Source: Paenibacillus sp. FSL H8-0537 | GTDB lineage: Bacteria; Bacillota; Bacilli; Paenibacillales; Paenibacillaceae | Assembly (NCBI RefSeq): GCF_038051995.1 | Contig: NZ_CP150290.1 | Span: 5,575,001-5,639,000 of the forward strand | Reading direction: 5' to 3' | DNA: 64,000 bases | Shown here: piece by piece, positions 1 to 64,000 of the stretch | How positions within the stretch are numbered: the first letter of the stretch is position 1 | Layout of the letters: each line of letters begins with the position of its first letter | The notes under the pieces: model-generated | Seen by the model: the letters and a program-made list of their open reading frames with translations, nothing else | Databases searched by the model: none | What the model was told of the DNA's origin: nothing | Translations under genes and position numbers: made by a program

Positions 1-57
1 AAGCGGCGTGTATTAATATATCACAGCTCGCAAAAATTAGTCAAGCCCTATTTCAAA

Positions 58-100
58 AAAAGATACCCTCTGCTTGAAACAAGCGAGCTGGGTATCTTTT
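58..100 (-). terminator. Intrinsic terminator after the ygxA-like gene
   Basis: An 11-bp stem (58-68 pairs with 90-100, containing GATACCC/GGGTATC) is followed on the minus strand by a T run (plus-strand A run at 55-61). It lies just beyond the stop of the minus-strand gene that ends at 112. Confidence 0.8.
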
Positions 101-111
101 TCCGTTCTATT

Positions 112-987
112 TTATACAGCGAGCGTCATGTATCGAAGCTCCAACGCCTCAGTATCTCCGCTAGCTGCCATCACCGCTACCTCGCGAATAAGCGAGCGTT
201 TAACCAATCGTTGCAACAACAATGATAAATCGACATGAAGGGTCTTTATTCGCTCATGCTCCTGAAGCTCGCTGATGCTCCATGGCTCCTCTCGGCTCAT
301 CATGATATTAATGAGCAAGGAACAGCAGTCCTTCATTTTATTGATTACCGTAAACTCACAAGCAAGCATAACAAGTTGAACACGCTGCTCCAGCGTTTCA
401 GGGCTAACGGTTAATTCTTCATAAAGCTTGTAAACCCCAGGATGAACCCTGCGCATTTGACGCCACACGGTTAGCTCTGGATGCTGCCCTTCTTCAATTA
501 ATACAATGTGCGCCCAGTGATGCAGAGCAGTTAATATATTACTGTATGCATCCAGTATATTGCGCTCTTCGTAATCATGCTTTGCCTGCAGGTAACTTCT
601 CAGAAAGCCGGAGAACTCTACAAACCGCTTTTGCTCTCTCATGACGTCCGGAAATTGTATAATGCGCTCACGAATATCGCTTATACGGCTGTCGCGCTCC
701 AACAGTATCTCCCCCCGAACTATCCATTGAATAATACTTTTGTTCTCCCCGCTTGCCATCCACTGCTCCAGATGACCTACACTCGCACTGCGGATCAGCA
801 CATGCTGGCCTTCAATACGGACATGCTCAATACTTTGAACAGCAGTCTGCTCGACAATTGCAAGCAGTAGCAAATCCAATCCTTCGGTCAACGGACTGTA
901 AGCATAAGAGTTCTCGATTGCGATTAGACCAAGCAATTCTCGCTGTGATTGATGCGTTTGAATGAAATGTTCTTTTATATGTTTCAC
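112..987 (-). CDS. ygxA: YgxA-like nucleotidyltransferase-like protein
   Basis: A 291-residue cytoplasmic protein resembling Bacillus YgxA, a protein described only as nucleotidyltransferase-like. The N-terminal stretch at about residues 25-45 (SYAYSPLTEGLDLLLL) looks like a degenerate nucleotidyltransferase motif with one acidic residue left, so catalytic activity is doubtful. The rest is helical. The start is GTG at 985-987, with GGAGG five bases upstream. In B. subtilis ygxA lies beside ygzB and perR, and both relatives are present here (YgzB divergent at 1137, PerR at 3518), which supports the assignment. The function is unknown. Confidence 0.75.
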   Translation of the reverse strand: MKHIKEHFIQTHQSQRELLGLIAIENSYAYSPLTEGLDLLLLAIVEQTAVQSIEHVRIEGQHVLIRSASVGHLEQWMASGENKSIIQWIVRGEILLERDSRISDIRERIIQFPDVMREQKRFVEFSGFLRSYLQAKHDYEERNILDAYSNILTALHHWAHIVLIEEGQHPELTVWRQMRRVHPGVYKLYEELTVSPETLEQRVQLVMLACEFTVINKMKDCCSLLINIMMSREEPWSISELQEHERIKTLHVDLSLLLQRLVKRSLIREVAVMAASGDTEALELRYMTLAV

Positions 988-1136
988 TTGGGCCTCCGTA
1001 TAGCTAATCCAATATGATTAAGATATAATAATAATCTACGGTGTTTGTTATTTCGACAAACCGAGGACAGTTTCCTGCTTACATGGATGGAAAACCGTCT
1101 GATTTTAATAAGAATACCACGGAGAGGATGGACAAA

Positions 1137-1487
1137 GTGAATAAGTTTTTTTTCAAATCAGCGAAAATAAACGAATTTCGTCTGTGGGGGCTGATTTTCA
1201 CACTCGTCGGCATGGGTGTTATGATTCTCGGTACAGCCGGAATCGTTCTTTGGGGACAAGCTGGTAAAATCGTTGCCGCGATTTTTATGGTTATCGGGAT
1301 GATTTCATTGCTCGTTAGCGTTGCCGTTTATTTCTGGGCAGGCATGATGTCAACCAGTGCAACGATGCTAACCTGCCCCGAATGCAATCGTCCAACGAAA
1401 ATGCTCGGAAAAACGGATCGCTGCATGTTCTGCAAAACGATTCTGACTCTCGATCCGGCGCAAGCCACACATGCTCCTTCCGAATAA
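1137..1487 (+). CDS. ygzB: YgzB-like membrane protein (UPF0295 family)
   Basis: A small integral membrane protein of 116 residues. It has two hydrophobic helices (about residues 17-40 and 47-72) and then a CPEC...CMFC zinc-ribbon-like module near the C-terminus. The length and the KIN start region match the UPF0295/YgzB family of Bacillales. GTG at 1137 is chosen because GGAGAGG ends nine bases before it. ATG at 1128 abuts the Shine-Dalgarno sequence, and an upstream in-frame ATG at 1041 has none. The gene is divergent from the YgxA-like gene. No biochemical function is known for the family. Confidence 0.8.
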   Translation: MNKFFFKSAKINEFRLWGLIFTLVGMGVMILGTAGIVLWGQAGKIVAAIFMVIGMISLLVSVAVYFWAGMMSTSATMLTCPECNRPTKMLGKTDRCMFCKTILTLDPAQATHAPSE

Positions 1488-1520
1488 TACGCCGCTCTTA
1501 AAAATATGTTACATAAAGGT

Positions 1521-1558
1521 AAAAGGGCGATGCCGCCAAAAGGAGGCATCGCCCTTTT
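1521..1558 (+). terminator. Terminator downstream of ygzB
   Basis: A perfect 14-bp stem (1521-1534 with 1545-1558, core GGGCGATGCC/GGCATCGCCC) ends in TTTT. It may work in both directions because AAAA begins the left arm. Confidence 0.8.
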
Positions 1559-1615
1559 CGTCCAGATATAGCAGGTAAGCTTGAAGATCAAGCTTATAAA
1601 TTTTCATATTAGAAT

Positions 1616-1654
1616 GAAAGAAGGCCATCGCTGAACTCGCGATGGCCTTCTTTC
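1616..1654 (-). terminator. Terminator downstream of the GH18 gene
   Basis: A 15-bp perfect stem (1616-1630 with 1640-1654, core AAGGCCATCG/CGATGGCCTT) lies between the convergent ends of ygzB and the GH18 gene. It probably serves the minus-strand gene ending at 1683 and may be bidirectional. Confidence 0.75.
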
Positions 1655-1682
1655 TAATAAAATTGTAGCGTTATTATTGCAA

Positions 1683-3413
1683 TTACGGCTTTTTATTCAA
1701 CGCGCTATCAATCGTTTCCCAGATAGCGTTCGTTTGAAAAGTGCGCTGCCAGGTTGCTACTCCAGCTAACCCGTACTTTTTAACCAATGCAACTCTAGCT
1801 TTGATCGACAGCTCGTCCTCAATCCAGATGCGTTTGAGCGCATCCTCTTCCTTATACTCCACATAATGCTGCCCAGCATCTCCATCGAGTACAGGCTTCA
1901 GCTTATTTTGCGTAATAATTTCTTTCACTTTATCCATGCCAAGCGCTTTGGAGCTTACCTTGGTTTCGCCATTCTCTTCGGTCTCCGTCCAAATCCTGGT
2001 GTATAGCGGCATGCTCAATATAAGCTTGCTTGCAGGAACACCATCTTCGTCCAATATTCTCTTCAAGGATTGCTCCGTCCAAGGCAGCGAAGCGACCGAC
2101 CCCGCAACTGGGCTTGTTGCCCAATGCTCGTCATAAGCCATAACCATCATGTAGTCTACAACTTTGCCAAGAGCTTTACGATCTAGAAAAACAGACCACA
2201 TCTCGCTGTTGGACTTAGGCGTCACATCGATAGATACGACTAGTCCTGCTTCATGAAGCAGAGGCGTCAGCTCACGGACGAACTGGACCAGGTTTTCCTT
2301 ATCTTTCGTATATACATTTTCAAAGTCTACATTAATGCCCTGCAAATGATACAGCTCTGCAAATGCAAGCAGCTGCTGGATCATATGAAAACGCGTATCT
2401 ACTGTCGCCAGAGCCGCACTCGTCCGATCAGGCTCAAACCCGTTGCTGAAGAGCGCCCACACCTGCATCTTCTGCTCTTTAGCCCATTTTACATACGCTG
2501 GATCAGCCTTACCTTTAATTGTCCCATTCGCATCCTGAAGCTCAAACCAGGTTGGACTGACGACATTGACGCCTTGCATTTCCGGAATTGTCGTTGGATC
2601 TGGCTTGCGTTGATAAACAGCCTCCCAGGTCAGATTGATTTTGCTGCCTGTAACCTTCCAAGCAACAAAATCCGTTTCATTATCGCTAGGCGCAATCTGC
2701 TCCATGCCAGTGAGCGTGGTATCACCCTTAGCGATATAACCCGGATGGCCATCCGGTCCCTGAACGAGCAGCCAGCCACCATATTCTCCCCAAACTCTGA
2801 GCTTGCCCGCGAGTGGAACCTTCTCCACAATCGGCGCCCTAATAGTAGGTTCTGTCCGTATAGCCGATCCTTTCTCCCGATTGGCTTCCGCCAGTTGAAT
2901 AGCCTCCCCAGACTGAAGCAGGGAAACAACTCCCGAATTTTCAACGTACTCTGTCTGTAGACCATAAAGCTCTTCAATCGGCGTAATTGGAATGTAAACC
3001 ACATCATCCTGCACCTCAGCTGTAATCGTCAAGTCAAAGGGCTTGCGATTCGCAGTCGCCGTCAAGGAATTTGTCTGCAAACGCAGCACCTTATTCGCTG
3101 TTGTGAAAATAATTGATCCACTATCCGCTTCATAGCGTATAGGCTGGTCTGCCCCAAGCACCTGCTGAAGGACAGGAAGCGGCAGCTTCACTTCGTTATT
3201 TTCAATAATGGCACCTTGCTTCATTGCTTCGCCATGAACGACGATTGGATTTTTCATCCCATAATCGGGAACTATTTGTTTAAAATTAGGAATGTAGCGG
3301 TCATATACAAACCAACCACCACCTGCTGCCAAAATAACGATTAAAAAGAGAAATGTATTCCGAACCCCACTGCCCTTGCGGCGACGAGGAGTTCGGCGAA
3401 GCATAGTTTCCAA
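1683..3413 (-). CDS. Membrane-anchored GH18 glycoside hydrolase with SH3b domain
   Basis: A 576-residue extracytoplasmic enzyme. Basic residues and a membrane anchor lie at 1-37, a copper-amine-oxidase-N-like region at about 65-165, a bacterial SH3 domain at about 180-230, and a glycoside hydrolase 18 barrel from about 250 to the end. The catalytic motif GINVDFENV (359-367, acid Glu365) is intact. The family cleaves beta-1,4 GlcNAc linkages; Bacillales members with SH3b or LysM domains usually act on peptidoglycan, for example in spore cortex or cell wall. The start is probably TTG at 3411-3413, with AAAGGAG ten bases upstream; ATG at 3402-3404 is the alternative. The substrate is inferred, not shown. 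Confidence 0.85.
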   Translation of the reverse strand: METMLRRTPRRRKGSGVRNTFLFLIVILAAGGGWFVYDRYIPNFKQIVPDYGMKNPIVVHGEAMKQGAIIENNEVKLPLPVLQQVLGADQPIRYEADSGSIIFTTANKVLRLQTNSLTATANRKPFDLTITAEVQDDVVYIPITPIEELYGLQTEYVENSGVVSLLQSGEAIQLAEANREKGSAIRTEPTIRAPIVEKVPLAGKLRVWGEYGGWLLVQGPDGHPGYIAKGDTTLTGMEQIAPSDNETDFVAWKVTGSKINLTWEAVYQRKPDPTTIPEMQGVNVVSPTWFELQDANGTIKGKADPAYVKWAKEQKMQVWALFSNGFEPDRTSAALATVDTRFHMIQQLLAFAELYHLQGINVDFENVYTKDKENLVQFVRELTPLLHEAGLVVSIDVTPKSNSEMWSVFLDRKALGKVVDYMMVMAYDEHWATSPVAGSVASLPWTEQSLKRILDEDGVPASKLILSMPLYTRIWTETEENGETKVSSKALGMDKVKEIITQNKLKPVLDGDAGQHYVEYKEEDALKRIWIEDELSIKARVALVKKYGLAGVATWQRTFQTNAIWETIDSALNKKP

Positions 3414-3517
3414 GCGTATCGCGCTCCTTTATAAAAGACGAAAGCGTGCATATCCGCGGTTGAACGCTTCCCTGCACGCCATCATTTTGTTAGGTTTAAT
3501 TCTTGCTTAATGGTTAG

Positions 3518-3949
3518 CTATTGCTTCTTAGCCGCTGCACAAGTAGAGCAGGAACCGTAAATTTCCATTCGATGCCCTTGCACGATAAAACCGGTCTCCT
3601 GCGATGCCACACGCTCCACCTCAAGTAACGGCGGGTATTCAAAATCAACAATTTGGCCACAGTCATTGCATATGGCATGATAATGCTCCGATGTATCCGC
3701 ATCAAAGCGGCTGGAATCATCTCCATATGTCAGTTCCTTAACAAGCCCCGCTTCTACAAATAACCGTAGGTTATTATATATGGTCGCCACGCTCATGCTT
3801 GGAAAATTAGGCGACAGTGATTTATAAATTTCATCGGCTGTCGGATGAGTCATCGATTCCATTAAAAAGCTTAAAATGGCATGACGCTGCGGGGTCATAC
3901 GGACACCATTCATTTTTAATTGCTGCAATGCTGCATTGACGGCTCCCAT
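3518..3949 (-). CDS. perR: Peroxide-responsive repressor PerR (Fur family)
   Basis: A 143-residue metalloregulator, very close to B. subtilis PerR. In Bacillus PerR controls catalase, alkyl hydroperoxide reductase and iron storage, and senses peroxide by iron-catalysed histidine oxidation. All ligands are visible: regulatory-metal residues His35, Asp83, His89, His91 and Asp102, and structural zinc cysteines 94, 97, 134 and 137. Asp102 corresponds to the Asp that marks PerR rather than Fur. The winged helix is at about 15-75 ([18 protein letters not shown]). ATG at 3947-3949 is chosen to match the family length; an in-frame TTG 18 bases upstream lacks a ribosome binding site. Confidence 0.95.
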
Positions 3950-3982
3950 TCCCCTCACGCCTTTCAATTAGTATTTAAAGCT

Positions 3983-4012
3983 ATTGTACGTGTTTTCAAA
4001 ATGATTTGTCAA
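3983..4012 (-). promoter_or_regulatory. Sigma-A-type promoter for perR
   Basis: Read on the minus strand: -35 TTGACA (4007-4012), an 18-bp spacer, and -10 TACAAT (3983-3988). It lies 34 bases upstream of the perR start codon and immediately after the stop of the preceding gene. No clear Per box was recognised over it. Confidence 0.8.
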
Positions 4013-4021
4013 TGAATGCGG

Positions 4022-5860
4022 TTATTGGTCCGTGGCGCCATGCTGTATGGCAATACTGTTATTAGCATTAATTTGCAGACGGTATTGGCCGTCTCCAATC
4101 GTTCCCCTCACTGTCTTTTTACTGACTTCGAGCGGCAAATTCGTTGTAATTGCGCCAAAAGTGACCGACCCATACACCGTATAACTACCATATTGCGGGA
4201 CAGTCAGTTTAATTTCCCCTACGGAGCTATCAACATCCCAGTCACCGCCGACTACCGAGCTCGCCAGCTCTATGCCGCCATTTAGGGTAGCAGCCTTTAT
4301 GGTGCCGCTAGCTTCATTAATGTTGATTTTTCCATTTTTCGTATCGGCCTCTATATCTCCCGAAATGTTCGTCATTTTCAAAGCCCCATTAGTCGCTTCT
4401 GCAAATACATTCCCTGTAATAGATGCTGCGGTAACAGCCCCATTTAATAAGGTTATACTTGTATCGCCTATTATATGACGAAGAGTAATCGTTCCATTAT
4501 TTGCTTTCGCCTGAACACTGCCCTGTATTCCTTCTGCTAAAATTTCGCCTGTATCGCTGGAGAGCTCCACACCACCGGGAGCATCAAGGTTTTTAACTTT
4601 TATCGGTCCATTATCAGTATGCACGAGTACAGAAAGCTGTCTCGACGGCTGTTCGTCCCGCTGCTGCCCCTCCACTTGTAGGGGAGACTGCTCAGGAGCT
4701 GGTGTTGATGTCGCGTTTGAAGCAGAGGCTTGTTCCACATTATGTGGAGAGTCCTCCACCTGAACATTCGGCAAACGAGGCACGGTTACGGTAATATTTA
4801 TACGTGGTTTGCGCGTCCCGTTCTCCCCATAGCTGCTGCTTTGGGCCTGCAGGGTGATTTTTTCACCGCTTGATGACGCCTCGATCTTCGATTTTTCGGC
4901 CATTTTATCGGCCTCAGCTTCATCAGCGATATCAACCCATACCTCGGTATCTATGCTGATATAATCATTATTTCCGCTTTGAAGCGTCACTTTGCCATTC
5001 ACATTATAAATCTGAATAGCTGTCGTCTTTTCTTCCATCGGAACAATGAGTACTTCTTTCTGATAATGGAAGCCTTTTTCCTCGCCATAATCCTGTGCGC
5101 CATTCAAATCGACATATTGATCAATCCAGCGAAAAGGCAGATCTGCATATTGTGTTACTAAAAAGCCAAAGCCAGCAATGACAACCGCTGCCATGCTTCC
5201 GATAAAATCAAGTCGCAATTGCTTTCGCGACCGCCGCTGCAATAGACTGTAAGCGACGAGCTCGCCTCCCAGACATATAAACAAGACAGGCCACCAATAA
5301 CGCATCAGCGCAAAAACATTGCTGCTGTGTATTTCATCCCACAACAGCAGCCCTCCTGCAGCGGCAATAAATAGAGAAGCCGTAAAGCTTCCTAACCGAA
5401 ACACCGCCGCCAGCCGCTGGCGCAAAACTAAACATACGGCGATCAGCCCTAGAACAGGGCCTACCGCATAATTTGCCGCTTCATCAAACCAAGTAAACAA
5501 AGAAGTCGGCTGCCGAAGCATGAGCAGCAGCATAAGCAAAATGCCCGCCACCATAATGAGTATGCCGTCCCTAAGCTTTAAACCGGGCTGCGTTTCCGTT
5601 CGCCGATCCAAGCTTTGCAGCGCATCATAGACGCTAATAAAATAAAATACAGGCAGCGCAAGCCCTAAATAAACAATAAGCAGCAAATGCTTCGCACCAT
5701 CCGCATCCGCCAAACGAACAATAGTGCCGCCATCTAGCAAAATACCAGCGGCAAGCAGCAGCCCTCTTGTATATTCCCCTGTATATAAATGTCCCGCTCC
5801 CGGCCATAGAAAGGCTAGCAGCACCGTAAGCAATCGACTTTTCCTACGTCCCGTGTTCAT
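4022..5860 (-). CDS. Membrane protein with DUF4097 beta-helix domain
   Basis: A 612-residue protein. The N-terminal half has about eight hydrophobic segments (residues 10-245), beginning with a motif typical of small TM2-like membrane proteins (FLWPGAGHLYTGEY). From about 270 to the end it has a DUF4097-type putative-adhesin fold: short beta-strand repeats rich in G, N, T and I, interrupted by a Ser/Pro/Gln-rich insert at about 370-410. The DUF4097 part is probably outside the membrane. ATG at 5858-5860 has CAGGAG six bases upstream; a TTG 15 bases earlier is less likely. Some Bacillales DUF4097 proteins take part in cell-envelope stress systems. No specific function can be given. Confidence 0.75.
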   Translation of the reverse strand: MNTGRRKSRLLTVLLAFLWPGAGHLYTGEYTRGLLLAAGILLDGGTIVRLADADGAKHLLLIVYLGLALPVFYFISVYDALQSLDRRTETQPGLKLRDGILIMVAGILLMLLLMLRQPTSLFTWFDEAANYAVGPVLGLIAVCLVLRQRLAAVFRLGSFTASLFIAAAGGLLLWDEIHSSNVFALMRYWWPVLFICLGGELVAYSLLQRRSRKQLRLDFIGSMAAVVIAGFGFLVTQYADLPFRWIDQYVDLNGAQDYGEEKGFHYQKEVLIVPMEEKTTAIQIYNVNGKVTLQSGNNDYISIDTEVWVDIADEAEADKMAEKSKIEASSSGEKITLQAQSSSYGENGTRKPRINITVTVPRLPNVQVEDSPHNVEQASASNATSTPAPEQSPLQVEGQQRDEQPSRQLSVLVHTDNGPIKVKNLDAPGGVELSSDTGEILAEGIQGSVQAKANNGTITLRHIIGDTSITLLNGAVTAASITGNVFAEATNGALKMTNISGDIEADTKNGKININEASGTIKAATLNGGIELASSVVGGDWDVDSSVGEIKLTVPQYGSYTVYGSVTFGAITTNLPLEVSKKTVRGTIGDGQYRLQINANNSIAIQHGATDQ

Positions 5861-5956
5861 CCCATGCTCCTGCAAAACATGTCCCCCGTATATGCAAGTT
5901 TATTGCTTATTATTGTACCATAGATGCCCCGCTCATAGGCTTTTGCTTGAAAATGC

Positions 5957-5990
5957 AAAAAAAGAGCCGTCCAGCTTGTGGACAGCTCTT
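5957..5990 (-). terminator. Terminator of the gat operon
   Basis: The stem AAGAGC plus GTCCA (5962-5973) pairs with TGGAC plus GCTCTT (5979-5990) with one mismatch. A T run follows on the minus strand (plus-strand A run 5957-5963). It lies 43 bases past the gatB stop. Confidence 0.8.
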
Positions 5991-6032
5991 CATTGATTAT
6001 CATTAATCAACTTGCATGTTAATGAAGCTATA

Positions 6033-7478
6033 TTAGGCTTGTTGAAGACGCTCAAGCAGCATTTTGTTAACCATTGCCGGATTCGCCTTGCCTTTCGTTT
6101 CTTTCATAATTTGGCCGACAAGGAAGCCGATCGCCTTCTCTTTGCCTGCGCGGAAATCCTCAACCGATTGCGGATTCGCTTCAATGATTTTATCGACGAT
6201 GGCAATGATTGCCCCCTCGTCGCTAATTTGTACGAGGCCCTGCTCTTCAACGATTTGCTGCGGCAGCTTGCCGGATTCCAGCATTTCCTTAAAGACGGTT
6301 TTGGCGATTTTGCTGCTGATTGTGCCTTTCTCCAGCAAGCCAATCATTTCTCCAAGCCCTTGTCCGGTAATTTTCACATCGGACAGCTCCAGGCTGTTCG
6401 AGTTCAAATACCCGAGCAGGTCGCCCATAATCCAGTTGGATACAGCTTTCGCATCCTTCGTATAGGACAAGCTTGCTTCAAAGAAGTCTGCCATTTTCTT
6501 CGATGCCGTAATAACATCAGCATCATAGGAAGGCAAGCCGTAATCGCTAGTATAGCGGGCTTTACGTGCATCTGGAAGCTCAGGAATCGAAGCTTTGACA
6601 CGTTCTTTCCACTCTTCATCGATATAGAGGCGAACCAAATCCGGGTCCGGGAAATAACGATAGTCATGGGATTCTTCTTTGCCGCGCATCGAAATCGTCT
6701 TGCCCTGCGCTTCATCCCAGCGGCGAGTTTCTTGAACAACCTTATTGCCACCGTCCAACACCTCGGCCTGACGCCATTGCTCATATTCAAGGCCACGCTG
6801 AACACCGCGGAAGGAGTTCATGTTTTTCAGCTCAGCGCGCGTGCCAAGCTTCTCTTGTCCATAAGGACGAAGGCTGATGTTCGCGTCGCAGCGCAAGCTG
6901 CCCTCTTCCATTTTCACATCCGATACTTCGCAGTAAAGCATAATCGCTTTCAGCTTCTCCAGATAGGCTTTCGCTTCCTCAGGCGTACGAATGTCCGGCT
7001 CGGAAACAATTTCAACGAGCGGCGTGCCGACACGGTTAAAGTCAACGAGTGAGGCATAACCTCCATCAACATGCGTCAGCTTGCCCGCATCCTCTTCCAA
7101 GTGCAGACGGGTAATGCCAATTCGTTTCGTAACGCCATTTACTTCAATATCTATCCAGCCGTTCTCGCCGATAGGCTGATCGAATTGCGAAATTTGATAA
7201 GCTTTAGGCGAATCGGGATAAAAATAGTTTTTACGGTCAAATTTGCTGACATCAGCAATTGTGCAATTGAGCGCCATCGCAGCCTTCATCGCGTATTCAA
7301 CCGCCTGCTTGTTCAGCACCGGCAGCACGCCGGGATGACCAAGGCAGACCGGGCAGGTATGCGTATTAGGCGGAGCTCCGAAAGCGGTGGAGCAGCCGCA
7401 AAAAATCTTGCTGTTGGTGTGCAGCTCAACGTGCACCTCCAGCCCGACTACCGTTTCATATTGAGTCGCTTCAGACAT
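6033..7478 (-). CDS. gatB: Asp/Glu-tRNA(Asn/Gln) amidotransferase subunit B
   Basis: GatB of 481 residues, the full family length. With GatA and GatC it forms the heterotrimer that converts Glu-tRNA(Gln), and in some species Asp-tRNA(Asn), to the amidated form. GatB holds the kinase-like active site that activates the misacylated end. [11 protein letters not shown] and the zinc-site cysteines (CGCS...CPVC, residues about 28-45) are present, as are the helical region and C-terminal YqeY-like tail domain. AAGGAGG lies seven bases before ATG 7476-7478. It is third in the order gatC-gatA-gatB, but separated from gatA by an unusual 490-bp gap. Confidence 0.97.
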
Positions 7479-7505
7479 CGTTAATCCTCCTTAGAATTTT
7501 GCTGG

Positions 7506-7824
7506 GCGAGGTTACTTTGGTGGCATAAAGCATGATGAAAAAGGAGCTGCGCTGCGTGAAAAGGTTGACTTTCGATCGCTGTTGCCCAAGCATTTTTTTT
7601 GAAAATATAGGAAAGGATATTATTTCCCAATCCTTTCTCTATATTTCTACGCGAAACGGTAGCTTAGCCGCCAGAGGACGGCGGCAGCCGTTTGCGCTTG
7701 ATCAATCCCGCTCAGCGGTAAAATTCTTGGGCAAAGGCGAACACTTGCGCTTCTACAGTTCAACCTTTCCACTCCGCTTGCCTTTTCCATCTAGCTTCTA
7801 TGGCAGCAAAAAGGTAAAAATCGC
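7506..7824. repeat. Long imperfect inverted repeat (about 320 bp)
   Basis: The arms are 7506-7590 and 7726-7824. Matching blocks include TTACTTTGGTGGCATA (7512-7527) against the complement of 7799-7817, AAAGGTTGA (7560-7568) against TCAACCTTT (7760-7768), and TTGCCCAAG (7582-7590) against CTTGGGCAA (7726-7734). Inside are a 16-bp hairpin with one bulge (7603-7646) and GCCGCC/GGCGGC (7667-7685). Transcription in either direction would give one long folded RNA. No T run makes it a normal terminator. It may be a dispersed intergenic repeat of this lineage, or a structured RNA. Confidence 0.65.
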
Positions 7825-7903
7825 GTCGCAAGCTAGCTTTTATAGCAAGGTAAAACTTACATAAGACAACATAAATAAGAAAACCTATAAGGTACAACCT
7901 ATC

Positions 7904-7952
7904 GGGCTAAGCCTGTACAATCAACCTACAGGCAGAACCCTCTGGTTAGCCC
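7904..7952. repeat. Nested hairpin after the gatA stop codon
   Basis: The outer stem GGGCTAA (7904-7910) pairs with TTAGCCC (7946-7952). The inner stem GCCTGTA (7911-7917) pairs with TACAGGC (7927-7933). It starts 17 bases past the gatA stop in the direction of transcription. No clear T run follows, so it may be an mRNA end-protecting or processing structure rather than a terminator. Confidence 0.6.
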
Positions 7953-7968
7953 TGTAAGACTGAATATA

Positions 7969-9426
7969 TTAGAGCTGCGGACGCAGCTTATGAAATTCGG
8001 TATTTTGCTCGAAGGCATGGGCCGTGCGCAGAACCGTCGACTCGTCGAAGGCTTTGCCGATAATTTGCAAGCCGATTGGCAAACCGTCCGCTTGGCCGCA
8101 AGGAATGCTGATTGCCGGAACGCCTGCAAGGCTGACCGGAATCGTACAAATATCGTTCAAATACATCGTTAGCGGGTCGCCAACTTGTTCGCCAAGCTTG
8201 AACGCTGCTGTCGGGGCAGTTGGCCCGATGACGACATCATATTTTTCAAATACTTGGTCAAAATCTTGTTTAATGAGCGTGCGCACTTTTTGTGCTTTCA
8301 AATAATACGCGTCATAGTAGCCGGAGCTAAGCGCATACGTTCCCAGCATAATACGGCGCTTAACTTCTGGACCGAAGCCCTCGCTGCGCGATTTGCGGTA
8401 CAAATCAATCAGGTTCGCTGGATTGTCTGCACGGACGCCGTAACGAACGCCATCAAAACGGGCCAAGTTGGATGAAGCTTCAGAAGAAGCAAGCAAATAA
8501 TAAGCAGCAATAGCATATTCGGTATGCGGCAGCGAAACCTCTTCCCATGTTGCGCCAAGGCTTTCATACACCTTCAGTGCATTCAAAACCGCTTCCTTAA
8601 CCTTTGGATCGACGCCTTCTCCCAAATATTCCTTCGGTACCGCAATGCGCAAGCCTTTGACATCGCCTGTCAAGGCAGACGAATAGTCCGGAATGCTTAC
8701 GTTCGCGGAAGTAGAGTCTTTCGCATCATAGCCAGCAATCGCTTGCAGCACAAATGCGGAATCCTCAACATTTTTCGTCAAAGGACCGATTTGGTCCAGC
8801 GATGAAGCGAAAGCAACAAGCCCAAAACGGGAAACAAGGCCATACGTTGGCTTAAGACCGACAATGCCGCAATATGCTGCTGGCTGACGGATCGAACCGC
8901 CTGTATCAGAGCCAAGCGAGAAATAAACTTGGCCCGCAGCAACAGAAGCTGCAGAAGCGCCGCTGGAACCGCCCGGCACATATTCTGTATTCCACGGATT
9001 GCGAGTCGGATAATAGCTGGAATTTTCATTCGAGCCGCCCATCGCAAACTCATCCATGTTCAGCTTGCCGATCGTGACGGATTGCGCCGATTTCAGCTTG
9101 CTGACAACCGTTCCATCATAAATTGGATTGTAGTTATCTAGAAACTGGCTGGCACATGTTGTGCGCAAGCCTTCGGTAACGATATTATCTTTAATTCCAG
9201 CCGGAAGACCAAACAGCAAGCCGCGTTCCACTCCTGCTTGAAGCTGCTTGTCCAGTTCGGCTGCATGCTGGCGAGCTCCCTCTTCATTAAGCGTAAGGAA
9301 CGCTTGAATGGAAGCTTCTGTTGCTTTAATACGAGCAAAGGATTCATCAACCAGTTCGGTGACGGAAAGCTCCTTTTGGCTCAGCTTGTTATGTACATCC
9401 TGAAGACGCAAATCAAACAGTGACAA
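7969..9426 (-). CDS. gatA: Asp/Glu-tRNA(Asn/Gln) amidotransferase subunit A
   Basis: GatA of 485 residues, the glutaminase subunit of GatCAB and an amidase-signature enzyme. It releases ammonia from glutamine and channels it to GatB. The Ser-cisSer-Lys triad is recognisable: Lys in GIKDNI (about 79), the Gly/Ser-rich signature [10 protein letters not shown] (about 152-161) and the nucleophile Ser in TGGSIRQPA (about 178). The start is TTG at 9424-9426, with GGGAGG eight bases upstream; no in-frame ATG fits. It follows gatC by 67 bp on the same strand. Confidence 0.97.
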
Positions 9427-9493
9427 AACATGTTCCTCCCTTCAATATAAAAGCGCAGTAAGCCTTTAAAGCTATCGCGCTCGATCAAGCGGA

Positions 9494-9781
9494 CTATTCC
9501 AATACAGCTGGCACTTTAATTTGGCCGTCTTCTTCATCAGGTGCGTTGAGCAGCACCTTCTCGATCGGCAGCGATTCCTGCGTTATATCCTCGCGTGTCA
9601 CATTCGTAATCGGCAGCACATGGCTGGTCGGCTCGACGTTTTCTGTATCAAGCGAGTTCAGCTTTTCTGCATATTTTAAAATCGCATTAAGCTGCTCGGT
9701 GAATTTATCCTTCTCCTCGTCAGACAGCTCAAGGCGAGCCAAATTCGCAACATGCTCGACATCTTTAATCGTAATGCTCAT
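9494..9781 (-). CDS. gatC: Asp/Glu-tRNA(Asn/Gln) amidotransferase subunit C
   Basis: GatC of 95 residues, the small linker that wraps GatA and stabilises its contact with GatB. The typical start ([20 protein letters not shown]) and the C-terminal region with DVxPTSHVLP-like sequence (here [13 protein letters not shown]) are present. A strong GGGGGAGG lies seven bases before ATG 9779-9781. It is the first gene of the gatCAB transcript. Confidence 0.96.
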
Positions 9782-9903
9782 GAATGTTCCTCCCCCTTCT
9801 TAAGCCTGCAATCATTCTTTCTATTATAGCCTAGAATCACATTTTGACAAAGTGCACAAACATGGGCTAGAACGCTTATGTTCTGCAATACCTATTAATA
9901 GCA

Positions 9904-9936
9904 GATGACCCTCCCGCACCTGGCGGAAGGGTCATC
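9904..9936 (-). terminator. Hairpin downstream of the IDEAL-domain gene
   Basis: GATGACCCT (9904-9912) pairs with AGGGTCATC (9928-9936), with an inner CCGC/GCGG pairing. It follows the gene ending at 9950 on the minus strand. The T tract beyond it is weak, so termination is probable rather than certain. Confidence 0.6.
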
Positions 9937-9949
9937 TCGCAGAAGCTTA

Positions 9950-10330
9950 TTAAATCCACGCTTTCAAATTAACCTGCCTTATAAAATCCTTCTGGCTTTG
10001 GCCTTCAGCAGCTGCTGGCTCCGCTTCTGGAGCAGACTCTTCGCCTCTCATTATACGCTTAAACAGCTCTTCATTATGAGTTGCCAGCGCGAAGTCGATC
10101 AGCGATTCGCGTTCGATGCGGTCAACCTCTTCTTGAAGCAACACATCTTCCAGCTCCACATCTTCATCGGGCAGCAAAAAATTGCGATTGGCGGCCGGAA
10201 CGCGCACCACGTAATCAAATACATTGTCAGCATTGCGATCGTAAGCAATTATATAACCATATTCCCCTACGGGAAGATTTTGCTCAAAATGATCAGATAT
10301 AATAATTACCTTAGTTCCCAAACTAAGCAT
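9950..10330 (-). CDS. IDEAL-domain protein
   Basis: A 126-residue acidic cytoplasmic protein. Residues 1-60 look like a small beta-barrel (GTKVIIISDHF...GEYGYIIAYDRN). Residues about 72-95 (ERESLIDFALATHNEELFKRIM) fit the short IDEAL domain found in Bacillales proteins, which is often at C-termini and probably mediates protein contacts. An Ala/Glu/Pro linker follows. ATG at 10328-10330 is preferred, with TAGGAG eight bases upstream; a GTG nine bases earlier is the alternative. No pathway is evident; the gene stands alone between gatC and the ydbST-like pair. Confidence 0.65.
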   Translation of the reverse strand: MLSLGTKVIIISDHFEQNLPVGEYGYIIAYDRNADNVFDYVVRVPAANRNFLLPDEDVELEDVLLQEEVDRIERESLIDFALATHNEELFKRIMRGEESAPEAEPAAAEGQSQKDFIRQVNLKAWI

Positions 10331-10448
10331 CGTCTTCACTCCTATCTATCGGACGCTAACCTATAACTATTATCCTACTAAAAAATAGTAGCGGTGTCCA
10401 ATAGGGATTGAAACTATCGCGGGTCGGAAGCCGAGAGCGACGCTTTTG

Positions 10449-12023
10449 CTAGCTTCGTCCCTCCCTGCTATACCAGTTCCAAACCCGCTCCATATCCCGA
10501 TATTCCAGTAGCGACACACTATAATCATTGACCGTACCCATTGTTTGCACGCTCAGTGATACAAGATTTTCCCTCTGCTGGGCCCGGCTGCGTTTTAGAG
10601 TCATTGCCAAAATTTGTTGTCTGCGCAGCAAATACGTGACCTTGGAAAAATGCCGGCGCCGCAAAATGAGTTGACCATCCTTAAGGGTTAAGCCCGCCGT
10701 TTGATGACATGCCCTTCTCCAGAGCGCAACAAGCGGAAGCAATAGCAGCGACCATAGTCCATTAAGAGGCCAGATGACGATTAACGTTGCACAGATCACA
10801 AGCGTGAGAAGAAGCCAGATTCTCATATAATAGAACAAAGCCCGCTTCGGTGCCTTAGCCTCGATAGCTGACCACTTCATTTGCGGCACAAAAAGCCCAA
10901 TCATCTTCTCCATCTCTGTTATGGGCAAAAAGGGATGCAGCATGAGCTGCTCATTTTTGTCGGAAGAAACGACTTGCAGCTTAATTTGAGCGTAGCCTAT
11001 CCATTGGCGAAGAAGCCCTTCTTCAACGATCACGGACTGCACCCTATCGGGGTCAAACGAATATGCTTTTTTGTTCAACAGTCCATAGGAAACCGATATG
11101 CGCTTACCCTCCCGCTTAACAGTAAACCCACTGTACTTGATAATATACAAAATTAGCGATAGTGCCCAACCTGCGGCCAATGCAATAATAGCAGCAATTA
11201 CAATGACGATGATGAAGTAGCCGGGTACGAGGCTTTGCGATTCCGTATACAATTGCTCAAAAAACCGGATTGGAGTAAACTTCTCCAAAAAATCATTAGC
11301 AAATGAATAAATACCAGCGATAAAAGCAATCGCCAGCCCTAAATTGAGCGATGTTGCAGCCGCCATCAACAATTGTCCGCTTGTTAAGCGGAAATAAGCG
11401 CTATCTCTTGATTCTGTTGAAGGGAGGCCCGAACTTTTTTGAAAAAGAGCATCGATATGCCGTTCGGATACGGAGGCAGCATCACCGCGCAGCTCTCCAT
11501 CAGAGCCGAATGTGTCGGCTTTCTCGGACTCCTCCTGCGAATTTCGCGTTATTCCCTCTTCCATAACATGATTGTGACGAGACAGCAGCTGCTGGCGAAG
11601 CTGCTCCGCTTCGCCAGCGGCGAGCGCAGGCAAAATGCCATCTGCGGTTTTTCCGCCGCCCGGGGTTTCAATCTTCAACTCCGCAACGCCAAGTATTCGC
11701 TGCAAAAAGGGCTGATCTACATTCACCGAATGGATGCGTCCATAATAAATCGTCTTCTCATCCTTGAATAAAACGCCTTTGCGCAAAATGATCCGGTCTT
11801 CCTCTACCGTATAGGTGAATGCTCTCCATTCCAGCCACCCGAATAACAAGGATAGCAGCACCAGGGCGGTTGCTCCCGCATACCAGTACCATTCCAGTCC
11901 GAGCAATCCCGATTTCCTAAGCATTGTAATGATTATGAGCGGCAGTAGTCCTTTAATAAACTGAAACAGCGTAAAAACAACATATACTTTATGCAGTCTT
12001 CGCAGATTACTCATGCTGATCAT
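10449..12023 (-). CDS. ydbT: YdbT-like membrane protein with bacterial PH domains
   Basis: A 524-residue protein with pairs of transmembrane helices at about 15-60, 215-290 and 395-440. Each pair is followed by a bPH2-type beta domain (AFTYTVEEDRIILRKGVLFKDEKTIYYGRIHSV; KYSGFTVKREGKRISVSYGLL; LTLKDGQLILRRRHFSK). This repeated arrangement matches YdbT of B. subtilis. That protein is encoded with YdbS in a SigW-controlled operon linked to resistance to antimicrobials of other bacilli; the exact activity is unknown. The start overlaps the end of the ydbS-like gene, so translation is probably coupled. ATG 12021-12023 or the ATG three codons later could be used. Confidence 0.85.
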   Translation of the reverse strand: MISMSNLRRLHKVYVVFTLFQFIKGLLPLIIITMLRKSGLLGLEWYWYAGATALVLLSLLFGWLEWRAFTYTVEEDRIILRKGVLFKDEKTIYYGRIHSVNVDQPFLQRILGVAELKIETPGGGKTADGILPALAAGEAEQLRQQLLSRHNHVMEEGITRNSQEESEKADTFGSDGELRGDAASVSERHIDALFQKSSGLPSTESRDSAYFRLTSGQLLMAAATSLNLGLAIAFIAGIYSFANDFLEKFTPIRFFEQLYTESQSLVPGYFIIVIVIAAIIALAAGWALSLILYIIKYSGFTVKREGKRISVSYGLLNKKAYSFDPDRVQSVIVEEGLLRQWIGYAQIKLQVVSSDKNEQLMLHPFLPITEMEKMIGLFVPQMKWSAIEAKAPKRALFYYMRIWLLLTLVICATLIVIWPLNGLWSLLLLPLVALWRRACHQTAGLTLKDGQLILRRRHFSKVTYLLRRQQILAMTLKRSRAQQRENLVSLSVQTMGTVNDYSVSLLEYRDMERVWNWYSREGRS

Positions 12024-12486
12024 CCACTTTCGCCAGCTGCCCGATTTTCCGCTTCAGCTCCTCGGCTTTTTCCAGCTTGAGCCCTTTAATGCGATGGGTC
12101 GTGGCTGCCGTTACAACCGCTACGCTAGCCAGCTTGAACTTCCGCATGAGCGGTCCGCTCTCCAGTTCGACATGCTGGACACGCACCATCGGAACGAGTA
12201 CATTTTTAATAATAATCAGTCCATATTGCAGCTCAAGCTCTTCCTCAAACAGTTCATATTGAAAGTGACGGTAGCGGAGGCTAGGAACTACCCAAATATC
12301 TAATACACTATAAGCCGTAACGACAGCGAGCCCGATCCACAGCGGGATAAGCGTCCACCCTTTCGATATCGCCAAAGCCGCATAACCGCATACGAGCAAA
12401 TAGCCAATAGCCGCTGCAATAGCTGCTCCCATTCGGCTAACCTTAACGTAATCTCTATCGACTCTTTGTGTTAAAGCACGATTCAT
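12007..12486 (-). CDS. ydbS: YdbS-like membrane protein with one PH domain
   Basis: A 159-residue protein with two transmembrane helices (about 20-70) and one bPH2 domain (about 75-150; RYRHFQYELFEEELELQYGLIIIKN and VPMVRVQHVELESGPLMRKF). It is the usual partner of YdbT and is encoded directly upstream with a 17-base overlap. The two probably form one membrane complex with cytoplasmic PH domains. The next gene upstream (M24 peptidase) stops 11 bases away, so all three may share a transcript. Confidence 0.85.
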   Translation of the reverse strand: MNRALTQRVDRDYVKVSRMGAAIAAAIGYLLVCGYAALAISKGWTLIPLWIGLAVVTAYSVLDIWVVPSLRYRHFQYELFEEELELQYGLIIIKNVLVPMVRVQHVELESGPLMRKFKLASVAVVTAATTHRIKGLKLEKAEELKRKIGQLAKVDDQHE

Positions 12487-12497
12487 CTCTCATCCCC

Positions 12498-13739
12498 CTA
12501 TGGCAGCACAATAAGCTGCTCTTTCGTGCATGTAAGCTGGCGGGGCGTGCCGTCAGTTATTACATAGCTGTTCTCCACTCCGACAACACCCTGCCCCGGA
12601 AAAGTAAATTTCGGCTCGACCGCAAGCACCATTCCAGCAGCAAGCGGCAGGTCGAAGCCGCGAGCCAGCACAGGCCACTCGTCTATTTCAAGGCCAATAC
12701 CATGTCCGAGAAACTTGGCCTGATCATGGCCAAAGCCCATATAATGCGCAGACAACTCTGCAGCAGCCGCTTGATCAAGAGAAGCGATATACAGCTCAGA
12801 GCATGGCGTCCCGGAAATCATCCCTTTTTCTGCTGCGCGCATCATCTCCTCCGACGTTCGGTAAGCATGAGCAAGCTGCTCTGAAAGCTCGCCAATAACC
12901 GCAGTACGCGTCTGATCGATAATGTAGCCGTCAATACAGCAGCCCACATCAATGAGTATAGGCTCATTTCGTCCAATGACTCTGCGGCTGACGCTTTGCG
13001 GTGAAGTAGCCCCTAAGCCAAGGCCCCCTGCCGGACCATCAAAATAAGTTGGCACCGCAGCAGCGGCTCCTGACGTGACCATCCCTGTCGCTACTTCCTG
13101 ATTGTAGCCTCGCATACGCATCAAGCCGATATGCCCGCGAAGCCGCAGCTCATATTCTACTCGCGCTATCCAGGCTAGTTCGTTAATGCCCTCCTTCAAT
13201 ACATTCAAAGCTTCACCTAGCGCCTCGTCTACAGCCTGTGCTGCAGTTTCAATTCGCTTGATTTCCCAAGGTGACTTTATCATACGCTGCCCTCTAATAA
13301 GGGCTGAACCGTCCACCAGCTCGCCTGCCCCTGCCGCTAGCAGCAGCTGGTTAAGCTTAAAATAGGTTTGTGCAGGAAGCACATCAAGATCCGCAGCCAC
13401 AGTAACAGTACTTCCTGACTTAAACAGCTGTGGAAAACGCTCTGCGAGCGTCTGACCGAATTGGCGGAATGAGCCTAATGGCTCTACAGCAATTAGCGTT
13501 TCCAGTCTTGCACGCTCAAGGCTGCGTTTGACAAAAAATACGGGCATGCCTTCGGCTGGAACAAAAGCATAGCCATTTTGCATCGAGCCTGTGTAGTAAT
13601 ATAAATCTATATTTTGCGTAAGCAGCATGCCGTCAATGGCCTTCTTCCCCAGCTCCAGCTGAAGCTTGCTTATGCGCTCATGAACCAAGTCATCCGGTAT
13701 GTCTCTAGTTATCGTTGTCTTATCCATCGCTTTGCTCAA
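12498..13739 (-). CDS. M24B-family aminopeptidase (Xaa-Pro type)
   Basis: A cytoplasmic metallopeptidase-fold protein of 413 residues with a creatinase-like N-domain (1-165) and an M24 pita-bread domain. All five metal ligands appear conserved: the two Asp of LIDVGCCIDGYIIDQT, His of LGHGIGLEIDEWP, Glu of AVEPKFTF and Glu of VVGVENSYVIT. The family removes N-terminal residues before proline or acts on creatine-like substrates. Its substrate here is unknown. The start is uncertain: TTG 13737-13739 or ATG 13725-13727, with GGGAG 12 bases before the ATG. It probably shares a transcript with the ydbST-like genes. Confidence 0.85.
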   Translation of the reverse strand: MSKAMDKTTITRDIPDDLVHERISKLQLELGKKAIDGMLLTQNIDLYYYTGSMQNGYAFVPAEGMPVFFVKRSLERARLETLIAVEPLGSFRQFGQTLAERFPQLFKSGSTVTVAADLDVLPAQTYFKLNQLLLAAGAGELVDGSALIRGQRMIKSPWEIKRIETAAQAVDEALGEALNVLKEGINELAWIARVEYELRLRGHIGLMRMRGYNQEVATGMVTSGAAAAVPTYFDGPAGGLGLGATSPQSVSRRVIGRNEPILIDVGCCIDGYIIDQTRTAVIGELSEQLAHAYRTSEEMMRAAEKGMISGTPCSELYIASLDQAAAAELSAHYMGFGHDQAKFLGHGIGLEIDEWPVLARGFDLPLAAGMVLAVEPKFTFPGQGVVGVENSYVITDGTPRQLTCTKEQLIVLP

Positions 13740-13852
13740 CTCCCAAAATCATTTATCCCTCCCCTTCATTAGAACAATTTTACAAAAGGCAGTCAACTGC
13801 AAGGCAGCTGCCGCAAGCATTTTTATGATCAACATCTCCCTCTATTAAAGGA

Positions 13853-14341
13853 TTAAAAATTAAAAGTCAGCTCGGATACGCCTTTAATCGTCCATTCAAT
13901 TGGCTTAAGCACTGTGAATACCCTCGGGTTCACAACCTTTATAATCATCACAACTCCCGGGCGGTACAGCGTAGCCTCATAACTGAACTCTGCATTTACA
14001 TATTGATAAGGAAAAGTATGCTCACCGTTAATGACCTCGAAGACCATAACTTTAACCGGCTCATGCAGGAAGGAGCTGCCGAGCGGTTTCCCTGCCGAAT
14101 CAAGCTGCAGGTTGCCTTGCAAATAGCGGCTTGCTGCCGCTTCAGCCGTTATCGGATCAATGCGGATGACACCGTCTCCCAAAGCTGCTTTATCGACCTG
14201 CTGTGCGGCCGCATGAACGGCACGGTTTAGTGCATGCTTGCCCTGAAAAAGCGTCTTCATCGCAATCTCCTCATCCGTCTGCATAACGTGAAGCATGAGC
14301 CACATTGTCATCATCAGCACAATTATTGTCAGCTTATACAT
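13853..14341 (-). CDS. Tad-locus TadE/TadG-like pseudopilin (last gene of operon)
   Basis: A 162-residue protein with one N-terminal transmembrane helix (about 3-22) and an exported beta-rich domain, the layout of the minor pilin-like proteins at the end of tad operons. ATG 14339-14341 is chosen because AGGGAG lies seven bases before it. An in-frame ATG at 14372 overlaps the preceding gene and has no ribosome binding site. I recognise no specific family; the role is inferred from position and topology. Confidence 0.6.
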   Translation of the reverse strand: MYKLTIIVLMMTMWLMLHVMQTDEEIAMKTLFQGKHALNRAVHAAAQQVDKAALGDGVIRIDPITAEAAASRYLQGNLQLDSAGKPLGSSFLHEPVKVMVFEVINGEHTFPYQYVNAEFSYEATLYRPGVVMIIKVVNPRVFTVLKPIEWTIKGVSELTFNF

Positions 14342-14363
14342 AGCATAACTCCCTGTCGCCTGT

Positions 14364-14789
14364 TCAAGGTACATATTCGCTCATTTTGATGCCTGTAGCG
14401 CGAAGCCTGCCATTTTCATCAGGTGGCTTCACTCCGATTAAGCGATCCAATTGAAACAGCCCCTCATAGGGATAGCTAAGCAGAACAATCAATCCTGTCC
14501 CGCGCAGCAACGGCATAGTAGAATTGGTTGCCTGCTCGCCATTATCGGATGCCACCTCAAAAATCAGCCCTTCCGGCTTCATTCCAAACTTCGCCAGTCG
14601 CTGCCGCGATTGCTCGACCATCTCCGGACTGATGTAGCCATGCTTGCCGCTCGCCCCGATTTCCAGTAAATAATCGACCTCCTGCTGCAGTACAGCCTGC
14701 CTAACAATGAGCACATGTTTATAAATAGGCGAGAACATCAGCCAGCATAAAATCGTAGCAAACAGCACAAATACTAAAATGCTCTTCAC
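14364..14789 (-). CDS. Tad-locus small exported protein
   Basis: A 141-residue protein with a hydrophobic N-terminal helix (about 3-22) followed by a soluble domain; a minor pseudopilin-like product by context. The start is GTG 14787-14789, which overlaps the stop of the 48-residue gene before it (GTGA arrangement), so translation is coupled. AAGGAC lies nine bases upstream. No recognised domain. Confidence 0.6.
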   Translation of the reverse strand: MKSILVFVLFATILCWLMFSPIYKHVLIVRQAVLQQEVDYLLEIGASGKHGYISPEMVEQSRQRLAKFGMKPEGLIFEVASDNGEQATNSTMPLLRGTGLIVLLSYPYEGLFQLDRLIGVKPPDENGRLRATGIKMSEYVP

Positions 14790-14932
14790 GGGCTCATAGT
14801 CCTTATATAGCTGCTTGTGGCATCACCTGAGCGTTCGAGCTGTTTGTTCATTCCCTGATCCCCTTCTGCAATACCAGAGTAAATCATAACCATCGTTACA
14901 AGCAGCAATATGGCTGCCAGCAGGCTTCGCAT
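14786..14932 (-). CDS. Very small Tad-locus membrane peptide (48 aa)
   Basis: A 48-residue reading frame starting MRSLLAAILLLVTMVMIYSG: a single hydrophobic helix followed by a short charged tail. GGAGGGG lies six bases before ATG 14930-14932, and the stop overlaps the next GTG start by three bases. This close coupling on both sides supports a real gene. It resembles the adjacent 49-residue gene in layout (MR at the start, one helix, polar tail) and may be an Flp-type pilin or assembly peptide. The canonical Flp cleavage motif (Gly followed by Glu-Tyr) is not seen. Confidence 0.6.
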   Translation of the reverse strand: MRSLLAAILLLVTMVMIYSGIAEGDQGMNKQLERSGDATSSYIRTMSP

Positions 14933-14973
14933 CGTCTTCCCCTCCATTCCTACCGCTATAAACGGCTTGCAAC

Positions 14974-15123
14974 TTACTGCAGCAGCTTGCTGATTTTTTC
15001 ATTGGCAGCGTCTCCTTGCGACTGGATTTGGCTGCTTGTGCCCGTTGTATCTTTAGCAATAATGCCGTTGAAAAGCAAAATAACAACAACTAACAGCATG
15101 ACGGTCATTAATATATTGCGCAT
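14974..15123 (-). CDS. Very small Tad-locus pilin-like peptide (49 aa)
   Basis: A 49-residue frame: MRNILMTVMLLVVVILLFNG, then a 29-residue polar tail ending in KISKLLQ. It has a near-perfect AAGGAGGTG eight bases before ATG 15121-15123. Its position right after tadC and its shape (short, one helix) make it the best candidate for the major pilin-like subunit of this operon. No Glu-Tyr prepilin cleavage motif is visible, so the homology is by context only. Confidence 0.6.
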   Translation of the reverse strand: MRNILMTVMLLVVVILLFNGIIAKDTTGTSSQIQSQGDAANEKISKLLQ

Positions 15124-15163
15124 TATGAATTCACCTCCTTGTTATGTGGCGGCTGCCAAGTCT

Positions 15164-16054
15164 TCAGCCCAATGATGCGAACAGCTTCTGTCCCTCCATC
15201 ACCCATGGATAAATGAATACTTGAAACGTATACAAAATAGGAACGCCAGCGAGCATAAAGAGCAAATACGATGTAGTCTCCTTGCGGCTGTCCTTGGCAA
15301 GCTCCAGCTTCTCCTTATACTCCTGAATACGGTCGCGCAAAAGCATATAATATTCCTCGCTGTCATCTATGCGAAGGGAATCAATGGTCTCTACAAAGCT
15401 CATGCCGTCATCCGTTCCCATTCTAAGCTTGAATTGACGTAATGCCTGTTCGGCATCGTGATACCATTCCGCCAGCAATCGCTCCAAATCGCCGCGAAGC
15501 GTACTCGTATACGGAATGCAGCGCGATAGCTTCGTATGAATATGCAGCGACGAATCGGCCAAATAAAGCAATTGATTGCTTATTACATAAATCTCCTTCG
15601 TCATGCGTTCAGTTCGAAGCTTACGCAGCAAACGCAGCCAAGGCAAATCCCACACCAGCATAATCCAGCAAAAAACGAGCCCCGCGGTTAAATAGGCTAT
15701 TGTGCTGCCTTGACCCAGACCCACACTGACAGGAACACCTATGGAAATGCCTATCAACAATACGATGAGCAGCAATTTGCGTGCAGCTGCGTACCAACTG
15801 GCATCTGCCTCCACCCCGCATCCGGCGAGCAGCATTTCACGGTCAACGTATGACTGCTGTTCCCTTGAGAGCCTAAGCTTGCTGAGCCAGCTATCTGATA
15901 TTTTTCTCGAACGCCAGTTGATTCCAGTGAGATGCAGCCATCGCGGCTTCCTTTGCGGCAGCAGCCTAAGTATAGCGGCCACTGCAATAAATCCGAATAT
16001 AAACTGGGCCGCAATTGCTCCAGTACGCACGCCGCCTTCCACCCAATGATGCAT
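15164..16054 (-). CDS. tadC: TadC-like inner-membrane platform protein
   Basis: A 296-residue member of the type II secretion F / TadB-TadC family. One membrane segment lies near the N-terminus, two central helices at about 90-135, and a C-terminal helix at about 265-285 flanks a cytoplasmic helical domain. With TadB it forms the membrane platform that the TadA ATPase turns to build Flp-like pili. AAAGGAGG lies ten bases before ATG 16052-16054. It follows tadB by 48 bp. Confidence 0.85.
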   Translation of the reverse strand: MHHWVEGGVRTGAIAAQFIFGFIAVAAILRLLPQRKPRWLHLTGINWRSRKISDSWLSKLRLSREQQSYVDREMLLAGCGVEADASWYAAARKLLLIVLLIGISIGVPVSVGLGQGSTIAYLTAGLVFCWIMLVWDLPWLRLLRKLRTERMTKEIYVISNQLLYLADSSLHIHTKLSRCIPYTSTLRGDLERLLAEWYHDAEQALRQFKLRMGTDDGMSFVETIDSLRIDDSEEYYMLLRDRIQEYKEKLELAKDSRKETTSYLLFMLAGVPILYTFQVFIYPWVMEGQKLFASLG

Positions 16055-16102
16055 CGCAGCCTTGCCTCCTTTTCAGCTTGCAAATACGCAGTTCACAGCC
16101 GC

Positions 16103-17038
16103 TTACATTTTTTTTCGAGATAACCATAGTCCCATTAGGAAGGAGGCAAAAATGAGCAGCAGCGCATTTAAAAGCATATCTCTGCCCTTTGGGTCGAGAA
16201 CGTAATAGTAGTAGGCATTCTGCTCGTTATAATGCAAATTGATGCCAATAAATAAAGCCAGAAACAATAACGGCGTAAAATTGGCAATTCGGATTTCCAA
16301 CAGCCGGTTCCGTTCCTGCTCATTCGCGCGGCGCGCCTTACGCATGTCCGCCAGCAAATTCTTGAGGCCATCTGCCATCGGCACGCCTTCAGCAAGCGCA
16401 ACCCGCAAAATATTAGCGAAGTAATCCGCCCACGTATGCCCAAGCGATGCAGCAAAAATCCGCAAACTCGCTTCATCATCACCACGGACAGACAAATTGC
16501 GATATAATTGCTCAAAAACGGCTTTCATCGGGCCAAGCAGCCGTCTTTCGTCAACCGTTCGCTGCAGCGCTGCCCTCACTTGTATCCCTCCGGATACTAG
16601 ATAACACTGGTAAAACAGCTCAATGGCGGGCAAAAATTCGACCTGTGTCTGCATTTGACGCTGGACGAGCAGCGCGCGCAGCACCGTATACGGTATAAAG
16701 CCCAGTACAAACCCGAATAGCAAGGTGCCTTTTACCGTCTGAAAAAACAATCCGCCAGCCGCCAGCCCAATCAGCAGCAGCAGTCCCGACAAGCATAAAA
16801 ATGCCAATGGCTGCAGCTTAATCTGGAGTGCCTCCAATAAATCAGCAAGCGGGCGATAAAGCTTGTCCAGCCGCTGCAGCCGCTGCTCTAGAAGGTGGCG
16901 GAACCGCCCTCGCTCCCGATAGGCCAGTCTCGCTAACCGCTCATGCCTTTCCATCCACATGACAAGCAGCGCAGCAAGCATAATAAACAAAAATAAAAAC
17001 AGCAGCGCACCGGCTCCAAAAACGTACAGCCTAGTCAA
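16103..17038 (-). CDS. tadB: TadB-like inner-membrane platform protein
   Basis: A 311-residue type II secretion F-domain protein. Helices lie at about 5-28, 75-125 and in the last 70 residues; the conserved central block (FLPAIELFYQCYLVSGGIQVRAALQRT) belongs to the cytoplasmic F domain. The start is TTG 17036-17038, with GGGGAGG eight bases upstream, overlapping the tadA stop by eight bases. It pairs with TadC in pilus assembly. Confidence 0.87.
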   Translation of the reverse strand: MTRLYVFGAGALLFLFLFIMLAALLVMWMERHERLARLAYRERGRFRHLLEQRLQRLDKLYRPLADLLEALQIKLQPLAFLCLSGLLLLIGLAAGGLFFQTVKGTLLFGFVLGFIPYTVLRALLVQRQMQTQVEFLPAIELFYQCYLVSGGIQVRAALQRTVDERRLLGPMKAVFEQLYRNLSVRGDDEASLRIFAASLGHTWADYFANILRVALAEGVPMADGLKNLLADMRKARRANEQERNRLLEIRIANFTPLLFLALFIGINLHYNEQNAYYYYVLDPKGRDMLLNALLLIFASFLMGLWLSRKKM

Positions 17039-18410
17039 AAAACAAACCTCCCCTCGCCAGCTTCCTCATCGCTCGCTGCGAAGGCCGCTGCGGATATTGC
17101 CACTGCTCCAGCGCTTCATCATAAACCGCCCAATCGCGTACCTTTACCTCGTTGTCAGCCCAGCCTATTTCAGCAAGACGCGATACGATACGCCGGCCCT
17201 TGATGCTCTGCATTTCAATTCCAATCTCTACTACATACTCAGCAATTCGTTTTGTCAGCCGTTCTGGGTTCATGCCTCGCCCATCTTGCATGCACATATC
17301 GGTGATCGCCTCTGGCACATCCTCAAGCGTACTTGCATGCACGGTTGTCATACTGCCGGAATGCCCTCTCGTGCAGGCTCTCACATAAATGTTCGCATCG
17401 CTGTCCCTGATCTCCGCATGCACGATGCGCTGCGGAGATTGCCTGAGCGCCAATTTGAATGCCCGGCTGGCGCGGTGCTGCGGATCGTCCTCGTCGGTTT
17501 CGTATTCAACGATATTTTTTGTTGGAAAATCTCTTCCGAGCATCATTTCGAAGCGCCCTTCAATAGTAATGATTCTCTCCTCATCCGGCAGGCTGGCAAT
17601 TAGCGCCTTCATGAGGTGGGTCTTGCCGGAATTCGTCGGTCCAATAATAATGAGGTTGAATCTTGCATGAAGCACAGCTTGCAGCATTGAAAGCATCGCA
17701 CCACTTATCGTTTCGTATTCCGGCTCGCAAAGTACAGGCAGACCGAAGCTTTTTACAGTAAAAAAGCGAATCGTCAGCGTTGGCTTCGAGGTGAAGCCGA
17801 ATCCTGTCATCGTGACGCGCGAGCCGTCGCTAAGCATTACTTCCGCCCAGCGCTTGCGCGGGGTGAACCGATCGTTGTTATACAGCACCAAATTACTCTG
17901 GATGCGTTCAACATCGCGAACACTTGCAAATTGATGCTGAGACATAACAGCCTCGCCACTGCGGACCTCATAAATTTGTGTGCCTACGACCTGCACTTCC
18001 TCCAGCCCATCCTTATGCTGCAAAACCAGCTCCAGTACATTCAGCCCAATAACCTCAGCGAATAGGGCCTCAGCAAGTGTTTGGTAGGGATGATGATAAC
18101 CATCTTGATTATGAATGCGCAGTCGCCGCAGCCGATCATTAATGACCGCATAGATCTGTTCCCGTTCTGGCATAAAGCCAAGCACAGCCCGGTTCAGTGT
18201 CTCATTGTACTGTCTGCGCTCCTCATCGTTCAGTCCGCGCGGCGCAGCCAGAAAAGCTTTCATCTCGTCAGCGAGTCTGTCAAAATCCGCTTCATGTGAC
18301 GCAGCAGGCAGCTCCGGTTCTCCGGCTTGCCCCTCCTTGCTTCCAGTCACCCCCACTCTCAACTGAGCTGAATAATCGAAAGGAGAGAATCGGCTATCCC
18401 CCGCCCTCAA
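17031..18410 (-). CDS. tadA: TadA/CpaF-type pilus assembly ATPase
   Basis: A 459-residue secretion ATPase of the type II/IV family. The Walker A motif GPTNSGKTHLMKAL (about residues 255-268), an Asp box, a Walker B region around RIVHAEIRDSD and the His-box RGHSGSMTTVHA are intact, so it should hydrolyse ATP to drive pilin polymerisation. The start is TTG 18408-18410, overlapping the cpaE stop by four bases, with TGAGG seven bases upstream. Confidence 0.93.
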   Translation of the reverse strand: MRAGDSRFSPFDYSAQLRVGVTGSKEGQAGEPELPAASHEADFDRLADEMKAFLAAPRGLNDEERRQYNETLNRAVLGFMPEREQIYAVINDRLRRLRIHNQDGYHHPYQTLAEALFAEVIGLNVLELVLQHKDGLEEVQVVGTQIYEVRSGEAVMSQHQFASVRDVERIQSNLVLYNNDRFTPRKRWAEVMLSDGSRVTMTGFGFTSKPTLTIRFFTVKSFGLPVLCEPEYETISGAMLSMLQAVLHARFNLIIIGPTNSGKTHLMKALIASLPDEERIITIEGRFEMMLGRDFPTKNIVEYETDEDDPQHRASRAFKLALRQSPQRIVHAEIRDSDANIYVRACTRGHSGSMTTVHASTLEDVPEAITDMCMQDGRGMNPERLTKRIAEYVVEIGIEMQSIKGRRIVSRLAEIGWADNEVKVRDWAVYDEALEQWQYPQRPSQRAMRKLARGGLFFD

Positions 18411-19252
18411 GAGCGGGCCTCATTACGATGCGAGAGCAGCTTGCGGTACCAAGGCTGCAGCTTAAAAGCAGGTGCCACCGTTCGAATGCCATATCGCTCC
18501 ATTAGCTGCTGCGATGGTTTTTTCATTGCCGCTCTGCCCACTTGATCTTCCCCCAGCCATTGGCCAAGCTTGCCGCTGTCCAAATGTATAAACGTATCCT
18601 TCGTCATTTGCATTTCACCCAGCTTCACCGTACCCATTTCCTTGCAAATATCTTTCATTCGATACCCTCCTCTGCCCCATGGGGGCTGTATAATAACGGT
18701 ATTGTATTGGTCAGCTGTTAAGCCGAATAACGGGGAAATTTGTGTTATCCATCGTCTCCCATCCTCCTGGAAATGGGAAAGCGCAGCCGTCGTAACCACA
18801 ACTCGCGTGCTCGCCAGCCGCAATGCACAAACGGTAGCTGCATTATCCCAATAAGCGCTGACATCCATAAAAAGCACCTCAAAGGTTTGCTCTGCAATAT
18901 GGATTAAATGCTCCGCCTCATCGGGTGTGAAAAATTCGGCCTGATCACGCACGACATTGCCGAACAGCACTCGCAAATTCCCTCTTCCTTCGACCTTATG
19001 CATAGCACTCTTCAATCTTTCTGGTGTCAGTGAGCCGGATTGCAGCTCGGGCCGCAGCTTGTCGAGTGTGCTTTGCGGCTCCTGGATGCCAAGGTAGCGA
19101 TGGAGCTTCGCGCTCTTAAGATGCAGACATAAATACCCGACACGAAGGCCGCTGGCTTCGGCCATTCGGTACGCCGCGGCAAAAGCAGCTGTCGTAGTCC
19201 CAATATTAGGCGTCGTTCCAACAAAGGCAATGAGGGGTATTCGCTGCTCCAT
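18407..19252 (-). CDS. cpaE: CpaE/TadZ-like P-loop protein with altered Walker A
   Basis: A 281-residue MinD/ParA-superfamily protein. In tad systems TadZ/CpaE places the pilus machine at the pole or membrane. The P-loop reads GTTPNIGTTTAAF, so the usual lysine of GKTT is replaced by Thr. This suggests weak or absent ATP hydrolysis, as in other atypical TadZ proteins. MDVSAYWDN corresponds to the Walker B region. ATG 19250-19252 overlaps the cpaB stop (TGATG); AAGGAGG is ten bases upstream. A TTG one codon earlier is possible. Confidence 0.8.
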   Translation of the reverse strand: MEQRIPLIAFVGTTPNIGTTTAAFAAAYRMAEASGLRVGYLCLHLKSAKLHRYLGIQEPQSTLDKLRPELQSGSLTPERLKSAMHKVEGRGNLRVLFGNVVRDQAEFFTPDEAEHLIHIAEQTFEVLFMDVSAYWDNAATVCALRLASTRVVVTTAALSHFQEDGRRWITQISPLFGLTADQYNTVIIQPPWGRGGYRMKDICKEMGTVKLGEMQMTKDTFIHLDSGKLGQWLGEDQVGRAAMKKPSQQLMERYGIRTVAPAFKLQPWYRKLLSHRNEARS

Positions 19253-19977
19253 CAAGGCTGTTCCTCCTTAGTCTCATCCACAACATTGAGCGATTCCGGG
19301 CTGAAAGCTATGACAAGCTTATAGCTTCCATCCTTGCAATAACCATCGATTTCGAGCCACTGCCTCTCGGTCAGATTGAGGTTGATATAATCGATCATGC
19401 CATTGGCCTCACGTCGCGAGGCGTACATCTTTTCCTTATCCCCATCCGCTAAGGAGAGCAGATTCGGATCTTCCATATTATCGATTTCAACATTTCCTGA
19501 AGATTTGACTGACGCTACTGTAACAGCCAGATCAAACAAGCGGCCGGAGTCTTCTCCTTCACCGGATAAATAAAGCACGACCTTATCCCCGGCACGAATG
19601 CCGTTAGAAATGGAACGTACATAATCCCGCGGAATTTGAAAGGTCGATTCGCTACTGCCCGGCAGCAGGTGAAAACGATCGATTTTCCAACCGAGAATCG
19701 GTTCCTGCGTGCCCAGCGGCACAATCGTCTCCACTCCAACAGCAGTCGCAACGTCCAGCAGCATTCCATTGTCATAAGCCGCTTTCGGCACATACCGATA
19801 GGCGAGATCCCCTGCCATTATAGTCACCCCAGCAGCAATAAAGCGCTTGGGTACGACGACGGCAACCATCTCTTGACGCTGCAATTGCAGCTGCTGAATC
19901 TGAAACAGGCCGTACACAAGCGCACCCGAGAAGAGCGCAGCCAGCACACTTATCCAAATATTCCTTTTTCTATTCAT
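19252..19977 (-). CDS. cpaB: CpaB-like SAF-domain protein, first gene of tad operon
   Basis: A 241-residue protein with an N-terminal membrane helix (about 8-26) followed by a SAF-type domain (VVVPKRFIAAGVTIMAGDLAYRYVPK) as in CpaB/RcpC. These proteins stabilise the pilus channel. No secretin gene accompanies it, as expected for a Gram-positive. ATG 19975-19977 has GGGAG just upstream; an ATG seven codons earlier lacks a ribosome binding site. The gene opens an operon of nine genes downstream of the leader at 20010-20136. Confidence 0.75.
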   Translation of the reverse strand: MNRKRNIWISVLAALFSGALVYGLFQIQQLQLQRQEMVAVVVPKRFIAAGVTIMAGDLAYRYVPKAAYDNGMLLDVATAVGVETIVPLGTQEPILGWKIDRFHLLPGSSESTFQIPRDYVRSISNGIRAGDKVVLYLSGEGEDSGRLFDLAVTVASVKSSGNVEIDNMEDPNLLSLADGDKEKMYASRREANGMIDYINLNLTERQWLEIDGYCKDGSYKLVIAFSPESLNVVDETKEEQP

Positions 19978-20009
19978 CCCTTCTCCCTTCCGAGCCATTA
20001 GCAGACAAC

Positions 20010-20066
20010 AAAAAAAGAACGCAGCAGCAGCCTGTAAAAGGCTTAACTACTAGCGTTCTTCGCTAA
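20010..20066 (-). promoter_or_regulatory. Attenuator-like leader of the tad operon
   Basis: Read on the minus strand, a terminator stem AAGAACGC...GCGTTCTT (20053-20060 with 20015-20022, with an inner AGCC/GGCT hairpin) ends in a run of seven T. It lies between the promoter and the cpaB start. The left arm of this stem can instead pair as TTAGCG-loop-CGCTAG (20050-20066), which would block the terminator. The layout fits conditional termination; no known riboswitch class was recognised. Confidence 0.6.
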
Positions 20067-20107
20067 GTATTGCTCATATACAATTGGATTGTTCCTTGAT
20101 TAACCAC

Positions 20108-20136
20108 ATAATAGCAAAGGAAACATTTCTTGTCCA
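20108..20136 (-). promoter_or_regulatory. Promoter of the tad operon
   Basis: Minus strand: -35 TGGACA (20131-20136), a 17-bp spacer, and -10 TATTAT (20108-20113) preceded by TGC, an extended -10. It lies about 130 bases upstream of the cpaB start, so the transcript has a leader containing the terminator-like fold. Confidence 0.7.
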
Positions 20137-20177
20137 TCTATTTTTAAAAAATAAATTTTCACACGCCGCTTATGCAC

Positions 20178-20224
20178 AAATGCGCTCTCCTACAGCATCA
20201 ACGATGCTATAAAAAAGCGCATTT
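20178..20224. repeat. Stable two-part stem-loop between ndoA and the tad promoter
   Basis: The outer stem AAATGCGCT (20178-20186) pairs with AGCGCATTT (20216-20224). The inner stem ACAGCATC pairs with GATGCTAT around a three-base loop (20192-20210). It has no T run on either strand, so it is not a typical terminator. It could be a repeat-family element or a transcript-end structure. Confidence 0.55.
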
Positions 20225-20260
20225 ATACAGGATTTAGCCCGTTAAGAAGAAAGGCCTGAC

Positions 20261-20281
20261 GGCGTCCTTTCTATAGACGCC
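20261..20281 (-). terminator. Hairpin after ndoA
   Basis: GGCGTC (20261-20266) pairs with GACGCC (20276-20281), six bases after the ndoA stop in the direction of transcription. Downstream bases on the minus strand include TTTCTTCTT. It may be a weak terminator of the alr/ndo transcript. Confidence 0.45.
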
Positions 20282-20286
20282 ATCGT

Positions 20287-20637
20287 TTAAAAATCAATCA
20301 GGCCCACACTAATCAGCAGCGCGTCATCAACTTTACGCATCGTTTCATCGTCCAAATGCGTAATTTTGTCGGTTAGCCGCTGTTTGTCGATCGTTCGAAT
20401 CTGCTCAAGCAGAACGACGGAATCCCGGTCAAAGCCATGTGCAGCCGCGTTCATTTCTACATGTGTAGGGAGCTTCGCCTTCTGAATCTGCGCGGTAATG
20501 GCCGCCACAATGACGGTCGGACTAAACCGGTTGCCGATATCATTCTGAATGACAAGAACAGGCCGCACTCCTCCCTGCTCCGATCCGACGACAGGTGACA
20601 GATCAGCAAAGAACACGTCTCCACGTTTTACGATCAA
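20287..20637 (-). CDS. ndoA: Endoribonuclease toxin NdoA (EndoA/MazF)
   Basis: A 116-residue MazF-family RNase, full length and almost identical in layout to Bacillus EndoA ([33 protein letters not shown]). In Bacillus it cuts single-stranded RNA at U^ACAU sites and is held inactive by NdoAI. The conserved Arg/Thr active-site region ([13 protein letters not shown]) is present. The gene starts three bases after the antitoxin stop, so the two are cotranscribed and coupled. Confidence 0.95.
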
Positions 20638-20640
20638 GCT

Positions 20641-20922
20641 CTACACCCCGCTTACAAGACGGCCGAGCGTGTGATCAGCCTCTACCTCCGCTTGAAAAGC
20701 TTCCGAGGCCATGTTCAAGTTGATTTTAGCCATCTCCAGATACCCACGCTGCATGGACTCGCGGATTTGCCGTTTCTTTCTTTCCACAAGGTACAGCTTC
20801 ATAGCCTGCCTAATAAATTCACTGCGGTTAGAGTTCTCCTTAGCTACGATACCGTCAACCTCCTCCAGTAAATGATCCGGCAAGCTAATCATGATCCTCT
20901 TGGTGTTCTGCACATTGGCCAC
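20641..20922 (-). CDS. ndoAI: Antitoxin NdoAI (ribbon-helix-helix)
   Basis: A 93-residue antitoxin, the same length as B. subtilis NdoAI. It has an N-terminal ribbon-helix-helix (KRIMISLPDHLLEEVDGI; NRSEFIRQAMKLYL) and the C-terminal NdoA-binding segment (QRGYLEMAKINLNMASEA). GTG 20920-20922 is chosen because GGAGGTG lies eight bases upstream and it gives the family length; upstream in-frame codons precede that Shine-Dalgarno sequence. Confidence 0.92.
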   Translation of the reverse strand: MANVQNTKRIMISLPDHLLEEVDGIVAKENSNRSEFIRQAMKLYLVERKKRQIRESMQRGYLEMAKINLNMASEAFQAEVEADHTLGRLVSGV

Positions 20923-21153
20923 CGAACAAGCACCTCCAAAACTTCTCCACAACCTTTAATACACATTATTGCAATAATAAGGCCCCTCTATACTTCAACA
21001 TATCTATGTCAGCGATATATCAAATATGCTGTACGAACATGACGTACTTTAGCGTCTTTAAACCCGACCTAGCATTAATTCGAGACAAATGGTGAAATCC
21101 CTCTTTTTTTGCGTAAAAATGGCATTTGAAATTTTTCCCGCATGCTTATGCTG

Positions 21154-22380
21154 TCAAATTAAAGGATTTACGACGGATAGCGCCTTTCCGTCCTTCATAT
21201 AGACACGCGGTACACGAGCGGCCAGCATGCAGGTAACCTCATAATTAATCGTATCGAGCTGCTTCGCAACCTCTTCTACAGAAATCCGCGCATTGCCCTG
21301 CTCGCCAATGAGCACAACCTCTTCGCCTTGCTCTACGGCTTCTCCAGCTTCCGTCGCCGCTGCATCAAGCGCAATCATGCACTGATCCATGCAAATCGTA
21401 CCGCGGACAGGAACCTTCACGCCACGGACGAGCGCTTGTGCTTTGCCTGTGAGCATCCGGCTAAAGCCGTCGGCATAGCCAATCGGGAGCGTGCCAATCC
21501 GCTCCTCGCCCTCCGTCACATAACGTGCGCCATAGCTGATACCCCAGCCTGAAGGTGCATTTTTCACCATAACGATCTCCGTCTTAAGCGATAATACGGG
21601 CTCCAACTGCAGCTCATCATGGCGCACCTCATCCGACGGGTAAAGGCCATACATACTGATGCCAAGCCGCAGCATATTGCCCGCAAGCTCCGGCGTATCC
21701 ATGCCTGCAGCGCTATTCGCCGCATGGATAATCGGAATGGGCAGCTCCTGCTGCAGCACATAACGAACAATTTCCTGAAAGCGCTCATGCTGCAAAATCG
21801 TATAGCTTTTGTCATGCTCATCCGCACGAGAGTAGTGGGTAAATAAGCCTTCGACTTCAAGCTGGGGAACGGAAAGCGCCTTTTCGATAAAAGGGATAGC
21901 CGCATCCGCTCCAATGAGCCCAAGCCGTCCCATGCCGGAATCCACTTTAATATGAACCTTTAGCTTATGGTTAAAATGATCCTCATCCGGAGCTGGCAGC
22001 TTGGACGCTGCCTCCAAAACATCCTCACGAAACAAGGCTATCGTTATGTCATGCTTTCTTGCAAGCCACAGCGCATCCGCCGCAACATAGCCGAGTACCA
22101 ATATAGGGATGGAAATGCCTGCCCGTCTCAGCTCCAATGCCTCATCTAGAAAAGCGACCCCTAAATAATCGACTCCGCTGTTTGCAGCTTCCCGTGCAAT
22201 TTCCACCGCTCCATGGCCATAAGCATTGGCTTTCACAGAAGCCATCAGGCGTACGCCCTCGCCCATATGCGCTCGAAACACGCTTAAATTGCGGCGCAGC
22301 GCATCCAAAGAAATTTCTACCCGTGTTGGGCGATAATACCCCTCCAAGTCGTTCACCTTCTCCTTATCCGGCAGCCCCAT
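21154..22380 (-). CDS. alr: Alanine racemase
   Basis: A PLP-dependent, fold-III enzyme that converts L- to D-alanine for peptidoglycan. The lysine that binds PLP is in ASVKANAYGHG (Lys50 from this start) and the catalytic Tyr is in WGISYGARYV. The length, up to 408 residues, is normal. The start is uncertain: ATG 22378-22380 lacks a ribosome binding site, while GTG or TTG codons at about residues 9 and 12 follow AAGGAGAAGG and would give the usual YYRPTRVEI beginning. The neighbourhood ydcC-alr-ndoAI-ndoA is conserved in Bacillales. Confidence 0.95.
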   Translation of the reverse strand: MGLPDKEKVNDLEGYYRPTRVEISLDALRRNLSVFRAHMGEGVRLMASVKANAYGHGAVEIAREAANSGVDYLGVAFLDEALELRRAGISIPILVLGYVAADALWLARKHDITIALFREDVLEAASKLPAPDEDHFNHKLKVHIKVDSGMGRLGLIGADAAIPFIEKALSVPQLEVEGLFTHYSRADEHDKSYTILQHERFQEIVRYVLQQELPIPIIHAANSAAGMDTPELAGNMLRLGISMYGLYPSDEVRHDELQLEPVLSLKTEIVMVKNAPSGWGISYGARYVTEGEERIGTLPIGYADGFSRMLTGKAQALVRGVKVPVRGTICMDQCMIALDAAATEAGEAVEQGEEVVLIGEQGNARISVEEVAKQLDTINYEVTCMLAARVPRVYMKDGKALSVVNPLI

Positions 22381-22491
22381 ACATTAGGGCCAGTAAACAT
22401 CAATAGTAATAATGTTATACGTTGCCGTCAGGACTGTCAATGAAATGACCGCCGGATTTGATTAGCACGTCTTGGAAATTCAGGGAGATTC

Positions 22492-23745
22492 CTATTTATC
22501 GACACCAGATTGCACGGATTGGGCAATTTTGATCATTTCGGTTTCTGGCAGCGCGGCGCTTGTCAGCCTGAATTGATCACCTTCATAAGTCCAGCTGAGC
22601 GTTTGCTGCTCGGCTCCTGAGGTCAGCTCTCCCCACGTAAAGCCAAGATCCACCAAGGTGCCCGGTACGAGCGAAGCTGCTTGATCATGCGGCTGAGTCT
22701 GAATGAGCGAGAAGTCGTAAACGCCTGTATAGCGAGTCAGCTGCCCAGGATTCCCAGCGAACTCCACATCACTGCTGTCTTTCCAAACGACGCCATCCGG
22801 CAAATAAGTCGGAGCCATCGTCAGGAACACGCCATCATCCGGCAGCGCACTTGTCTCATTAGCTTCCTCACCCGCATTCGAGCTGCCATCTGTATTTTGA
22901 TCTGTACTCGCATTTTGATCGCTGCCAGTGTTTTGCTCCGAATTGGCTTCTGTATTTGCATTGCCGGAAATGCCTGTGCTGCTGTCCACATCGTTCTGCC
23001 CGCCTGCGTTATTGTCTGAACCAGCAGCTTGATTATTGTTTGTGCCATTGTTATTAGCATTATCCTCAGGCATAGCCGAAGTCGCTTGGTCGCCTGTGCC
23101 GCTGCTCGATGGGGTCGACTTCATGTTGGCTTCTGTCTCGAATACACTTTTATCGAATTTGGAACCAAATTCAAAGGTATTGAACTCCACCTCGACCATA
23201 AGCGCAGCATTGGCGTCGCTGACCTCGACATGGACTGGCTTGTAGCTCGACTTGTCTAGCCAAATCTTTTGCCGTGCCAATGAACCATTATTGTAATTCG
23301 CCATGACATCGAAGACGTAGGCACTTTCTTCAGAAGCAAATTGGCGCGAGTTATCAAGCAGAATGCTCTGCACCAGCGTCTGGTACAAATAAACCTGGCC
23401 TTGATTTTGCGGCCAATCGCTTTGGAAACGGAACACTTTATTGAGGCGTGGCGTCAGGACGAAAACGCCATCGTCATTGCGCAGTACAATTTGGGTAATG
23501 TCTTTTTCTTCATTAGTTAGCTTAATGCGATAATATTGCGGCTTCTGATAAGATACTTCAACCTTGTAGGTAAGCGGCTGTTGTCCCGTATGCAGTGTCA
23601 TTGTCCCGCTTCCTTGATAACTCTCAAGCCCATTTACTACCTTGTCCAGATCCTTCACCACGGACTCGGCATCCTTCGTCCCGCAGGCAGCCAATACGAG
23701 TGAAAAACATAATATCATTGCCGCGGCCCATGTCATGCGACGCAT
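22492..23745 (-). CDS. ydcC: YdcC-like outer-surface lipoprotein (LolA-type fold)
   Basis: A 417-residue predicted lipoprotein with lipobox LVLAAC (Cys21) and a LolA/LolB-like beta region from about 30 to 205 (LESYQGSGTMTLHTG...). B. subtilis YdcC, in the same place before alr, is a sporulation-associated lipoprotein of unknown activity. A low-complexity block rich in Asn, Gln, Ser, Gly and Asp (about 210-300) splits the protein before a C-terminal domain (LTMAPTYLPDG...). ATG 23743-23745 has GAGGGG nine bases upstream; an in-frame ATG 42 bases earlier lies before that Shine-Dalgarno sequence. Confidence 0.8.
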   Translation of the reverse strand: MRRMTWAAAMILCFSLVLAACGTKDAESVVKDLDKVVNGLESYQGSGTMTLHTGQQPLTYKVEVSYQKPQYYRIKLTNEEKDITQIVLRNDDGVFVLTPRLNKVFRFQSDWPQNQGQVYLYQTLVQSILLDNSRQFASEESAYVFDVMANYNNGSLARQKIWLDKSSYKPVHVEVSDANAALMVEVEFNTFEFGSKFDKSVFETEANMKSTPSSSGTGDQATSAMPEDNANNNGTNNNQAAGSDNNAGGQNDVDSSTGISGNANTEANSEQNTGSDQNASTDQNTDGSSNAGEEANETSALPDDGVFLTMAPTYLPDGVVWKDSSDVEFAGNPGQLTRYTGVYDFSLIQTQPHDQAASLVPGTLVDLGFTWGELTSGAEQQTLSWTYEGDQFRLTSAALPETEMIKIAQSVQSGVDK

Positions 23746-23983
23746 TAAAATCATCCCCTCTTCACAATGTTTTGCCATCTGATTCATGTGTATGAGATAA
23801 CTTGGACATTTATGCGGACTAGTTTGACAAGCTGGCTGTGAAAACGAATCAAAGCTTCCCCGCCATTTGTCGCGTTGATGCCCGTCTAAAGGCTAGTATG
23901 CTGAACGGACTGTGGTCCGTTACGTAATCTCGCGGAGCGCCTTACAATAAGGACATAGACGAACACGGGAAAGGATGAACGAT

Positions 23984-24199
23984 ATGAAAAAATTATTTCG
24001 CTCAACTACGGACAGTAAGCTGACTGGTCTGTGCGGAGGTTTAGGACAATGGCTTGGCATTGATCCTACTATTATAAGATTGCTTGTTGTTGTTGCATCG
24101 CTTTTCAGCTTAGGTGCTGTCATACTTGCTTATTTCATTGCAGTTTTGATTGTTCCAAAAGCTCCGCAAGGCGATTTCAGATTTGCTGATCACTACTAA
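23984..24199 (+). CDS. PspC-domain envelope stress protein
   Basis: A 71-residue membrane protein consisting of a PspC domain: KKLFRSTTDSKLTGLCGGLGQ, then a hydrophobic helix (about 28-58). PspC proteins sense or relay membrane stress and act with PspA, whose gene follows 26 bases later. ATG 23984 is chosen: AAAGG lies nine bases upstream and it gives the usual family start. An ATG three codons earlier abuts the same AAAGG. Confidence 0.9.
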   Translation: MKKLFRSTTDSKLTGLCGGLGQWLGIDPTIIRLLVVVASLFSLGAVILAYFIAVLIVPKAPQGDFRFADHY

Positions 24200-24225
24200 A
24201 ATTAATTTTGAGGAGAGATGATAGA

Positions 24226-24894
24226 ATGGGAATTTTACAGCGTGTATTTAGTATGACGAAGGCAGCGGCCAATGAGATGTTAGATAAAATGGAAAACCCC
24301 GTGACCATGCTTAACCAATATTTGCGGGATCTGGACGTGGACATCGCAAGCACTGAACGTGAGAGCTTGCATCAGCAAGCGCAAGAGCGTGTTTTAGAAG
24401 CTAAGCTCACTGAGCTGCAGCAACAAGCCGACTACTATGAAAGCAAAGCAGAGCAAGCGGTAGCAGGTGAACGCGAGGAAGAGGCCCGTGCTGCACTTGA
24501 AGCTAAACTAGCTTACGCCGATCAGCGCGAAGAAACCTCAACGCTGGCTCAGCTAGCCAAGCAGAGCGCGTTTGAGCTCGGTCTTCGTCTCGAATCACTT
24601 AAGGAAGAAAAAATCCGGCTGCTGGAAAAACGCAAAGAACTCATTCTGCGCCTGAAGAAAACAGACGGGGCCACTGGCTATTCATCAGGAGATTCGTTGC
24701 AGGGGAGCTTCGCTTCCCGAGGTTTTGACCGTATTGAGCAGAAGCTGATGGAACGGGAAGCACAGCAGGAGTTGTCTAAAGCCCCCTATGGTGCGGGTCG
24801 TGACACGGCAGCAAATACCCAGCAAAACGAGCAGCAAAGCGCAAGAGTAGAGGAAGAGCTGCAGCGGTTATTGCAGAAAAAATCCGTCAGCTAA
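24226..24894 (+). CDS. pspA: PspA/IM30-family membrane-protection protein
   Basis: A 222-residue coiled-coil protein of the PspA/Vipp1 (ESCRT-III-like) family. It starts MGILQRVFSMTKAAANEMLDK with an amphipathic first helix, followed by a long heptad-rich region (to about 160) and a Gln-rich tail. Family members polymerise on damaged membranes. GAGGAG lies upstream of ATG 24226. It is transcribed with the PspC gene, a compact envelope-stress pair. Confidence 0.92.
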   Translation: MGILQRVFSMTKAAANEMLDKMENPVTMLNQYLRDLDVDIASTERESLHQQAQERVLEAKLTELQQQADYYESKAEQAVAGEREEEARAALEAKLAYADQREETSTLAQLAKQSAFELGLRLESLKEEKIRLLEKRKELILRLKKTDGATGYSSGDSLQGSFASRGFDRIEQKLMEREAQQELSKAPYGAGRDTAANTQQNEQQSARVEEELQRLLQKKSVS

Positions 24895-24953
24895 GCGTAA
24901 ACGGCTGTCGCCGTCCTCTGGCGGCAAAGCTGCCGTTTCGAGAATGAAATATA

Positions 24954-25012
24954 AACAGGAGCCAATCCTTTAGCAGTCATACTGCTTTCTGAGTGGCTCC
25001 TGTTCTTTTTTA
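24954..25012. terminator. Bidirectional terminator between pspA and khtU
   Basis: AACAGGAGCCA (24954-24964) pairs with TGGCTCCTGTT (24994-25004), with an inner AGCAG/CTGCT stem, followed by a run of T. It separates two convergent genes. Confidence 0.85.
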
Positions 25013-25025
25013 CGGGCAATGTCCG

Positions 25026-26228
25026 TTATCCTCTTGAACGCCTTAACCTCTTCCACAGCTGCTCAAAGCTTCGGTAAATCCATTTGGACTCCTTCGTAAG
25101 CAAAGGCCCCAGCACAGCAAGAATAAGGACGTACAGTACGGCAAAGGATTGAATGGAGGCCATCAAGCCGCCCGCTTTGCCGATGTTCGCCATAATGATG
25201 GAGAACTCGCCTCGGGAAACGAGCGTAAAGCCTACATTAAGCGACGCCTTTGGCGTAATCCCTGAAATACGGCCCGCCAGCATCCCTGCTGCAAAATTGC
25301 CAATCAGCGTCAAAACGACCGCAATCAGCGTCATCCCTACCGCACCGCCCAAGGAGGCAGGCTCGATTGTTAAACCGAAGCTAAAGAAAAACAGCGCCCC
25401 GAAAAAATCGCGAAAGGGCAAAATCTGCTGCTCGATCCGCTTCACATGCCTAGATTCGCCCAGTACAAGTCCGATCATCAGCGCTCCTATCGCCTCTGCC
25501 ACATGCAGCGTTTCCGAGAAGCCTGCGACAAGAAACAGCAGCGTCATAATCATCAGTAGGAACAGCTCTGACGATTTAATATTAAGCGCAAAATCAATAT
25601 ATTTAATAATTTTCCTGCCAATAAATAAAAATACAACGATGAATGCCAGGGCGGTCAAAGAGATTAGCAAAACACTCCAGAATGAAGAGGCGCCGCTCAA
25701 GATGAGTCCCGTCAAAATCGAAATGTGCACCGCAATGAACAAATCATCAAACATGATCATACCCATTATGATTTCCGTTTCCGGGTTAGCGGTTCTCTTT
25801 AAATCAACTAATACCTTTGCCACAATTGCAGTTGATGAGCTCGTCATAATACCGCAAACAACCAGCGTTTCTTTGATGGGCAAGTCCCCGATCCAGCCAA
25901 GCAGCAGCCCTGAGAGAAAATTCAGCGCTACGTAGAAGGAACCGCCTACGATTATCGCTTTTCCTGATTTCAACAGCCGCTTCACAGAAAACTCCAGCCC
26001 TAAATAAAACAACAAAAATAAAATGCCTAAACGTCCCATGAATTCGATAAAGGAAGAGCTCTCAATAAACCGCAAATCAATAATCCAAAAATGCGGCGCA
26101 TGCGGTCCAACAGCCATTCCAATTAATATATAAAAAGGAATAACTGAGAAGCGAAGCTTCGCTGAAAGCAAGCCTGTCAGCGTAATGAGTGCCAGTGCCA
26201 TCCCGACTTCAAATATGAGCGTCTCCAT
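25026..26228 (-). CDS. khtU: CPA2-family cation/proton antiporter, KhtU-like
   Basis: A 400-residue membrane antiporter with about twelve hydrophobic helices, of the KefB/KhtU type. Acidic and polar residues of the transport core appear in the helix containing GIMTSSSTAIVAKVLVD and in GMIMFDDLF. B. subtilis KhtU exports potassium in response to acylated glutathione-like adducts and c-di-AMP via KhtT. Unlike KefB it has no C-terminal TrkA domain; that role is supplied by the separate upstream gene. The start is three bases after the khtT stop, so translation is coupled. Confidence 0.85.
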   Translation of the reverse strand: METLIFEVGMALALITLTGLLSAKLRFSVIPFYILIGMAVGPHAPHFWIIDLRFIESSSFIEFMGRLGILFLLFYLGLEFSVKRLLKSGKAIIVGGSFYVALNFLSGLLLGWIGDLPIKETLVVCGIMTSSSTAIVAKVLVDLKRTANPETEIIMGMIMFDDLFIAVHISILTGLILSGASSFWSVLLISLTALAFIVVFLFIGRKIIKYIDFALNIKSSELFLLMIMTLLFLVAGFSETLHVAEAIGALMIGLVLGESRHVKRIEQQILPFRDFFGALFFFSFGLTIEPASLGGAVGMTLIAVVLTLIGNFAAGMLAGRISGITPKASLNVGFTLVSRGEFSIIMANIGKAGGLMASIQSFAVLYVLILAVLGPLLTKESKWIYRSFEQLWKRLRRSRG

Positions 26229-26231
26229 GGG

Positions 26232-26726
26232 CTAAAGCATCCCATTCAGCAAAAGTTTTTTTAATTGGTTCAGTTGAATGCGTTCACCTGCCACGACTAA
26301 GGTTACCCCTGGCGTAAACACGTATTCCGCGCCGGGATTAATATGCTTGTTCTTATCCTTCTCGACTACAGCCAGTATGGTCGCACCCGTTGTTTTGCGG
26401 ATATCCAGCTCGCCAATTCGCTTGCCAACACATTTGGATAATGGCTCCAGCCGAATCCATTCGATAACTAAGCTATCTAACGCTATTTCCTGGTTTTCGA
26501 GAAATTTCGGCTTATAGGTGATCCCTGCAAGGATGGCCGATACAACTCTGGCTTCCTCGTCGTCAAGCGAAACCATTGACCGCATCTCATCAGGCTCATC
26601 AGCATCCATGTGAAACATATCCCGTCTTTCATCATTATGAACGACAATAACCAGTTGCTCCCCACCGCGGGTGCGCAGGCTGTATTTTTGGCCAATACCC
26701 GGCAGTTCAGATTCTCTAAGATCCAC
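26232..26726 (-). CDS. khtT: KhtT-like regulatory subunit with TrkA-C (RCK_C) domain
   Basis: A 164-residue cytoplasmic regulator. The N-terminal region (ESELPGIGQKYSLRTRGGEQ) and the block SLDDEEARVVSAILAG match KhtT, followed by a RCK_C/TrkA-C domain from about 75 (IEWIRLEPLSKCVGKRIGELDIRK) to the end. In Bacillus KhtT binds c-di-AMP through this domain and controls KhtU. The start is GTG 26724-26726, with GAGGAG six bases upstream. It overlaps the preceding Gre-like gene by 11 bases. Confidence 0.9.
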   Translation of the reverse strand: MDLRESELPGIGQKYSLRTRGGEQLVIVVHNDERRDMFHMDADEPDEMRSMVSLDDEEARVVSAILAGITYKPKFLENQEIALDSLVIEWIRLEPLSKCVGKRIGELDIRKTTGATILAVVEKDKNKHINPGAEYVFTPGVTLVVAGERIQLNQLKKLLLNGML

Positions 26727-27195
26727 TTATAGCTCCTCCTCCCCGGGAAAATGTGTTTTCTGCAAACGTAATGGAGGCGACACTGACACGCATTGCGCCA
26801 GCTGGCGTCGTTACAGAGATCAGCTCACCAAGACGTGCGAGCAGCAATTGCCTGCCAACAGGGGATAGAAACGAAATCAGGTTTTCGTCTGGATTGGCCT
26901 GCTCAGGCATCACAATGGTAAAAGAATCCTTCGTATCAAATTCAGGATATTCAATCGTAATATGGCTGCCAATAAGCACCATGGCTTGAAGCTTTTCTTC
27001 CATTAGTACGTCCGTTTCCGAGAGAAGCTCTTGCACAGCCTCCGTATACAAGAATAGAAATTGGTCCATCTCCATACGCTCTTTCCCTTGCATAACAAAA
27101 TGGGCGTCGAGGAAGCGTTTCTTCTCGACACCTAACACGGCAAGCTGCGCCATCAACTGTACTTGTGCATAGGACATTCCGATACTATGGTTCAT
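26716..27195 (-). CDS. Protein with GreA/GreB C-terminal-like domain
   Basis: A 159-residue protein. The first half is helical; the second half (about 85-150: DTKDSFTIVMPEQANPDEN, LISFLSPVGRQLLLARLGEL) matches the FKBP-like GreA/GreB C-terminal domain, also seen in Rnk-type RNA polymerase binders. The acidic coiled-coil needed for transcript cleavage is not seen, so it is not GreA itself. It is first in a three-gene operon with khtT and khtU, an unexpected partner for an ion antiporter. ATG 27193-27195 follows GAGTGAGG by six bases; a GTG 12 bases earlier is less likely. Confidence 0.65.
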   Translation of the reverse strand: MNHSIGMSYAQVQLMAQLAVLGVEKKRFLDAHFVMQGKERMEMDQFLFLYTEAVQELLSETDVLMEEKLQAMVLIGSHITIEYPEFDTKDSFTIVMPEQANPDENLISFLSPVGRQLLLARLGELISVTTPAGAMRVSVASITFAENTFSRGGGAISGS

Positions 27196-27280
27196 AGTAG
27201 ACCTCACTCCCTATGCGCACATTACTGATTTCACATAAACAAAAAACCGCTTTTTTCATACTGCTCTCCTCCTAAAATAA

Positions 27281-27309
27281 TATAAGGCCTCTTCGTCAGA
27301 GGCCTTATA
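27281..27309. repeat. Perfect 12-bp inverted repeat in a divergent promoter region
   Basis: TATAAGGCCTCT (27281-27292) and AGAGGCCTTATA (27298-27309) with a five-base loop. It looks like a terminator stem but lies upstream of both divergent genes (27195 minus, 27535 plus). It may be an operator, a leader hairpin, or the remnant of a terminator. The rest of the 339-bp gap (27196-27534) holds only the Fur-like box. Confidence 0.6.
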
Positions 27310-27429
27310 ACAAGCTTACCAAACAAATAATATATGTCCAGCTATTATTTAAATCTAGTGTGACAAGCTATGCTTTTTTAATACGGGAAAAGAGGTTGTA
27401 CAGACGGTTGATTTCGTATAAACTACAAT

Positions 27430-27444
27430 TGATAACAATTCTCA
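27430..27444. promoter_or_regulatory. Fur-box-like operator before the Btr-like gene
   Basis: TGATAACAATTCTCA matches the 7-1-7 Fur consensus TGATAATnATTATCA at all but one position in each half. It lies about 90 bases upstream of the AraC-type activator, as expected for an iron-starvation gene. Confidence 0.7.
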
Positions 27445-27534
27445 CTTGATGCTGATAAGCTAAAGAATTAATCTAGCGCTATGCTGCTGAAAAATATAAA
27501 TTATAGAAGCTTCTTTACAAAGGAGGGGCGAAAT

Positions 27535-28776
27535 ATGAGAAAACCAGCTTCAGCCCTGCAAACGGGCAGCGGTTGCAGCTATTGGAAAAGGCAAGCCGCC
27601 ACGGCGGATTTCGAGCAGCAAGCACCTGCTTTGAGCGATAACGATAACTGGCCTTCGGAATCCAAAGCCATGATCGACCGGACCATCCATTATATGAATG
27701 AAAAATATGCAGAAGGCATGACAAGGCAGAAGTTGTCCTCCATTGCAGGCATGAGTCTATGGCATTATTCCCATCAATTCAAGCATTGGGTTGGGCAAAG
27801 CCCCATTGATTATTTGAACCGCATCCGGATCAACAAAGCAAAGGAGCAATTGCTTCATTCTAATATGCGGATTAAGGAAATTGCAGAGCAAGTCGGCTTT
27901 GAAGATGAGTTTTATTTCAGCAGAAAGTTTAAAAAAGTGGCCGGCATAACGCCAAAACAATATGCCAATTGGACAAAAACACGAATAGCTTCCTTTTCAT
28001 TTCCCTATGCGGGACATTTGCTCGCTTTAGGCATCATTCCGTGTGCCACACAGGTTGATCCGCAAAGGGACGTGCACCGCCATGCTTTTTTTCAGCATAT
28101 TCCCTACCCGCTTAGACGCTCCAAACGAATGGAGCCGGACCTTGTCGACTATAATCGCAGTGCGCTTCAGCAGGCAAGACCCGAGCTCATTTTATGCGAT
28201 GATATGGTGAATGAGCAGATTATAGGCTCAATCGGTAAAATCGCCCGCACCGTCGTTATTCCTTGGCTGGAGCTAGATTGGCGGCAGCAGTTCAGGCAAA
28301 TTGCAGCTCTGCTTGGTAAAGGAGAGGCTGCCGAATGCTGGCTTGCCGATTATGACCAGAAGGCGGCCTGCGCTGGAGAACGGGTCAGGAAGCTTTTTCA
28401 AGGAGAGACCATTTCCATTGTTCATCTGATGCAGGGGCATATCGTTGTGTATGGACGCCGTAATGGAGGGGCTGTCTTGTATGAGGATTTGAAATTAAAC
28501 TGTCCCTATGATTCAGAAAACATATCGATTTTGCACGCGATTAAAGAGCAAGAGCTGCCAATTTTTACGGGAGATCGTCTGCTGCTCATTATTGATTCTG
28601 ACCAAGCATCGCAGCATATATGGCGGCAGCTTCAGCATAGCAGCGTATGGAAGCAGCTCAAGGCTGTAAAGGCGGGAAATGTACGGCGAATACAGGAATG
28701 CCCTTGGCTGGACTATTCCCCTTTTGCCCACAATCTCATGGTAGAGCAGGTAGAAGGACTGTTTACAATGAACTAA
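27535..28776 (+). CDS. AraC-family siderophore-responsive activator, Btr-like
   Basis: A 413-residue regulator with an unusual domain order. Two AraC helix-turn-helix units lie near the N-terminus (about 48-150; LSSIAGMSLWHYSHQFKHW and IKEIAEQVGFEDEFYFSRKF). A periplasmic-binding-protein-like domain of the iron-siderophore type follows (about 160-413). This is the layout of B. subtilis Btr, which binds bacillibactin in the cytoplasm and activates siderophore uptake genes. AAAGGAGG lies eight bases before ATG 27535. The siderophore-binding lipoprotein gene directly downstream is the likely target. Confidence 0.88.
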   Translation: MRKPASALQTGSGCSYWKRQAATADFEQQAPALSDNDNWPSESKAMIDRTIHYMNEKYAEGMTRQKLSSIAGMSLWHYSHQFKHWVGQSPIDYLNRIRINKAKEQLLHSNMRIKEIAEQVGFEDEFYFSRKFKKVAGITPKQYANWTKTRIASFSFPYAGHLLALGIIPCATQVDPQRDVHRHAFFQHIPYPLRRSKRMEPDLVDYNRSALQQARPELILCDDMVNEQIIGSIGKIARTVVIPWLELDWRQQFRQIAALLGKGEAAECWLADYDQKAACAGERVRKLFQGETISIVHLMQGHIVVYGRRNGGAVLYEDLKLNCPYDSENISILHAIKEQELPIFTGDRLLLIIDSDQASQHIWRQLQHSSVWKQLKAVKAGNVRRIQECPWLDYSPFAHNLMVEQVEGLFTMN

Positions 28777-28870
28777 ACACGAATGTCCATGTTTTGCGAA
28801 GCGGCGGGAGCGTATAATACGTTTTGATCATGATAAGCCTTAACATTATTGTCAAAACGGAGGTTTCAAA

Positions 28871-29935
28871 ATGTATATGTACCGTCATTCCTTCCTGTCT
28901 ATTGCCCTTATTGCTGCTATTCTGCTGTTGTCAGCTTGTGGGAACAGCTCGGGAAGCGGGCAGCCGTCCAGTTCAGCTTCTAACACGGTCTCAACTGCTT
29001 CGCCATCAACTTCTTCATCGGAAGCTGCTTTTGAACCACAAGCACTCAAGGTCACACATCCTTTCGGCACAACTGAGCTTCCAACGAGCCATGAGCGGAT
29101 TGCTTCGATTAATCTAGAGGATATGCTGCTCGCATTAAATGTCCCTATTGTATTTGGAATGTCGATTGGCGAAGGCTATTATTTAAACGATCGGCTTAAA
29201 GAGCAAGGAGCCGCTTTGGAAATTTGGGGAGATAGCCTGAATCTCGAAGCGATTGTTGCAGCTCAGCCGGATTTGATTATTGCAAGCACCGCGATTATGC
29301 AAGAAGGTTATGACAATCTATCCAAAATCGCGCCAACCATCGTATATGATCGTGAGGATTGGAAAAATTCGCTTACAGCCATCGGACAAGCGTTAGGTAT
29401 AGAGGATCAGGCCCAAGCGGTAATCAGCGCTTATGATACGAAGGCTGCCGATGCCAAAACAGCTCTGAATCAGCTGCTAGCAGAAGACAAAAGTGCAGCT
29501 TTCATCCGCATGACTGCTAAAGATTTCCGTGTTTATTTCCCTAATTATGTCGATGAAAAAACACAAATCGAATGGCCAACCTATCCCGGCGTTCTATACA
29601 ATGAGCTAGGAATGAAGCTTGATCCAACCGTCCAGCAATGGCACAAGGAAAAGCCGAATTTTCAAAATGCGACGATTTCACTTGAGATGCTGCCCGAATT
29701 GCAGGCTGACTACTTATTCGTTACGCTCGGCGGAGCCGGCAGCACGGATGAGGAAATCAAACAGGCGAAGGAAAGCTTCAGCACGATTGAGCAATCCGCT
29801 GTGTGGAAATCGGTGCCAGCCGTTAAAGCGGGCCATGTCATTTTCGTAAATGCAAGACATTGGATCAGCTCAGGCCCTCTGGCGAACAGCATGAAAATCG
29901 ATGATGTTGTGGCGGAGCTCAATTCATCTAATTAA
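28871..29935 (+). CDS. Iron-siderophore ABC transporter binding lipoprotein
   Basis: A 354-residue lipoprotein: lipobox LLSAC (Cys23), a Ser/Thr linker (24-52), then a class III (FepB/FeuA-type) binding fold (FGTTELPTSHERIASINLEDMLLALN ... VNARHWISSGPLA). It captures a ferric siderophore outside the membrane for an ABC permease. The permease and ATPase are not adjacent, so they must be encoded elsewhere. CGGAGG lies seven bases before ATG 28871. A TATAAT at 28813 with a poor -35 fits an activator-dependent promoter, probably served by the upstream regulator. Confidence 0.9.
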   Translation: MYMYRHSFLSIALIAAILLLSACGNSSGSGQPSSSASNTVSTASPSTSSSEAAFEPQALKVTHPFGTTELPTSHERIASINLEDMLLALNVPIVFGMSIGEGYYLNDRLKEQGAALEIWGDSLNLEAIVAAQPDLIIASTAIMQEGYDNLSKIAPTIVYDREDWKNSLTAIGQALGIEDQAQAVISAYDTKAADAKTALNQLLAEDKSAAFIRMTAKDFRVYFPNYVDEKTQIEWPTYPGVLYNELGMKLDPTVQQWHKEKPNFQNATISLEMLPELQADYLFVTLGGAGSTDEEIKQAKESFSTIEQSAVWKSVPAVKAGHVIFVNARHWISSGPLANSMKIDDVVAELNSSN

Positions 29936-29940
29936 ATAGC

Positions 29941-29982
29941 AAAAAAGTTCCGATCCTCCGCTGGAAGGATCGGAACTTTTTT
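29941..29982 (+). terminator. Terminator after the siderophore-binding gene
   Basis: A 17-bp perfect stem (29941-29957 with 29966-29982, core GTTCCGATCCT/AGGATCGGAAC) ends in TTTTTT. The A run at its left end makes it usable by the convergent gene at 29985 too. Confidence 0.9.
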
Positions 29983-29984
29983 AT

Positions 29985-30275
29985 TTAGAGGTCGCTGTTC
30001 AAAGGATCGGAACGCACAAATACAGGAAAATAGCGCGGAGCCATTGTAAAGCTAAACTGCTGCTCCGCTTTGTCCTTATAAGTAACAATGTAGTCACCGA
30101 GGTTGGTATCATAGGCCATTTTCAGAAAGGTAAAATCACTGCTCGCATAATGAGAGCGCACATAATAATGGGAAGCTGCCTTAGCCGCATTTTCCTGAAA
30201 CGAGCTGGTATTAAAGAGCAAAAAAAGCAAGGACACTATGACTATTGAAAAAAGAATAAAACGCTTGTACTGCAT
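29985..30275 (-). CDS. Small membrane-anchored hypothetical protein
   Basis: A 96-residue protein with one N-terminal hydrophobic helix (5-24) and a small exported domain (SHYYVRSHYASSDFTFLKM ... YIVTYKDKAEQQFSF). It resembles the DUF3139 type of small Firmicutes envelope proteins, but that is a weak match by eye. GGAGG lies six bases before ATG 30273-30275. It starts 31 bases after the stop of the gene at 30306, so the two probably share a transcript. Function unknown. Confidence 0.55.
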   Translation of the reverse strand: MQYKRFILFSIVIVSLLFLLFNTSSFQENAAKAASHYYVRSHYASSDFTFLKMAYDTNLGDYIVTYKDKAEQQFSFTMAPRYFPVFVRSDPLNSDL

Positions 30276-30305
30276 GTTACGCCTCCGCTTAAGCTTATGT
30301 AACGA

Positions 30306-30671
30306 TTACGCGAATGTGCTTGTAATATCATTCCATTGCGACAGATCAGGCAGCTTCTGTGCTCCCCAATATTCAAGAAACATTCGAACAATCTCGCCTT
30401 TATCCGTCGTTTTGTAATCATAGTGTTTAAAAGAATCATCGGCATACACGAACCGGATTTCCACAACGAAGCCGCTCATGCCTTCCCCTTCGGTTGCCGC
30501 CTGCAAATAGATACTGTTTTCCAGCGGCATGCTCGGCTCGAGCACGATAAAATCTTCCCAATTCGGATCAAATCCATGAATTATATCTGTGATAACCGAT
30601 GCTTCAACTGACTCGTTCTTATACACCGCTCCATCCGTTTCAAGCCTATAGGCAATTCCTAATTTCCCCAT
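30306..30671 (-). CDS. Hypothetical cytoplasmic protein
   Basis: A 121-residue protein without membrane segments, starting MGKLGIAYRLETDG. ATG 30669-30671 is preferred: GGGGGTG lies five bases upstream. It has alternating strands and acidic loops (VITDIIHGFDPNWEDFIVLEP; VVEIRFVYADDSFKHYDYKTT). I do not recognise the family. It lies between the siderophore and ribose operons and may be cotranscribed with the gene at 29985. Confidence 0.55.
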   Translation of the reverse strand: MGKLGIAYRLETDGAVYKNESVEASVITDIIHGFDPNWEDFIVLEPSMPLENSIYLQAATEGEGMSGFVVEIRFVYADDSFKHYDYKTTDKGEIVRMFLEYWGAQKLPDLSQWNDITSTFA

Positions 30672-30838
30672 AAAAACACCCCCTAGCCAAGGCAAATCGA
30701 CCCTGGAACTTAATAAAAAAATGTTATTTTGCAATTGTATCATACGGCAATAACCCAATAATATCAGCCTGTCGACTGATTATTCGCCTCAGCTATGCCA
30801 ATAGAACTAGTATATCCCCTTCTTCCTGCGCCTGCCTA

Positions 30839-30867
30839 TTGACAATTGGCATCTAGCGGCTTAAAAT
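30839..30867 (+). promoter_or_regulatory. Promoter of the ribose operon
   Basis: -35 TTGACA (30839-30844), an exact 17-bp spacer, -10 TAAAAT (30862-30867). Transcription would start near 30874, just before the operator at 30880-30897. Confidence 0.85.
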
Positions 30868-30879
30868 GAGAAACATCAA

Positions 30880-30897
30880 TGTGTAACCGATTACACA
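30880..30897. promoter_or_regulatory. LacI-family operator / cre-like site of the ribose operon
   Basis: TGTGTAACCGATTACACA is an 18-bp near-perfect palindrome with a central CG. The inner 14 bases (30882-30895) fit the CcpA cre consensus TGWAANCGNTNWCA completely, and the form also suits an RbsR operator. It sits just downstream of the likely start site, where a bound repressor would block transcription. Confidence 0.8.
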
Positions 30898-30926
30898 TCA
30901 CACATTCTACAAATAGAGGTGTTCCT

Positions 30927-31835
30927 ATGGCTCAAGCGAAAATTACCGTCATTGGCAGTTTAAATATCGATATGGTAACAGAAACGGATGTAATACCTGA
31001 GCAAGGCGAGACTTTAATTGGCAGCGCTTTCTCAAGCTTCACAGGCGGAAAAGGTGCAAATCAAGCTGTAGCCTGTGCAAGGCTCGGAGCAGTAGTTACG
31101 ATGATTGGCTGTGTGGGCGAGGATGCAATGGCGCAGCAGTTGAGGGAAGCACTTGATGCTGAGAACATTGACACAACCTATGTGAAAACGGTTCCCTATA
31201 AATCAACCGGCATCGCTGCGATAACCGTCACGGAAGGCGACAATCGCATCATCGTCATTCCAGGTGCAAATCACTGCTTGCTTCCGGAGGATGTGCTTGC
31301 GCTGAAAGAAGTCATTGCCGCATCCGATATGATTATGCTTCAGCATGAAATACCGCTTGAAACCGTAGAGGCATCGATTAAGCTTGCCCATTCTCTTGGC
31401 ATTCCAGTCATTTTGAATCCTGCCCCTGCGGTAAGACTGCCCGAGCAACTGCTAGCCCAGCTTCATCTTATTACACCGAATGAATCCGAGCTGGCTATTG
31501 TAACGGGGATGGAGCGCAAGAGTACGCCAGAAGAACTGCTAGAGCAATATCCAAATCCCATCGTAATGACAGCAGGAAGCAGAGGCGCTTATTACAAGGG
31601 AGCAGATGGCGAGCTTGGTCATATTCCAGGCCATACGGTCGAAGTTGTGGATACGACTGGGGCAGGCGATACGTTTAATGGCGCTTTAGCTGTAAAGCTA
31701 AGTGAAGGAGCCTCTCTTCAGGAAGCTGTCCAATTTGCCGTTGCTGCGAGCGCATTGTCTGTCACCAAGCTTGGCGCACAAAGCGGTATGCCGCTTCGAC
31801 AAGCTGTCGAGGCATTTATTAAACAGTCAGGCTGA
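30927..31835 (+). CDS. rbsK: Ribokinase
   Basis: A 302-residue PfkB-family sugar kinase that phosphorylates D-ribose at O5 after import. Both signatures are present: the N-terminal GGKGANQAVACARLG and the C-terminal ATP-site DTTGAGDTFNGAL, with the catalytic Asp in the latter. ATG 30927 has AGAGGTG five bases upstream. In-frame codons before it lie within the operator and lack a ribosome binding site. It is the first gene of rbsKDACB. Confidence 0.96.
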   Translation: MAQAKITVIGSLNIDMVTETDVIPEQGETLIGSAFSSFTGGKGANQAVACARLGAVVTMIGCVGEDAMAQQLREALDAENIDTTYVKTVPYKSTGIAAITVTEGDNRIIVIPGANHCLLPEDVLALKEVIAASDMIMLQHEIPLETVEASIKLAHSLGIPVILNPAPAVRLPEQLLAQLHLITPNESELAIVTGMERKSTPEELLEQYPNPIVMTAGSRGAYYKGADGELGHIPGHTVEVVDTTGAGDTFNGALAVKLSEGASLQEAVQFAVAASALSVTKLGAQSGMPLRQAVEAFIKQSG

Positions 31836-31875
31836 TTCCCCTACCGAAATTGATTTGATTTGAAAGGATATTTTC

Positions 31876-32274
31876 ATGAAAAAATTAGGCATACTAAACA
31901 GCGAAATTACATCCGTACTTGGTCGACTTGGGCATACAGACTGCATCGTTATTGCCGATTGCGGCCTGCCTATACCTGACTCGGTAAAGCGCATTGATCT
32001 GGCACTTATGCCCGGCCTCCCCTCTTTTATGGATACACTTGGGGCCGTGCTCGCAGATATGGAGGTAGAGAAGGCTATAATTGCCACGGAGATACTGACG
32101 CACAACGCAGAACTACACTCAAGAACGCTAACGCAACTGGGCAATATCACGATTGAAGAAGTTTCACATGAGCAATTGAAAGCGTTAACGCATAAGGCTA
32201 AGGCGGTCATTCGTACAGGAGAGGCCACCCCTTACGCCAACATCATTCTTCAAGCTGGCGTTATTTTTAAGTAA
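31876..32274 (+). CDS. rbsD: D-ribose pyranase
   Basis: A 132-residue RbsD, which interconverts pyranose and furanose ribose so that the imported sugar suits ribokinase. The catalytic His20 (LGHTD) is present and the length is that of the family. AAAGGA lies upstream of ATG 31876. It lies 40 bases after rbsK. Confidence 0.95.
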
Positions 32275-32307
32275 AGCTGTCCCAGCTAGTGCAAAGGAGG
32301 AGAGCAG

Positions 32308-33810
32308 ATGGAATATTTAATCGAAATGACCGGCATTAATAAATCCTTCTCATCCGTACAAGTATTGAAAAATGCCGCTTTCCGGCTTAAAGCAGGTGAA
32401 ATTCATGCTTTAATGGGCGAAAACGGCGCCGGCAAGTCTACGCTTATGAAAATTTTGACGGGTGTTTATAAGGCTGATGCAGGCATCATTCAAGTAAAAG
32501 GTAAAGAAAGAACCTTTGCGAACCCAACAGAAGCGGAAAATAGCGGTGTCGCGATCATTCATCAGGAGCTTAACATTATTCCTAAGCTTACGGTCGCCGA
32601 GAATATGTTTCTCGGTCGGCAGCTTGTATATGGTCGGACCGGCATTTTACGAGATAAGGAGATGAAAAAGAAGACCCGGGAATATATGCAGCGCCTCGGC
32701 GTTGAGTTGGACCCCGATGCAGTAGCAGAAAGCTTATCAATCGGCCAGCAGCAAATGATCGAAATTGCGAAAGCGCTATCTAAAAATGCGGAAGTGCTCA
32801 TTATGGATGAGCCTACAGCGGCTCTGACTGACCGCGAGATCGAATCTTTGTTTCAAATTATGAATCAGCTGCGCGGCGAAGGTGTTGGTATCGTCTATAT
32901 TTCCCACCGGATGGAAGAAATTTTCCGCATGTGTGATGAAATTTCTGTGCTGCGCGACGGTTCATTTCTAGGGACAGAACAGACAGCTAACACAACCGTA
33001 CAGCACATTGTCCGTTTGATGGTAGGGAGAGAAATTGGCGACCGCTATCCGCAGCGCCATGCGGTTATAGGCGAGGAGCGGCTTCGCGTCAATGGTCTAA
33101 GCGATGGCAAAAAACTGAACGATATTAGCTTCTCGGTAAAAGCTGGTGAAATTGTCGGTGTTGCCGGCTTAATGGGCGCGGGTAGAACAGAAATCATGCG
33201 TTTGTTGTTCGGAGCGGACAAGAAGAAAAAAGGTCAGGTTTGGCTTGACGGCAAGATAGTCAACATCAGCGACCCAGCCAGCGCAATTGCAGCCGGCATC
33301 GTCTTCGTCACTGAGGACCGCAAGCATCAGGGCTTAATTCTCAATATGTCCGTCCGTGAAAATTTATCGCTGACGAATTATCCCTTTATCGCCGACAAGG
33401 GTATCATCAGCAGCGGCAAGGAACAGGAATTGTCCGAGCAAATGATCAAACGTTTTAATATTCGTACCCGTGACGCCGAGCAGACCGTAAAATCGCTCAG
33501 CGGGGGCAATCAGCAAAAAATCGCAATCGGCAAATGGCTCGGCAAGCTGCCAAAGGTCTTTATTATGGACGAGCCTACTCGCGGTGTAGACGTTGGCGCC
33601 AAGAAGGAGATTTACAGCATGATGAACGAGCTAAGCGAGCAAGGTGTCGCTATTATAATGGTGTCCTCGGATCTTCCCGAGGTGCTCGGTGTCAGCGATC
33701 GCGTCATTGTTGTACATGAAGGGCATATCGCATCTGTACTCGACAAAACGCAAATGAATCAGGAAGCAATTATGCATGCGGCGACTGGAGGAAGCAGCAA
33801 TGGCCATTAA
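32308..33810 (+). CDS. rbsA: Ribose ABC transporter ATPase
   Basis: A 500-residue fused double ATPase. The first half has Walker A GENGAGKST, signature LSIGQQQMIE and Walker B VLIMDEPTAAL. The second has a degenerate Walker A (GLMGAGRTEIM) but a normal signature LSGGNQQKI and FIMDEPTRGVD. One active and one degenerate site is normal for sugar importers of this class. The last 11 bases overlap rbsC. Confidence 0.96.
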   Translation: MEYLIEMTGINKSFSSVQVLKNAAFRLKAGEIHALMGENGAGKSTLMKILTGVYKADAGIIQVKGKERTFANPTEAENSGVAIIHQELNIIPKLTVAENMFLGRQLVYGRTGILRDKEMKKKTREYMQRLGVELDPDAVAESLSIGQQQMIEIAKALSKNAEVLIMDEPTAALTDREIESLFQIMNQLRGEGVGIVYISHRMEEIFRMCDEISVLRDGSFLGTEQTANTTVQHIVRLMVGREIGDRYPQRHAVIGEERLRVNGLSDGKKLNDISFSVKAGEIVGVAGLMGAGRTEIMRLLFGADKKKKGQVWLDGKIVNISDPASAIAAGIVFVTEDRKHQGLILNMSVRENLSLTNYPFIADKGIISSGKEQELSEQMIKRFNIRTRDAEQTVKSLSGGNQQKIAIGKWLGKLPKVFIMDEPTRGVDVGAKKEIYSMMNELSEQGVAIIMVSSDLPEVLGVSDRVIVVHEGHIASVLDKTQMNQEAIMHAATGGSSNGH

Positions 33811-34747
33811 GAACAGACAGCTATCAAACGTTTTGCAAAAGCTTGGCCCGTTGATCGGGCTTTGCATCATCGTTCTCATTCTCATTTTAGCAAGCCCTAA
33901 CTTTTTGACGATTAACAATATTTTAAATGTATTTCGTCAGGTTTCCATCAATGCTTTAATCGCCTTCGGTATGACCTTCGTTATTTTAACAGGCGGTATC
34001 GACTTATCGGTTGGCGCGACTCTCGCTCTATCGGGAGCACTTACCGCAGGCATGATGAGCAGCGGGCTTGATCCAATTACAGCTGTTATTATCGGCTTGC
34101 TTGCTGGAGCGGTAATGGGTGCGGTGAATGGTCTTCTCGTTACAAAGACAAATATCGCACCATTTATAGCCACTCTCGCCACCATGACCATCTACCGAGG
34201 ACTCGCCCTTGTTTATACCGATGGTCGTCCGATTACTGGATTTAACAGCGAGTTTTTCACAATGATTGGCGGGGGCTATTTTTTTGGTATCCCTGTTCCG
34301 GTTATGATTACGATTGTTTTGTTCGCCGTGCTGTATTTCATTTTGCGGAAAACAACGTTTGGACGCAATATATACGCAATTGGCGGCAACGAAGAGGCCT
34401 CGCGTCTGTCCGGTATTAAGACGGGGCGCTTTAAAATCTATGTTTATACACTGACGGGCCTGCTGTCATCTCTCGCCGGCATTATTCTTGCTTCCCGACT
34501 CAATTCAGCACAGGCAAATGCCGGAACCGGCTATGAATTGGATGCCATTGCAGCCGTCGTTCTCGGAGGTACAAGCCTATCAGGTGGACGCGGCTGGATT
34601 GTCGGAACTCTGGTTGGCGCACTCATTATAGGTGTGCTGAACAATGGCCTGAACTTGATGGGTGTCTCATCGTTCTATCAGCAGGTTGTTAAAGGGCTCG
34701 TTATTTTGCTAGCGGTCTTGCTCGATCGCAAGAAGGCTAGCAGCTAA
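33800..34747 (+). CDS. rbsC: Ribose ABC transporter permease
   Basis: A 315-residue permease with about ten hydrophobic helices, typical BPD_transp_2 blocks (FGMTFVILTGGIDLSVGATLALSG) and a conserved C-terminal region (AVVLGGTSLSGGRGWIVGTLVGA). ATG 33800 is chosen: GGAGG lies eight bases upstream, inside the end of rbsA. An in-frame ATG 24 bases earlier has no ribosome binding site. Confidence 0.95.
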   Translation: MAIKNRQLSNVLQKLGPLIGLCIIVLILILASPNFLTINNILNVFRQVSINALIAFGMTFVILTGGIDLSVGATLALSGALTAGMMSSGLDPITAVIIGLLAGAVMGAVNGLLVTKTNIAPFIATLATMTIYRGLALVYTDGRPITGFNSEFFTMIGGGYFFGIPVPVMITIVLFAVLYFILRKTTFGRNIYAIGGNEEASRLSGIKTGRFKIYVYTLTGLLSSLAGIILASRLNSAQANAGTGYELDAIAAVVLGGTSLSGGRGWIVGTLVGALIIGVLNNGLNLMGVSSFYQQVVKGLVILLAVLLDRKKASS

Positions 34748-34782
34748 TGATAAACAAACAAATAGACAAAGGTGGTTACAAC

Positions 34783-35739
34783 ATGAAAAAAATGATTAAA
34801 CTCGCCAGCATTTCCTTGATTACTGCCCTTACCCTAGCAGGATGCTCAACGACAGCTCCAGGCAGCGAATCCAATACATCTGCCAGCACCGCTCCGCAAA
34901 GCGGCACTATTAAAATCGGTCTTGCTGTGTCCACGCAAAGCAATCCCTTTTTCGTAACCTTAAAAGAAGGAGCGGAAAAAGCGGCGCTTGACGGTAAGGT
35001 ACAACTGATTACAGTAGATGCACAGGATGATGCTGCGAAGCAAGCCTCCTCCATTGAGGATTTAATCCAGCAAAAGGTTAACGTTATTATCATTAATCCT
35101 ACTGACTCCGCAGCGGTTGTACCTGCTGTTGAATCTGCGAATGCTGCAGGCATTCCAGTTATCACGGTAGACCGTATGTCTGATGGTGGCACAATTGCCA
35201 GCCATATTGCTTCAGACAACAAGGCTGGCGGCGTGTTAGCAGCAAAATTTATTGCTGAGCAGTTAGGCGGAAATGGTAAAATTGTTGAGCTTGAAGGCAT
35301 TCCAGGCTCCTCGGCCGCTCGTGAGCGAGGCGAAGGCTTTAATGAAGAAATCTCCAAAGCATCTGGCATTGAAATTGTTGCAAAGCAGCCCGCTGACTTT
35401 GACCGCGCAAAAGGGCTGACCGTTATGGAAAATATTTTGCAGGCGGGCAAAGATATTAAAGCTGTATTCGCACACAATGATGAAATGGCACTCGGCGCCT
35501 TGAAAGCCATCGAAGCAGCTGGTTTAAAAAATATTATCGTCGTAGGGTTTGATGCAACCGATGATGCAGTGAAGGAAGTATTCGCCGGAACCATGAGCGC
35601 AACCGTTGCTCAAAAACCGGATATGATGGGCATTTTAGCTGTACAAACGGCCGTTAAAATCGCCAAAGGAGAAACAGTTGAAAAATCAATTCCCGTTGAT
35701 CTTGAGCTTGTAACGAAAGATTCTGCAGTTGCAAAATAA
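34783..35739 (+). CDS. rbsB: Ribose-binding lipoprotein
   Basis: A 318-residue lipoprotein with lipobox LTLAGC, a Ser/Thr linker, and then a peripla_BP_4 fold (IGLAVSTQSNPFFVTLKEGAE; VITVDRMSDGG; AVFAHNDEMALGALKAIE). It delivers ribose to RbsAC. AAAGGTGG lies seven bases before ATG 34783. It is the last gene of the operon and is followed by a strong terminator. Confidence 0.95.
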   Translation: MKKMIKLASISLITALTLAGCSTTAPGSESNTSASTAPQSGTIKIGLAVSTQSNPFFVTLKEGAEKAALDGKVQLITVDAQDDAAKQASSIEDLIQQKVNVIIINPTDSAAVVPAVESANAAGIPVITVDRMSDGGTIASHIASDNKAGGVLAAKFIAEQLGGNGKIVELEGIPGSSAARERGEGFNEEISKASGIEIVAKQPADFDRAKGLTVMENILQAGKDIKAVFAHNDEMALGALKAIEAAGLKNIIVVGFDATDDAVKEVFAGTMSATVAQKPDMMGILAVQTAVKIAKGETVEKSIPVDLELVTKDSAVAK

Positions 35740-35767
35740 TAGCTGGTTCCTGCTCCCTTGACGGACA

Positions 35768-35813
35768 AAAACAAGTGTGCTAACGTTTTCCCAAACGTGA
35801 GCACACTTGTTTT
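35768..35813 (+). terminator. Terminator of the ribose operon
   Basis: A long stem with AAAACAAGTGTGCT at its left and AGCACACTTGTTTT at its right, with an inner ACGTT/AACGT pairing. It lies between rbsB and the separate LacI-type gene. Confidence 0.85.
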
Positions 35814-35871
35814 GCTCGCCCGCTAGCTCGCTTGTTCAAAAGGCCAGACCATTGAAAGGAATTTGCCAGAA

Positions 35872-36855
35872 ATGACTACGATCAGAGATGTCAGCAAGCT
35901 GGCTGGCGTATCGGTTGCCACTGTCTCTCGGCTGTACAATAAGAGCGGATATGTGAGCAAGGAAGCGGAGACCGCCATTCAAGCAGCTGCCGAGAAGCTT
36001 AACTACAAGCCCAATACGATTGCCAGAAGCCTCGCAGGCAAAAAAACAGCTGCTGTCGCTTTAATGGTACCCGACATTTTGAACCCGTTTTTCCCGGAAA
36101 TCGCTCGTGCTGCTGAGGATGCAGCTGCTTCCCAAGGCTATACGCTCGTCCTTTGCAACACGGACAATAACCCCGATAAGGAAAAAATGTATATTGAAGC
36201 GTTAATCAATAAACAAATTGACGGCATCATCATATCTTCTTATACGATTTCACCAGAGCAAATTATTGCCTTACAGAAGCGTTCGATCCCAATTGTCGTC
36301 ATTGATAAAAGCTTTCCTGACCATCCGATTTTGACAATTACGACAGCTAACCGATACGGCGGACAACTCGCCGTACAGCATTTACTCGAAGCAGGCTGCG
36401 GTAAAATCGCTCATATATGCGGCCCCTCTCATGTGCATTCCGCACGTGAGAGGACGCTTGCTTATGAGGAAATGTGCGCTCAGCTGCCGTGGTTTACGCC
36501 CAGCCTGATCGCGTTCGGCCACTTCAGCGTTGCGGGAGGCTACGCGGCGATGAAAAATATTTTCCATCAACATCCTGATGTGGACGGCGTATTCGCCGGC
36601 AATGATCTTATGGCCGCCGGGGCTCTTAAAGCACTGCATGAGCTCGGTGTAACCGTCCCCACTCAGCTCAAGCTAATTGGCTTCGACGGTATTCGGATGG
36701 ATATGGTATATCCCGAGTTGTCCACCGTTTCCCAACAAATTTATTCGCTCGGCAAAACCGCTATGGACTATTTAATTCGCCTGATCAACAATGAGCCTAT
36801 CGAGAGATGCAATTACGAGTTGGAGGTAGAGCTGCTCCGGAAAGCATCGACCTGA
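35872..36855 (+). CDS. rbsR: LacI-family ribose repressor, RbsR-like
   Basis: A 327-residue LacI/GalR regulator. The DNA-binding helix-turn-helix is IRDVSKLAGVSVATVSRLYN, followed by a hinge helix (NTIARSLAGKKTAAVAL) and a periplasmic-binding-like effector domain. Its position after the ribose operon and the LacI-type operator before rbsK make it the probable ribose repressor. In B. subtilis rbsR is first in the operon, whereas here it comes last and apart. ATG 35872 has AAAGGA 11 bases upstream; a TTG three codons earlier is an alternative start. Confidence 0.88.
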   Translation: MTTIRDVSKLAGVSVATVSRLYNKSGYVSKEAETAIQAAAEKLNYKPNTIARSLAGKKTAAVALMVPDILNPFFPEIARAAEDAAASQGYTLVLCNTDNNPDKEKMYIEALINKQIDGIIISSYTISPEQIIALQKRSIPIVVIDKSFPDHPILTITTANRYGGQLAVQHLLEAGCGKIAHICGPSHVHSARERTLAYEEMCAQLPWFTPSLIAFGHFSVAGGYAAMKNIFHQHPDVDGVFAGNDLMAAGALKALHELGVTVPTQLKLIGFDGIRMDMVYPELSTVSQQIYSLGKTAMDYLIRLINNEPIERCNYELEVELLRKAST

Positions 36856-36880
36856 TTGCTGCATCATGATTTCAGCTTAG

Positions 36881-36927
36881 AAAAACCTTCGAATCCACAT
36901 GGTCTGCTGTGGAGCTCGAAGGTTTTT
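36881..36927 (+). terminator. Terminator after rbsR
   Basis: AAAAACCTTCGA (36881-36892) pairs with TCGAAGGTTTTT (36916-36927), with an inner CCACA/TGTGG stem. Confidence 0.88.
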
Positions 36928-37024
36928 CCGTTTATCTGCCAAGCAGGAAATTCAAAGTATGATATGGCATAATAAGAGATAGTCAGAGGCCTCTGATGGC
37001 TATTTTTTTCTACGGGAGGAATGT

Positions 37025-37927
37025 ATGATGCTGAATTCTATCTATGAATCAGAAACAATCGAGCAGCTAAGCGAAGTCATACAAACGGCTCCAGTTAAGG
37101 ACGAGCTGCGCGAACTGCTAATCACCGAATATCATCGGCTTTTTCATTATGCCAACATCAAGCAGTGGAATGAGCTAGTGCGTGTATGCGAAGCGCTTGC
37201 TGTTGCCGGCTGGGGCGCATCTATGACGCCTGTAGAGGCAGTAGCGGACAAATGGATCAACGGCTCCTATTACACCGAGCTGCGCACCCGCACCTTCGAG
37301 CAAATCAAAGATTGTTGCAAAGGCTGGAGCAAGCAGCAGGGCAGCTTCGTCATCCATGAAGGTAATGACAACACCGATTATGGCATTGCCGCCTTTGCTT
37401 CCCAGCGCAACCTGCTGCCGAAAAATCCGCTGCGCCTCGTCCGCTCCGGCAACTATCAGCTGTCAGCCCAGCCCTTCATCGACAGCCTGAGCGAGCTGCG
37501 GCGCGCACTGGATGAGCATATGCGTCAGGAGCTTTACGGCGCTTCCTTTAGCTACATCGGTATTCATTGCCACTTTAGCCATCATGACGACGCCGAGCGT
37601 ACGCTGCAATATGAATATTTTCATGAGCAAAACGATGTTCCAGACGGATTTGAGCAGGGTTATTACATAAGGCCAAAATTTGCAGTTGGCAAGTTGGCTT
37701 CCCGCAAGGGCGAGCTCAAACTGGAAGTGACCAGGCATTTTACGAGAGCGGAGGGCGAACTGCCTTTAAGCGAGCAGCAGCAGCTGTTTAGAGCGGATAT
37801 GCTCGTTATAGTGGACCTGCTGGAAGAGAAGCTGCTTAAGAAAAAGCTAAGCTACCGCGTGGATTTATTAAGACAAGACTTAATCGATATTTTGGAAAAA
37901 TGGACGACGAAGGGGAATGCTACATGA
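37025..37927 (+). CDS. Hypothetical protein coupled to a SUKH-like gene
   Basis: A 300-residue protein, probably cytoplasmic, with no signal peptide. The first 100 residues are helical; the centre has a mixed region rich in His, Tyr and acids (SYIGIHCHFSHHDDAER, EYFHEQNDVPDG); the C-terminus is a charged helix. I do not recognise a family. GGGAGG precedes ATG 37025 by five bases and ATG 37028 by eight, so either may be used. Its stop overlaps the next start (ATGA), so the two products are probably made together. Confidence 0.6.
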   Translation: MMLNSIYESETIEQLSEVIQTAPVKDELRELLITEYHRLFHYANIKQWNELVRVCEALAVAGWGASMTPVEAVADKWINGSYYTELRTRTFEQIKDCCKGWSKQQGSFVIHEGNDNTDYGIAAFASQRNLLPKNPLRLVRSGNYQLSAQPFIDSLSELRRALDEHMRQELYGASFSYIGIHCHFSHHDDAERTLQYEYFHEQNDVPDGFEQGYYIRPKFAVGKLASRKGELKLEVTRHFTRAEGELPLSEQQQLFRADMLVIVDLLEEKLLKKKLSYRVDLLRQDLIDILEKWTTKGNAT

Positions 37928-38520
37928 GCGCAAACCATACATTAATGACACAATTACAGCAATTCGCTTCCGTATTTGGGAGGCATGACATTGACCTAGG
38001 CGAGGTTTATTTTCATGATGAGCCGCTACCCGTTCAAGAGCCGCTTCCGCTTGGAGAAGCGTTGCGGACCTTTTATAGCTATCTGGAATTGCAGGAGCAT
38101 CCGATGATTGGCGGTGTCTTGGCGGTGCAATTTTTTCGCTTGCCGGAGCTGGAACGGGCGCAGCAGGGCTGGCGCTGGATAATGACGGCTTCTGGACTCG
38201 CTCCTGATCCGAAGTGGCCGGATGGCTGGATCGTCTTCGCCGATTACAATGGCGATGCGCTTATTGTTGATACGACCGATCCGCAAGGGCCGGTATATGG
38301 CAGCATTCAAAAGCGGCATTCGCAAATCGCCGCTTCGCTGGCCGACTTTTTCGCTATGACCACTGCGTTGATGAAGGTAGAGGAGGAAGAATTCGAGCTC
38401 GATGCCACGGAAGAGGATTCCGAAGTGAAAAGCGAATTTATTGAACGCGCGATGGAGCTTGCCCCAGTGATGATTGGACGCAAGCATGGTCAGCAGTATT
38501 TGGATTTTTTCTTTAGCTAG
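37924..38520 (+). CDS. SUKH (SMI1/KNR4)-like protein
   Basis: A 198-residue acidic protein. The centre (about 85-150: WPDGWIVFADYNGDALIVDTTD, VYGSI, IAASLADFFAMT) fits the SUKH/SMI1-KNR4 fold, which in bacteria is common among immunity proteins against secreted toxins but also occurs in other roles. A Glu-rich stretch follows. ATG 37924 has AAGGGG eight bases upstream and overlaps the preceding stop. No toxin gene is adjacent, so an immunity role is only a possibility. Confidence 0.6.
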   Translation: MSANHTLMTQLQQFASVFGRHDIDLGEVYFHDEPLPVQEPLPLGEALRTFYSYLELQEHPMIGGVLAVQFFRLPELERAQQGWRWIMTASGLAPDPKWPDGWIVFADYNGDALIVDTTDPQGPVYGSIQKRHSQIAASLADFFAMTTALMKVEEEEFELDATEEDSEVKSEFIERAMELAPVMIGRKHGQQYLDFFFS

Positions 38521-38544
38521 AGCTAGGGATTCGCTCGGCTTATA

Positions 38545-38598
38545 AAAATAACCGGCAATATATCGCGATGTGATCGGCGATGCATTGCCGGTTATTTT
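38545..38598. terminator. Bidirectional terminator between convergent genes
   Basis: AAAATAACCGGCAAT (38545-38559) pairs with ATTGCCGGTTATTTT (38584-38598). It serves the SUKH-like gene on the plus strand and the PPK2 gene on the minus strand. Confidence 0.85.
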
Positions 38599-38626
38599 CG
38601 TATCGTATTTATAATGAACGCATTCG

Positions 38627-39448
38627 TTATGGCCGCTCCTGCTCCTTGATTTCCTTCAAAAAGGCTTTCAGCTCCGGATTTGCTGGCGGGTCCTGAAGCT
38701 CCATGCTTCTCAAGGCATCCACAGCGATGCGCAGCACAGCATAATTGCGATACCAGCGATGGTCGGAAGGCACGATATGCCAAGGCGCGTGCTTACTGCA
38801 TTTTTCAAACACCTGCTCGTAATAGCCCTGATATTGCTCCCAGTATTTCCGTTCCTGAAGGTCCGAAGGGTCAAACTTCCAATTTTTCGATGAATCCTCG
38901 ATTCGGCTTTTCAGCTTCTCCAGCTGAAACTCCTTGGAAATGTGCAAAAAGATTTTGACAACCTTAACCCCGCTATCCGCAAGCAGCGACTCAAAATGGT
39001 TAATATGCTTGAAGCGCCGCTTCGCTTCCTGATCGGATACTGCACCATGCACCCGTGTAATCAGAACATCCTCATAATAGGAACGGTTAAAAATAGCGAT
39101 CTGCCCCAGCTCAGGCGCGTTGTTATGCGCCCGCCAAATAAAATCATGCCGCTTCTCCACATCTGTCGGCGCCTTAAAGCTGTGAGCGGACACGCCCTGC
39201 GGGTTCAACCCCGCAAATACATGCTTCGTTACACCATCCTTGCCGCTGCAATCCATCCCTTGAATGACGAACAGCACCGCCTGGTCCTTCGAAGCCGCCA
39301 GCTTTTCCTGAAGCTGCTCCAATTCCTCCTTCAGCTTCAGCGCCTCCTTCTCCACCTCTTCCTTATGGTCAAAGGGACCTTTGTCCTTTGGATTGATGCT
39401 GCTCAAAACAACCTTTTTATTCGCCGTCAGCTCGTATTTTTTTGCCAT
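38627..39448 (-). CDS. ppk2: Polyphosphate kinase 2 (PPK2)
   Basis: A 273-residue PPK2-family P-loop kinase, which transfers phosphate between polyphosphate and nucleotides. Walker A GMDCSGKDGVTK, the lid and FNRSYYEDVLI (Walker B) are intact, and the C-terminal NRSYYE...HIVPSDHRWYRN pattern is typical. The one-domain length fits classes that make ADP or ATP from polyphosphate. The direction in vivo cannot be told from sequence. ATG 39446-39448 has AAGGAG ten bases upstream. Confidence 0.92.
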   Translation of the reverse strand: MAKKYELTANKKVVLSSINPKDKGPFDHKEEVEKEALKLKEELEQLQEKLAASKDQAVLFVIQGMDCSGKDGVTKHVFAGLNPQGVSAHSFKAPTDVEKRHDFIWRAHNNAPELGQIAIFNRSYYEDVLITRVHGAVSDQEAKRRFKHINHFESLLADSGVKVVKIFLHISKEFQLEKLKSRIEDSSKNWKFDPSDLQERKYWEQYQGYYEQVFEKCSKHAPWHIVPSDHRWYRNYAVLRIAVDALRSMELQDPPANPELKAFLKEIKEQERP

Positions 39449-39504
39449 CTGCTTCACGCTCCTTATGTACAAGTATTCCACTTTGTGCCATTCTTATCAA
39501 TTAG

Positions 39505-40401
39505 TTATGCGTTATTGACTTGCAGCAGCTGCTGCTCATCCAACCACGATTGGACATGTGCAAGGAAACGCCTTGTGGCAGGCGAGCAAAACTTCATTGA
39601 ATGGACAGCGATACCTAGCGAGCGAAAGCTCGGCTCTTCCAGCTCCATGACGTGGACATGATGATTGCGCCCTTCAATGACCAGCTCGGGCAATATGCTA
39701 ATACCAAGTCCCTGTTCAACCATGGCAATAATAGCAGCATCATCACCTGCCTCAAATCGGACGTTTGGCGTAATCGCTGCCTTCTTAAGTACGCGCCGAA
39801 CATCATAATCCGAGCCTAATTTAGGAATAATGAATGGTTCCTCCGCAAGCCGAGCAAGTGGGAAAAAGGCAGCTCCACAAAGCGGATGCTCCTGGGGCAA
39901 TATGCACAGCATCCGGTCCTGTTTTAAAGGAAATACCTCCAGCTTGTCGCTCGTGGGCAAGGAGAAAAAGCCGCAGTCAATTTGCCCCTCCTCCAACCAT
40001 TCCTCAACCTCCTGATAATCCCCTTCCATCAGCTTAAATTCAATTTGCGGATATTCGTTTAAAAAAGCCTTCATCATCCGCGGCAGCCAGTGCACGGATA
40101 CGCTTGTGAATGTGCCAATGCGAATCGTGCCAGCCTCCAGCCCCCGAATTGCAGCTATCTCTTCTTGCAGACGAGCATTGGCCTGCAGCACCTCGCGCAT
40201 AGGCTTTAGCAGCCGCTCGCCTTCCGCTGTCAATTGAATGCCCGCACGGCTGCGCTGCAGCAGTCTAAAACCAATTTCACTCTCCAAGCTGTTGATTGCA
40301 TGGCTAACGCCCGATTGGGTAAAGCCCAGCGTTTCCGCCGCCTTCGTCAAGCTGCCAAGCCGGGCAACCTGTGCGAATATTTCATACTTATTAATACTCA
40401 T
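39505..40401 (-). CDS. LysR-family transcriptional regulator
   Basis: A 298-residue regulator with an N-terminal winged helix (FAQVARLGSLTKAAETLGFTQSGVSHAIN) and a type 2 periplasmic-binding effector domain (about 90-290). GAGGAG lies seven bases before ATG 40399-40401. It is divergent from the EamA permease gene, the usual arrangement in which the regulator controls its neighbour and itself through the shared 136-bp region. The inducer is unknown. Confidence 0.92.
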   Translation of the reverse strand: MSINKYEIFAQVARLGSLTKAAETLGFTQSGVSHAINSLESEIGFRLLQRSRAGIQLTAEGERLLKPMREVLQANARLQEEIAAIRGLEAGTIRIGTFTSVSVHWLPRMMKAFLNEYPQIEFKLMEGDYQEVEEWLEEGQIDCGFFSLPTSDKLEVFPLKQDRMLCILPQEHPLCGAAFFPLARLAEEPFIIPKLGSDYDVRRVLKKAAITPNVRFEAGDDAAIIAMVEQGLGISILPELVIEGRNHHVHVMELEEPSFRSLGIAVHSMKFCSPATRRFLAHVQSWLDEQQLLQVNNA

Positions 40402-40420
40402 CCTGCGTCTCCTCTATTTG

Positions 40421-40452
40421 CATGAGTATTTCTCATGTTTATAATAAGAAAT
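40421..40452. promoter_or_regulatory. LysR-type operator candidates
   Basis: Two overlapping inverted repeats: CATGAG-5-CTCATG (40421-40437) and ATTTCT-13-AGAAAT (40428-40452). They lie just upstream of the LysR gene and about 90 bases from the divergent permease gene, as expected for LysR recognition and activation sites. Confidence 0.6.
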
Positions 40453-40537
40453 CCCCGTTATACTTATATGTCAAACCCCAGTATACTAGGTTTCGGCCCA
40501 TAAGCCTATTCTATTAAAGTCGGAGAAGATAACCCTC

Positions 40538-41473
40538 ATGAAACCTAGAAATGCCGAATTGCTCATCGTGCTCGCAACCGTATTTTGGGGCTGTTCTTAT
40601 TTATTTATGAAAATAGGGCTTGAATCCATTGCTGCTTTTAATTTAATTGCCCTGCGCTTTGGACTCGCCTTCCTGCTGACGTCTCTTCTCTTCTGGAAAT
40701 CGCTGCGCAAAGTCGATTGGCGCACGATCAAATATAGTGCGATGCTCGGCTTCCTGCTGTTCGCTGTCTTTGCCTGCATCATGTTTGGGCTTAAGACGAC
40801 CACGACGTCCAATGCCGGCTTCCTCGTCAGTATGACCGTTATCTTCGTTCCACTGCTGTCGGTCATTCTGTTTAAGCAGAAGCTTGCTCCGTCTATGAAG
40901 GTCAGTGTCCTGCTCGCCCTTGTAGGCATTGGGCTGCTCACTCTGAAAATGCCCTTCAGCATCGGTGGCGGAGATGTCCTCTGCATGCTGTCAGCTGTTT
41001 TTTATGCGCTTTATATTATATTAACGAACTCTGCGGCGAAAGCTTCAAATACGCTGAACCTAGGTATTTTACAGCTAGGCTTTGCGGGCGGTTTCGGCCT
41101 AATCGGCATGCTGCTATTCGAGACGCCGACGTTGCCGCAAACACCCGCTAGCTGGGGCGCTGTGCTTGCACTAAGCCTTTTATGCAGCGGCTTTGGCTTC
41201 ATTATTCAGCCCATTGCCCAAAAATACACGACCCCAACACGGACGGGGCTAATTTTCTCCCTTGAGCCTGTGTTTGCGGCAGCAGTAGGCTTTTGGTTTG
41301 CTCATGAAATATTGCCTCCGCTGGGCTATGTGGGAGCTGCATTCGTGCTGCTTGCTGTCGTTGCCTCCGAAATAAAATGGAAGCGTCGTGATGTCGCCGC
41401 ATTTCCCGTTAAGGCTAAGGATAAAGTTCTAGGTAGAGCTAGGGAAAACGAAGCACTTCAGCAGATTCTCTAG
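40538..41473 (+). CDS. EamA-family (DMT) permease
   Basis: A 311-residue membrane protein with ten predicted helices arranged as two EamA repeats (residues about 5-140 and 148-285; each ends in an SLEPVFAA/ MTVIFVPLLS-like helix). The superfamily exports amino acids, nucleosides or metabolites. GGAGAAG lies nine bases before ATG 40538. It is probably controlled by the divergent LysR regulator. The substrate cannot be read from the sequence. Confidence 0.9.
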   Translation: MKPRNAELLIVLATVFWGCSYLFMKIGLESIAAFNLIALRFGLAFLLTSLLFWKSLRKVDWRTIKYSAMLGFLLFAVFACIMFGLKTTTTSNAGFLVSMTVIFVPLLSVILFKQKLAPSMKVSVLLALVGIGLLTLKMPFSIGGGDVLCMLSAVFYALYIILTNSAAKASNTLNLGILQLGFAGGFGLIGMLLFETPTLPQTPASWGAVLALSLLCSGFGFIIQPIAQKYTTPTRTGLIFSLEPVFAAAVGFWFAHEILPPLGYVGAAFVLLAVVASEIKWKRRDVAAFPVKAKDKVLGRARENEALQQIL

Positions 41474-41494
41474 AAAAATGGTATCCAGTTGATG

Positions 41495-41535
41495 CGCAAA
41501 TGAGCCGTGGGCGAGCAGTCCATGGCTCATTTGCG
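41495..41535 (+). terminator. Hairpin after the EamA gene
   Basis: CGCAAATGAGCC (41495-41506) pairs with GGCTCATTTGCG (41524-41535), 12 bp. The downstream T tract is weak. Confidence 0.6.
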
Positions 41536-41614
41536 TAATCAGACTTTTATTCAAAATGTTGCTATTTACGAATTTATCCATTCATAATAGATAGCAGAAT
41601 AGGAGTGATCAACA

Positions 41615-42577
41615 ATGAACAAGCGCAGGGATTACAATAATAACAGCAGCTACTGGGAGAGCTATCAGCGATTTTTCCCTTCAGAAATACAGTTAAAAGA
41701 AAATAACCTGCCCAACGAGGAATGGTGGAATTGGCATAGCTGCGAGATTCATTTAGACCGGTTGCCAGCAGCCAAAAGCCCGCTCAAGATTGTACTCGTT
41801 CATGGTGCTGGAGGCAACGGCCGTTTATTCGCCCCTTATGGAAAAATGCTCCAAATGCAAGGCTATGAAATGCTTGCCCCAGACCTTCCTCCCTATGGAC
41901 TTAGCAAATTAGGCTCTTTCTCCAAACCAATTCGTTATGAAGACTGGATTCAGCTTCTCGTTGATTTAGTAGAAAGCGAATATATACGTGATGGCAAACC
42001 TATTGTTCTGCTTGGCGCCAGCATTGGGGGCATGCTCGCCTATCATGTTGCCGCGCGCAGTCCGCATGTGCAAGGCCTGATTGCTACAACCTTCGTAGAT
42101 ACTAGTGACGCTGCTATGCGCCTCCAGCTTGCCCCTAATAAATATATTGCGGTGTATGGCAAATGGTTAATGGATGCCTTCCCGATTTTACTGGATTCAT
42201 TTCGGCTGCCTGTTTCCAAAGTATCGCGCATGGAGCTGATTGCTAACCATGCTGAATTAGCCCAGCTTATTATGCATGATCCCCGTGCAGCAGCAACCCG
42301 TGTACCCCTTAAATTACTTAGAACCTTTCTAAACATGAAACCTGAAGTACAGCCAGAAAACTTTACGTCCTGTCCGGTACTGCTTGTTCACCCAGAACTT
42401 GATCCCATGACTCCTTATGCTTTTAGCGAAAGCTTTTATAAAAGATTAGCCTGTCCGAAAAAGCTGGTAATGCTGGAAGGAGCCGGACATTTTCCGATTG
42501 AGCAGCCAGGGCTTGAACAGTTACGTGACGCTGTCCTGCAATTTCTAACTAACCTTGCCTCAACAATCTCAGAGTAA
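41615..42577 (+). CDS. Alpha/beta-hydrolase
   Basis: A 320-residue cytoplasmic alpha/beta-hydrolase-fold protein. The oxyanion HGAGGN, nucleophile elbow GASIGG, acid in LVHPELDPMTP and catalytic His in GAGHFPIEQPG are all present, so it should be an active esterase, lipase or lactonase-like enzyme. AGGAG lies upstream of ATG 41615. It stands alone, and its substrate is unknown. Confidence 0.88.
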   Translation: MNKRRDYNNNSSYWESYQRFFPSEIQLKENNLPNEEWWNWHSCEIHLDRLPAAKSPLKIVLVHGAGGNGRLFAPYGKMLQMQGYEMLAPDLPPYGLSKLGSFSKPIRYEDWIQLLVDLVESEYIRDGKPIVLLGASIGGMLAYHVAARSPHVQGLIATTFVDTSDAAMRLQLAPNKYIAVYGKWLMDAFPILLDSFRLPVSKVSRMELIANHAELAQLIMHDPRAAATRVPLKLLRTFLNMKPEVQPENFTSCPVLLVHPELDPMTPYAFSESFYKRLACPKKLVMLEGAGHFPIEQPGLEQLRDAVLQFLTNLASTISE

Positions 42578-42617
42578 ATTAGCTCACTCAGGTTTATCCC
42601 TATTTATTCAATAAGAT

Positions 42618-42647
42618 TTGTAGAAGTATTTATATAATTAGTATAAT
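42618..42647 (+). promoter_or_regulatory. Promoter of the secreted DUF5050-like gene
   Basis: -35 TTGTAG (42618-42623), an 18-bp spacer, -10 TATAAT (42642-42647), about 110 bases before the start codon at 42757. Confidence 0.6.
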
Positions 42648-42756
42648 GTTTTCCGCCATATAAACCGATAAGTATTCAAGCGACTTCCTTTTTTTACTAA
42701 AAGAGGGTTGTTTACAGCAAATACTATTCCACAGCGCTAGAAAGGAAGATTAAGTA

Positions 42757-44073
42757 ATGAATAAGCTTCACCTTTTCACCAAAAAAAATGTTTGTTTGCT
42801 TTTTATTTTCACCCTGCTGTTTACTAGCTTCGGCACAGTAACAGCTCCGAAAGCCGAGGCAGCCATAACAGCCAGCGGTTATGTATATTACACGTCTGAC
42901 AATGACCTGTTCCGAATTAAAACAGATGGCACTGGTGCCGCTCTCATAATGGAGGATTTTGACGTTCCCGGTACTGCTCTGAATCGTGGCGGCAAATATT
43001 TGTATTATCTGTCCTACAACGGATCAACTACACTATTGCGCTTGCCAATCGACGGTACAGCAACTGAGGATGAAATTTTTCATAATGATGTGCTGCATTA
43101 TTCCATTGTGAACGGAACGCTGTACTACATGACAAGCGCCGGAAAAATCTATTCCGTTTCTGCTAATGCTGCTGCTGTATCAGAAGCAAAGCAAATTGCC
43201 GATAAAGCTGATACAGACTTTGAAGAATTCAAAATCATTGATGGGAAAATCTACTACAATACCGTCCGTAATGGTCGCTCCACGTGGGTAGCCTCCAAAG
43301 CAGTTACAGGCGCAGGACAAGTGCAATATATTGCAGCCGGTGCCATAGAACAGGATCACCATATTCAAACAACTGCTAATTCCGTCAATATTATTGTCAA
43401 CACCAAGCCAGAAGAGCAATTTTATTCCCTTGACTGCGTTGTACTTTATAGCGTACCTAAAAAAGGCGGCGCAGCCAAAGCCCTTAACTTAAACGCTCCA
43501 ATTGATGCAAATGCGGCTTATTCCGGTAGATGGGCAACGAATACGTATTACCTATTCAACAAGGACATTCGCCTTGATTCCGAAGGACATTTCAACTATA
43601 ACACCGGTAAAGGCTACCTCCTGAATACTAGCGGCAAAACCTTCTCCCTGCACAGCACAGGCGTCTACGGTGTAGCTAATGTAGGCACAGACAAAATGGC
43701 TTTTATTGATTCAGCGAATAAAGGTTATGTTGCAACGATAAAAAACAATAAAGTCATTAGCAAAAAAAATCTTAATATTTCTAAGCTTTATTCCGTATAC
43801 AACATCATGTGGGGTGGAAAAATCGCTTCTACGATCTTTTTCGGAGACAATGCCAGCTACTTGCTGAAATCGGATTTGTCGGTTCAAAAGATTCCTGGAT
43901 TGAACGGTGATTTCATGCGTATCAATGATGACATGGATGGCATTTACTACATCAATGACGATTCCAAGGATACAGGCTACGGACAACTGTTCCACCTAAG
44001 CAGCGATGGCAAAACGGCAACAATGCTTAGCGAGCAAACAATCAGCCGCGTTCTGCTTGTTGCCAAACAATAA
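42757..44073 (+). CDS. Secreted DUF5050-like beta-propeller protein
   Basis: A 438-residue exported protein. The signal peptide spans about 1-35 (KNVCLLFIFTLLFTSFG, cleavage near AEAA), and there are many short repeats of the form YVYYTSDNDLFRIKTDGTG and YLYYLSYNGSTTLLRL. These match the DUF5050/prolow-density-receptor-like propeller type. Such proteins are often cell-wall associated in Paenibacillus. AAAGGAAG lies upstream of ATG 42757. No anchor domain is visible. Function unknown. Confidence 0.75.
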   Translation: MNKLHLFTKKNVCLLFIFTLLFTSFGTVTAPKAEAAITASGYVYYTSDNDLFRIKTDGTGAALIMEDFDVPGTALNRGGKYLYYLSYNGSTTLLRLPIDGTATEDEIFHNDVLHYSIVNGTLYYMTSAGKIYSVSANAAAVSEAKQIADKADTDFEEFKIIDGKIYYNTVRNGRSTWVASKAVTGAGQVQYIAAGAIEQDHHIQTTANSVNIIVNTKPEEQFYSLDCVVLYSVPKKGGAAKALNLNAPIDANAAYSGRWATNTYYLFNKDIRLDSEGHFNYNTGKGYLLNTSGKTFSLHSTGVYGVANVGTDKMAFIDSANKGYVATIKNNKVISKKNLNISKLYSVYNIMWGGKIASTIFFGDNASYLLKSDLSVQKIPGLNGDFMRINDDMDGIYYINDDSKDTGYGQLFHLSSDGKTATMLSEQTISRVLLVAKQ

Positions 44074-44118
44074 GCCACTGTTCTTTTAAGCATTAGAAGT
44101 GAATCTACCATGTATTAT

Positions 44119-44155
44119 AAAGAGGAGCAGAATTCTAAAATCTGCTCCTCTTTTT
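44119..44155. terminator. Bidirectional terminator before the DUF4132 gene end
   Basis: AAAGAGGAGCAGA (44119-44131) pairs with TCTGCTCCTCTTT (44141-44153), followed by TTCTATT. It lies between the convergent genes ending at 44073 and 44179. Confidence 0.85.
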
Positions 44156-44178
44156 CTATTGTGAAATGTTTGATTTTC

Positions 44179-47100
44179 TTAACGTTTAATCTGCTCAAGA
44201 ATTTGCGGATCTTTAATTTTCGTATCCTGTGCAAGCAGAACGATTTTGGATAAAATCTCTGCTGTCTTTGGGTCTTCATCCATGAATGGCAGGAACAGCT
44301 TGCCTCGGTGCTGAGAATGAACCGGAATGATGGCAACTGCGCCAGAAGCCTGCTTATATACAATTCCACTGCCCAGATGAACGCTGTATTCACCTAATTG
44401 CCCTGCAATTAAAGCATGGTTGCCTTCCAGTCTTACATTATTGATTTTGAGCAGTCGCAACGATTCTCGAACGATAGCTTGGCGGATTTCAATTGTTGTC
44501 AGACTCGCCTCAGGGTCTACTCCGCCTACATGTGCCACACTGACAACCAAATCCACATCACGCATCACTTCAGAGAAAACGAGTGGCGGTACATTTTTAA
44601 TATCAATCGGTTTATACGTATGGCGATCAAAGAAACGGACTGTTTCTAGAGTTGGGCATTCAACATCCGACGGAGAAAACCAATCAGCTAGCGCATAAAT
44701 GCTCGCAATGATATTTTCCTTGTAATAAACCTTCTGCAGTCCTTCCTCATAGCTTACCGTCCATAAGCGGCCCTTCAGCAAGCTAACCGTCTTGCGAGGC
44801 TGTACCTGGTGTCCGTCATATCTGCGGGAAATCGCACCACTAGCCAGCTCATCAACATTCGGCATGTACAATTCACGAAATACTTGTTTGAACGGTTGTT
44901 TCAACTGCCTGTCAAACATATCCTTTTGGTACAAGCTCCACTGTCCACTGTTGAACAAATGCAGAGGATGGGCAATAAGCAACTCATCGCTTTCGGCAGC
45001 TTCATAGGCTTCCCCTGCTGCTCCGAGCAGCGTTCCGTTTTCAAAGTAACCTAGCTTTCCATTAGCACCAAATATCAATGTTCTAATTAAAGGGGCAATA
45101 ACCGGATTTTTCGCGAGCTTGTTAATCTCTTCTTTAGTGAAAAGACTTCCCGTTTCCATGGAGCGTTCAAGTTCCTTGCGCGCCCGCTTGAATTGATCGG
45201 AAAGCTCCGATTTAATTTGCTTAAGCGTCTCAATATAATCATGCTTTTTATAAGCAGCCGGAACGGACTTAAGCTCCTTGTCTTTGCGGAGCAAGCGGAT
45301 CTCTGCTTTTCCTTCTTCGTCAATGATCAGCTGTACCGTAACTTCCTCATCCAAAGCGACAGGATCAAAGTAGTGCAGAAGCTCGTCTATTTTCCGTCCT
45401 TCCATATCCCAAGTTAAACGAACCACATCGTTATACCCTGCATTTCGGGCTAAGTTATCAAGTGCAATGGAGCTTGTTTTTGACTCTGTAGCCCGACGCT
45501 GGGCTCCAAACGCTTTGCTTTCTTTAAGAAATTGCTGAATAAATTCATAACGTTCCAGTACATCGCGCTGTTTGTCTTGCTCTAATGGAACTAGGCTATA
45601 ACACAGCAAATGATCTTTATTGCGTTTATCCGCTACTGATTTTTTCAAGTCTGCAAGCTTAAGTTTACCCAGCACCGCGTCGGAAAATAATTGAGAGCGT
45701 CTGTGGTTGGAACCGGCCGAAATATATTTTGCAGACTGATAGAGTTGATCAAACCGCGTCTCTCCAAGCTCTTCATAAGCAGAATGGAACCACTTCACAT
45801 CGAATGCGCCATCATTGAAATCCTCCGGTAAAATCGGGGAATAATGGGCTACAATCGTTTCTTTCTCCCCTGAAAATGTCTCATTTATATGAGCGTGGAA
45901 ATACCAGGCTGCACTGCGTAGACCATTCCAGCCCAAATATTTTGCTATAATATCAACCCACTGCGGTGCATACATCGCTGCTTCAAGCAGTCTGACCTCG
46001 TTAACTTTGCTTCCCTTAAGCAGCTCTTTCAACGTCTCTTCGTTCTCCCCCGCAGCAGGGTGGCATACTTTAAGCATTTGGCTGAACGATTCTTTTTTCG
46101 TCGTATTTTTGCCATTGCTATAAATGTAGCCCCGGACGAATGATTCTTTATCCAACCCAGTCAAAATACGAAGGAAATATGAAGTCCCCTGAATAAGTGA
46201 AATGCTTGTTGCGAGCTCCGTGACATCCGTCGCAAGATCGCCGCGGTTAAGTTCAATTTCCAATATCCGCTCGATAACCCTATTTTTAATAACAACGATT
46301 TCTGAGTAAGAGCTTAAATCATGATTTTTCGGGCTAGTCATTTCCCCGATGTAATTATTGCTGCGTGGTCTGGACATTAATAATCGAATAAGTTCATTTT
46401 CAGTCAGTATTTCCAAGCTATACGCCCTTGCAAAATCCTCAATTCCAAGCAAATAACCATTGTAACCCTGCAGTGCAAATAACCAGTAATAAACTTCAAA
46501 ATACGGTTTGAATGAATGATCGCTATGCAGTTCAGACTTTTGCCAGCGCCGCCAGAAATTCGTCACTGCATTTAAAATACCTTGATTTCCATCCTCTTTG
46601 TCATGAGGGAAGCAGCTAATAATTAAACGCAGCGCATGATTCGACTTGTCAAATCGCTCCTGTTTATTGCTATCTGAAATATAAGCATCAATAATTTCAT
46701 TGACCTGATCCCCATAATCCAATTGATTATAAATCGCTTGCATATCCACCACTTTCTCCATAGGATAGATGGTTTCTATTAGTTCCTTGCCCCAAGACTC
46801 CAGCGCCTGAAAGTTGGAATCGTACATTTCCCACCTTTTCAATTGTCCCGTGCAGCAGCGATGCAAGAAATCTGCATGACGATAAAACTCCAGCTGCATT
46901 AACTCAAGCGGGCCAAAGCCGCTCGAATCCAAATATTTTCTCCATACGTCAGTAAGGGGATAACGTTCCAATACAGGTGTGTTATCTTCGGGGTCGTAAC
47001 GCCAGCTTGTTGTTGACAGCCTTGTCCCGAGAAGCACCGTCTGTTTAGCCTCATAATAATCTTGAATTTCATATTCATGTTCCCGATATTCATGAACAAG

Positions 47101-49116
47101 CTCAGATAACCCTTGTAAAAAATGCTGCATCTTGTCCACCGGCAAAGTGAAATATTGCTTCACTTCTTCCAAAGCCGACAAAGGCATTGGTTCTATTTGT
47201 ACAAGCCGATCGACTTTCTCAGGAAGGTTGTACAAGCCAAAGCCATTTGCCAAAGAATAGGTAGCCTCTTGTTTCAGCTTCGCTAGTAATAGCCGTTCCT
47301 TGTCTGTTGGCTCGGTAAGTACTTCTACCTGATCCTGAAGCTCAGCAAACAGCCCCGCATGCTGCTCGTCTTCCTTCATCTCAGTCAATAATTCCAACGC
47401 AGCCAGACGCTGCAGCTCCACCCGACTTTGCAGAAGCTCCTTTGTTACAGCCTTAAGACTGGAAGCTGGTTGGTTGAGCAGAAGTTCAATAGCACCTTGA
47501 CGAAGTGCTCCTTTCTTAAGCTTCAGCAGAGCGGATATAGAAGACAGCTCCTCCACACTCATTTGGAGCTTTGCAGCTTTCCGAATCGCTAATTCGCGAT
47601 TGCTTGTACTTTTATCTGAAAGGCTTGCAAATAAAAAGCCTCTTTGTGCTTTATTTTCTGGATCGGGAAGGAAATACTTTAACAACTCGCCCCGCATACT
47701 AGGACTCAATGTATCTTTAATAGTTATTATTTCGGCAATCATTTCATTATCCATATCATAAGCAATCAGATAGAGCATCTTTCTTACGATTTCATCGGCA
47801 TGAAGCGTATAGCTCCTCCAATCAAATACACGGGAATTTTTCGTTATTTCCTTCTCATTCATCCCGGAAAGCATGTTGAAAAATTTCGAAAAATGGCTCT
47901 GTCTCTCCGATTTCTCCTCAAGAAATGGTGTACTTGTATAAGTCAACGTATTATCTCTATCCATATGCCATTCGTAGCTGTATCCATAGGCGTAATTATC
48001 AAGAAGCCAATACTGCAGCTCATAATCTGTCTCATCAAGCCAATTTTTAGCAATGGAAAAACGCATAGCTGTATTGGTGCTCTGTGCAAGAACATACTGA
48101 GCAACCACTTTACGATACGTATCCTGGCTTCCCATTATATAAGAAATCTTTTCATGCAAATCATTTTCCTCATGCACAGCTGTCGTCCACAGAGCCATAA
48201 ATACCTCATTGACGTTGCTGCTTTCCAGCCACTGCTCACATAATGCCTTATTTCCGAGGGACTGGATCACGTAGCTGAGGCACTGCTTCGCTACTCGGGC
48301 ATTCGCGGCTTCCAAATTCAGGCCTGTCCAAACATCCAACGCGCGAATAACCGAGCTAAATCGGATTAAATTATTTTCCTCCACAATTTTCAACATAAAT
48401 AGCATGGCCTCAATCGTGCCCGAGTCCATTTGCTCGACAATACTTTGTCTGAGTCCTTCTTGCAGACGGGCAGCAACAAGAAGCTCGCCTATCATATGAT
48501 AAGCTCGCTTACTATGGCTCAAAAATATACCAGAAATCATAGGACGGGAAAGCAAGGCGGTGTTATTGTCACCATATATAATTTCTTTCAAATCCTCAAA
48601 CGTTTCTTCGTTTTCCCTATCAAGCTCATAAGCAATCATATCCGCCGCGGCAAGCATTGGGTGATTGTAATCCGATAGAGAAGAATGATTAACTTTCGTC
48701 AAATAATCCTTCACATTGAAGTTCGCCGCCTGTATATAAAAGAGAGAGATACATTTCTCTATCACTCTTTCCGTATGTACTTCTAAATTTGACGTGCGGA
48801 ATGGGCGGCGCAAATAACCATTACTGTACGGATACTCCACGCAACGGTTAACAATATATCGGAATACAGCTGCATAAGGGGCGTCAAACAGCTTATCCAT
48901 AATAGCAACAAGCGGATCGAACCATTTGCTGCTATCATCTGCTGACAATTGCTTCAACAATTGCTTTAATTCTTTCTTCGCGTCGCTATCCATATATCTC
49001 TGTTTAGCAAATTCGATGACTAGACTAGCAAGTTTGTGATAAGACTCATCCTTATCCAAGGTACCCGCTTTATCCAGCATCTTCTGAAAATACGCCTTAT
49101 TCGCTTCTAACTCCAT
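44179..49116 (-). CDS. Giant DUF4132-family protein
   Basis: A 1645-residue cytoplasmic protein. It is mostly helical, with HEAT-like stretches in the first thousand residues (LAIRKAAKLQMSVEELSSIS...LRQGAIELLLNQPASSLKAV). The DUF4132 core is near 1185-1230 (SLVPLEQDKQRDVLERYEF, IQQFLKESKAFGAQRRATES), followed by a conserved C-terminal domain (about 1330-1645; VECPTLETVRFFDRHTYKPI; VSVAHVGGVDPEAS). The family, which includes the E. coli MolR/YehI proteins, has no established activity. AGGAGG precedes ATG 49114-49116. It is encoded 47 bases after a beta-grasp protein and divergent from the STM4015-4011-like genes. Confidence 0.85.
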   Translation of the reverse strand: MELEANKAYFQKMLDKAGTLDKDESYHKLASLVIEFAKQRYMDSDAKKELKQLLKQLSADDSSKWFDPLVAIMDKLFDAPYAAVFRYIVNRCVEYPYSNGYLRRPFRTSNLEVHTERVIEKCISLFYIQAANFNVKDYLTKVNHSSLSDYNHPMLAAADMIAYELDRENEETFEDLKEIIYGDNNTALLSRPMISGIFLSHSKRAYHMIGELLVAARLQEGLRQSIVEQMDSGTIEAMLFMLKIVEENNLIRFSSVIRALDVWTGLNLEAANARVAKQCLSYVIQSLGNKALCEQWLESSNVNEVFMALWTTAVHEENDLHEKISYIMGSQDTYRKVVAQYVLAQSTNTAMRFSIAKNWLDETDYELQYWLLDNYAYGYSYEWHMDRDNTLTYTSTPFLEEKSERQSHFSKFFNMLSGMNEKEITKNSRVFDWRSYTLHADEIVRKMLYLIAYDMDNEMIAEIITIKDTLSPSMRGELLKYFLPDPENKAQRGFLFASLSDKSTSNRELAIRKAAKLQMSVEELSSISALLKLKKGALRQGAIELLLNQPASSLKAVTKELLQSRVELQRLAALELLTEMKEDEQHAGLFAELQDQVEVLTEPTDKERLLLAKLKQEATYSLANGFGLYNLPEKVDRLVQIEPMPLSALEEVKQYFTLPVDKMQHFLQGLSELVHEYREHEYEIQDYYEAKQTVLLGTRLSTTSWRYDPEDNTPVLERYPLTDVWRKYLDSSGFGPLELMQLEFYRHADFLHRCCTGQLKRWEMYDSNFQALESWGKELIETIYPMEKVVDMQAIYNQLDYGDQVNEIIDAYISDSNKQERFDKSNHALRLIISCFPHDKEDGNQGILNAVTNFWRRWQKSELHSDHSFKPYFEVYYWLFALQGYNGYLLGIEDFARAYSLEILTENELIRLLMSRPRSNNYIGEMTSPKNHDLSSYSEIVVIKNRVIERILEIELNRGDLATDVTELATSISLIQGTSYFLRILTGLDKESFVRGYIYSNGKNTTKKESFSQMLKVCHPAAGENEETLKELLKGSKVNEVRLLEAAMYAPQWVDIIAKYLGWNGLRSAAWYFHAHINETFSGEKETIVAHYSPILPEDFNDGAFDVKWFHSAYEELGETRFDQLYQSAKYISAGSNHRRSQLFSDAVLGKLKLADLKKSVADKRNKDHLLCYSLVPLEQDKQRDVLERYEFIQQFLKESKAFGAQRRATESKTSSIALDNLARNAGYNDVVRLTWDMEGRKIDELLHYFDPVALDEEVTVQLIIDEEGKAEIRLLRKDKELKSVPAAYKKHDYIETLKQIKSELSDQFKRARKELERSMETGSLFTKEEINKLAKNPVIAPLIRTLIFGANGKLGYFENGTLLGAAGEAYEAAESDELLIAHPLHLFNSGQWSLYQKDMFDRQLKQPFKQVFRELYMPNVDELASGAISRRYDGHQVQPRKTVSLLKGRLWTVSYEEGLQKVYYKENIIASIYALADWFSPSDVECPTLETVRFFDRHTYKPIDIKNVPPLVFSEVMRDVDLVVSVAHVGGVDPEASLTTIEIRQAIVRESLRLLKINNVRLEGNHALIAGQLGEYSVHLGSGIVYKQASGAVAIIPVHSQHRGKLFLPFMDEDPKTAEILSKIVLLAQDTKIKDPQILEQIKR

Positions 49117-49163
49117 ATTGTAACAGCCTCCTGCTTATTAAAATAAAATATGAACCAGTCCAG

Positions 49164-49583
49164 CTACCATATTCTACCTGCCAGCATAGTAAAACGAATC
49201 AATGCGAGTTCGTCGCCATCCTGTATATGTAAAGGACTATCCAATTGTTCGATTTCATCGCCATTAATAAATACCTTATATAGTCCGTCTTCAAACGCCA
49301 GTATTGCAGTACAAAGCGCTTCATCTATACTTGCTCTTTGCTCATTATATATTGAGCCAAAGCCAACTTTGCCCGTCTCGGCTTGCAGCTCCACATCACT
49401 TTGCGTCAAATATGGCACAAGCGGAACGTCCGTCTCCTTTTGATTGAATTTCTGAACATTTACAGTAACCAGGTCCGTAATTAGCGCTTTCAACGTATCC
49501 GGTTTATTTGTAAGTGTCCACTCGAGACGATTTAAATAGCTTTTCTTCTTTCCAAGACTCTTCACCGTTATGTACACAATCAT
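49164..49583 (-). CDS. Small protein with beta-grasp (MoaD/ubiquitin-like) C-terminus
   Basis: A 139-residue protein encoded directly before the DUF4132 gene, with GGAGG upstream of ATG 49581-49583. The last 50 residues have the pattern of a beta-grasp fold: FEDGLYKVFINGDEIEQLDS, then IQDGDELALIRFTMLAGRIW. The INGxEI and DGDELALI strands are the hallmark positions of MoaD, ThiS and ubiquitin-like proteins. The end is GRIW rather than GG, so thiocarboxylation or conjugation would need trimming or does not occur. The N-terminal part (MIVYITVKSLG) is a separate strand-rich region. The family assignment is inferred by eye. Confidence 0.65.
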   Translation of the reverse strand: MIVYITVKSLGKKKSYLNRLEWTLTNKPDTLKALITDLVTVNVQKFNQKETDVPLVPYLTQSDVELQAETGKVGFGSIYNEQRASIDEALCTAILAFEDGLYKVFINGDEIEQLDSPLHIQDGDELALIRFTMLAGRIW

Positions 49584-49677
49584 GACCGACTACCTCCGGA
49601 TACTTATAATGTCCCCTGACTACCATAATAGTACCATATTTAGGAAAGGACGCCCTTCATGCCTTTAGGAGGAAATA

Positions 49678-49815
49678 ATGAAACTTTCTCTACACATCCA
49701 GGCCCTTTTACACTTAAAAATACGTGATATAGACTATTTACACCTATCGCATATGAATAGAACAATGTATAAATTTTTATTATTTCGTCTTCAAGTATGT
49801 TTAATTGTCCTTTAA
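49678..49815 (+). CDS. Possible 45-aa small ORF with strong RBS
   Basis: A 45-residue frame starting MKLSLHIQALLHLKIRDID and ending in LQVCLIVL. AGGAGG lies five bases before ATG 49678, which is unusually good for a chance frame. The composition is Leu- and His-rich with one Cys. No family is recognised. It lies in the divergent region upstream of two radical SAM genes, so a peptide substrate is conceivable, but it may equally be a chance frame. Confidence 0.25.
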   Translation: MKLSLHIQALLHLKIRDIDYLHLSHMNRTMYKFLLFRLQVCLIVL

Positions 49816-50044
49816 TATTTACGGCTTGCCAAAAGGGAACATAGGTTCTATAATTCATATTACAGGAACATACGTTCTTAGTCAATGAAATTCCAACCTC
49901 TTCCTTCTGTTTTTGGATATGTGGATTTGAAAATTCATTAAAGAAACAATGTTTGAGCATTCCTTAGCACGGGTATAACCCTCTATTGGAAACTTTGATT
50001 TTATGCTTCATTGTTTATTAATCATTTTCAGGAAAACAGCTGGA

Positions 50045-50073
50045 TTGACGCTGCTGAGTAGAGCGTGTTATTT
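50045..50073 (+). promoter_or_regulatory. Promoter candidate of the STM4015-4011-like operon
   Basis: -35 TTGACG (50045-50050), a 17-bp spacer, -10 TTATTT (50068-50073), 34 bases before the first start codon at 50108. Confidence 0.55.
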
Positions 50074-50107
50074 TAAATTGGACATGGAAACTTTTGGAGG
50101 GATATGA

Positions 50108-50950
50108 ATGATTGAGATTCGCTTATCCGTTGATTACGATGAATATGAAAATGGTGTTCGCATTTCCCAGCTTATTGACCAGCTCACTGAAAAACCGAAC
50201 GCAGCTAATATTTCCGTGCTTACGATCGGTGATTGGGGACAAGCCTATGAGAACGGACCTGATGATGCAATCGAATCACTCGTTAAACACAAACATATTT
50301 TCACAGGGCTGAGCAGCGTATTTCTTGGAGATATGGACTCGGAGGAATGTGAAGTATCCTGGATTAATCAAACAAACATCGCTCCACTGCTTGAAGCCTA
50401 TCCTAATCTTCGATCCCTTACCGTTAAAGGAAGCACCGATTTAAGTTTCGAACCCCTGCAGCATGCAGCGCTTCAAGAACTGAAAATTATTTGCGGCGGA
50501 TTGCCGAATAGTGTAATTGGACAAATCGCTGGCTCCCAGCTTCCTGAGCTTCGCAGACTTGAATTGTATCTTGGTGTAGATAATTATGGGTTTGATGCAT
50601 CGCTGGAAGAGGTTCTGGCAGTCGCTAATCCAGAGCTATTCCCAAAGCTCACCTATTTGGGCTTGAAAAATAGCGAGATTCAGGACGAGATTGCAATTGC
50701 GATTGCTGATTTTCCAATTGTCGACCAATTGGATACGCTTGATTTGTCTTACGGTACTCTAACCGATGTGGGAGCAGAAGCCCTCATAACGAGCGAGCGG
50801 GTGAAGAAGCTTAAACATTTGGATCTTAATTACCACTATATGAGCGATAAAATGGTCGAACGCTGGAAAGCAACTGGTCTTTCTGTTGACCTTAGCGATG
50901 GGCAAGATGCTGATGAGGATGACTGGCGCTATCCCTATATTACGGAATAA
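50108..50950 (+). CDS. STM4015-family leucine-rich-repeat protein
   Basis: A 280-residue cytoplasmic protein. An N-terminal part (about 1-95) is followed by leucine-rich repeats (LRSLTVKGSTDLSFEPL; LRRLELYLGVDN; LTYLGLKNSEIQD; LDTLDLSYGTLTDVGAEAL; LKHLDLNYHYMSD). The layout and neighbours match the STM4015 family named after Salmonella. It is probably a binding or scaffold subunit, because no catalytic motif is seen. GGAGGG lies six bases before ATG 50108. The stop overlaps the next start (TAATG). Confidence 0.82.
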   Translation: MIEIRLSVDYDEYENGVRISQLIDQLTEKPNAANISVLTIGDWGQAYENGPDDAIESLVKHKHIFTGLSSVFLGDMDSEECEVSWINQTNIAPLLEAYPNLRSLTVKGSTDLSFEPLQHAALQELKIICGGLPNSVIGQIAGSQLPELRRLELYLGVDNYGFDASLEEVLAVANPELFPKLTYLGLKNSEIQDEIAIAIADFPIVDQLDTLDLSYGTLTDVGAEALITSERVKKLKHLDLNYHYMSDKMVERWKATGLSVDLSDGQDADEDDWRYPYITE

Positions 50951-52158
50951 TGACCGCCACAGTTTCAGTACAACCCTATTTGTTAATTGGGAACCCAGGC
51001 AACAAACGTACGCTTGGCCTACAAGCTGCCAGGCAGAAGCTTGGGCTTCCCCCAGCTATTGTTCTTCCTTATTCGGATCTGCTGAAACGTTCTACCCATT
51101 TAGGTGAATCGATTCGGCAGGCGGCAACAAACTCACAGCCCATAGAAGGAAAGCCCATTGTTCTACGGCTGGATGCTCCTGGAGAAAATTCACTTGTGGA
51201 GCGTGAATTAATTGCGTGGGGAGCAGAATTTGAAAGCAACAGAAAAGATTTAACTAGCGGTATATCTGTTACTCCGACCGAAGCATTGCGGCTTCCCGAA
51301 CAATATGGGCGCATCCTTTATCCAGGGCAATGGTACCGTGGCTATTGTCGCCTGCTAGCCGAGCTTCGTGAAGCTGCGCAGCAAAGTGATTTTCCATTCC
51401 GCTGGGTCAACGATCCGGCGGATGTTGCCGTTATGTTCGACAAGCGGCGCTGCCAGCAGCTGCTTTCACAAAATGGTGTCCCTACGCCTGCTCTGCCAGC
51501 TCCCACTGGCTCTATCCGAGATTATGAATCGCTGCTGACGGCTGTTCAATCGAGCCGTATGAACCGCTTATTCATTAAGCTTGCTTATGGCTCAGGAGCC
51601 TCAGGCGTTATCGCCTATCAGCGTCATCCTGTAACTGGCTCAGAAATTGCGATTACAACGATTGGCATAGAGCAGCATAAAAATGAACAGATTTACTACA
51701 ATTCTGGTAAATTGCAGCGTTATACCGACCATTCAACGATCCGATTAATCATTGACTGGGTATGTCGTGAAGGTGCTCAAATTGAGCGTTGGATTGAAAA
51801 GGACAGTATCGATGGCAGCAGCTATGATATTAGGCAGCTTGTCGTTAACGGTTCCCCTTGCCATGCCTTAGCAAGGCTAAGCCGCACTCCTATTACTAAT
51901 TTACATTTGCGCAATGAGCGTCGCTTAATAACAGATGGCACGCTTTCAGCTGCTTTGAAAAACCAGGTAGAAGATACAGCTGTATCCGCACTTGCTGCAT
52001 TTAATGGTTCAACGGTCGCTGGAATTGATGTGCTTGTTCAAAAAAAACAGGGCCGGACCTACATATGCGATGTTAATCCCTTCGGTGATTTACTGTATCA
52101 TGCCGAGCATAAGGGAATGAATACTTACGAATGGCAAATGTCGCTTCTACAGAAGTAA
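50950..52158 (+). CDS. STM4014-family ATP-grasp enzyme
   Basis: A 402-residue protein with an ATP-grasp fold: VMFDKRRCQQLLSQNGVPTP (pre-grasp helix), RLFIKLAYGSGASGVIAY (lysine and glycine loop), SYDIRQLVVNGSPCHALARLS, and a metal-binding end AGIDVLVQKKQGRTYICDVN followed by PFGD. ATP-grasp enzymes join a carboxylate to an amine, thiol or other nucleophile through an acyl phosphate. The substrate is unknown. The start overlaps the preceding stop, so translation is coupled. Confidence 0.85.
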   Translation: MTATVSVQPYLLIGNPGNKRTLGLQAARQKLGLPPAIVLPYSDLLKRSTHLGESIRQAATNSQPIEGKPIVLRLDAPGENSLVERELIAWGAEFESNRKDLTSGISVTPTEALRLPEQYGRILYPGQWYRGYCRLLAELREAAQQSDFPFRWVNDPADVAVMFDKRRCQQLLSQNGVPTPALPAPTGSIRDYESLLTAVQSSRMNRLFIKLAYGSGASGVIAYQRHPVTGSEIAITTIGIEQHKNEQIYYNSGKLQRYTDHSTIRLIIDWVCREGAQIERWIEKDSIDGSSYDIRQLVVNGSPCHALARLSRTPITNLHLRNERRLITDGTLSAALKNQVEDTAVSALAAFNGSTVAGIDVLVQKKQGRTYICDVNPFGDLLYHAEHKGMNTYEWQMSLLQK

Positions 52159-52185
52159 AAAGCCTGCACGGAGAGGATGCTCAGG

Positions 52186-52974
52186 ATGATAGATATGAAC
52201 CAAATCGTGGGCTCTCATGATATTGTTATGATTACGCTTGATACGCTGCGTTATGATGTAGCCAAGCTCGAAGAATCCAACTGCCGCAACTTATGCGCAG
52301 ACGGACCATGGGAGAAGCGGCATACGCCTGGCAGCTTCACGTATGCTGCACATCATGCCTTTTTTGGAGGCTTTCTCCCTACTCCTGCCAATACGGATAA
52401 AGCATCACATGTGCGATTATTCCACACCAAAAATACAGGTTTAAAAACACATCCCCACACATGGCAGTTTGATGCACCTGATCTTGTAAGCGGCCTTGCC
52501 GAAGAAGGATACCGAACGATATGCATTGGAGGAGTCATCTTTTTCACTAAGAAAAATAAGCTGGCAAAAGTACTTCCCGGATATTTTCAAGAAAGCTACT
52601 GGCGCATGAATTTCGGGGTAACCAACCCTCGTTCTACTGAGCATCAGGTCAATCATGCTCTAAAGCTGCTGGAGAAGGCTAATATCAATGAAAGATTGTT
52701 TCTGTTCCTGAACATCTCAGCTATTCATGGGCCGAATCATTATTTTCTCCCTAGCAGTTCACGTAAAGACTCCATCGAGTCGCAGCGTGCAGCACTCAGA
52801 TACGTAGACAGCCAGCTTGGCATATTGTTCGATGCGCTGCGAAGCCGCGGCAAAACCCTTTGCCTCGCCTTCTCCGATCATGGAACCGCCTATGGCGAAG
52901 ACGGATACGACGGACATCGACTCGCACATGAGGTTGTATGGAACGTACCATACCGTGAATTTATTTTAGAATGA
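52186..52974 (+). CDS. STM4013-family hydrolase (sulfatase/phosphatase fold)
   Basis: A 262-residue alkaline-phosphatase-superfamily protein. The N-terminal metal motif is ITLDTLRYDV (Asp19), followed by TPGSFTYAAHHAFFGGFLP, where a Thr or Ser (47-52) would be the nucleophile in place of the sulfatase Cys/Ser-x-Pro-x-Arg motif. The C-terminal metal pair is in AFSDHGTAYGEDGYDGH. Cleavage of a phosphate, phosphonate or sulfate ester is expected. ATG 52186 has GGAGAGG nine bases upstream; ATG 52177 abuts it. The stop overlaps an ATG used by the next frame. Confidence 0.82.
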   Translation: MIDMNQIVGSHDIVMITLDTLRYDVAKLEESNCRNLCADGPWEKRHTPGSFTYAAHHAFFGGFLPTPANTDKASHVRLFHTKNTGLKTHPHTWQFDAPDLVSGLAEEGYRTICIGGVIFFTKKNKLAKVLPGYFQESYWRMNFGVTNPRSTEHQVNHALKLLEKANINERLFLFLNISAIHGPNHYFLPSSSRKDSIESQRAALRYVDSQLGILFDALRSRGKTLCLAFSDHGTAYGEDGYDGHRLAHEVVWNVPYREFILE

Positions 52975-52991
52975 AAGAGGAGAGATGCCGG

Positions 52992-54356
52992 ATGTCTATG
53001 CCAACATCACTAACTAGACCAGCGGATTTGCCAGAATGGGGCAAGCGCTGGTTCGCCTCCCCTTACCGCTCCTATCTATATTCTTATCCGCATAAAACCG
53101 CTTATCGGACACTAACACCGGCGCTGCCGCTTGAGGAACTTTGGAAAGACGAAGCTGCCGATTATTATTTCTTATATATGCACATCCCATTCTGTGGGGT
53201 ACGCTGCGGATTTTGCAATTTGTTCACCCTTCCTGATCGTCGTACCCATGTGCATGAGCAATATGTAGATGCACTTGAACGTCAAGCTTTGCAGTGGGCT
53301 CCCATTATTACAGGAAAGCCTTTTTCCCGCTTCGCCATTGGTGGCGGTACGCCTACATTGCTTGAGGCTTCACAGTTAAATCGGCTGTTTACCATTGCTG
53401 AGGATGTTATGGGGCTGGATACATCACAGGCTTCCATTTCTGTGGAGACCTCTCCTGATACGGTGAGTGAAGAGCGGCTGCAAATCTTAAAAGACCGACG
53501 GACCGACCGGGTTAGTATTGGTGTGCAAAGCTTTATCGATGAGGAGGCTTCGGCCATTTATCGACCACAAAAGCCAAAGCTTGCTGAACAAGCAATTACG
53601 ATGCTGCAGGCTTTTGATTTTCCATTGCTGAATATTGATCTGATTTATGGTTTGCCGGGACAAACTGCCGATTCATGGATATATTCATTGGAGAAAGCAA
53701 TTAGCTTTGCTCCGGGTGAAATTTTCATTTATCCGCTGTATACGCGAGAACATACGATTTTAAAGCCAGATCAAATTCAGCGTCAGGGTACCGATGCACG
53801 GCTGGAACTATATCATATTGCATGCGAACGCCTTAAGGCGGCAGGTTACAAGCAATTTTCCATGCGGCGGTTTGCTAAAGACATAACGTTTACGCACAAA
53901 AACATTTTACCATTTAGCTGTCAGGAGGAAGGCATGGCTGGACTCGGCTGTGGTGCACGCTCTTATACGCGCGAAGTGCATTATGCGTCCCGTTATGGGG
54001 TAAGCGCAGCGGCTACAAGAAGCATCATTGCCGATTATGTTGCAACAGAAAACTTCCAATCCGCGAATTACGGATTTAAATTAAATGTCGCTGAACAGAA
54101 GCGGCGGTTTGTTTTAAAGGCACTGCTGCATGCCGAAGGCCTCTCACTTGCAAGCTATTCAGAACGTTTTCGCAGCGAAGCGCTTGCCGATCACTCCGAA
54201 CTGGCTGAGCTTATTCAACTCGGCTTTGCCCAAATGATGGATGGCGGACAAATCCTTCGTCTAACAGAGCTTGGCATGGCTTATTCCGATGCTATCGGCG
54301 ATGAGTTTATCTCCGGTGATGTTAGAGAATTAATGGAAGGGTACGAGCTGTCATGA
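52992..54356 (+). CDS. STM4012-family radical SAM enzyme (HemN-like)
   Basis: A 454-residue radical SAM enzyme with the HemN-type arrangement. The cluster motif is FCGVRCGFCN (Cys68, 72, 75), then GGGTPT for SAM binding, SIGVQSF and the HemN-like C-terminal domain (RFVLKALLHAEGLSLASYSERF). It is not coproporphyrinogen dehydrogenase by context. ATG 52992 has GAGGAG upstream; ATG 52971 overlaps the previous stop and is an alternative. The gene ends in a four-base overlap with the next. Confidence 0.88.
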   Translation: MSMPTSLTRPADLPEWGKRWFASPYRSYLYSYPHKTAYRTLTPALPLEELWKDEAADYYFLYMHIPFCGVRCGFCNLFTLPDRRTHVHEQYVDALERQALQWAPIITGKPFSRFAIGGGTPTLLEASQLNRLFTIAEDVMGLDTSQASISVETSPDTVSEERLQILKDRRTDRVSIGVQSFIDEEASAIYRPQKPKLAEQAITMLQAFDFPLLNIDLIYGLPGQTADSWIYSLEKAISFAPGEIFIYPLYTREHTILKPDQIQRQGTDARLELYHIACERLKAAGYKQFSMRRFAKDITFTHKNILPFSCQEEGMAGLGCGARSYTREVHYASRYGVSAAATRSIIADYVATENFQSANYGFKLNVAEQKRRFVLKALLHAEGLSLASYSERFRSEALADHSELAELIQLGFAQMMDGGQILRLTELGMAYSDAIGDEFISGDVRELMEGYELS

Positions 54357-55237
54357 AGGCTGTGCTGTATTATCGGGGGTCACTGTCCTCCTGCAACTAT
54401 GATTGTCCTTATTGTCCATTTAGCAAAAATAAAGACAGTGCCGCTACGCTGCGCAAAGACGAGGAGCAATTGCATACTTTCATGGATTGGATTCGGGAGC
54501 AAGGGCACGCCGGCCATGAATTATCTATTTTTTTCAACCCCTATGGTGAAGCCCTTATCCATCGCTGGTATCGCGAGGCTATGATTGAGTTGTCACATAT
54601 GCCCCATATTTCCAAGGTAGCCGTCCAGACGAATCTCTCTACTAAGCTAGACTGGACAAGCCTGTTAAATCCAGAGAAAGCTGCTTTTTGGGTTACTTAC
54701 CACCCCGGTCAGACGACGCTCAGCCAGATGCTGTCACAGTGCATGCAGTTGCACCAACAAGGACTTAATTTTAGCGTTGGAACCGTAGGGCTGCGAAGTG
54801 CTTTCGAGCAAATTGAAGCGCTTCGCAGCAACCTGCCAGAGGATGTATATGTTTGGGTGAATGCCTTTAAAGATAAACCTAACTATTACACAGAAGCAGA
54901 AATCGCCCGGCTTGAAGCCGTTGATCCTTATTTTCTATGGAATACGAGGGACTATGATAGCTTCGGTCAGCGCTGCTCCGCCGGGTCCTCCGTGTTCTAT
55001 ATTCAAGGAAGCGGTGTCGTCAAACATTGCTACAAAGATCGGCGTATCATCGGACAACTTTATCGGGACGGACTGGAAGGCTTATCCGTAGAACGACCTT
55101 GCGGCATGAAGAAATGCGGATGTTATATCGGCTATATCCATATGCCAAAGCTGGAGCTGGGAAATATCTATGAAGACAGTCTGCTGGAGCGAATTCCAAC
55201 ACATTTTCAGCATAAAGAAAAAGTGATCACTTCATAA
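54353..55237 (+). CDS. STM4011-family radical SAM enzyme
   Basis: A 294-residue radical SAM protein starting MKAVLYYRGSLSSCNYDCPY, with cluster cysteines 14, 18 and 21. Further cysteines at 208, 226, 250, 255 and 257 (RCSAG, KHCYKD, CGMKKCGC) suggest a SPASM-like auxiliary cluster, as in enzymes that modify peptides or proteins. It overlaps the STM4012-like gene by four bases and ends the five-gene operon. The substrate is unknown. Confidence 0.87.
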   Translation: MKAVLYYRGSLSSCNYDCPYCPFSKNKDSAATLRKDEEQLHTFMDWIREQGHAGHELSIFFNPYGEALIHRWYREAMIELSHMPHISKVAVQTNLSTKLDWTSLLNPEKAAFWVTYHPGQTTLSQMLSQCMQLHQQGLNFSVGTVGLRSAFEQIEALRSNLPEDVYVWVNAFKDKPNYYTEAEIARLEAVDPYFLWNTRDYDSFGQRCSAGSSVFYIQGSGVVKHCYKDRRIIGQLYRDGLEGLSVERPCGMKKCGCYIGYIHMPKLELGNIYEDSLLERIPTHFQHKEKVITS

Positions 55238-55307
55238 TACAGGTTTCTGTTGTAACTAGACACTACCTGAAAAGGAACTTGTCTATTTCTGTCGAATTGT
55301 AAATAAT

Positions 55308-58300
55308 ATGATACTTAAAAACACACCCAAACTCAGACTGTTTATTTATATTGTTGTATTTATTAGCTTCCTAACCTGCCTGCATTTCATCTGGAACGCG
55401 GCGTTTAACCCCCCTGTCCATCCTGCTGCAAAGCAGGGTGTACTAGATTTGCGCAGCTGGCATTTTACTGACAAAGAAACGATAAGGCTTAATGGTCAGT
55501 GGGAGTTTTATCCAAATATTTTCCTTACGCCTGATCCCTTAGGCGCCTCGCCTGGCAGCAAAAGCTGGGCTGCTGTTCCAGATAAATGGGGTAATTATTT
55601 AAATAAAGACACTGATGGTTCTGGCTTTGGCTTTGGAACCTATCGTCTCCGTATTTTGCTTCCTGACAATGGCACTCAGCAATTTGGAATCGAGACGATG
55701 GCTATTTCAAGCAGCTATGAGTTATTCGTTAACGGCCGTTCTGTATCCAAGCTCGGCCAACCATCAGAAAACCCACAAGAGCATGTAGGGAAGATGTATC
55801 CTCTTATTTCTTCTGTTGCAGACACAAATGAGATGAATTTGGTGCTTCATATCTCCAATTATGATTTCCCTGAAGGAGGCGGTATTACCAAGCCGATTAA
55901 ATTCGGGACGTTAGCCGCCGTTCAGCGTGAAGATTATTTGTTAATTGCTATGCAGCTTATGGTTGCCGTCATCTATATACTTCATCTTATTTATGTAGGC
56001 CTTCTTCCTTTGCTTGGCGTTCGGAAGAAAGAGCTCATTTATTTGTCCATCGTTATTTTCTGTATGATGCTAGGTACTCTCGTGGATGATAATAAATTAT
56101 TGCTCTCCTGGCTGCCTATCCCTTTAGAGTGGAGTATTAAACTATTAAGGCTTAGTTTAATTGGAGCATCTACAATGCTGTTAGCATTCTCCGCCAATTT
56201 TTTTCCTATATATCGGAAGGATAAAGCCATACGCGTGTATTTATTGCTATGTGCCCTTTACGCAATCGTCACTTTGTTGCTGCCGTATGAACTAGTTATT
56301 TCCTTGTCCCCCCTTAGGATTATGGCGATCTCACTTCCGCCTTTAATTATATTGATTATGATCTTGCGCCTAGCACTTAAGGGTGAGGACAACATGGTTT
56401 TCCTCCTTTTTGCTGCTATAAGCCTCGCTTCCAGTATTGTTTGGGCTACCCTCAAATTAAGAACAGAGTGGGATTTGCCTTATTATCCATTTGATTTAAT
56501 TTTTGCATTTATCTGTTTTGCTTCCTTCTGGTTCAAACAATTTCTGCAAACTAGAACCAATTTGGAGCAGCTTGCTTATAAACTGCAAAAAGCCGATAAA
56601 GCGAAAGATGAATTTCTCGCTAATACTTCTCACGAGCTGAGAAATCCGCTGCATGGCATGATTAATATGGCGCAGACCGTATTGGCTAATACGACCCATT
56701 CCATTAATGAAGCAAGCAAAAATAATTTAATGCTGATCATTACCGTTGGACGCCGCATGTCGCTGCTGCTTAATGATTTGCTCGATGTCACACGTCTTAA
56801 GGAACGAGATATTCATTTGAATAAGGAAAGCATCCGGCTGCAAAACATCATTTCCGGCGTATTTGATATGCTGCGTTATTTAACGGAGGACAAACCCGTT
56901 CAGCTAGAAATGAATATATCCCGTTCATTTCCTAAAATAATTGCCGATGAAAATAGGCTGATTCAGATTTTATTTAATCTCATCCATAATGCTGTTAAAT
57001 TTACGAACGAGGGTATTGTTAGCGTTCATGCAGCAGCGATTGGGGATAAAGCCTATATCCACATACAGGATTCTGGGGTCGGCATAGATACAGACGTACA
57101 GCGCACTATTTTTCAAGCTTACGAGCAGGGTGATTCCAGCATGACCGCCATGAGCGGCGGTATTGGTCTCGGGCTCAGCATTTGCAGGCAATTAGTCGAG
57201 CTACACGGGGGTGAGCTAACGGTACAGTCGGTTCCGGGTAAAGGTTCTACGTTCACCTTCACCATGCTCCTTGACGCCCATGCAGCTGCCGACGAACCAG
57301 AATTTACGCTGCCAAGCGAAGCTGAAACAGCCGTGTCTACAGAAGCCGTCATTGCTGCTAATTCTCAATTACTGCGTCTTGATCAGAGACAAGCGGCATC
57401 CGACACAGAACAAAATAAAGCCACTGTCCTTGCCGTAGATGATGATCCTATTAACTTAAAAATATTATCCAGCTTGCTGGATTCAGAGTTTTATGAAGTG
57501 GCTACCGTCACGAGCGGCAAAAAAGCACTCAAGCTGCTTGAAACGAAGGAGTGGGATCTAGTTATCGCCGATGTTATGATGCCGCAAATGTCGGGCTATG
57601 AGTTGACTCAAACGATTCGCAAACGATTCAGCATATCCGAGCTGCCGATTTTATTGCTGACTGCTCGCAGCCGTCCCGAAGATGTCAATACAGGCTTTAT
57701 GGCAGGCGCAAATGATTATGTTACTAAGCCTGTCGATGCTTTGGAGCTCAAGTCTCGCGTACAAGCTTTAACTGACCTGAAACAAACGGTAAATGAGCGG
57801 CTGCGTATTGAGGCGGCTTGGCTTCAAGCACAGATTCAACCTCATTTTCTATTTAATACGTTAAATTCCATCGCCTCCTTAAGTGTGATTGATCAATCGA
57901 GGATGGTGCAATTGCTGGAGGAGTTCGGAAAATATTTGCGAGCGAGCTTTGATATGAAAAATTCAGAGCGCGTAGTTCCGCTTCAGCATGAGCTGGATCT
58001 GCTTCATTCCTATCTATTTATTGAGAAAGAGCGCTTCGGCAATCGCCTGCAAATTGAGTGGGAGCTTGATGACTTGCCATGGCTTCGTATTCCGCCGCTT
58101 TCCATTCAGCCGCTTGTAGAAAATGCCGTGCGGCATGGAGTGCTGTCCCGTTCAAGTGGGGGCACTGTGCGTATTCACCTGAAAGGATACGACGATTATA
58201 CTGAAATTGCGATTATAGATAACGGGGTCGGTATGGAAGAAGAGAAGGTCAGAAGCGTGCTGGAGCAAAACCGTGGAGGAATTGGCCTCCGTAATACGGA

Positions 58301-58424
58301 TCGTCGTTTGAAACAGCTGTACGGCAAGGGATTATGCATCGAAAGCACAGTAAAACAAGGTACGGTTGTTCGCTTTTCTATCCCAAAATCCTCAACCGAT
58401 GAAGCAAATTTAAATGGGATATAA
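55308..58424 (+). CDS. Large 7TM hybrid histidine kinase with two kinase modules
   Basis: A 1038-residue membrane sensor. In order: a membrane anchor (10-30), an extracellular jelly-roll-like domain (about 45-205; LNGQWEFYPN, FGIETMAISSSYELFVNG), a 7TM-DISM-type membrane block (205-425), HisKA with SHELRNP (His about 442), HATPase (about 545-660; GGIGLGLSICRQL), a receiver (about 705-825; VIADVMMPQMSG), then a LytS/YesM-type kinase part (IQPHFLFNTLNS, about 842) with a second HATPase (VENAVRHG). All phosphotransfer residues seem present. No response-regulator gene is adjacent, but a diguanylate cyclase follows 74 bp later. No clear ribosome binding site precedes ATG 55308. Confidence 0.9.
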   Translation: MILKNTPKLRLFIYIVVFISFLTCLHFIWNAAFNPPVHPAAKQGVLDLRSWHFTDKETIRLNGQWEFYPNIFLTPDPLGASPGSKSWAAVPDKWGNYLNKDTDGSGFGFGTYRLRILLPDNGTQQFGIETMAISSSYELFVNGRSVSKLGQPSENPQEHVGKMYPLISSVADTNEMNLVLHISNYDFPEGGGITKPIKFGTLAAVQREDYLLIAMQLMVAVIYILHLIYVGLLPLLGVRKKELIYLSIVIFCMMLGTLVDDNKLLLSWLPIPLEWSIKLLRLSLIGASTMLLAFSANFFPIYRKDKAIRVYLLLCALYAIVTLLLPYELVISLSPLRIMAISLPPLIILIMILRLALKGEDNMVFLLFAAISLASSIVWATLKLRTEWDLPYYPFDLIFAFICFASFWFKQFLQTRTNLEQLAYKLQKADKAKDEFLANTSHELRNPLHGMINMAQTVLANTTHSINEASKNNLMLIITVGRRMSLLLNDLLDVTRLKERDIHLNKESIRLQNIISGVFDMLRYLTEDKPVQLEMNISRSFPKIIADENRLIQILFNLIHNAVKFTNEGIVSVHAAAIGDKAYIHIQDSGVGIDTDVQRTIFQAYEQGDSSMTAMSGGIGLGLSICRQLVELHGGELTVQSVPGKGSTFTFTMLLDAHAAADEPEFTLPSEAETAVSTEAVIAANSQLLRLDQRQAASDTEQNKATVLAVDDDPINLKILSSLLDSEFYEVATVTSGKKALKLLETKEWDLVIADVMMPQMSGYELTQTIRKRFSISELPILLLTARSRPEDVNTGFMAGANDYVTKPVDALELKSRVQALTDLKQTVNERLRIEAAWLQAQIQPHFLFNTLNSIASLSVIDQSRMVQLLEEFGKYLRASFDMKNSERVVPLQHELDLLHSYLFIEKERFGNRLQIEWELDDLPWLRIPPLSIQPLVENAVRHGVLSRSSGGTVRIHLKGYDDYTEIAIIDNGVGMEEEKVRSVLEQNRGGIGLRNTDRRLKQLYGKGLCIESTVKQGTVVRFSIPKSSTDEANLNGI

Positions 58425-58498
58425 AACAAGTATAGAAATTGTATAGATGTTCCGTGTATAATGTTGGGGAACAAAAAAAATAACTATGGTGATAAAAC

Positions 58499-59257
58499 AT
58501 GCGCTTAAAAAAATGGGTTAAAATTCTCCCGACTTCCATTATGATTGCTGTAATAGCGGGAATGCTGGTGCTGTTTTTCACACAATTGTTCAGACTCCCC
58601 GAGCCATTCTTCTCTAATCAGAACCTTCCTTTCTTCTTCAACACCCTAATGGTCATTATCATTACCGTTCTTATTATTATCTTGCGTGCCATGCTTGTTG
58701 AGAGAGCAGTATTGAAGAAGCTTGCCTTTAGGGACGGTATTACGGGTCTTTATAATCGACATGGGCTTGAGCAATTTTGGAAAACATATCGCAGCAAAAA
58801 AAGTATGGCGATTCTCTATCTGGATTTGGATCACTTTAAAGAAATAAATGATCGTTTCGGCCATCATGTTGGAGACGCACTGCTTCGGGAGGTCAGCGTT
58901 CGCTTACAGCAGGTGGAGTCTAAAAAACATCGTGAGCTATTCCGGATTGGCGGTGATGAGTTCGTGATGATTCTCAAAAACTGCGACCCTATTATAGCAA
59001 AGCGGGCTGCCACGCAAATTTTGGAAAAGCTGACGACACCTTACGCAGTCGAAGGTTATCACGTGTTAATTACCGTTAGTATCGGTATTCGGATGTGCAC
59101 GGCCCGCAACGCTGAGCATGATATGCTTGTGAAAGAAGCGGATGCTGCGATGTACGTAGCCAAGAAACAAGGCAAAAATGGATTTTTTGTATTCAGGGAA
59201 GGAAGAAGCAAACTTCCAAAAGAGAAATATGGCAATATTAATCAAGCCAAGCCGTAA
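58499..59257 (+). CDS. Membrane diguanylate cyclase (GGDEF)
   Basis: A 252-residue protein with two N-terminal helices (about 10-30 and 45-63), then a GGDEF domain starting FRDGITGLYNRHGLEQF. The active-site motif GGDEF is intact at about 150-154, so it should make c-di-GMP from GTP. The inhibitory RxxD site upstream is not seen. No extracellular sensor domain is present, so input may come from its membrane helices. Its own -10 TATAAT is at 58457-58462. It lies 74 bp after the hybrid kinase gene. Confidence 0.9.
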   Translation: MRLKKWVKILPTSIMIAVIAGMLVLFFTQLFRLPEPFFSNQNLPFFFNTLMVIIITVLIIILRAMLVERAVLKKLAFRDGITGLYNRHGLEQFWKTYRSKKSMAILYLDLDHFKEINDRFGHHVGDALLREVSVRLQQVESKKHRELFRIGGDEFVMILKNCDPIIAKRAATQILEKLTTPYAVEGYHVLITVSIGIRMCTARNAEHDMLVKEADAAMYVAKKQGKNGFFVFREGRSKLPKEKYGNINQAKP

Positions 59258-59351
59258 AGTCAATAAGCAAGGAGTTCTACACCTTCCGCTTGTTTAGTGG
59301 ATCATGTGGTACTCCTTGCTTTTTTACGTTTCTATCAGCTTTCAATTCCTT

Positions 59352-59996
59352 TTATAGTGTCTCCATTTGACGGGCATGCACAATTAACCTGTGAGTCGGG
59401 TTGATGAGCGGATCGCAAGTAATGAGTGTAAGCAATTTGTCACCGGGAACACTATCTAATACTGACAGCTCGGTTGGCTCGACAATAAGGGTCTCGTACA
59501 CTTTGTAAACATATTTTGCATTACTGGTCTGTACGACAATTTCATCGCCAATTTCTACTTCATTCAGCCGATTGAATAACCTTCCGGTTGTATGGGCACG
59601 ATGCGCTGCGACAGCCGCATTGCCCTCCTCCCCAAACAAAGCAGTCTCTCGCATATGAACGGCCGCATGCTTCATATTAGCCTTTGTAGCGCCATCTAAG
59701 ATCGGTAATAAGACATCAATACGATCTATCGTAATTGTTGCAATGGGCTTGCCATTTTGAAAATCGTTTAATAGAGAAGCTGCCTCATCCTCGGTTTCTT
59801 CTCCTGCATTTAACATATTATTTAGCTGTGCGTAGCTTTGTGCGGCCCCCGTATTTACAGGCTGTGGCGTATCCATGAGCAGGAGCGCTTCTTTTAACAG
59901 CTTCTTCTGCTCCCGATCAGCCATCCATTCATTCCACTGCGGATAAATGAGCAGCAGCACTCCGACTGCTACCAATATAATTGCGATTTTACGCAA
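59352..59996 (-). CDS. Class D-like sortase
   Basis: A 214-residue membrane-anchored transpeptidase: N-terminal helix (3-20), a linker, then a sortase beta-barrel. His132 in AAHRAH, Cys194 in LITCDP and Arg203 in THRLIVHA form the catalytic set, and the TLITCDP end is typical of class D sortases. It joins proteins with an LPxTG-like signal to the cell wall. The start is TTG 59994-59996, with GGGAG eight bases upstream. It lies directly downstream of the LPxTG surface protein gene, which is probably its substrate. Confidence 0.9.
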   Translation of the reverse strand: MRKIAIILVAVGVLLLIYPQWNEWMADREQKKLLKEALLLMDTPQPVNTGAAQSYAQLNNMLNAGEETEDEAASLLNDFQNGKPIATITIDRIDVLLPILDGATKANMKHAAVHMRETALFGEEGNAAVAAHRAHTTGRLFNRLNEVEIGDEIVVQTSNAKYVYKVYETLIVEPTELSVLDSVPGDKLLTLITCDPLINPTHRLIVHARQMETL

Positions 59997-60100
59997 ATTC
60001 TCAGCTCCCTCTGCTTATATGTTGCTTAACTAAACTGAATAGGCTTCTCTATTATGCAGAGCCTGGCTCTACAGTTTCTCTACAGCCCGCACACTTCAAT

Positions 60101-60143
60101 TAAAAAAACCTCCAAAACGAATGAAAAGTCTTCGTTTTGGAGG
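60101..60143 (-). terminator. Terminator between the surface protein and sortase genes
   Basis: CCTCCAAAACGA (60109-60120) pairs with TCGTTTTGGAGG (60132-60143), followed on the minus strand by seven T. It would end or reduce transcription from the surface-protein gene into the sortase gene. Confidence 0.88.
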
Positions 60144-60199
60144 CCTTATGCGCAGAATATCAAATTTCTTTTACTCTGATGAAGCTTGCTGCATCACAT

Positions 60200-63100
60200 T
60201 TACGAACGTGAGCGTTTTTTTCTAAGCAATATCGCTCCAAGTGCAATTAATGCAGCACCTGCAAGCTGGATAGGCAATTGACTGGACTCACCTGTCTTCG
60301 GAAGTGTGCCTTGGTTATTCGGTGCTGGCGTATTTCCATCTCCATCTGAATCCGATTCCTCAACTACCCCGAGCGGGATTTCATCCACATCGATTTCAAA
60401 CAATATTTCCTCTTCGATACCGTCAGCATCTTTTACGATAATAGAGAAATCATCTTTGCCTGTATACCCTGGATCAGGTGTATACACCCATTGTCCATTA
60501 TCGTCAACCGTTACTTGTCCGTGCTCCGGTTGCTTGCCAATATCTACATTTCCACCTTTTGGCACGTCAACTTTACCTTCAACTGGCGTATTTTCCTGTG
60601 TCTTATCTTTCTCTATGACAGGAGTCGCTGTTGGTGCTGGCGTCGGTGTGCCTGACTGCTCAGGACTTGGAGCCACCGGCGTTGGTGTTGGCGTTGTAGG
60701 CGTCTCCGTTACAACAGGCGTTGGTGTAGGAGATGGTGTCGCTGTTGGTGTAGGTGTCGGCGTTGGTACTGATGGGTTGCCCGAATTTCCACCTGGACTA
60801 GTTGGCTTATAAATAAGCCCAAGGTCAATCGTCAGGTCTTCCCAGCCACGCGGCGCCCCTTCACCAATAACGATAACTTCTGTGTATCCATCTACCTGTT
60901 TGTTTGAATCTTCCTCAGCAGAAACACCGTCTGCCTCAGCTTTTGTTACTGTGTAGCCGACTGGCACAATAAATTTCACAAAATATTGTCCGCTTGGCAG
61001 TTGATCAAACAAATAGTAACCAGGATTTCCACTCGCATCATTTGCTGTAGTGGTTTCTCCAATTTGCTCTTTGTTTTGATTAAAAAGCTGTACGGTAACG
61101 CCATTTTGGCCATCCGTAGCCAGTTCATCCTGCTTGCCGTTGTCATTACGGTCAAACCACACATAATTGCCAATAACCCCTTTGGCAACTACGCCAAGGT
61201 CAATCGTATGATCAACCCAGCCAGCCGTTTCATTAATAATGATTTTGGCTGTTATGCCGTCTGCATCCGTTGCATTGGAATCAAGAGCGGTGTTCGCTCC
61301 TTGCTCCGCGCTTGTTTTCACATAATCGCTTGGCAAAACGAATTGAACATAATATTCGCCTGCAAGCAAATTATCGAATAAATAATAGCCCGGCTTGCCG
61401 CTTGCATCATTCGCTGTTGTCGTTTCAGCTACAGGCGTACCTGTGCTGCTGCCTTTATACAGCTTAACCACAATGCCATTAATACCGTCTTTCTCATCTT
61501 CGTTCTGCAAGCCATCGCGGTTGCGATCGAGCCATACATAATTCCCGATTTCACCGCGTGGAACAAGACCCAAATCAATCGTCAAATCATTCCAGCCTGC
61601 TGGTCCAATCGCAATGACCTCGGTTATTCCTTGGCCATCCGTTTTGTTCGAATCCACATCTGGTGCTCCAGCTTCCGGCTTAGTTACACCGTATTCCGCC
61701 GGAATGACGAACTGGACATGATAGTCGCCTTGCGGCAATCCAGCAAATAAATAAAATCCTGGTTTACCATTTTCATCATGCGTAACGGTCTCAGCCAATA
61801 CATGGTTTGCATCGTCATAAAGCTTAACGATAATGCCATTAATGCCTGTTTCCGCTGCATCTTGCAGCCCATCTTCATTACGGTCAAGCCATACATAGTT
61901 GCCGATGGAGCCACGCTCATCCGAAACGACAGGTATTTCATGCTCAGTCGTCACTGGCGGCGTTTCATTCGAAACCGCTTTGGCCACATTGATAATAGAA
62001 GCCGCTGCTGTATCTACTGACGTTACCTGGTATGAATACGTAAATTCCTTGGATTCCCCAGATTTCAGTGATGGAATGGTTGGTATGCCAGATACTTTTG
62101 TATCGGTAATCACAACATTCGTTAAATCGCGCTTGCCTGTATTGGTTACTTTAACCGTGTAGTTAATCCAGCTTCCTGCTGCTGTATCGGAAACAGCGAC
62201 TGCACTGCCCTTTTTCTCAATCTTGAGCCCTGCTGTCGGAATGCTGGCCTCATCCTTAATTGGATCAGGGGATTCATTGTAATATACGGTTGCTACATTA
62301 TCCAAATCTGTCAAATCCAAATCTGCATCTGTGACGCGGTATACGCCCTCAAGCGTCAGTCCCGCTCCTGCTGCCAGATTTTTAATGATGATAGACGGAT
62401 TCGTGCCGGTGCTTACCAGTTGACCAATAATGTCTGGCCTGTCATGGCTGCCGCTATTCAAGGCAATTTCCTCGCCATTATACGTCAGCTTAGTAAACTC
62501 AAAGCCGGCTTGCAGTCTATCAAGCGCATCTGAAATTTTAAAATTATGCAAAGTAACAGAAGAGGTATTTTTCAAAGAAAGCTTATAATGCACATCGTTT
62601 CCTACCACTACATACTGCTGCGAAGGAGCAATCGTGGAGGAGCCTTGCGTCACACTCGTAATTTCTTTCTCGAATGTGATGGAAGGGTATGAACCGCCCG
62701 TAGGTGATGCTGTTTCGATTAGTCCCAAATCGATTGTCGGAATTTTACCAGCTGTACCTAAGCTGATCGTATCCGTACGATATGGCGTATAACCGTCTAC
62801 AGTAGCGCCTTTCGTTACCAGATTGGAGTCATTGTCATTCGTATGGCTTGGATCTGCTCCACTCACATTTGCAGTCGTTGGCATGTAGCGATCCGGCAGC
62901 ACAAACTCTACGAAATAATTGCCTGCCTCAAGTCCCTGGAACAAATAATAGCCTGGACTTCCATTGTAATGATAGCCCGTCTTGCTTGACTTGAACGGCG
63001 TCGTTTCACCTGCTTTGTACAGATTTACGGTAATGCCGTTAATACCTGCACCTTGACCGCTGTCGCCCGGATATTCTTCATCCTGCGTGCCATCGCGGTT

Positions 63101-64000
63101 GCTGTCGAACCAGACAAAATTTCCGATTTCGCCAAGCGGTACATGCTCGTTGTTCGGGTGAATCAGGAAGCCGACTTTGTTAGGGGCTGTTGGAAGCATT
63201 TTGCTGCCTTCATCATTGCCTGCACCGACTTCAGTTGCTTGAATGGCAAAAGAGTTCCAAGCTACTTCATTGGTCGGTGCTCCTACAGGGGCATCCATTT
63301 TCCAATCCAATACGATATAGTCGCCTGGCGCAAGACCAGCTGATCCATCACTGCCTACAATGTTCGACAGCTGGAAGTATAGCGACTTGATGTCTGTCAA
63401 ATCATCCTTCTGATAATTGCCTTGTTCGATCCAGCCTTGCTTGCTGTCATTCACATTCGTGAAATTAACAACCTGCTCCTGATTAACCGACTTGCTGTAA
63501 TAGGTGGACAGCGTGTAGTTCACCGTTCTGCTTCCCGCTGCCGCTGAAGATGTAAAGGTTTTATTGCCGGACGAGAGTACTTCCGACAGGTTAGGCTGCC
63601 ACTGCGTGCCCCTTGCTTCATAAGGTGAACTACTGTTGACGCGCAGCGCATTATCGCCTACATGCGGCAAAATATCCAGCACATCAATGACGCCAAGTCT
63701 CGTATTACCGCTATTGCGTACCGCCAAACGATAATCTGCTGTTCCGCCTTCATACGTTACGCTGTAACGCGGATACTCAGTGTATGCAATATCGCCATCA
63801 TAATCGAATGGCTGTACGGGAATAGCCGGTATTCCATCATACGTAGCATCATCTGCTGCCCGGAAAATAGGCTCCAGATCGCCTTGATTCCATTTTGTCG
63901 ACTGTACGAGCGACGCTTTGCGTACCGTTACATTCGCAGAGGCATGAACAAAAAATTCATCCGTTCCCGCTGTTGGATCAAAGCCAATGACTGTATCTTT
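60200..64000 (-). CDS. LPxTG-anchored surface protein with SdrD B repeats (5' partial)
   Basis: The frame is open to the window edge, so the N-terminus and signal peptide are outside; an internal TTG at 63725-63727 is not the true start. Visible are an N-terminal adhesin-like region, four SdrD/Cna-B-type repeats (core GEIGNYVWLDRNRDG ... GYYLF ... TIDLGL; one at about 62720-63150, three in tandem at 60810-61920), DUF11-like conserved repeats (about 61930-62700), a Thr/Pro-rich wall-spanning linker, a cadherin-like domain (VYTPDPGYTGKDDFSIIV), then LPKTGESS, a hydrophobic helix and a basic tail. The calcium-binding-type DxDxDG loops fit a rigid stalk. It is probably anchored by the adjacent sortase. 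Confidence 0.92.
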   Translation of the reverse strand, partial: KDTVIGFDPTAGTDEFFVHASANVTVRKASLVQSTKWNQGDLEPIFRAADDATYDGIPAIPVQPFDYDGDIAYTEYPRYSVTYEGGTADYRLAVRNSGNTRLGVIDVLDILPHVGDNALRVNSSSPYEARGTQWQPNLSEVLSSGNKTFTSSAAAGSRTVNYTLSTYYSKSVNQEQVVNFTNVNDSKQGWIEQGNYQKDDLTDIKSLYFQLSNIVGSDGSAGLAPGDYIVLDWKMDAPVGAPTNEVAWNSFAIQATEVGAGNDEGSKMLPTAPNKVGFLIHPNNEHVPLGEIGNFVWFDSNRDGTQDEEYPGDSGQGAGINGITVNLYKAGETTPFKSSKTGYHYNGSPGYYLFQGLEAGNYFVEFVLPDRYMPTTANVSGADPSHTNDNDSNLVTKGATVDGYTPYRTDTISLGTAGKIPTIDLGLIETASPTGGSYPSITFEKEITSVTQGSSTIAPSQQYVVVGNDVHYKLSLKNTSSVTLHNFKISDALDRLQAGFEFTKLTYNGEEIALNSGSHDRPDIIGQLVSTGTNPSIIIKNLAAGAGLTLEGVYRVTDADLDLTDLDNVATVYYNESPDPIKDEASIPTAGLKIEKKGSAVAVSDTAAGSWINYTVKVTNTGKRDLTNVVITDTKVSGIPTIPSLKSGESKEFTYSYQVTSVDTAAASIINVAKAVSNETPPVTTEHEIPVVSDERGSIGNYVWLDRNEDGLQDAAETGINGIIVKLYDDANHVLAETVTHDENGKPGFYLFAGLPQGDYHVQFVIPAEYGVTKPEAGAPDVDSNKTDGQGITEVIAIGPAGWNDLTIDLGLVPRGEIGNYVWLDRNRDGLQNEDEKDGINGIVVKLYKGSSTGTPVAETTTANDASGKPGYYLFDNLLAGEYYVQFVLPSDYVKTSAEQGANTALDSNATDADGITAKIIINETAGWVDHTIDLGVVAKGVIGNYVWFDRNDNGKQDELATDGQNGVTVQLFNQNKEQIGETTTANDASGNPGYYLFDQLPSGQYFVKFIVPVGYTVTKAEADGVSAEEDSNKQVDGYTEVIVIGEGAPRGWEDLTIDLGLIYKPTSPGGNSGNPSVPTPTPTPTATPSPTPTPVVTETPTTPTPTPVAPSPEQSGTPTPAPTATPVIEKDKTQENTPVEGKVDVPKGGNVDIGKQPEHGQVTVDDNGQWVYTPDPGYTGKDDFSIIVKDADGIEEEILFEIDVDEIPLGVVEESDSDGDGNTPAPNNQGTLPKTGESSQLPIQLAGAALIALGAILLRKKRSRS
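60640..60775 (-). repeat. Thr/Pro codon repeat (wall-spanning linker)
   Basis: Tandem degenerate units of GTTGGTGT and GGCGTT type on the plus strand encode a Thr-Pro-Thr-Pro-rich segment of the surface protein. Such simple repeats can change length by slipped replication. The segment sits just before the cadherin-like domain and the LPKTG anchor. Confidence 0.75.
60810..61920 (-). repeat. Three tandem SdrD-type B repeats (about 370 bp each)
   Basis: Three consecutive units each encode about 123 residues with I-G-N-Y-V-W, D-R-N-x-x-G, GYYLF or GFYLF, and a TIDLG end. Units 3 and 4 (61190-61560 and 60810-61190) share the segment TTANDASGxPGYYLFD, which suggests recent duplication. A more diverged fourth unit lies at about 62720-63150. 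Confidence 0.8.

Follow-up and report, generated by a model that had tools for sequence, protein, structure and literature searches.

A divergent seven-gene locus of Paenibacillus with LexA-type boxes at both promoters and an invariant glutamate at the end of its LRR protein

Seven genes in the window (the whole 64,000-nucleotide stretch that was analysed) form two conserved modules on either side of a divergent promoter region. Module A encodes a small beta-grasp protein and a giant DUF4132 protein, and module B is the five-gene cassette STM4015 to STM4011. Two features of the locus are new here: both promoters contain LexA-type boxes, and the LRR protein STM4015 carries a tail that ends invariably in Glu. 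DNA damage seems to induce both modules at once. No function for the STM4011-STM4015 cassette or for DUF4132 proteins was found in the literature searched, in keeping with a sequence-only reading of this DNA, which had described the families as named and without an assigned function. The C-terminal glutamate of STM4015 is a specific place to look for the function of the cassette and the boxes point to mitomycin C as the condition to examine; together they turn unknown families into a direct test by mass spectrometry and induction.

We tentatively propose, as a model that is possible and still short of probable, a two-part SOS-inducible unit in which the cassette would act on the STM4015 tail by way of STM4014, the radical SAM enzymes and STM4013. 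If true, it would provide a new carrier class for radical SAM chemistry, tied to the SOS response in this lineage. The broadest form of the idea is rather unlikely: a new kind of DNA-damage-induced, protein-tethered biosynthesis or protein modification, built on an LRR carrier with a C-terminal Glu tag conserved across phyla, a RimK/LysX-type ligase and a pair of radical SAM enzymes. Its induction would go together with that of a ubiquitin-like protein and of a giant whose DUF7737 is possibly E2/RWD-like.

Gene families of the two modules

All seven reading frames were confirmed in the window. Module A lies on the minus strand, where the gene for the small protein (139 aa, 49164..49583) and the gene for the 1645-aa giant (44179..49116) are separated by 47 bp. 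The giant gene falls outside the interval 49164..55237 that the sequence-only reading gave for the locus. The DUF5724, DUF4132 and DUF7737 domains of the giant all scored above the Pfam cut-offs, and DUF7737, the last of them, may have an E2/RWD-like fold. The small protein had no Pfam or NCBIfam match, and its AlphaFold model, together with fold searches, shows a ubiquitin-like beta-grasp fold. The two proteins were paired at 21 of 21 loci, with the giant gene 3' of the small gene.

Module B occupies the plus strand, in the order STM4015 (50108..50950), STM4014 (50950..52158), STM4013 (52177..52974), STM4012 (52971..54356) and STM4011 (54353..55237). Three junctions are overlaps of 1, 4 and 4 nt and the fourth is an 18-nt gap, as expected of genes that had been called translationally coupled or nearly so. 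Each of the five proteins exceeded its own curated NCBIfam cut-off (bits/cut-off: 348.7/275, 414.5/175, 397.7/250, 579.1/380 and 391.6/200), and the order 4015-4014-4013-4012-4011 was intact at 31 of 31 loci. With this five-gene order and the 21 of 21 pairs, the two groupings exceed chance, and the divergent locus first noticed from its letters is real.

The small protein shares its fold with MoaD, ThiS, Urm1 and ubiquitin but is about 60 residues longer and, by alignment, ends in AGRIW instead of GG; an AGG ending was found only in the Deinococcus copies (4 of 4). No E1-like gene was present among the genes scanned for this comparison. A role as sulfur carrier or donor, which had been suggested for the beta-grasp protein, is unsupported here because its C-terminus is AGRIW and not GG.

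Relatives of module A are known elsewhere. The drA0165-drA0166 genes of D. radiodurans likewise consist of a small gene and a DUF5724-DUF4132-DUF7737 giant under a DNA-damage regulator, but that regulator is the Deinococcus protein DdrO and the pair is not beside the cassette. According to PMC8533742, the D. radiodurans pair is a DdrO target induced by mitomycin C, and the giant rises after mitomycin C treatment. At locus L143 the identical motif letters lie 5' of the module A pair. E. coli YehI (YehF/YehI, MolR region) has a DUF4132 domain like that of the giant, and molR is listed as LexA-regulated; YehF/YehI differ in having a WGR domain and MoxR/VWA neighbours, and they are not beside the cassette. 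DUF4132 proteins are widespread.

The STM4015 tail and the cassette enzymes

STM4015 (NCBIfam NF038076, above cut-off; a relative of PDB 2RA8) consists of an LRR body, an acidic linker and a conserved tail, encoded here as RYPYITE by codons 50927..50947 of the plus strand. The last residue was Glu in 46 of 46 STM4015 proteins from the loci, in 7 of 7 further copies and in all 120 of the best 120 homologues listed. Among the 46 proteins this residue is fixed while adjacent residues vary, and orphan copies of STM4015 outside the cassette retain it. The last residue of the other four cassette proteins was not fixed, and a scan of the host genome for the tail pattern gave a single hit, STM4015 itself. 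From this conservation the tail looks like a substrate, and for that reason the suggestion that the LRR protein is a mere recognition part is unsupported.

Ligases of the RimK/LysX type join amines to C-terminal glutamates. The NCBIfam models nearest to the ATP-grasp protein STM4014 were the RimK family, MptN and CofF, followed by D-Ala ligase and LysX, and the nearest PDB entries were LysX and RimK. The relationship is remote (LysX 1.8e-4, D-Ala ligase 1.1e-4), and the score against the LysX model was 20.7 bits, below the cut-off of 275.6. STM4013 belongs to the STM4013/SEN3800 hydrolases, which have a sulfatase/phosphodiesterase fold, and STM4012 is a HemN-like radical SAM protein close to NocN of a natural-product pathway. 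The second radical SAM protein, STM4011, matched the C-terminal part of the peptide maturase SkfB (E 6.5e-4) and scored 16.1 bits against Pfam SPASM, under the cut-off of 21.5. This set, two radical SAM enzymes, an ATP-grasp protein and a hydrolase by Pfam and NCBIfam, bears out the earlier description of a modification or natural-product toolkit. No short precursor peptide gene was found among reading frames of at least 60 aa in the window.

In the proposed pathway STM4015 would be a protein-borne carrier or substrate, with a folded LRR body, an acidic linker and a Glu-ended tail. STM4014 would activate a carboxylate of the terminal glutamate, the putative acceptor, and join an amine to it. 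Next, STM4011 (SPASM-like) and STM4012 (HemN-like) would alter either the tail or the group joined to it, and the metallohydrolase STM4013 would remove or transfer a phospho- or sulfo-group. The order of the steps is as conjectural as their presumed product and as any joint action of the two modules.

Amino-group carrier proteins (LysW/LysX), whose chemistry is described in PMC9303977, share with STM4015 a C-terminal glutamate after an acidic stretch and an ATP-grasp partner of the RimK/LysX kind. STM4015 differs from LysW in having a 280-aa LRR body in place of the small LysW domain and the tail RYPYITE, and the locus has two radical SAM enzymes instead of lysine or arginine pathway genes. 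The small LysW domain ends in EDWGE; STM4015, with its LRR body and the tail end YPYITE, is not a LysW-domain protein. Pearlins and RiPPs made with radical SAM/SPASM enzymes resemble the proposed system in their peptide-borne chemistry and in the SkfB-like C-terminus of STM4011. In contrast to these, the genes scanned here include neither a short precursor peptide nor a PEARL-type ligase, and a folded protein would take the place of the peptide substrate.

Divergent promoters and linkage of the modules

A promoter-like site directed toward module B (TTGCCA-17-TATAAT, 49826..49854, plus strand) matched the consensus at 11 of 12 positions and one directed toward module A (TTGACT-17-TAATAT, 49857..49885, minus strand) at 9 of 12. 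The spacer of each contains a perfect GAACN4GTTC box, at 49837..49848 and 49866..49877, respectively, 29 bp apart. Across the 7.0 Mb of the host genome this pattern occurs 65 times, compared to 193 for the reversed pattern, and five boxes of this type, each with at most one mismatch, lie upstream of the host lexA. LexA is predicted to repress both divergent promoters in this Paenibacillus lineage, and DNA damage would therefore raise the pair and the cassette together. Of the possible cues for module A, and in this lineage for both modules, DNA damage has the best support; such induction is on record only for the D. radiodurans pair, under DdrO. The seven linked genomes of the downstream type had no perfect box 5' of STM4015 or of the small gene, and cassettes of other phyla had none of the SOS-type boxes tried, with the exception of a weak two-mismatch site at locus L140; thus SOS control is not general for the cassette.

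The uncharacterised Salmonella cassette of the NCBIfam STM4011-STM4015 families has the same five genes in the same order, with scores above every cut-off, but a Cof-type HAD hydrolase comes next there, whereas here the cassette is joined to the beta-grasp/DUF4132 pair and the LexA-type boxes. The cassette was found in five phyla including that of Salmonella, though in Bacteroidota only in part. Since the pair does co-occur with the STM4011-4015 set, the association drawn from adjacency withstood a survey of neighbourhoods, and in this lineage the link is strengthened by 11 of 99 relatives in which the modules are adjacent, in two arrangements, and by the divergent promoters with their boxes. 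The link does not reach far: another six relatives have the two modules at separate places (one of these, G009, has just a fragment of the giant), 14 genomes have the cassette only and 5 the pair only, the modules are separate in other lineages and phyla, and in Deinococcus psychrotolerans they lie on different plasmids.

Other explanations of the locus

The linkage bears directly on the reading that the modules have no joint function, that they were united once by chance and that the promoter region serves one or both of them for purposes that have nothing to do with each other. We put this at slightly below an even chance. A single joining event suffices for all 11 linked genomes, the genomes with one module alone fit independent modules, and partners differ in other phyla. 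Yet adjacency has outlasted changes of arrangement and of flanking genes, each of the two promoters has a perfect box, and co-occurrence gave an odds ratio of 15 (p 5e-7, uncorrected for kinship), all of which tell against this reading. Somewhat unlikely is the reading in which the tail serves for docking or assembly and keeps the proteins in one complex, with STM4015 as a scaffold or sensor and with a small molecule in free form, either a natural product or a cofactor, as the substrate of the enzymes. Conserved tails can serve as docking motifs, the enzyme set would suit small-molecule work, and the NocN likeness of STM4012 points the same way; however, the very last residue is fixed though its neighbours vary, orphan copies keep it outside the cassette, and no other small-molecule-like gene (carrier domains, transporters) was constant beside the 31 loci within the part scanned.

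An anti-phage or other conflict system is improbable. The distribution of the locus is patchy, and PADLOC weakly matched STM4011 to viperins (E 0.004) and STM4012 to PDC-M51A (E 4e-11, graded weak), but any radical SAM protein would be expected to give hits of this kind, and the score of STM4012 as a HemN-like protein was far higher. PADLOC had no match for five of the seven proteins, and just three records of the phage collection matched STM4013.

Gene content and history of the two modules

The seven genes claimed by the sequence-only reading were all found in the window as it described them; the DUF4132 giant falls outside the coordinates it gave. The pair (module A) consists of a small ubiquitin-like beta-grasp protein (49164-49583, minus strand) and this DUF5724-DUF4132-DUF7737 giant (44179-49116, minus strand); the cassette (module B) is STM4015-14-13-12-11 (50108-55237, plus strand). 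The window comes from a Paenibacillus closely related to P. algorifonticola (STM4012 protein 98% identical in the closest named locus). Of 99 genomes (relatives and the window's own), 31 carry STM4011, 22 carry DUF5724 and 21 carry the small beta-grasp protein. Comparison of regions of some 20 kb surrounding STM4011 in the 30 other genomes, and of those surrounding 10 further pairs, showed the STM4015-14-13-12-11 order unbroken in 31/31 loci, the window counted, and the giant directly 3' of the small gene in all 21 loci that have the latter. The sole DUF5724 genome lacking the small gene, G009, gave a partial DUF5724 match. By its model, the DUF7737 part of the giant (44179-44520) may resemble E2/RWD folds, at a low score; the partner gene is ubiquitin-like.

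Both modules occurred in 17 genomes (G009 with a fragment), the cassette alone in 14 and the pair alone in 5, giving an odds ratio of 15 (Fisher p 5e-7 overall and 3e-4 for the 51 genomes within the genus, neither corrected for kinship). The modules were linked, that is adjacent, in 11 genomes. Four of these (the window, L075, L081 and L083) have the divergent arrangement and seven (L076, L079, L082, L104, L107, L112 and L114) the downstream arrangement, with the pair 3' of STM4011 on the same strand; we infer that inversion of the five-gene block would interconvert the two. All linked giants formed one clade (support 1.0) and five unlinked genomes nested among linked ones on the STM4012 tree, suggesting that the modules joined once and that several losses followed. 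Linked genomes of the downstream lineage share a region with the five unlinked ones, located a few kb past the giant in the former and past STM4011 in the latter, as would fit a single site at which the pair is either present or missing. Barring weak GGDEF matches, eight ORFs flanking the locus in the window had matches in divergent-type genomes only. The adjoining flank (55308-63727) encodes a GGDEF protein, a sortase, an LPXTG-anchored SdrD-type protein and an ORF that by eye resembles a hybrid sensor kinase; among tested genomes this flank recurred only in the divergent type.

Promoter-like sites, LexA-type boxes and proposed DNA-damage regulation

The 524-bp gap between the modules contained six promoter-like sites by scan, compared to 2.2 expected from shuffles. 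The best, TTGCCA-17-TATAAT (49826-49854, plus strand), had 11/12 matches, and TTGACT-17-TAATAT (49885-49857, minus strand) had 9/12. Both spacers hold a perfect GAACN4GTTC box, the two boxes being 29 bp apart; 0.018 box pairs separated by 30 bp or less are expected in the whole host genome (7.0 Mb), which has 65 such sites versus 193 of the reversed pattern. GAACN4GTTC is plausibly the LexA (SOS) box type of the host because such boxes precede host lexA (five, none more than one mismatch off) as well as recA (at -88 and -373). Box arms and hexamers were identical in four genomes, except for one minus-strand -10 base in L075, while box centres varied.

Of the 13 perfect boxes in 40 relative loci, nine fell no more than 300 bp upstream of either STM4015 or the small gene (0.24 expected); six of the nine came from three close relatives. 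Outside the close-relative clade there were three (0.12 expected, P 3e-4), and without L095 two (P 0.007), one preceding STM4015 (G056) and one preceding the small gene (G057). Perfect boxes were absent from all seven downstream-type loci up to 600 bp from STM4015 and up to 450 bp from the small gene. Two genomes have LexA-type boxes upstream of a protein of about 90-110 residues (L095:14532-14861, divergent from STM4015, and L167:1496-1762), alike by eye.

PMC8533742 reports drA0165-drA0166 of D. radiodurans as a target operon of DdrO, the Deinococcus DNA-damage regulator, with DRA0166 up after mitomycin C in the wild type and not without irrE. This operon is module A, because the DRA0165 motif letters printed in that paper are found 82 bp ahead of the small gene in L143. 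Allowing one mismatch, the DdrO-target motif preceded the pair in 3/4 Deinococcus loci (D. ficus had none) and 0/3 Deinococcus cassettes. In E. coli K-12, YehF has a WGR domain, YehI is a DUF4132 protein, and CTGGATAAAATTACAG lies upstream of yehF. We take yehF/yehH to be the former molR. PMC11039860 and PMC4576408 list molR of E. coli among the LexA-regulated genes.

The STM4015 tail and the cassette enzymes

Alignment of STM4015 showed an LRR body followed by an acidic linker and then a tail, whose last residue is Glu in 13/13 proteins. This residue is invariant in 46/46 proteins from the loci and in all 120 listed of 1980 database homologues, the 120 being nearly all from Paenibacillus and overlapping with the 46. 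It also ends 7/7 further copies (Bacteroides, Calothrix, Streptomyces, Embleya), five of them outside the cassette operon in records with a cassette elsewhere; one of these five, L148 (minus strand), directly adjoins the cassette. The common form is D/E-D/E-x-R-Y/F-P/V-x-L/V/I-T/S/G/A-E-stop; the Salmonella tail deviates (YMNAMYTE) with Glu kept. No fixed last residue was found in the remaining four cassette proteins. In the host genome, R-Y-P-x-(xTx codon)-T-E-stop occurs only once, in STM4015. The alignment with PDB 2RA8 (B. fragilis) spans the tail, and eight extra residues of 2RA8 are probably a purification tag. The B. finegoldii STM4015 has an N-terminal WGR domain.

STM4014 matched the NCBIfam families RimK (2.4e-7), MptN (9.8e-7), CofF (1.5e-5), D-Ala ligase (1.1e-4) and LysX (1.8e-4), all far below cut-off, and a PDB profile search returned 1UC8/1UC9 (lysine biosynthesis enzyme LysX, 4.2e-5) and RimK entries (8e-4 to 9e-4). 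By analogy, its invariant D360 and N376 would fit ATP-grasp metal ligands. RimK, CofF, MptN and LysX attach amines to glutamates. Carrier chemistry is covered in PMC9303977. STM4011 keeps CX3CX2C and its C-terminal cysteines match SkfB (6.5e-4), STM4012 is HemN-like (6.9e-54; NocN next, 5.9e-33), and STM4013 keeps sulfatase/phosphodiesterase motifs. A Cof-type HAD phosphatase, possibly a sixth function of the pathway, lies 3' of STM4011 in Salmonella (L142:12910-13644); in B. finegoldii the two form a fusion (L175:9210-10775). The locus is most likely an SOS-linked unit whose cassette would act on STM4015 at its C-terminal glutamate tail. Directly observed are the gene content and order, the separability of the modules, the promoter-like sites with their boxes, and the invariance of the tail; on the proposed reading, repression would occur, the tail would be the acceptor in ordered steps towards a product, and the two modules may act jointly.

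Distribution beyond Paenibacillus

STM4013 was above cut-off in 4/149 genomes sampled from the phylum, all of one family, and matched 26 plasmid-collection records, 14 of which were examined. Complete cassettes were found in 10 non-Paenibacillus stretches, from Deinococcus (3), Streptomyces (2), Embleya (2), Nonomuraea, Methylobacterium and Salmonella; Bacteroides finegoldii has STM4015, STM4014, an STM4013 fragment and STM4011. The pair was on five plasmid-collection records (Deinococcus 4, Bacteroides 1), with the cassette absent from the 14-20 kb examined around each. D. psychrotolerans carries both modules on separate plasmids, and in B. finegoldii they are on different records. The link between the two operons drawn by the sequence-only reading is thus real, but it was observed in one lineage only. 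The small beta-grasp protein ends in AGG in Deinococcus (L143:9995-10399, L152:7004-7408, L153:7001-7405, L155:7097-7399), unlike the Paenibacillus copies.

A DUF6745 protein and a protein of about 100 residues adjoin 7/11 non-Paenibacillus stretches (the 10 complete cassettes plus B. finegoldii), across several phyla (L138:13012-14309, L139:6522-7847, L140:5725-7347, L147:3168-4632), and 0/31 Paenibacillaceae stretches (30 relatives and L145, the window lying outside this search). The Deinococcus and Methylobacterium DUF6745 copies are leucine-rich with a YxPxxE-type end.

In the open-licence literature searched, STM4011-STM4015 appear in two papers, one of which has them as a table entry and the other of which is PMC2784778, and DUF4132 appears in three; DUF6745, DUF5724, DUF7737, SEN3800, 'STM4015 family' and 'STM4012 family' were not found there, closed-access work being outside the scope. 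An STM4013-like hydrolase without the cassette lies near lasso-peptide-type genes in Streptomyces albidoflavus (L141:7881-11330), beside a radical SAM protein, a thymidylate-kinase-like protein and a NUDIX hydrolase.
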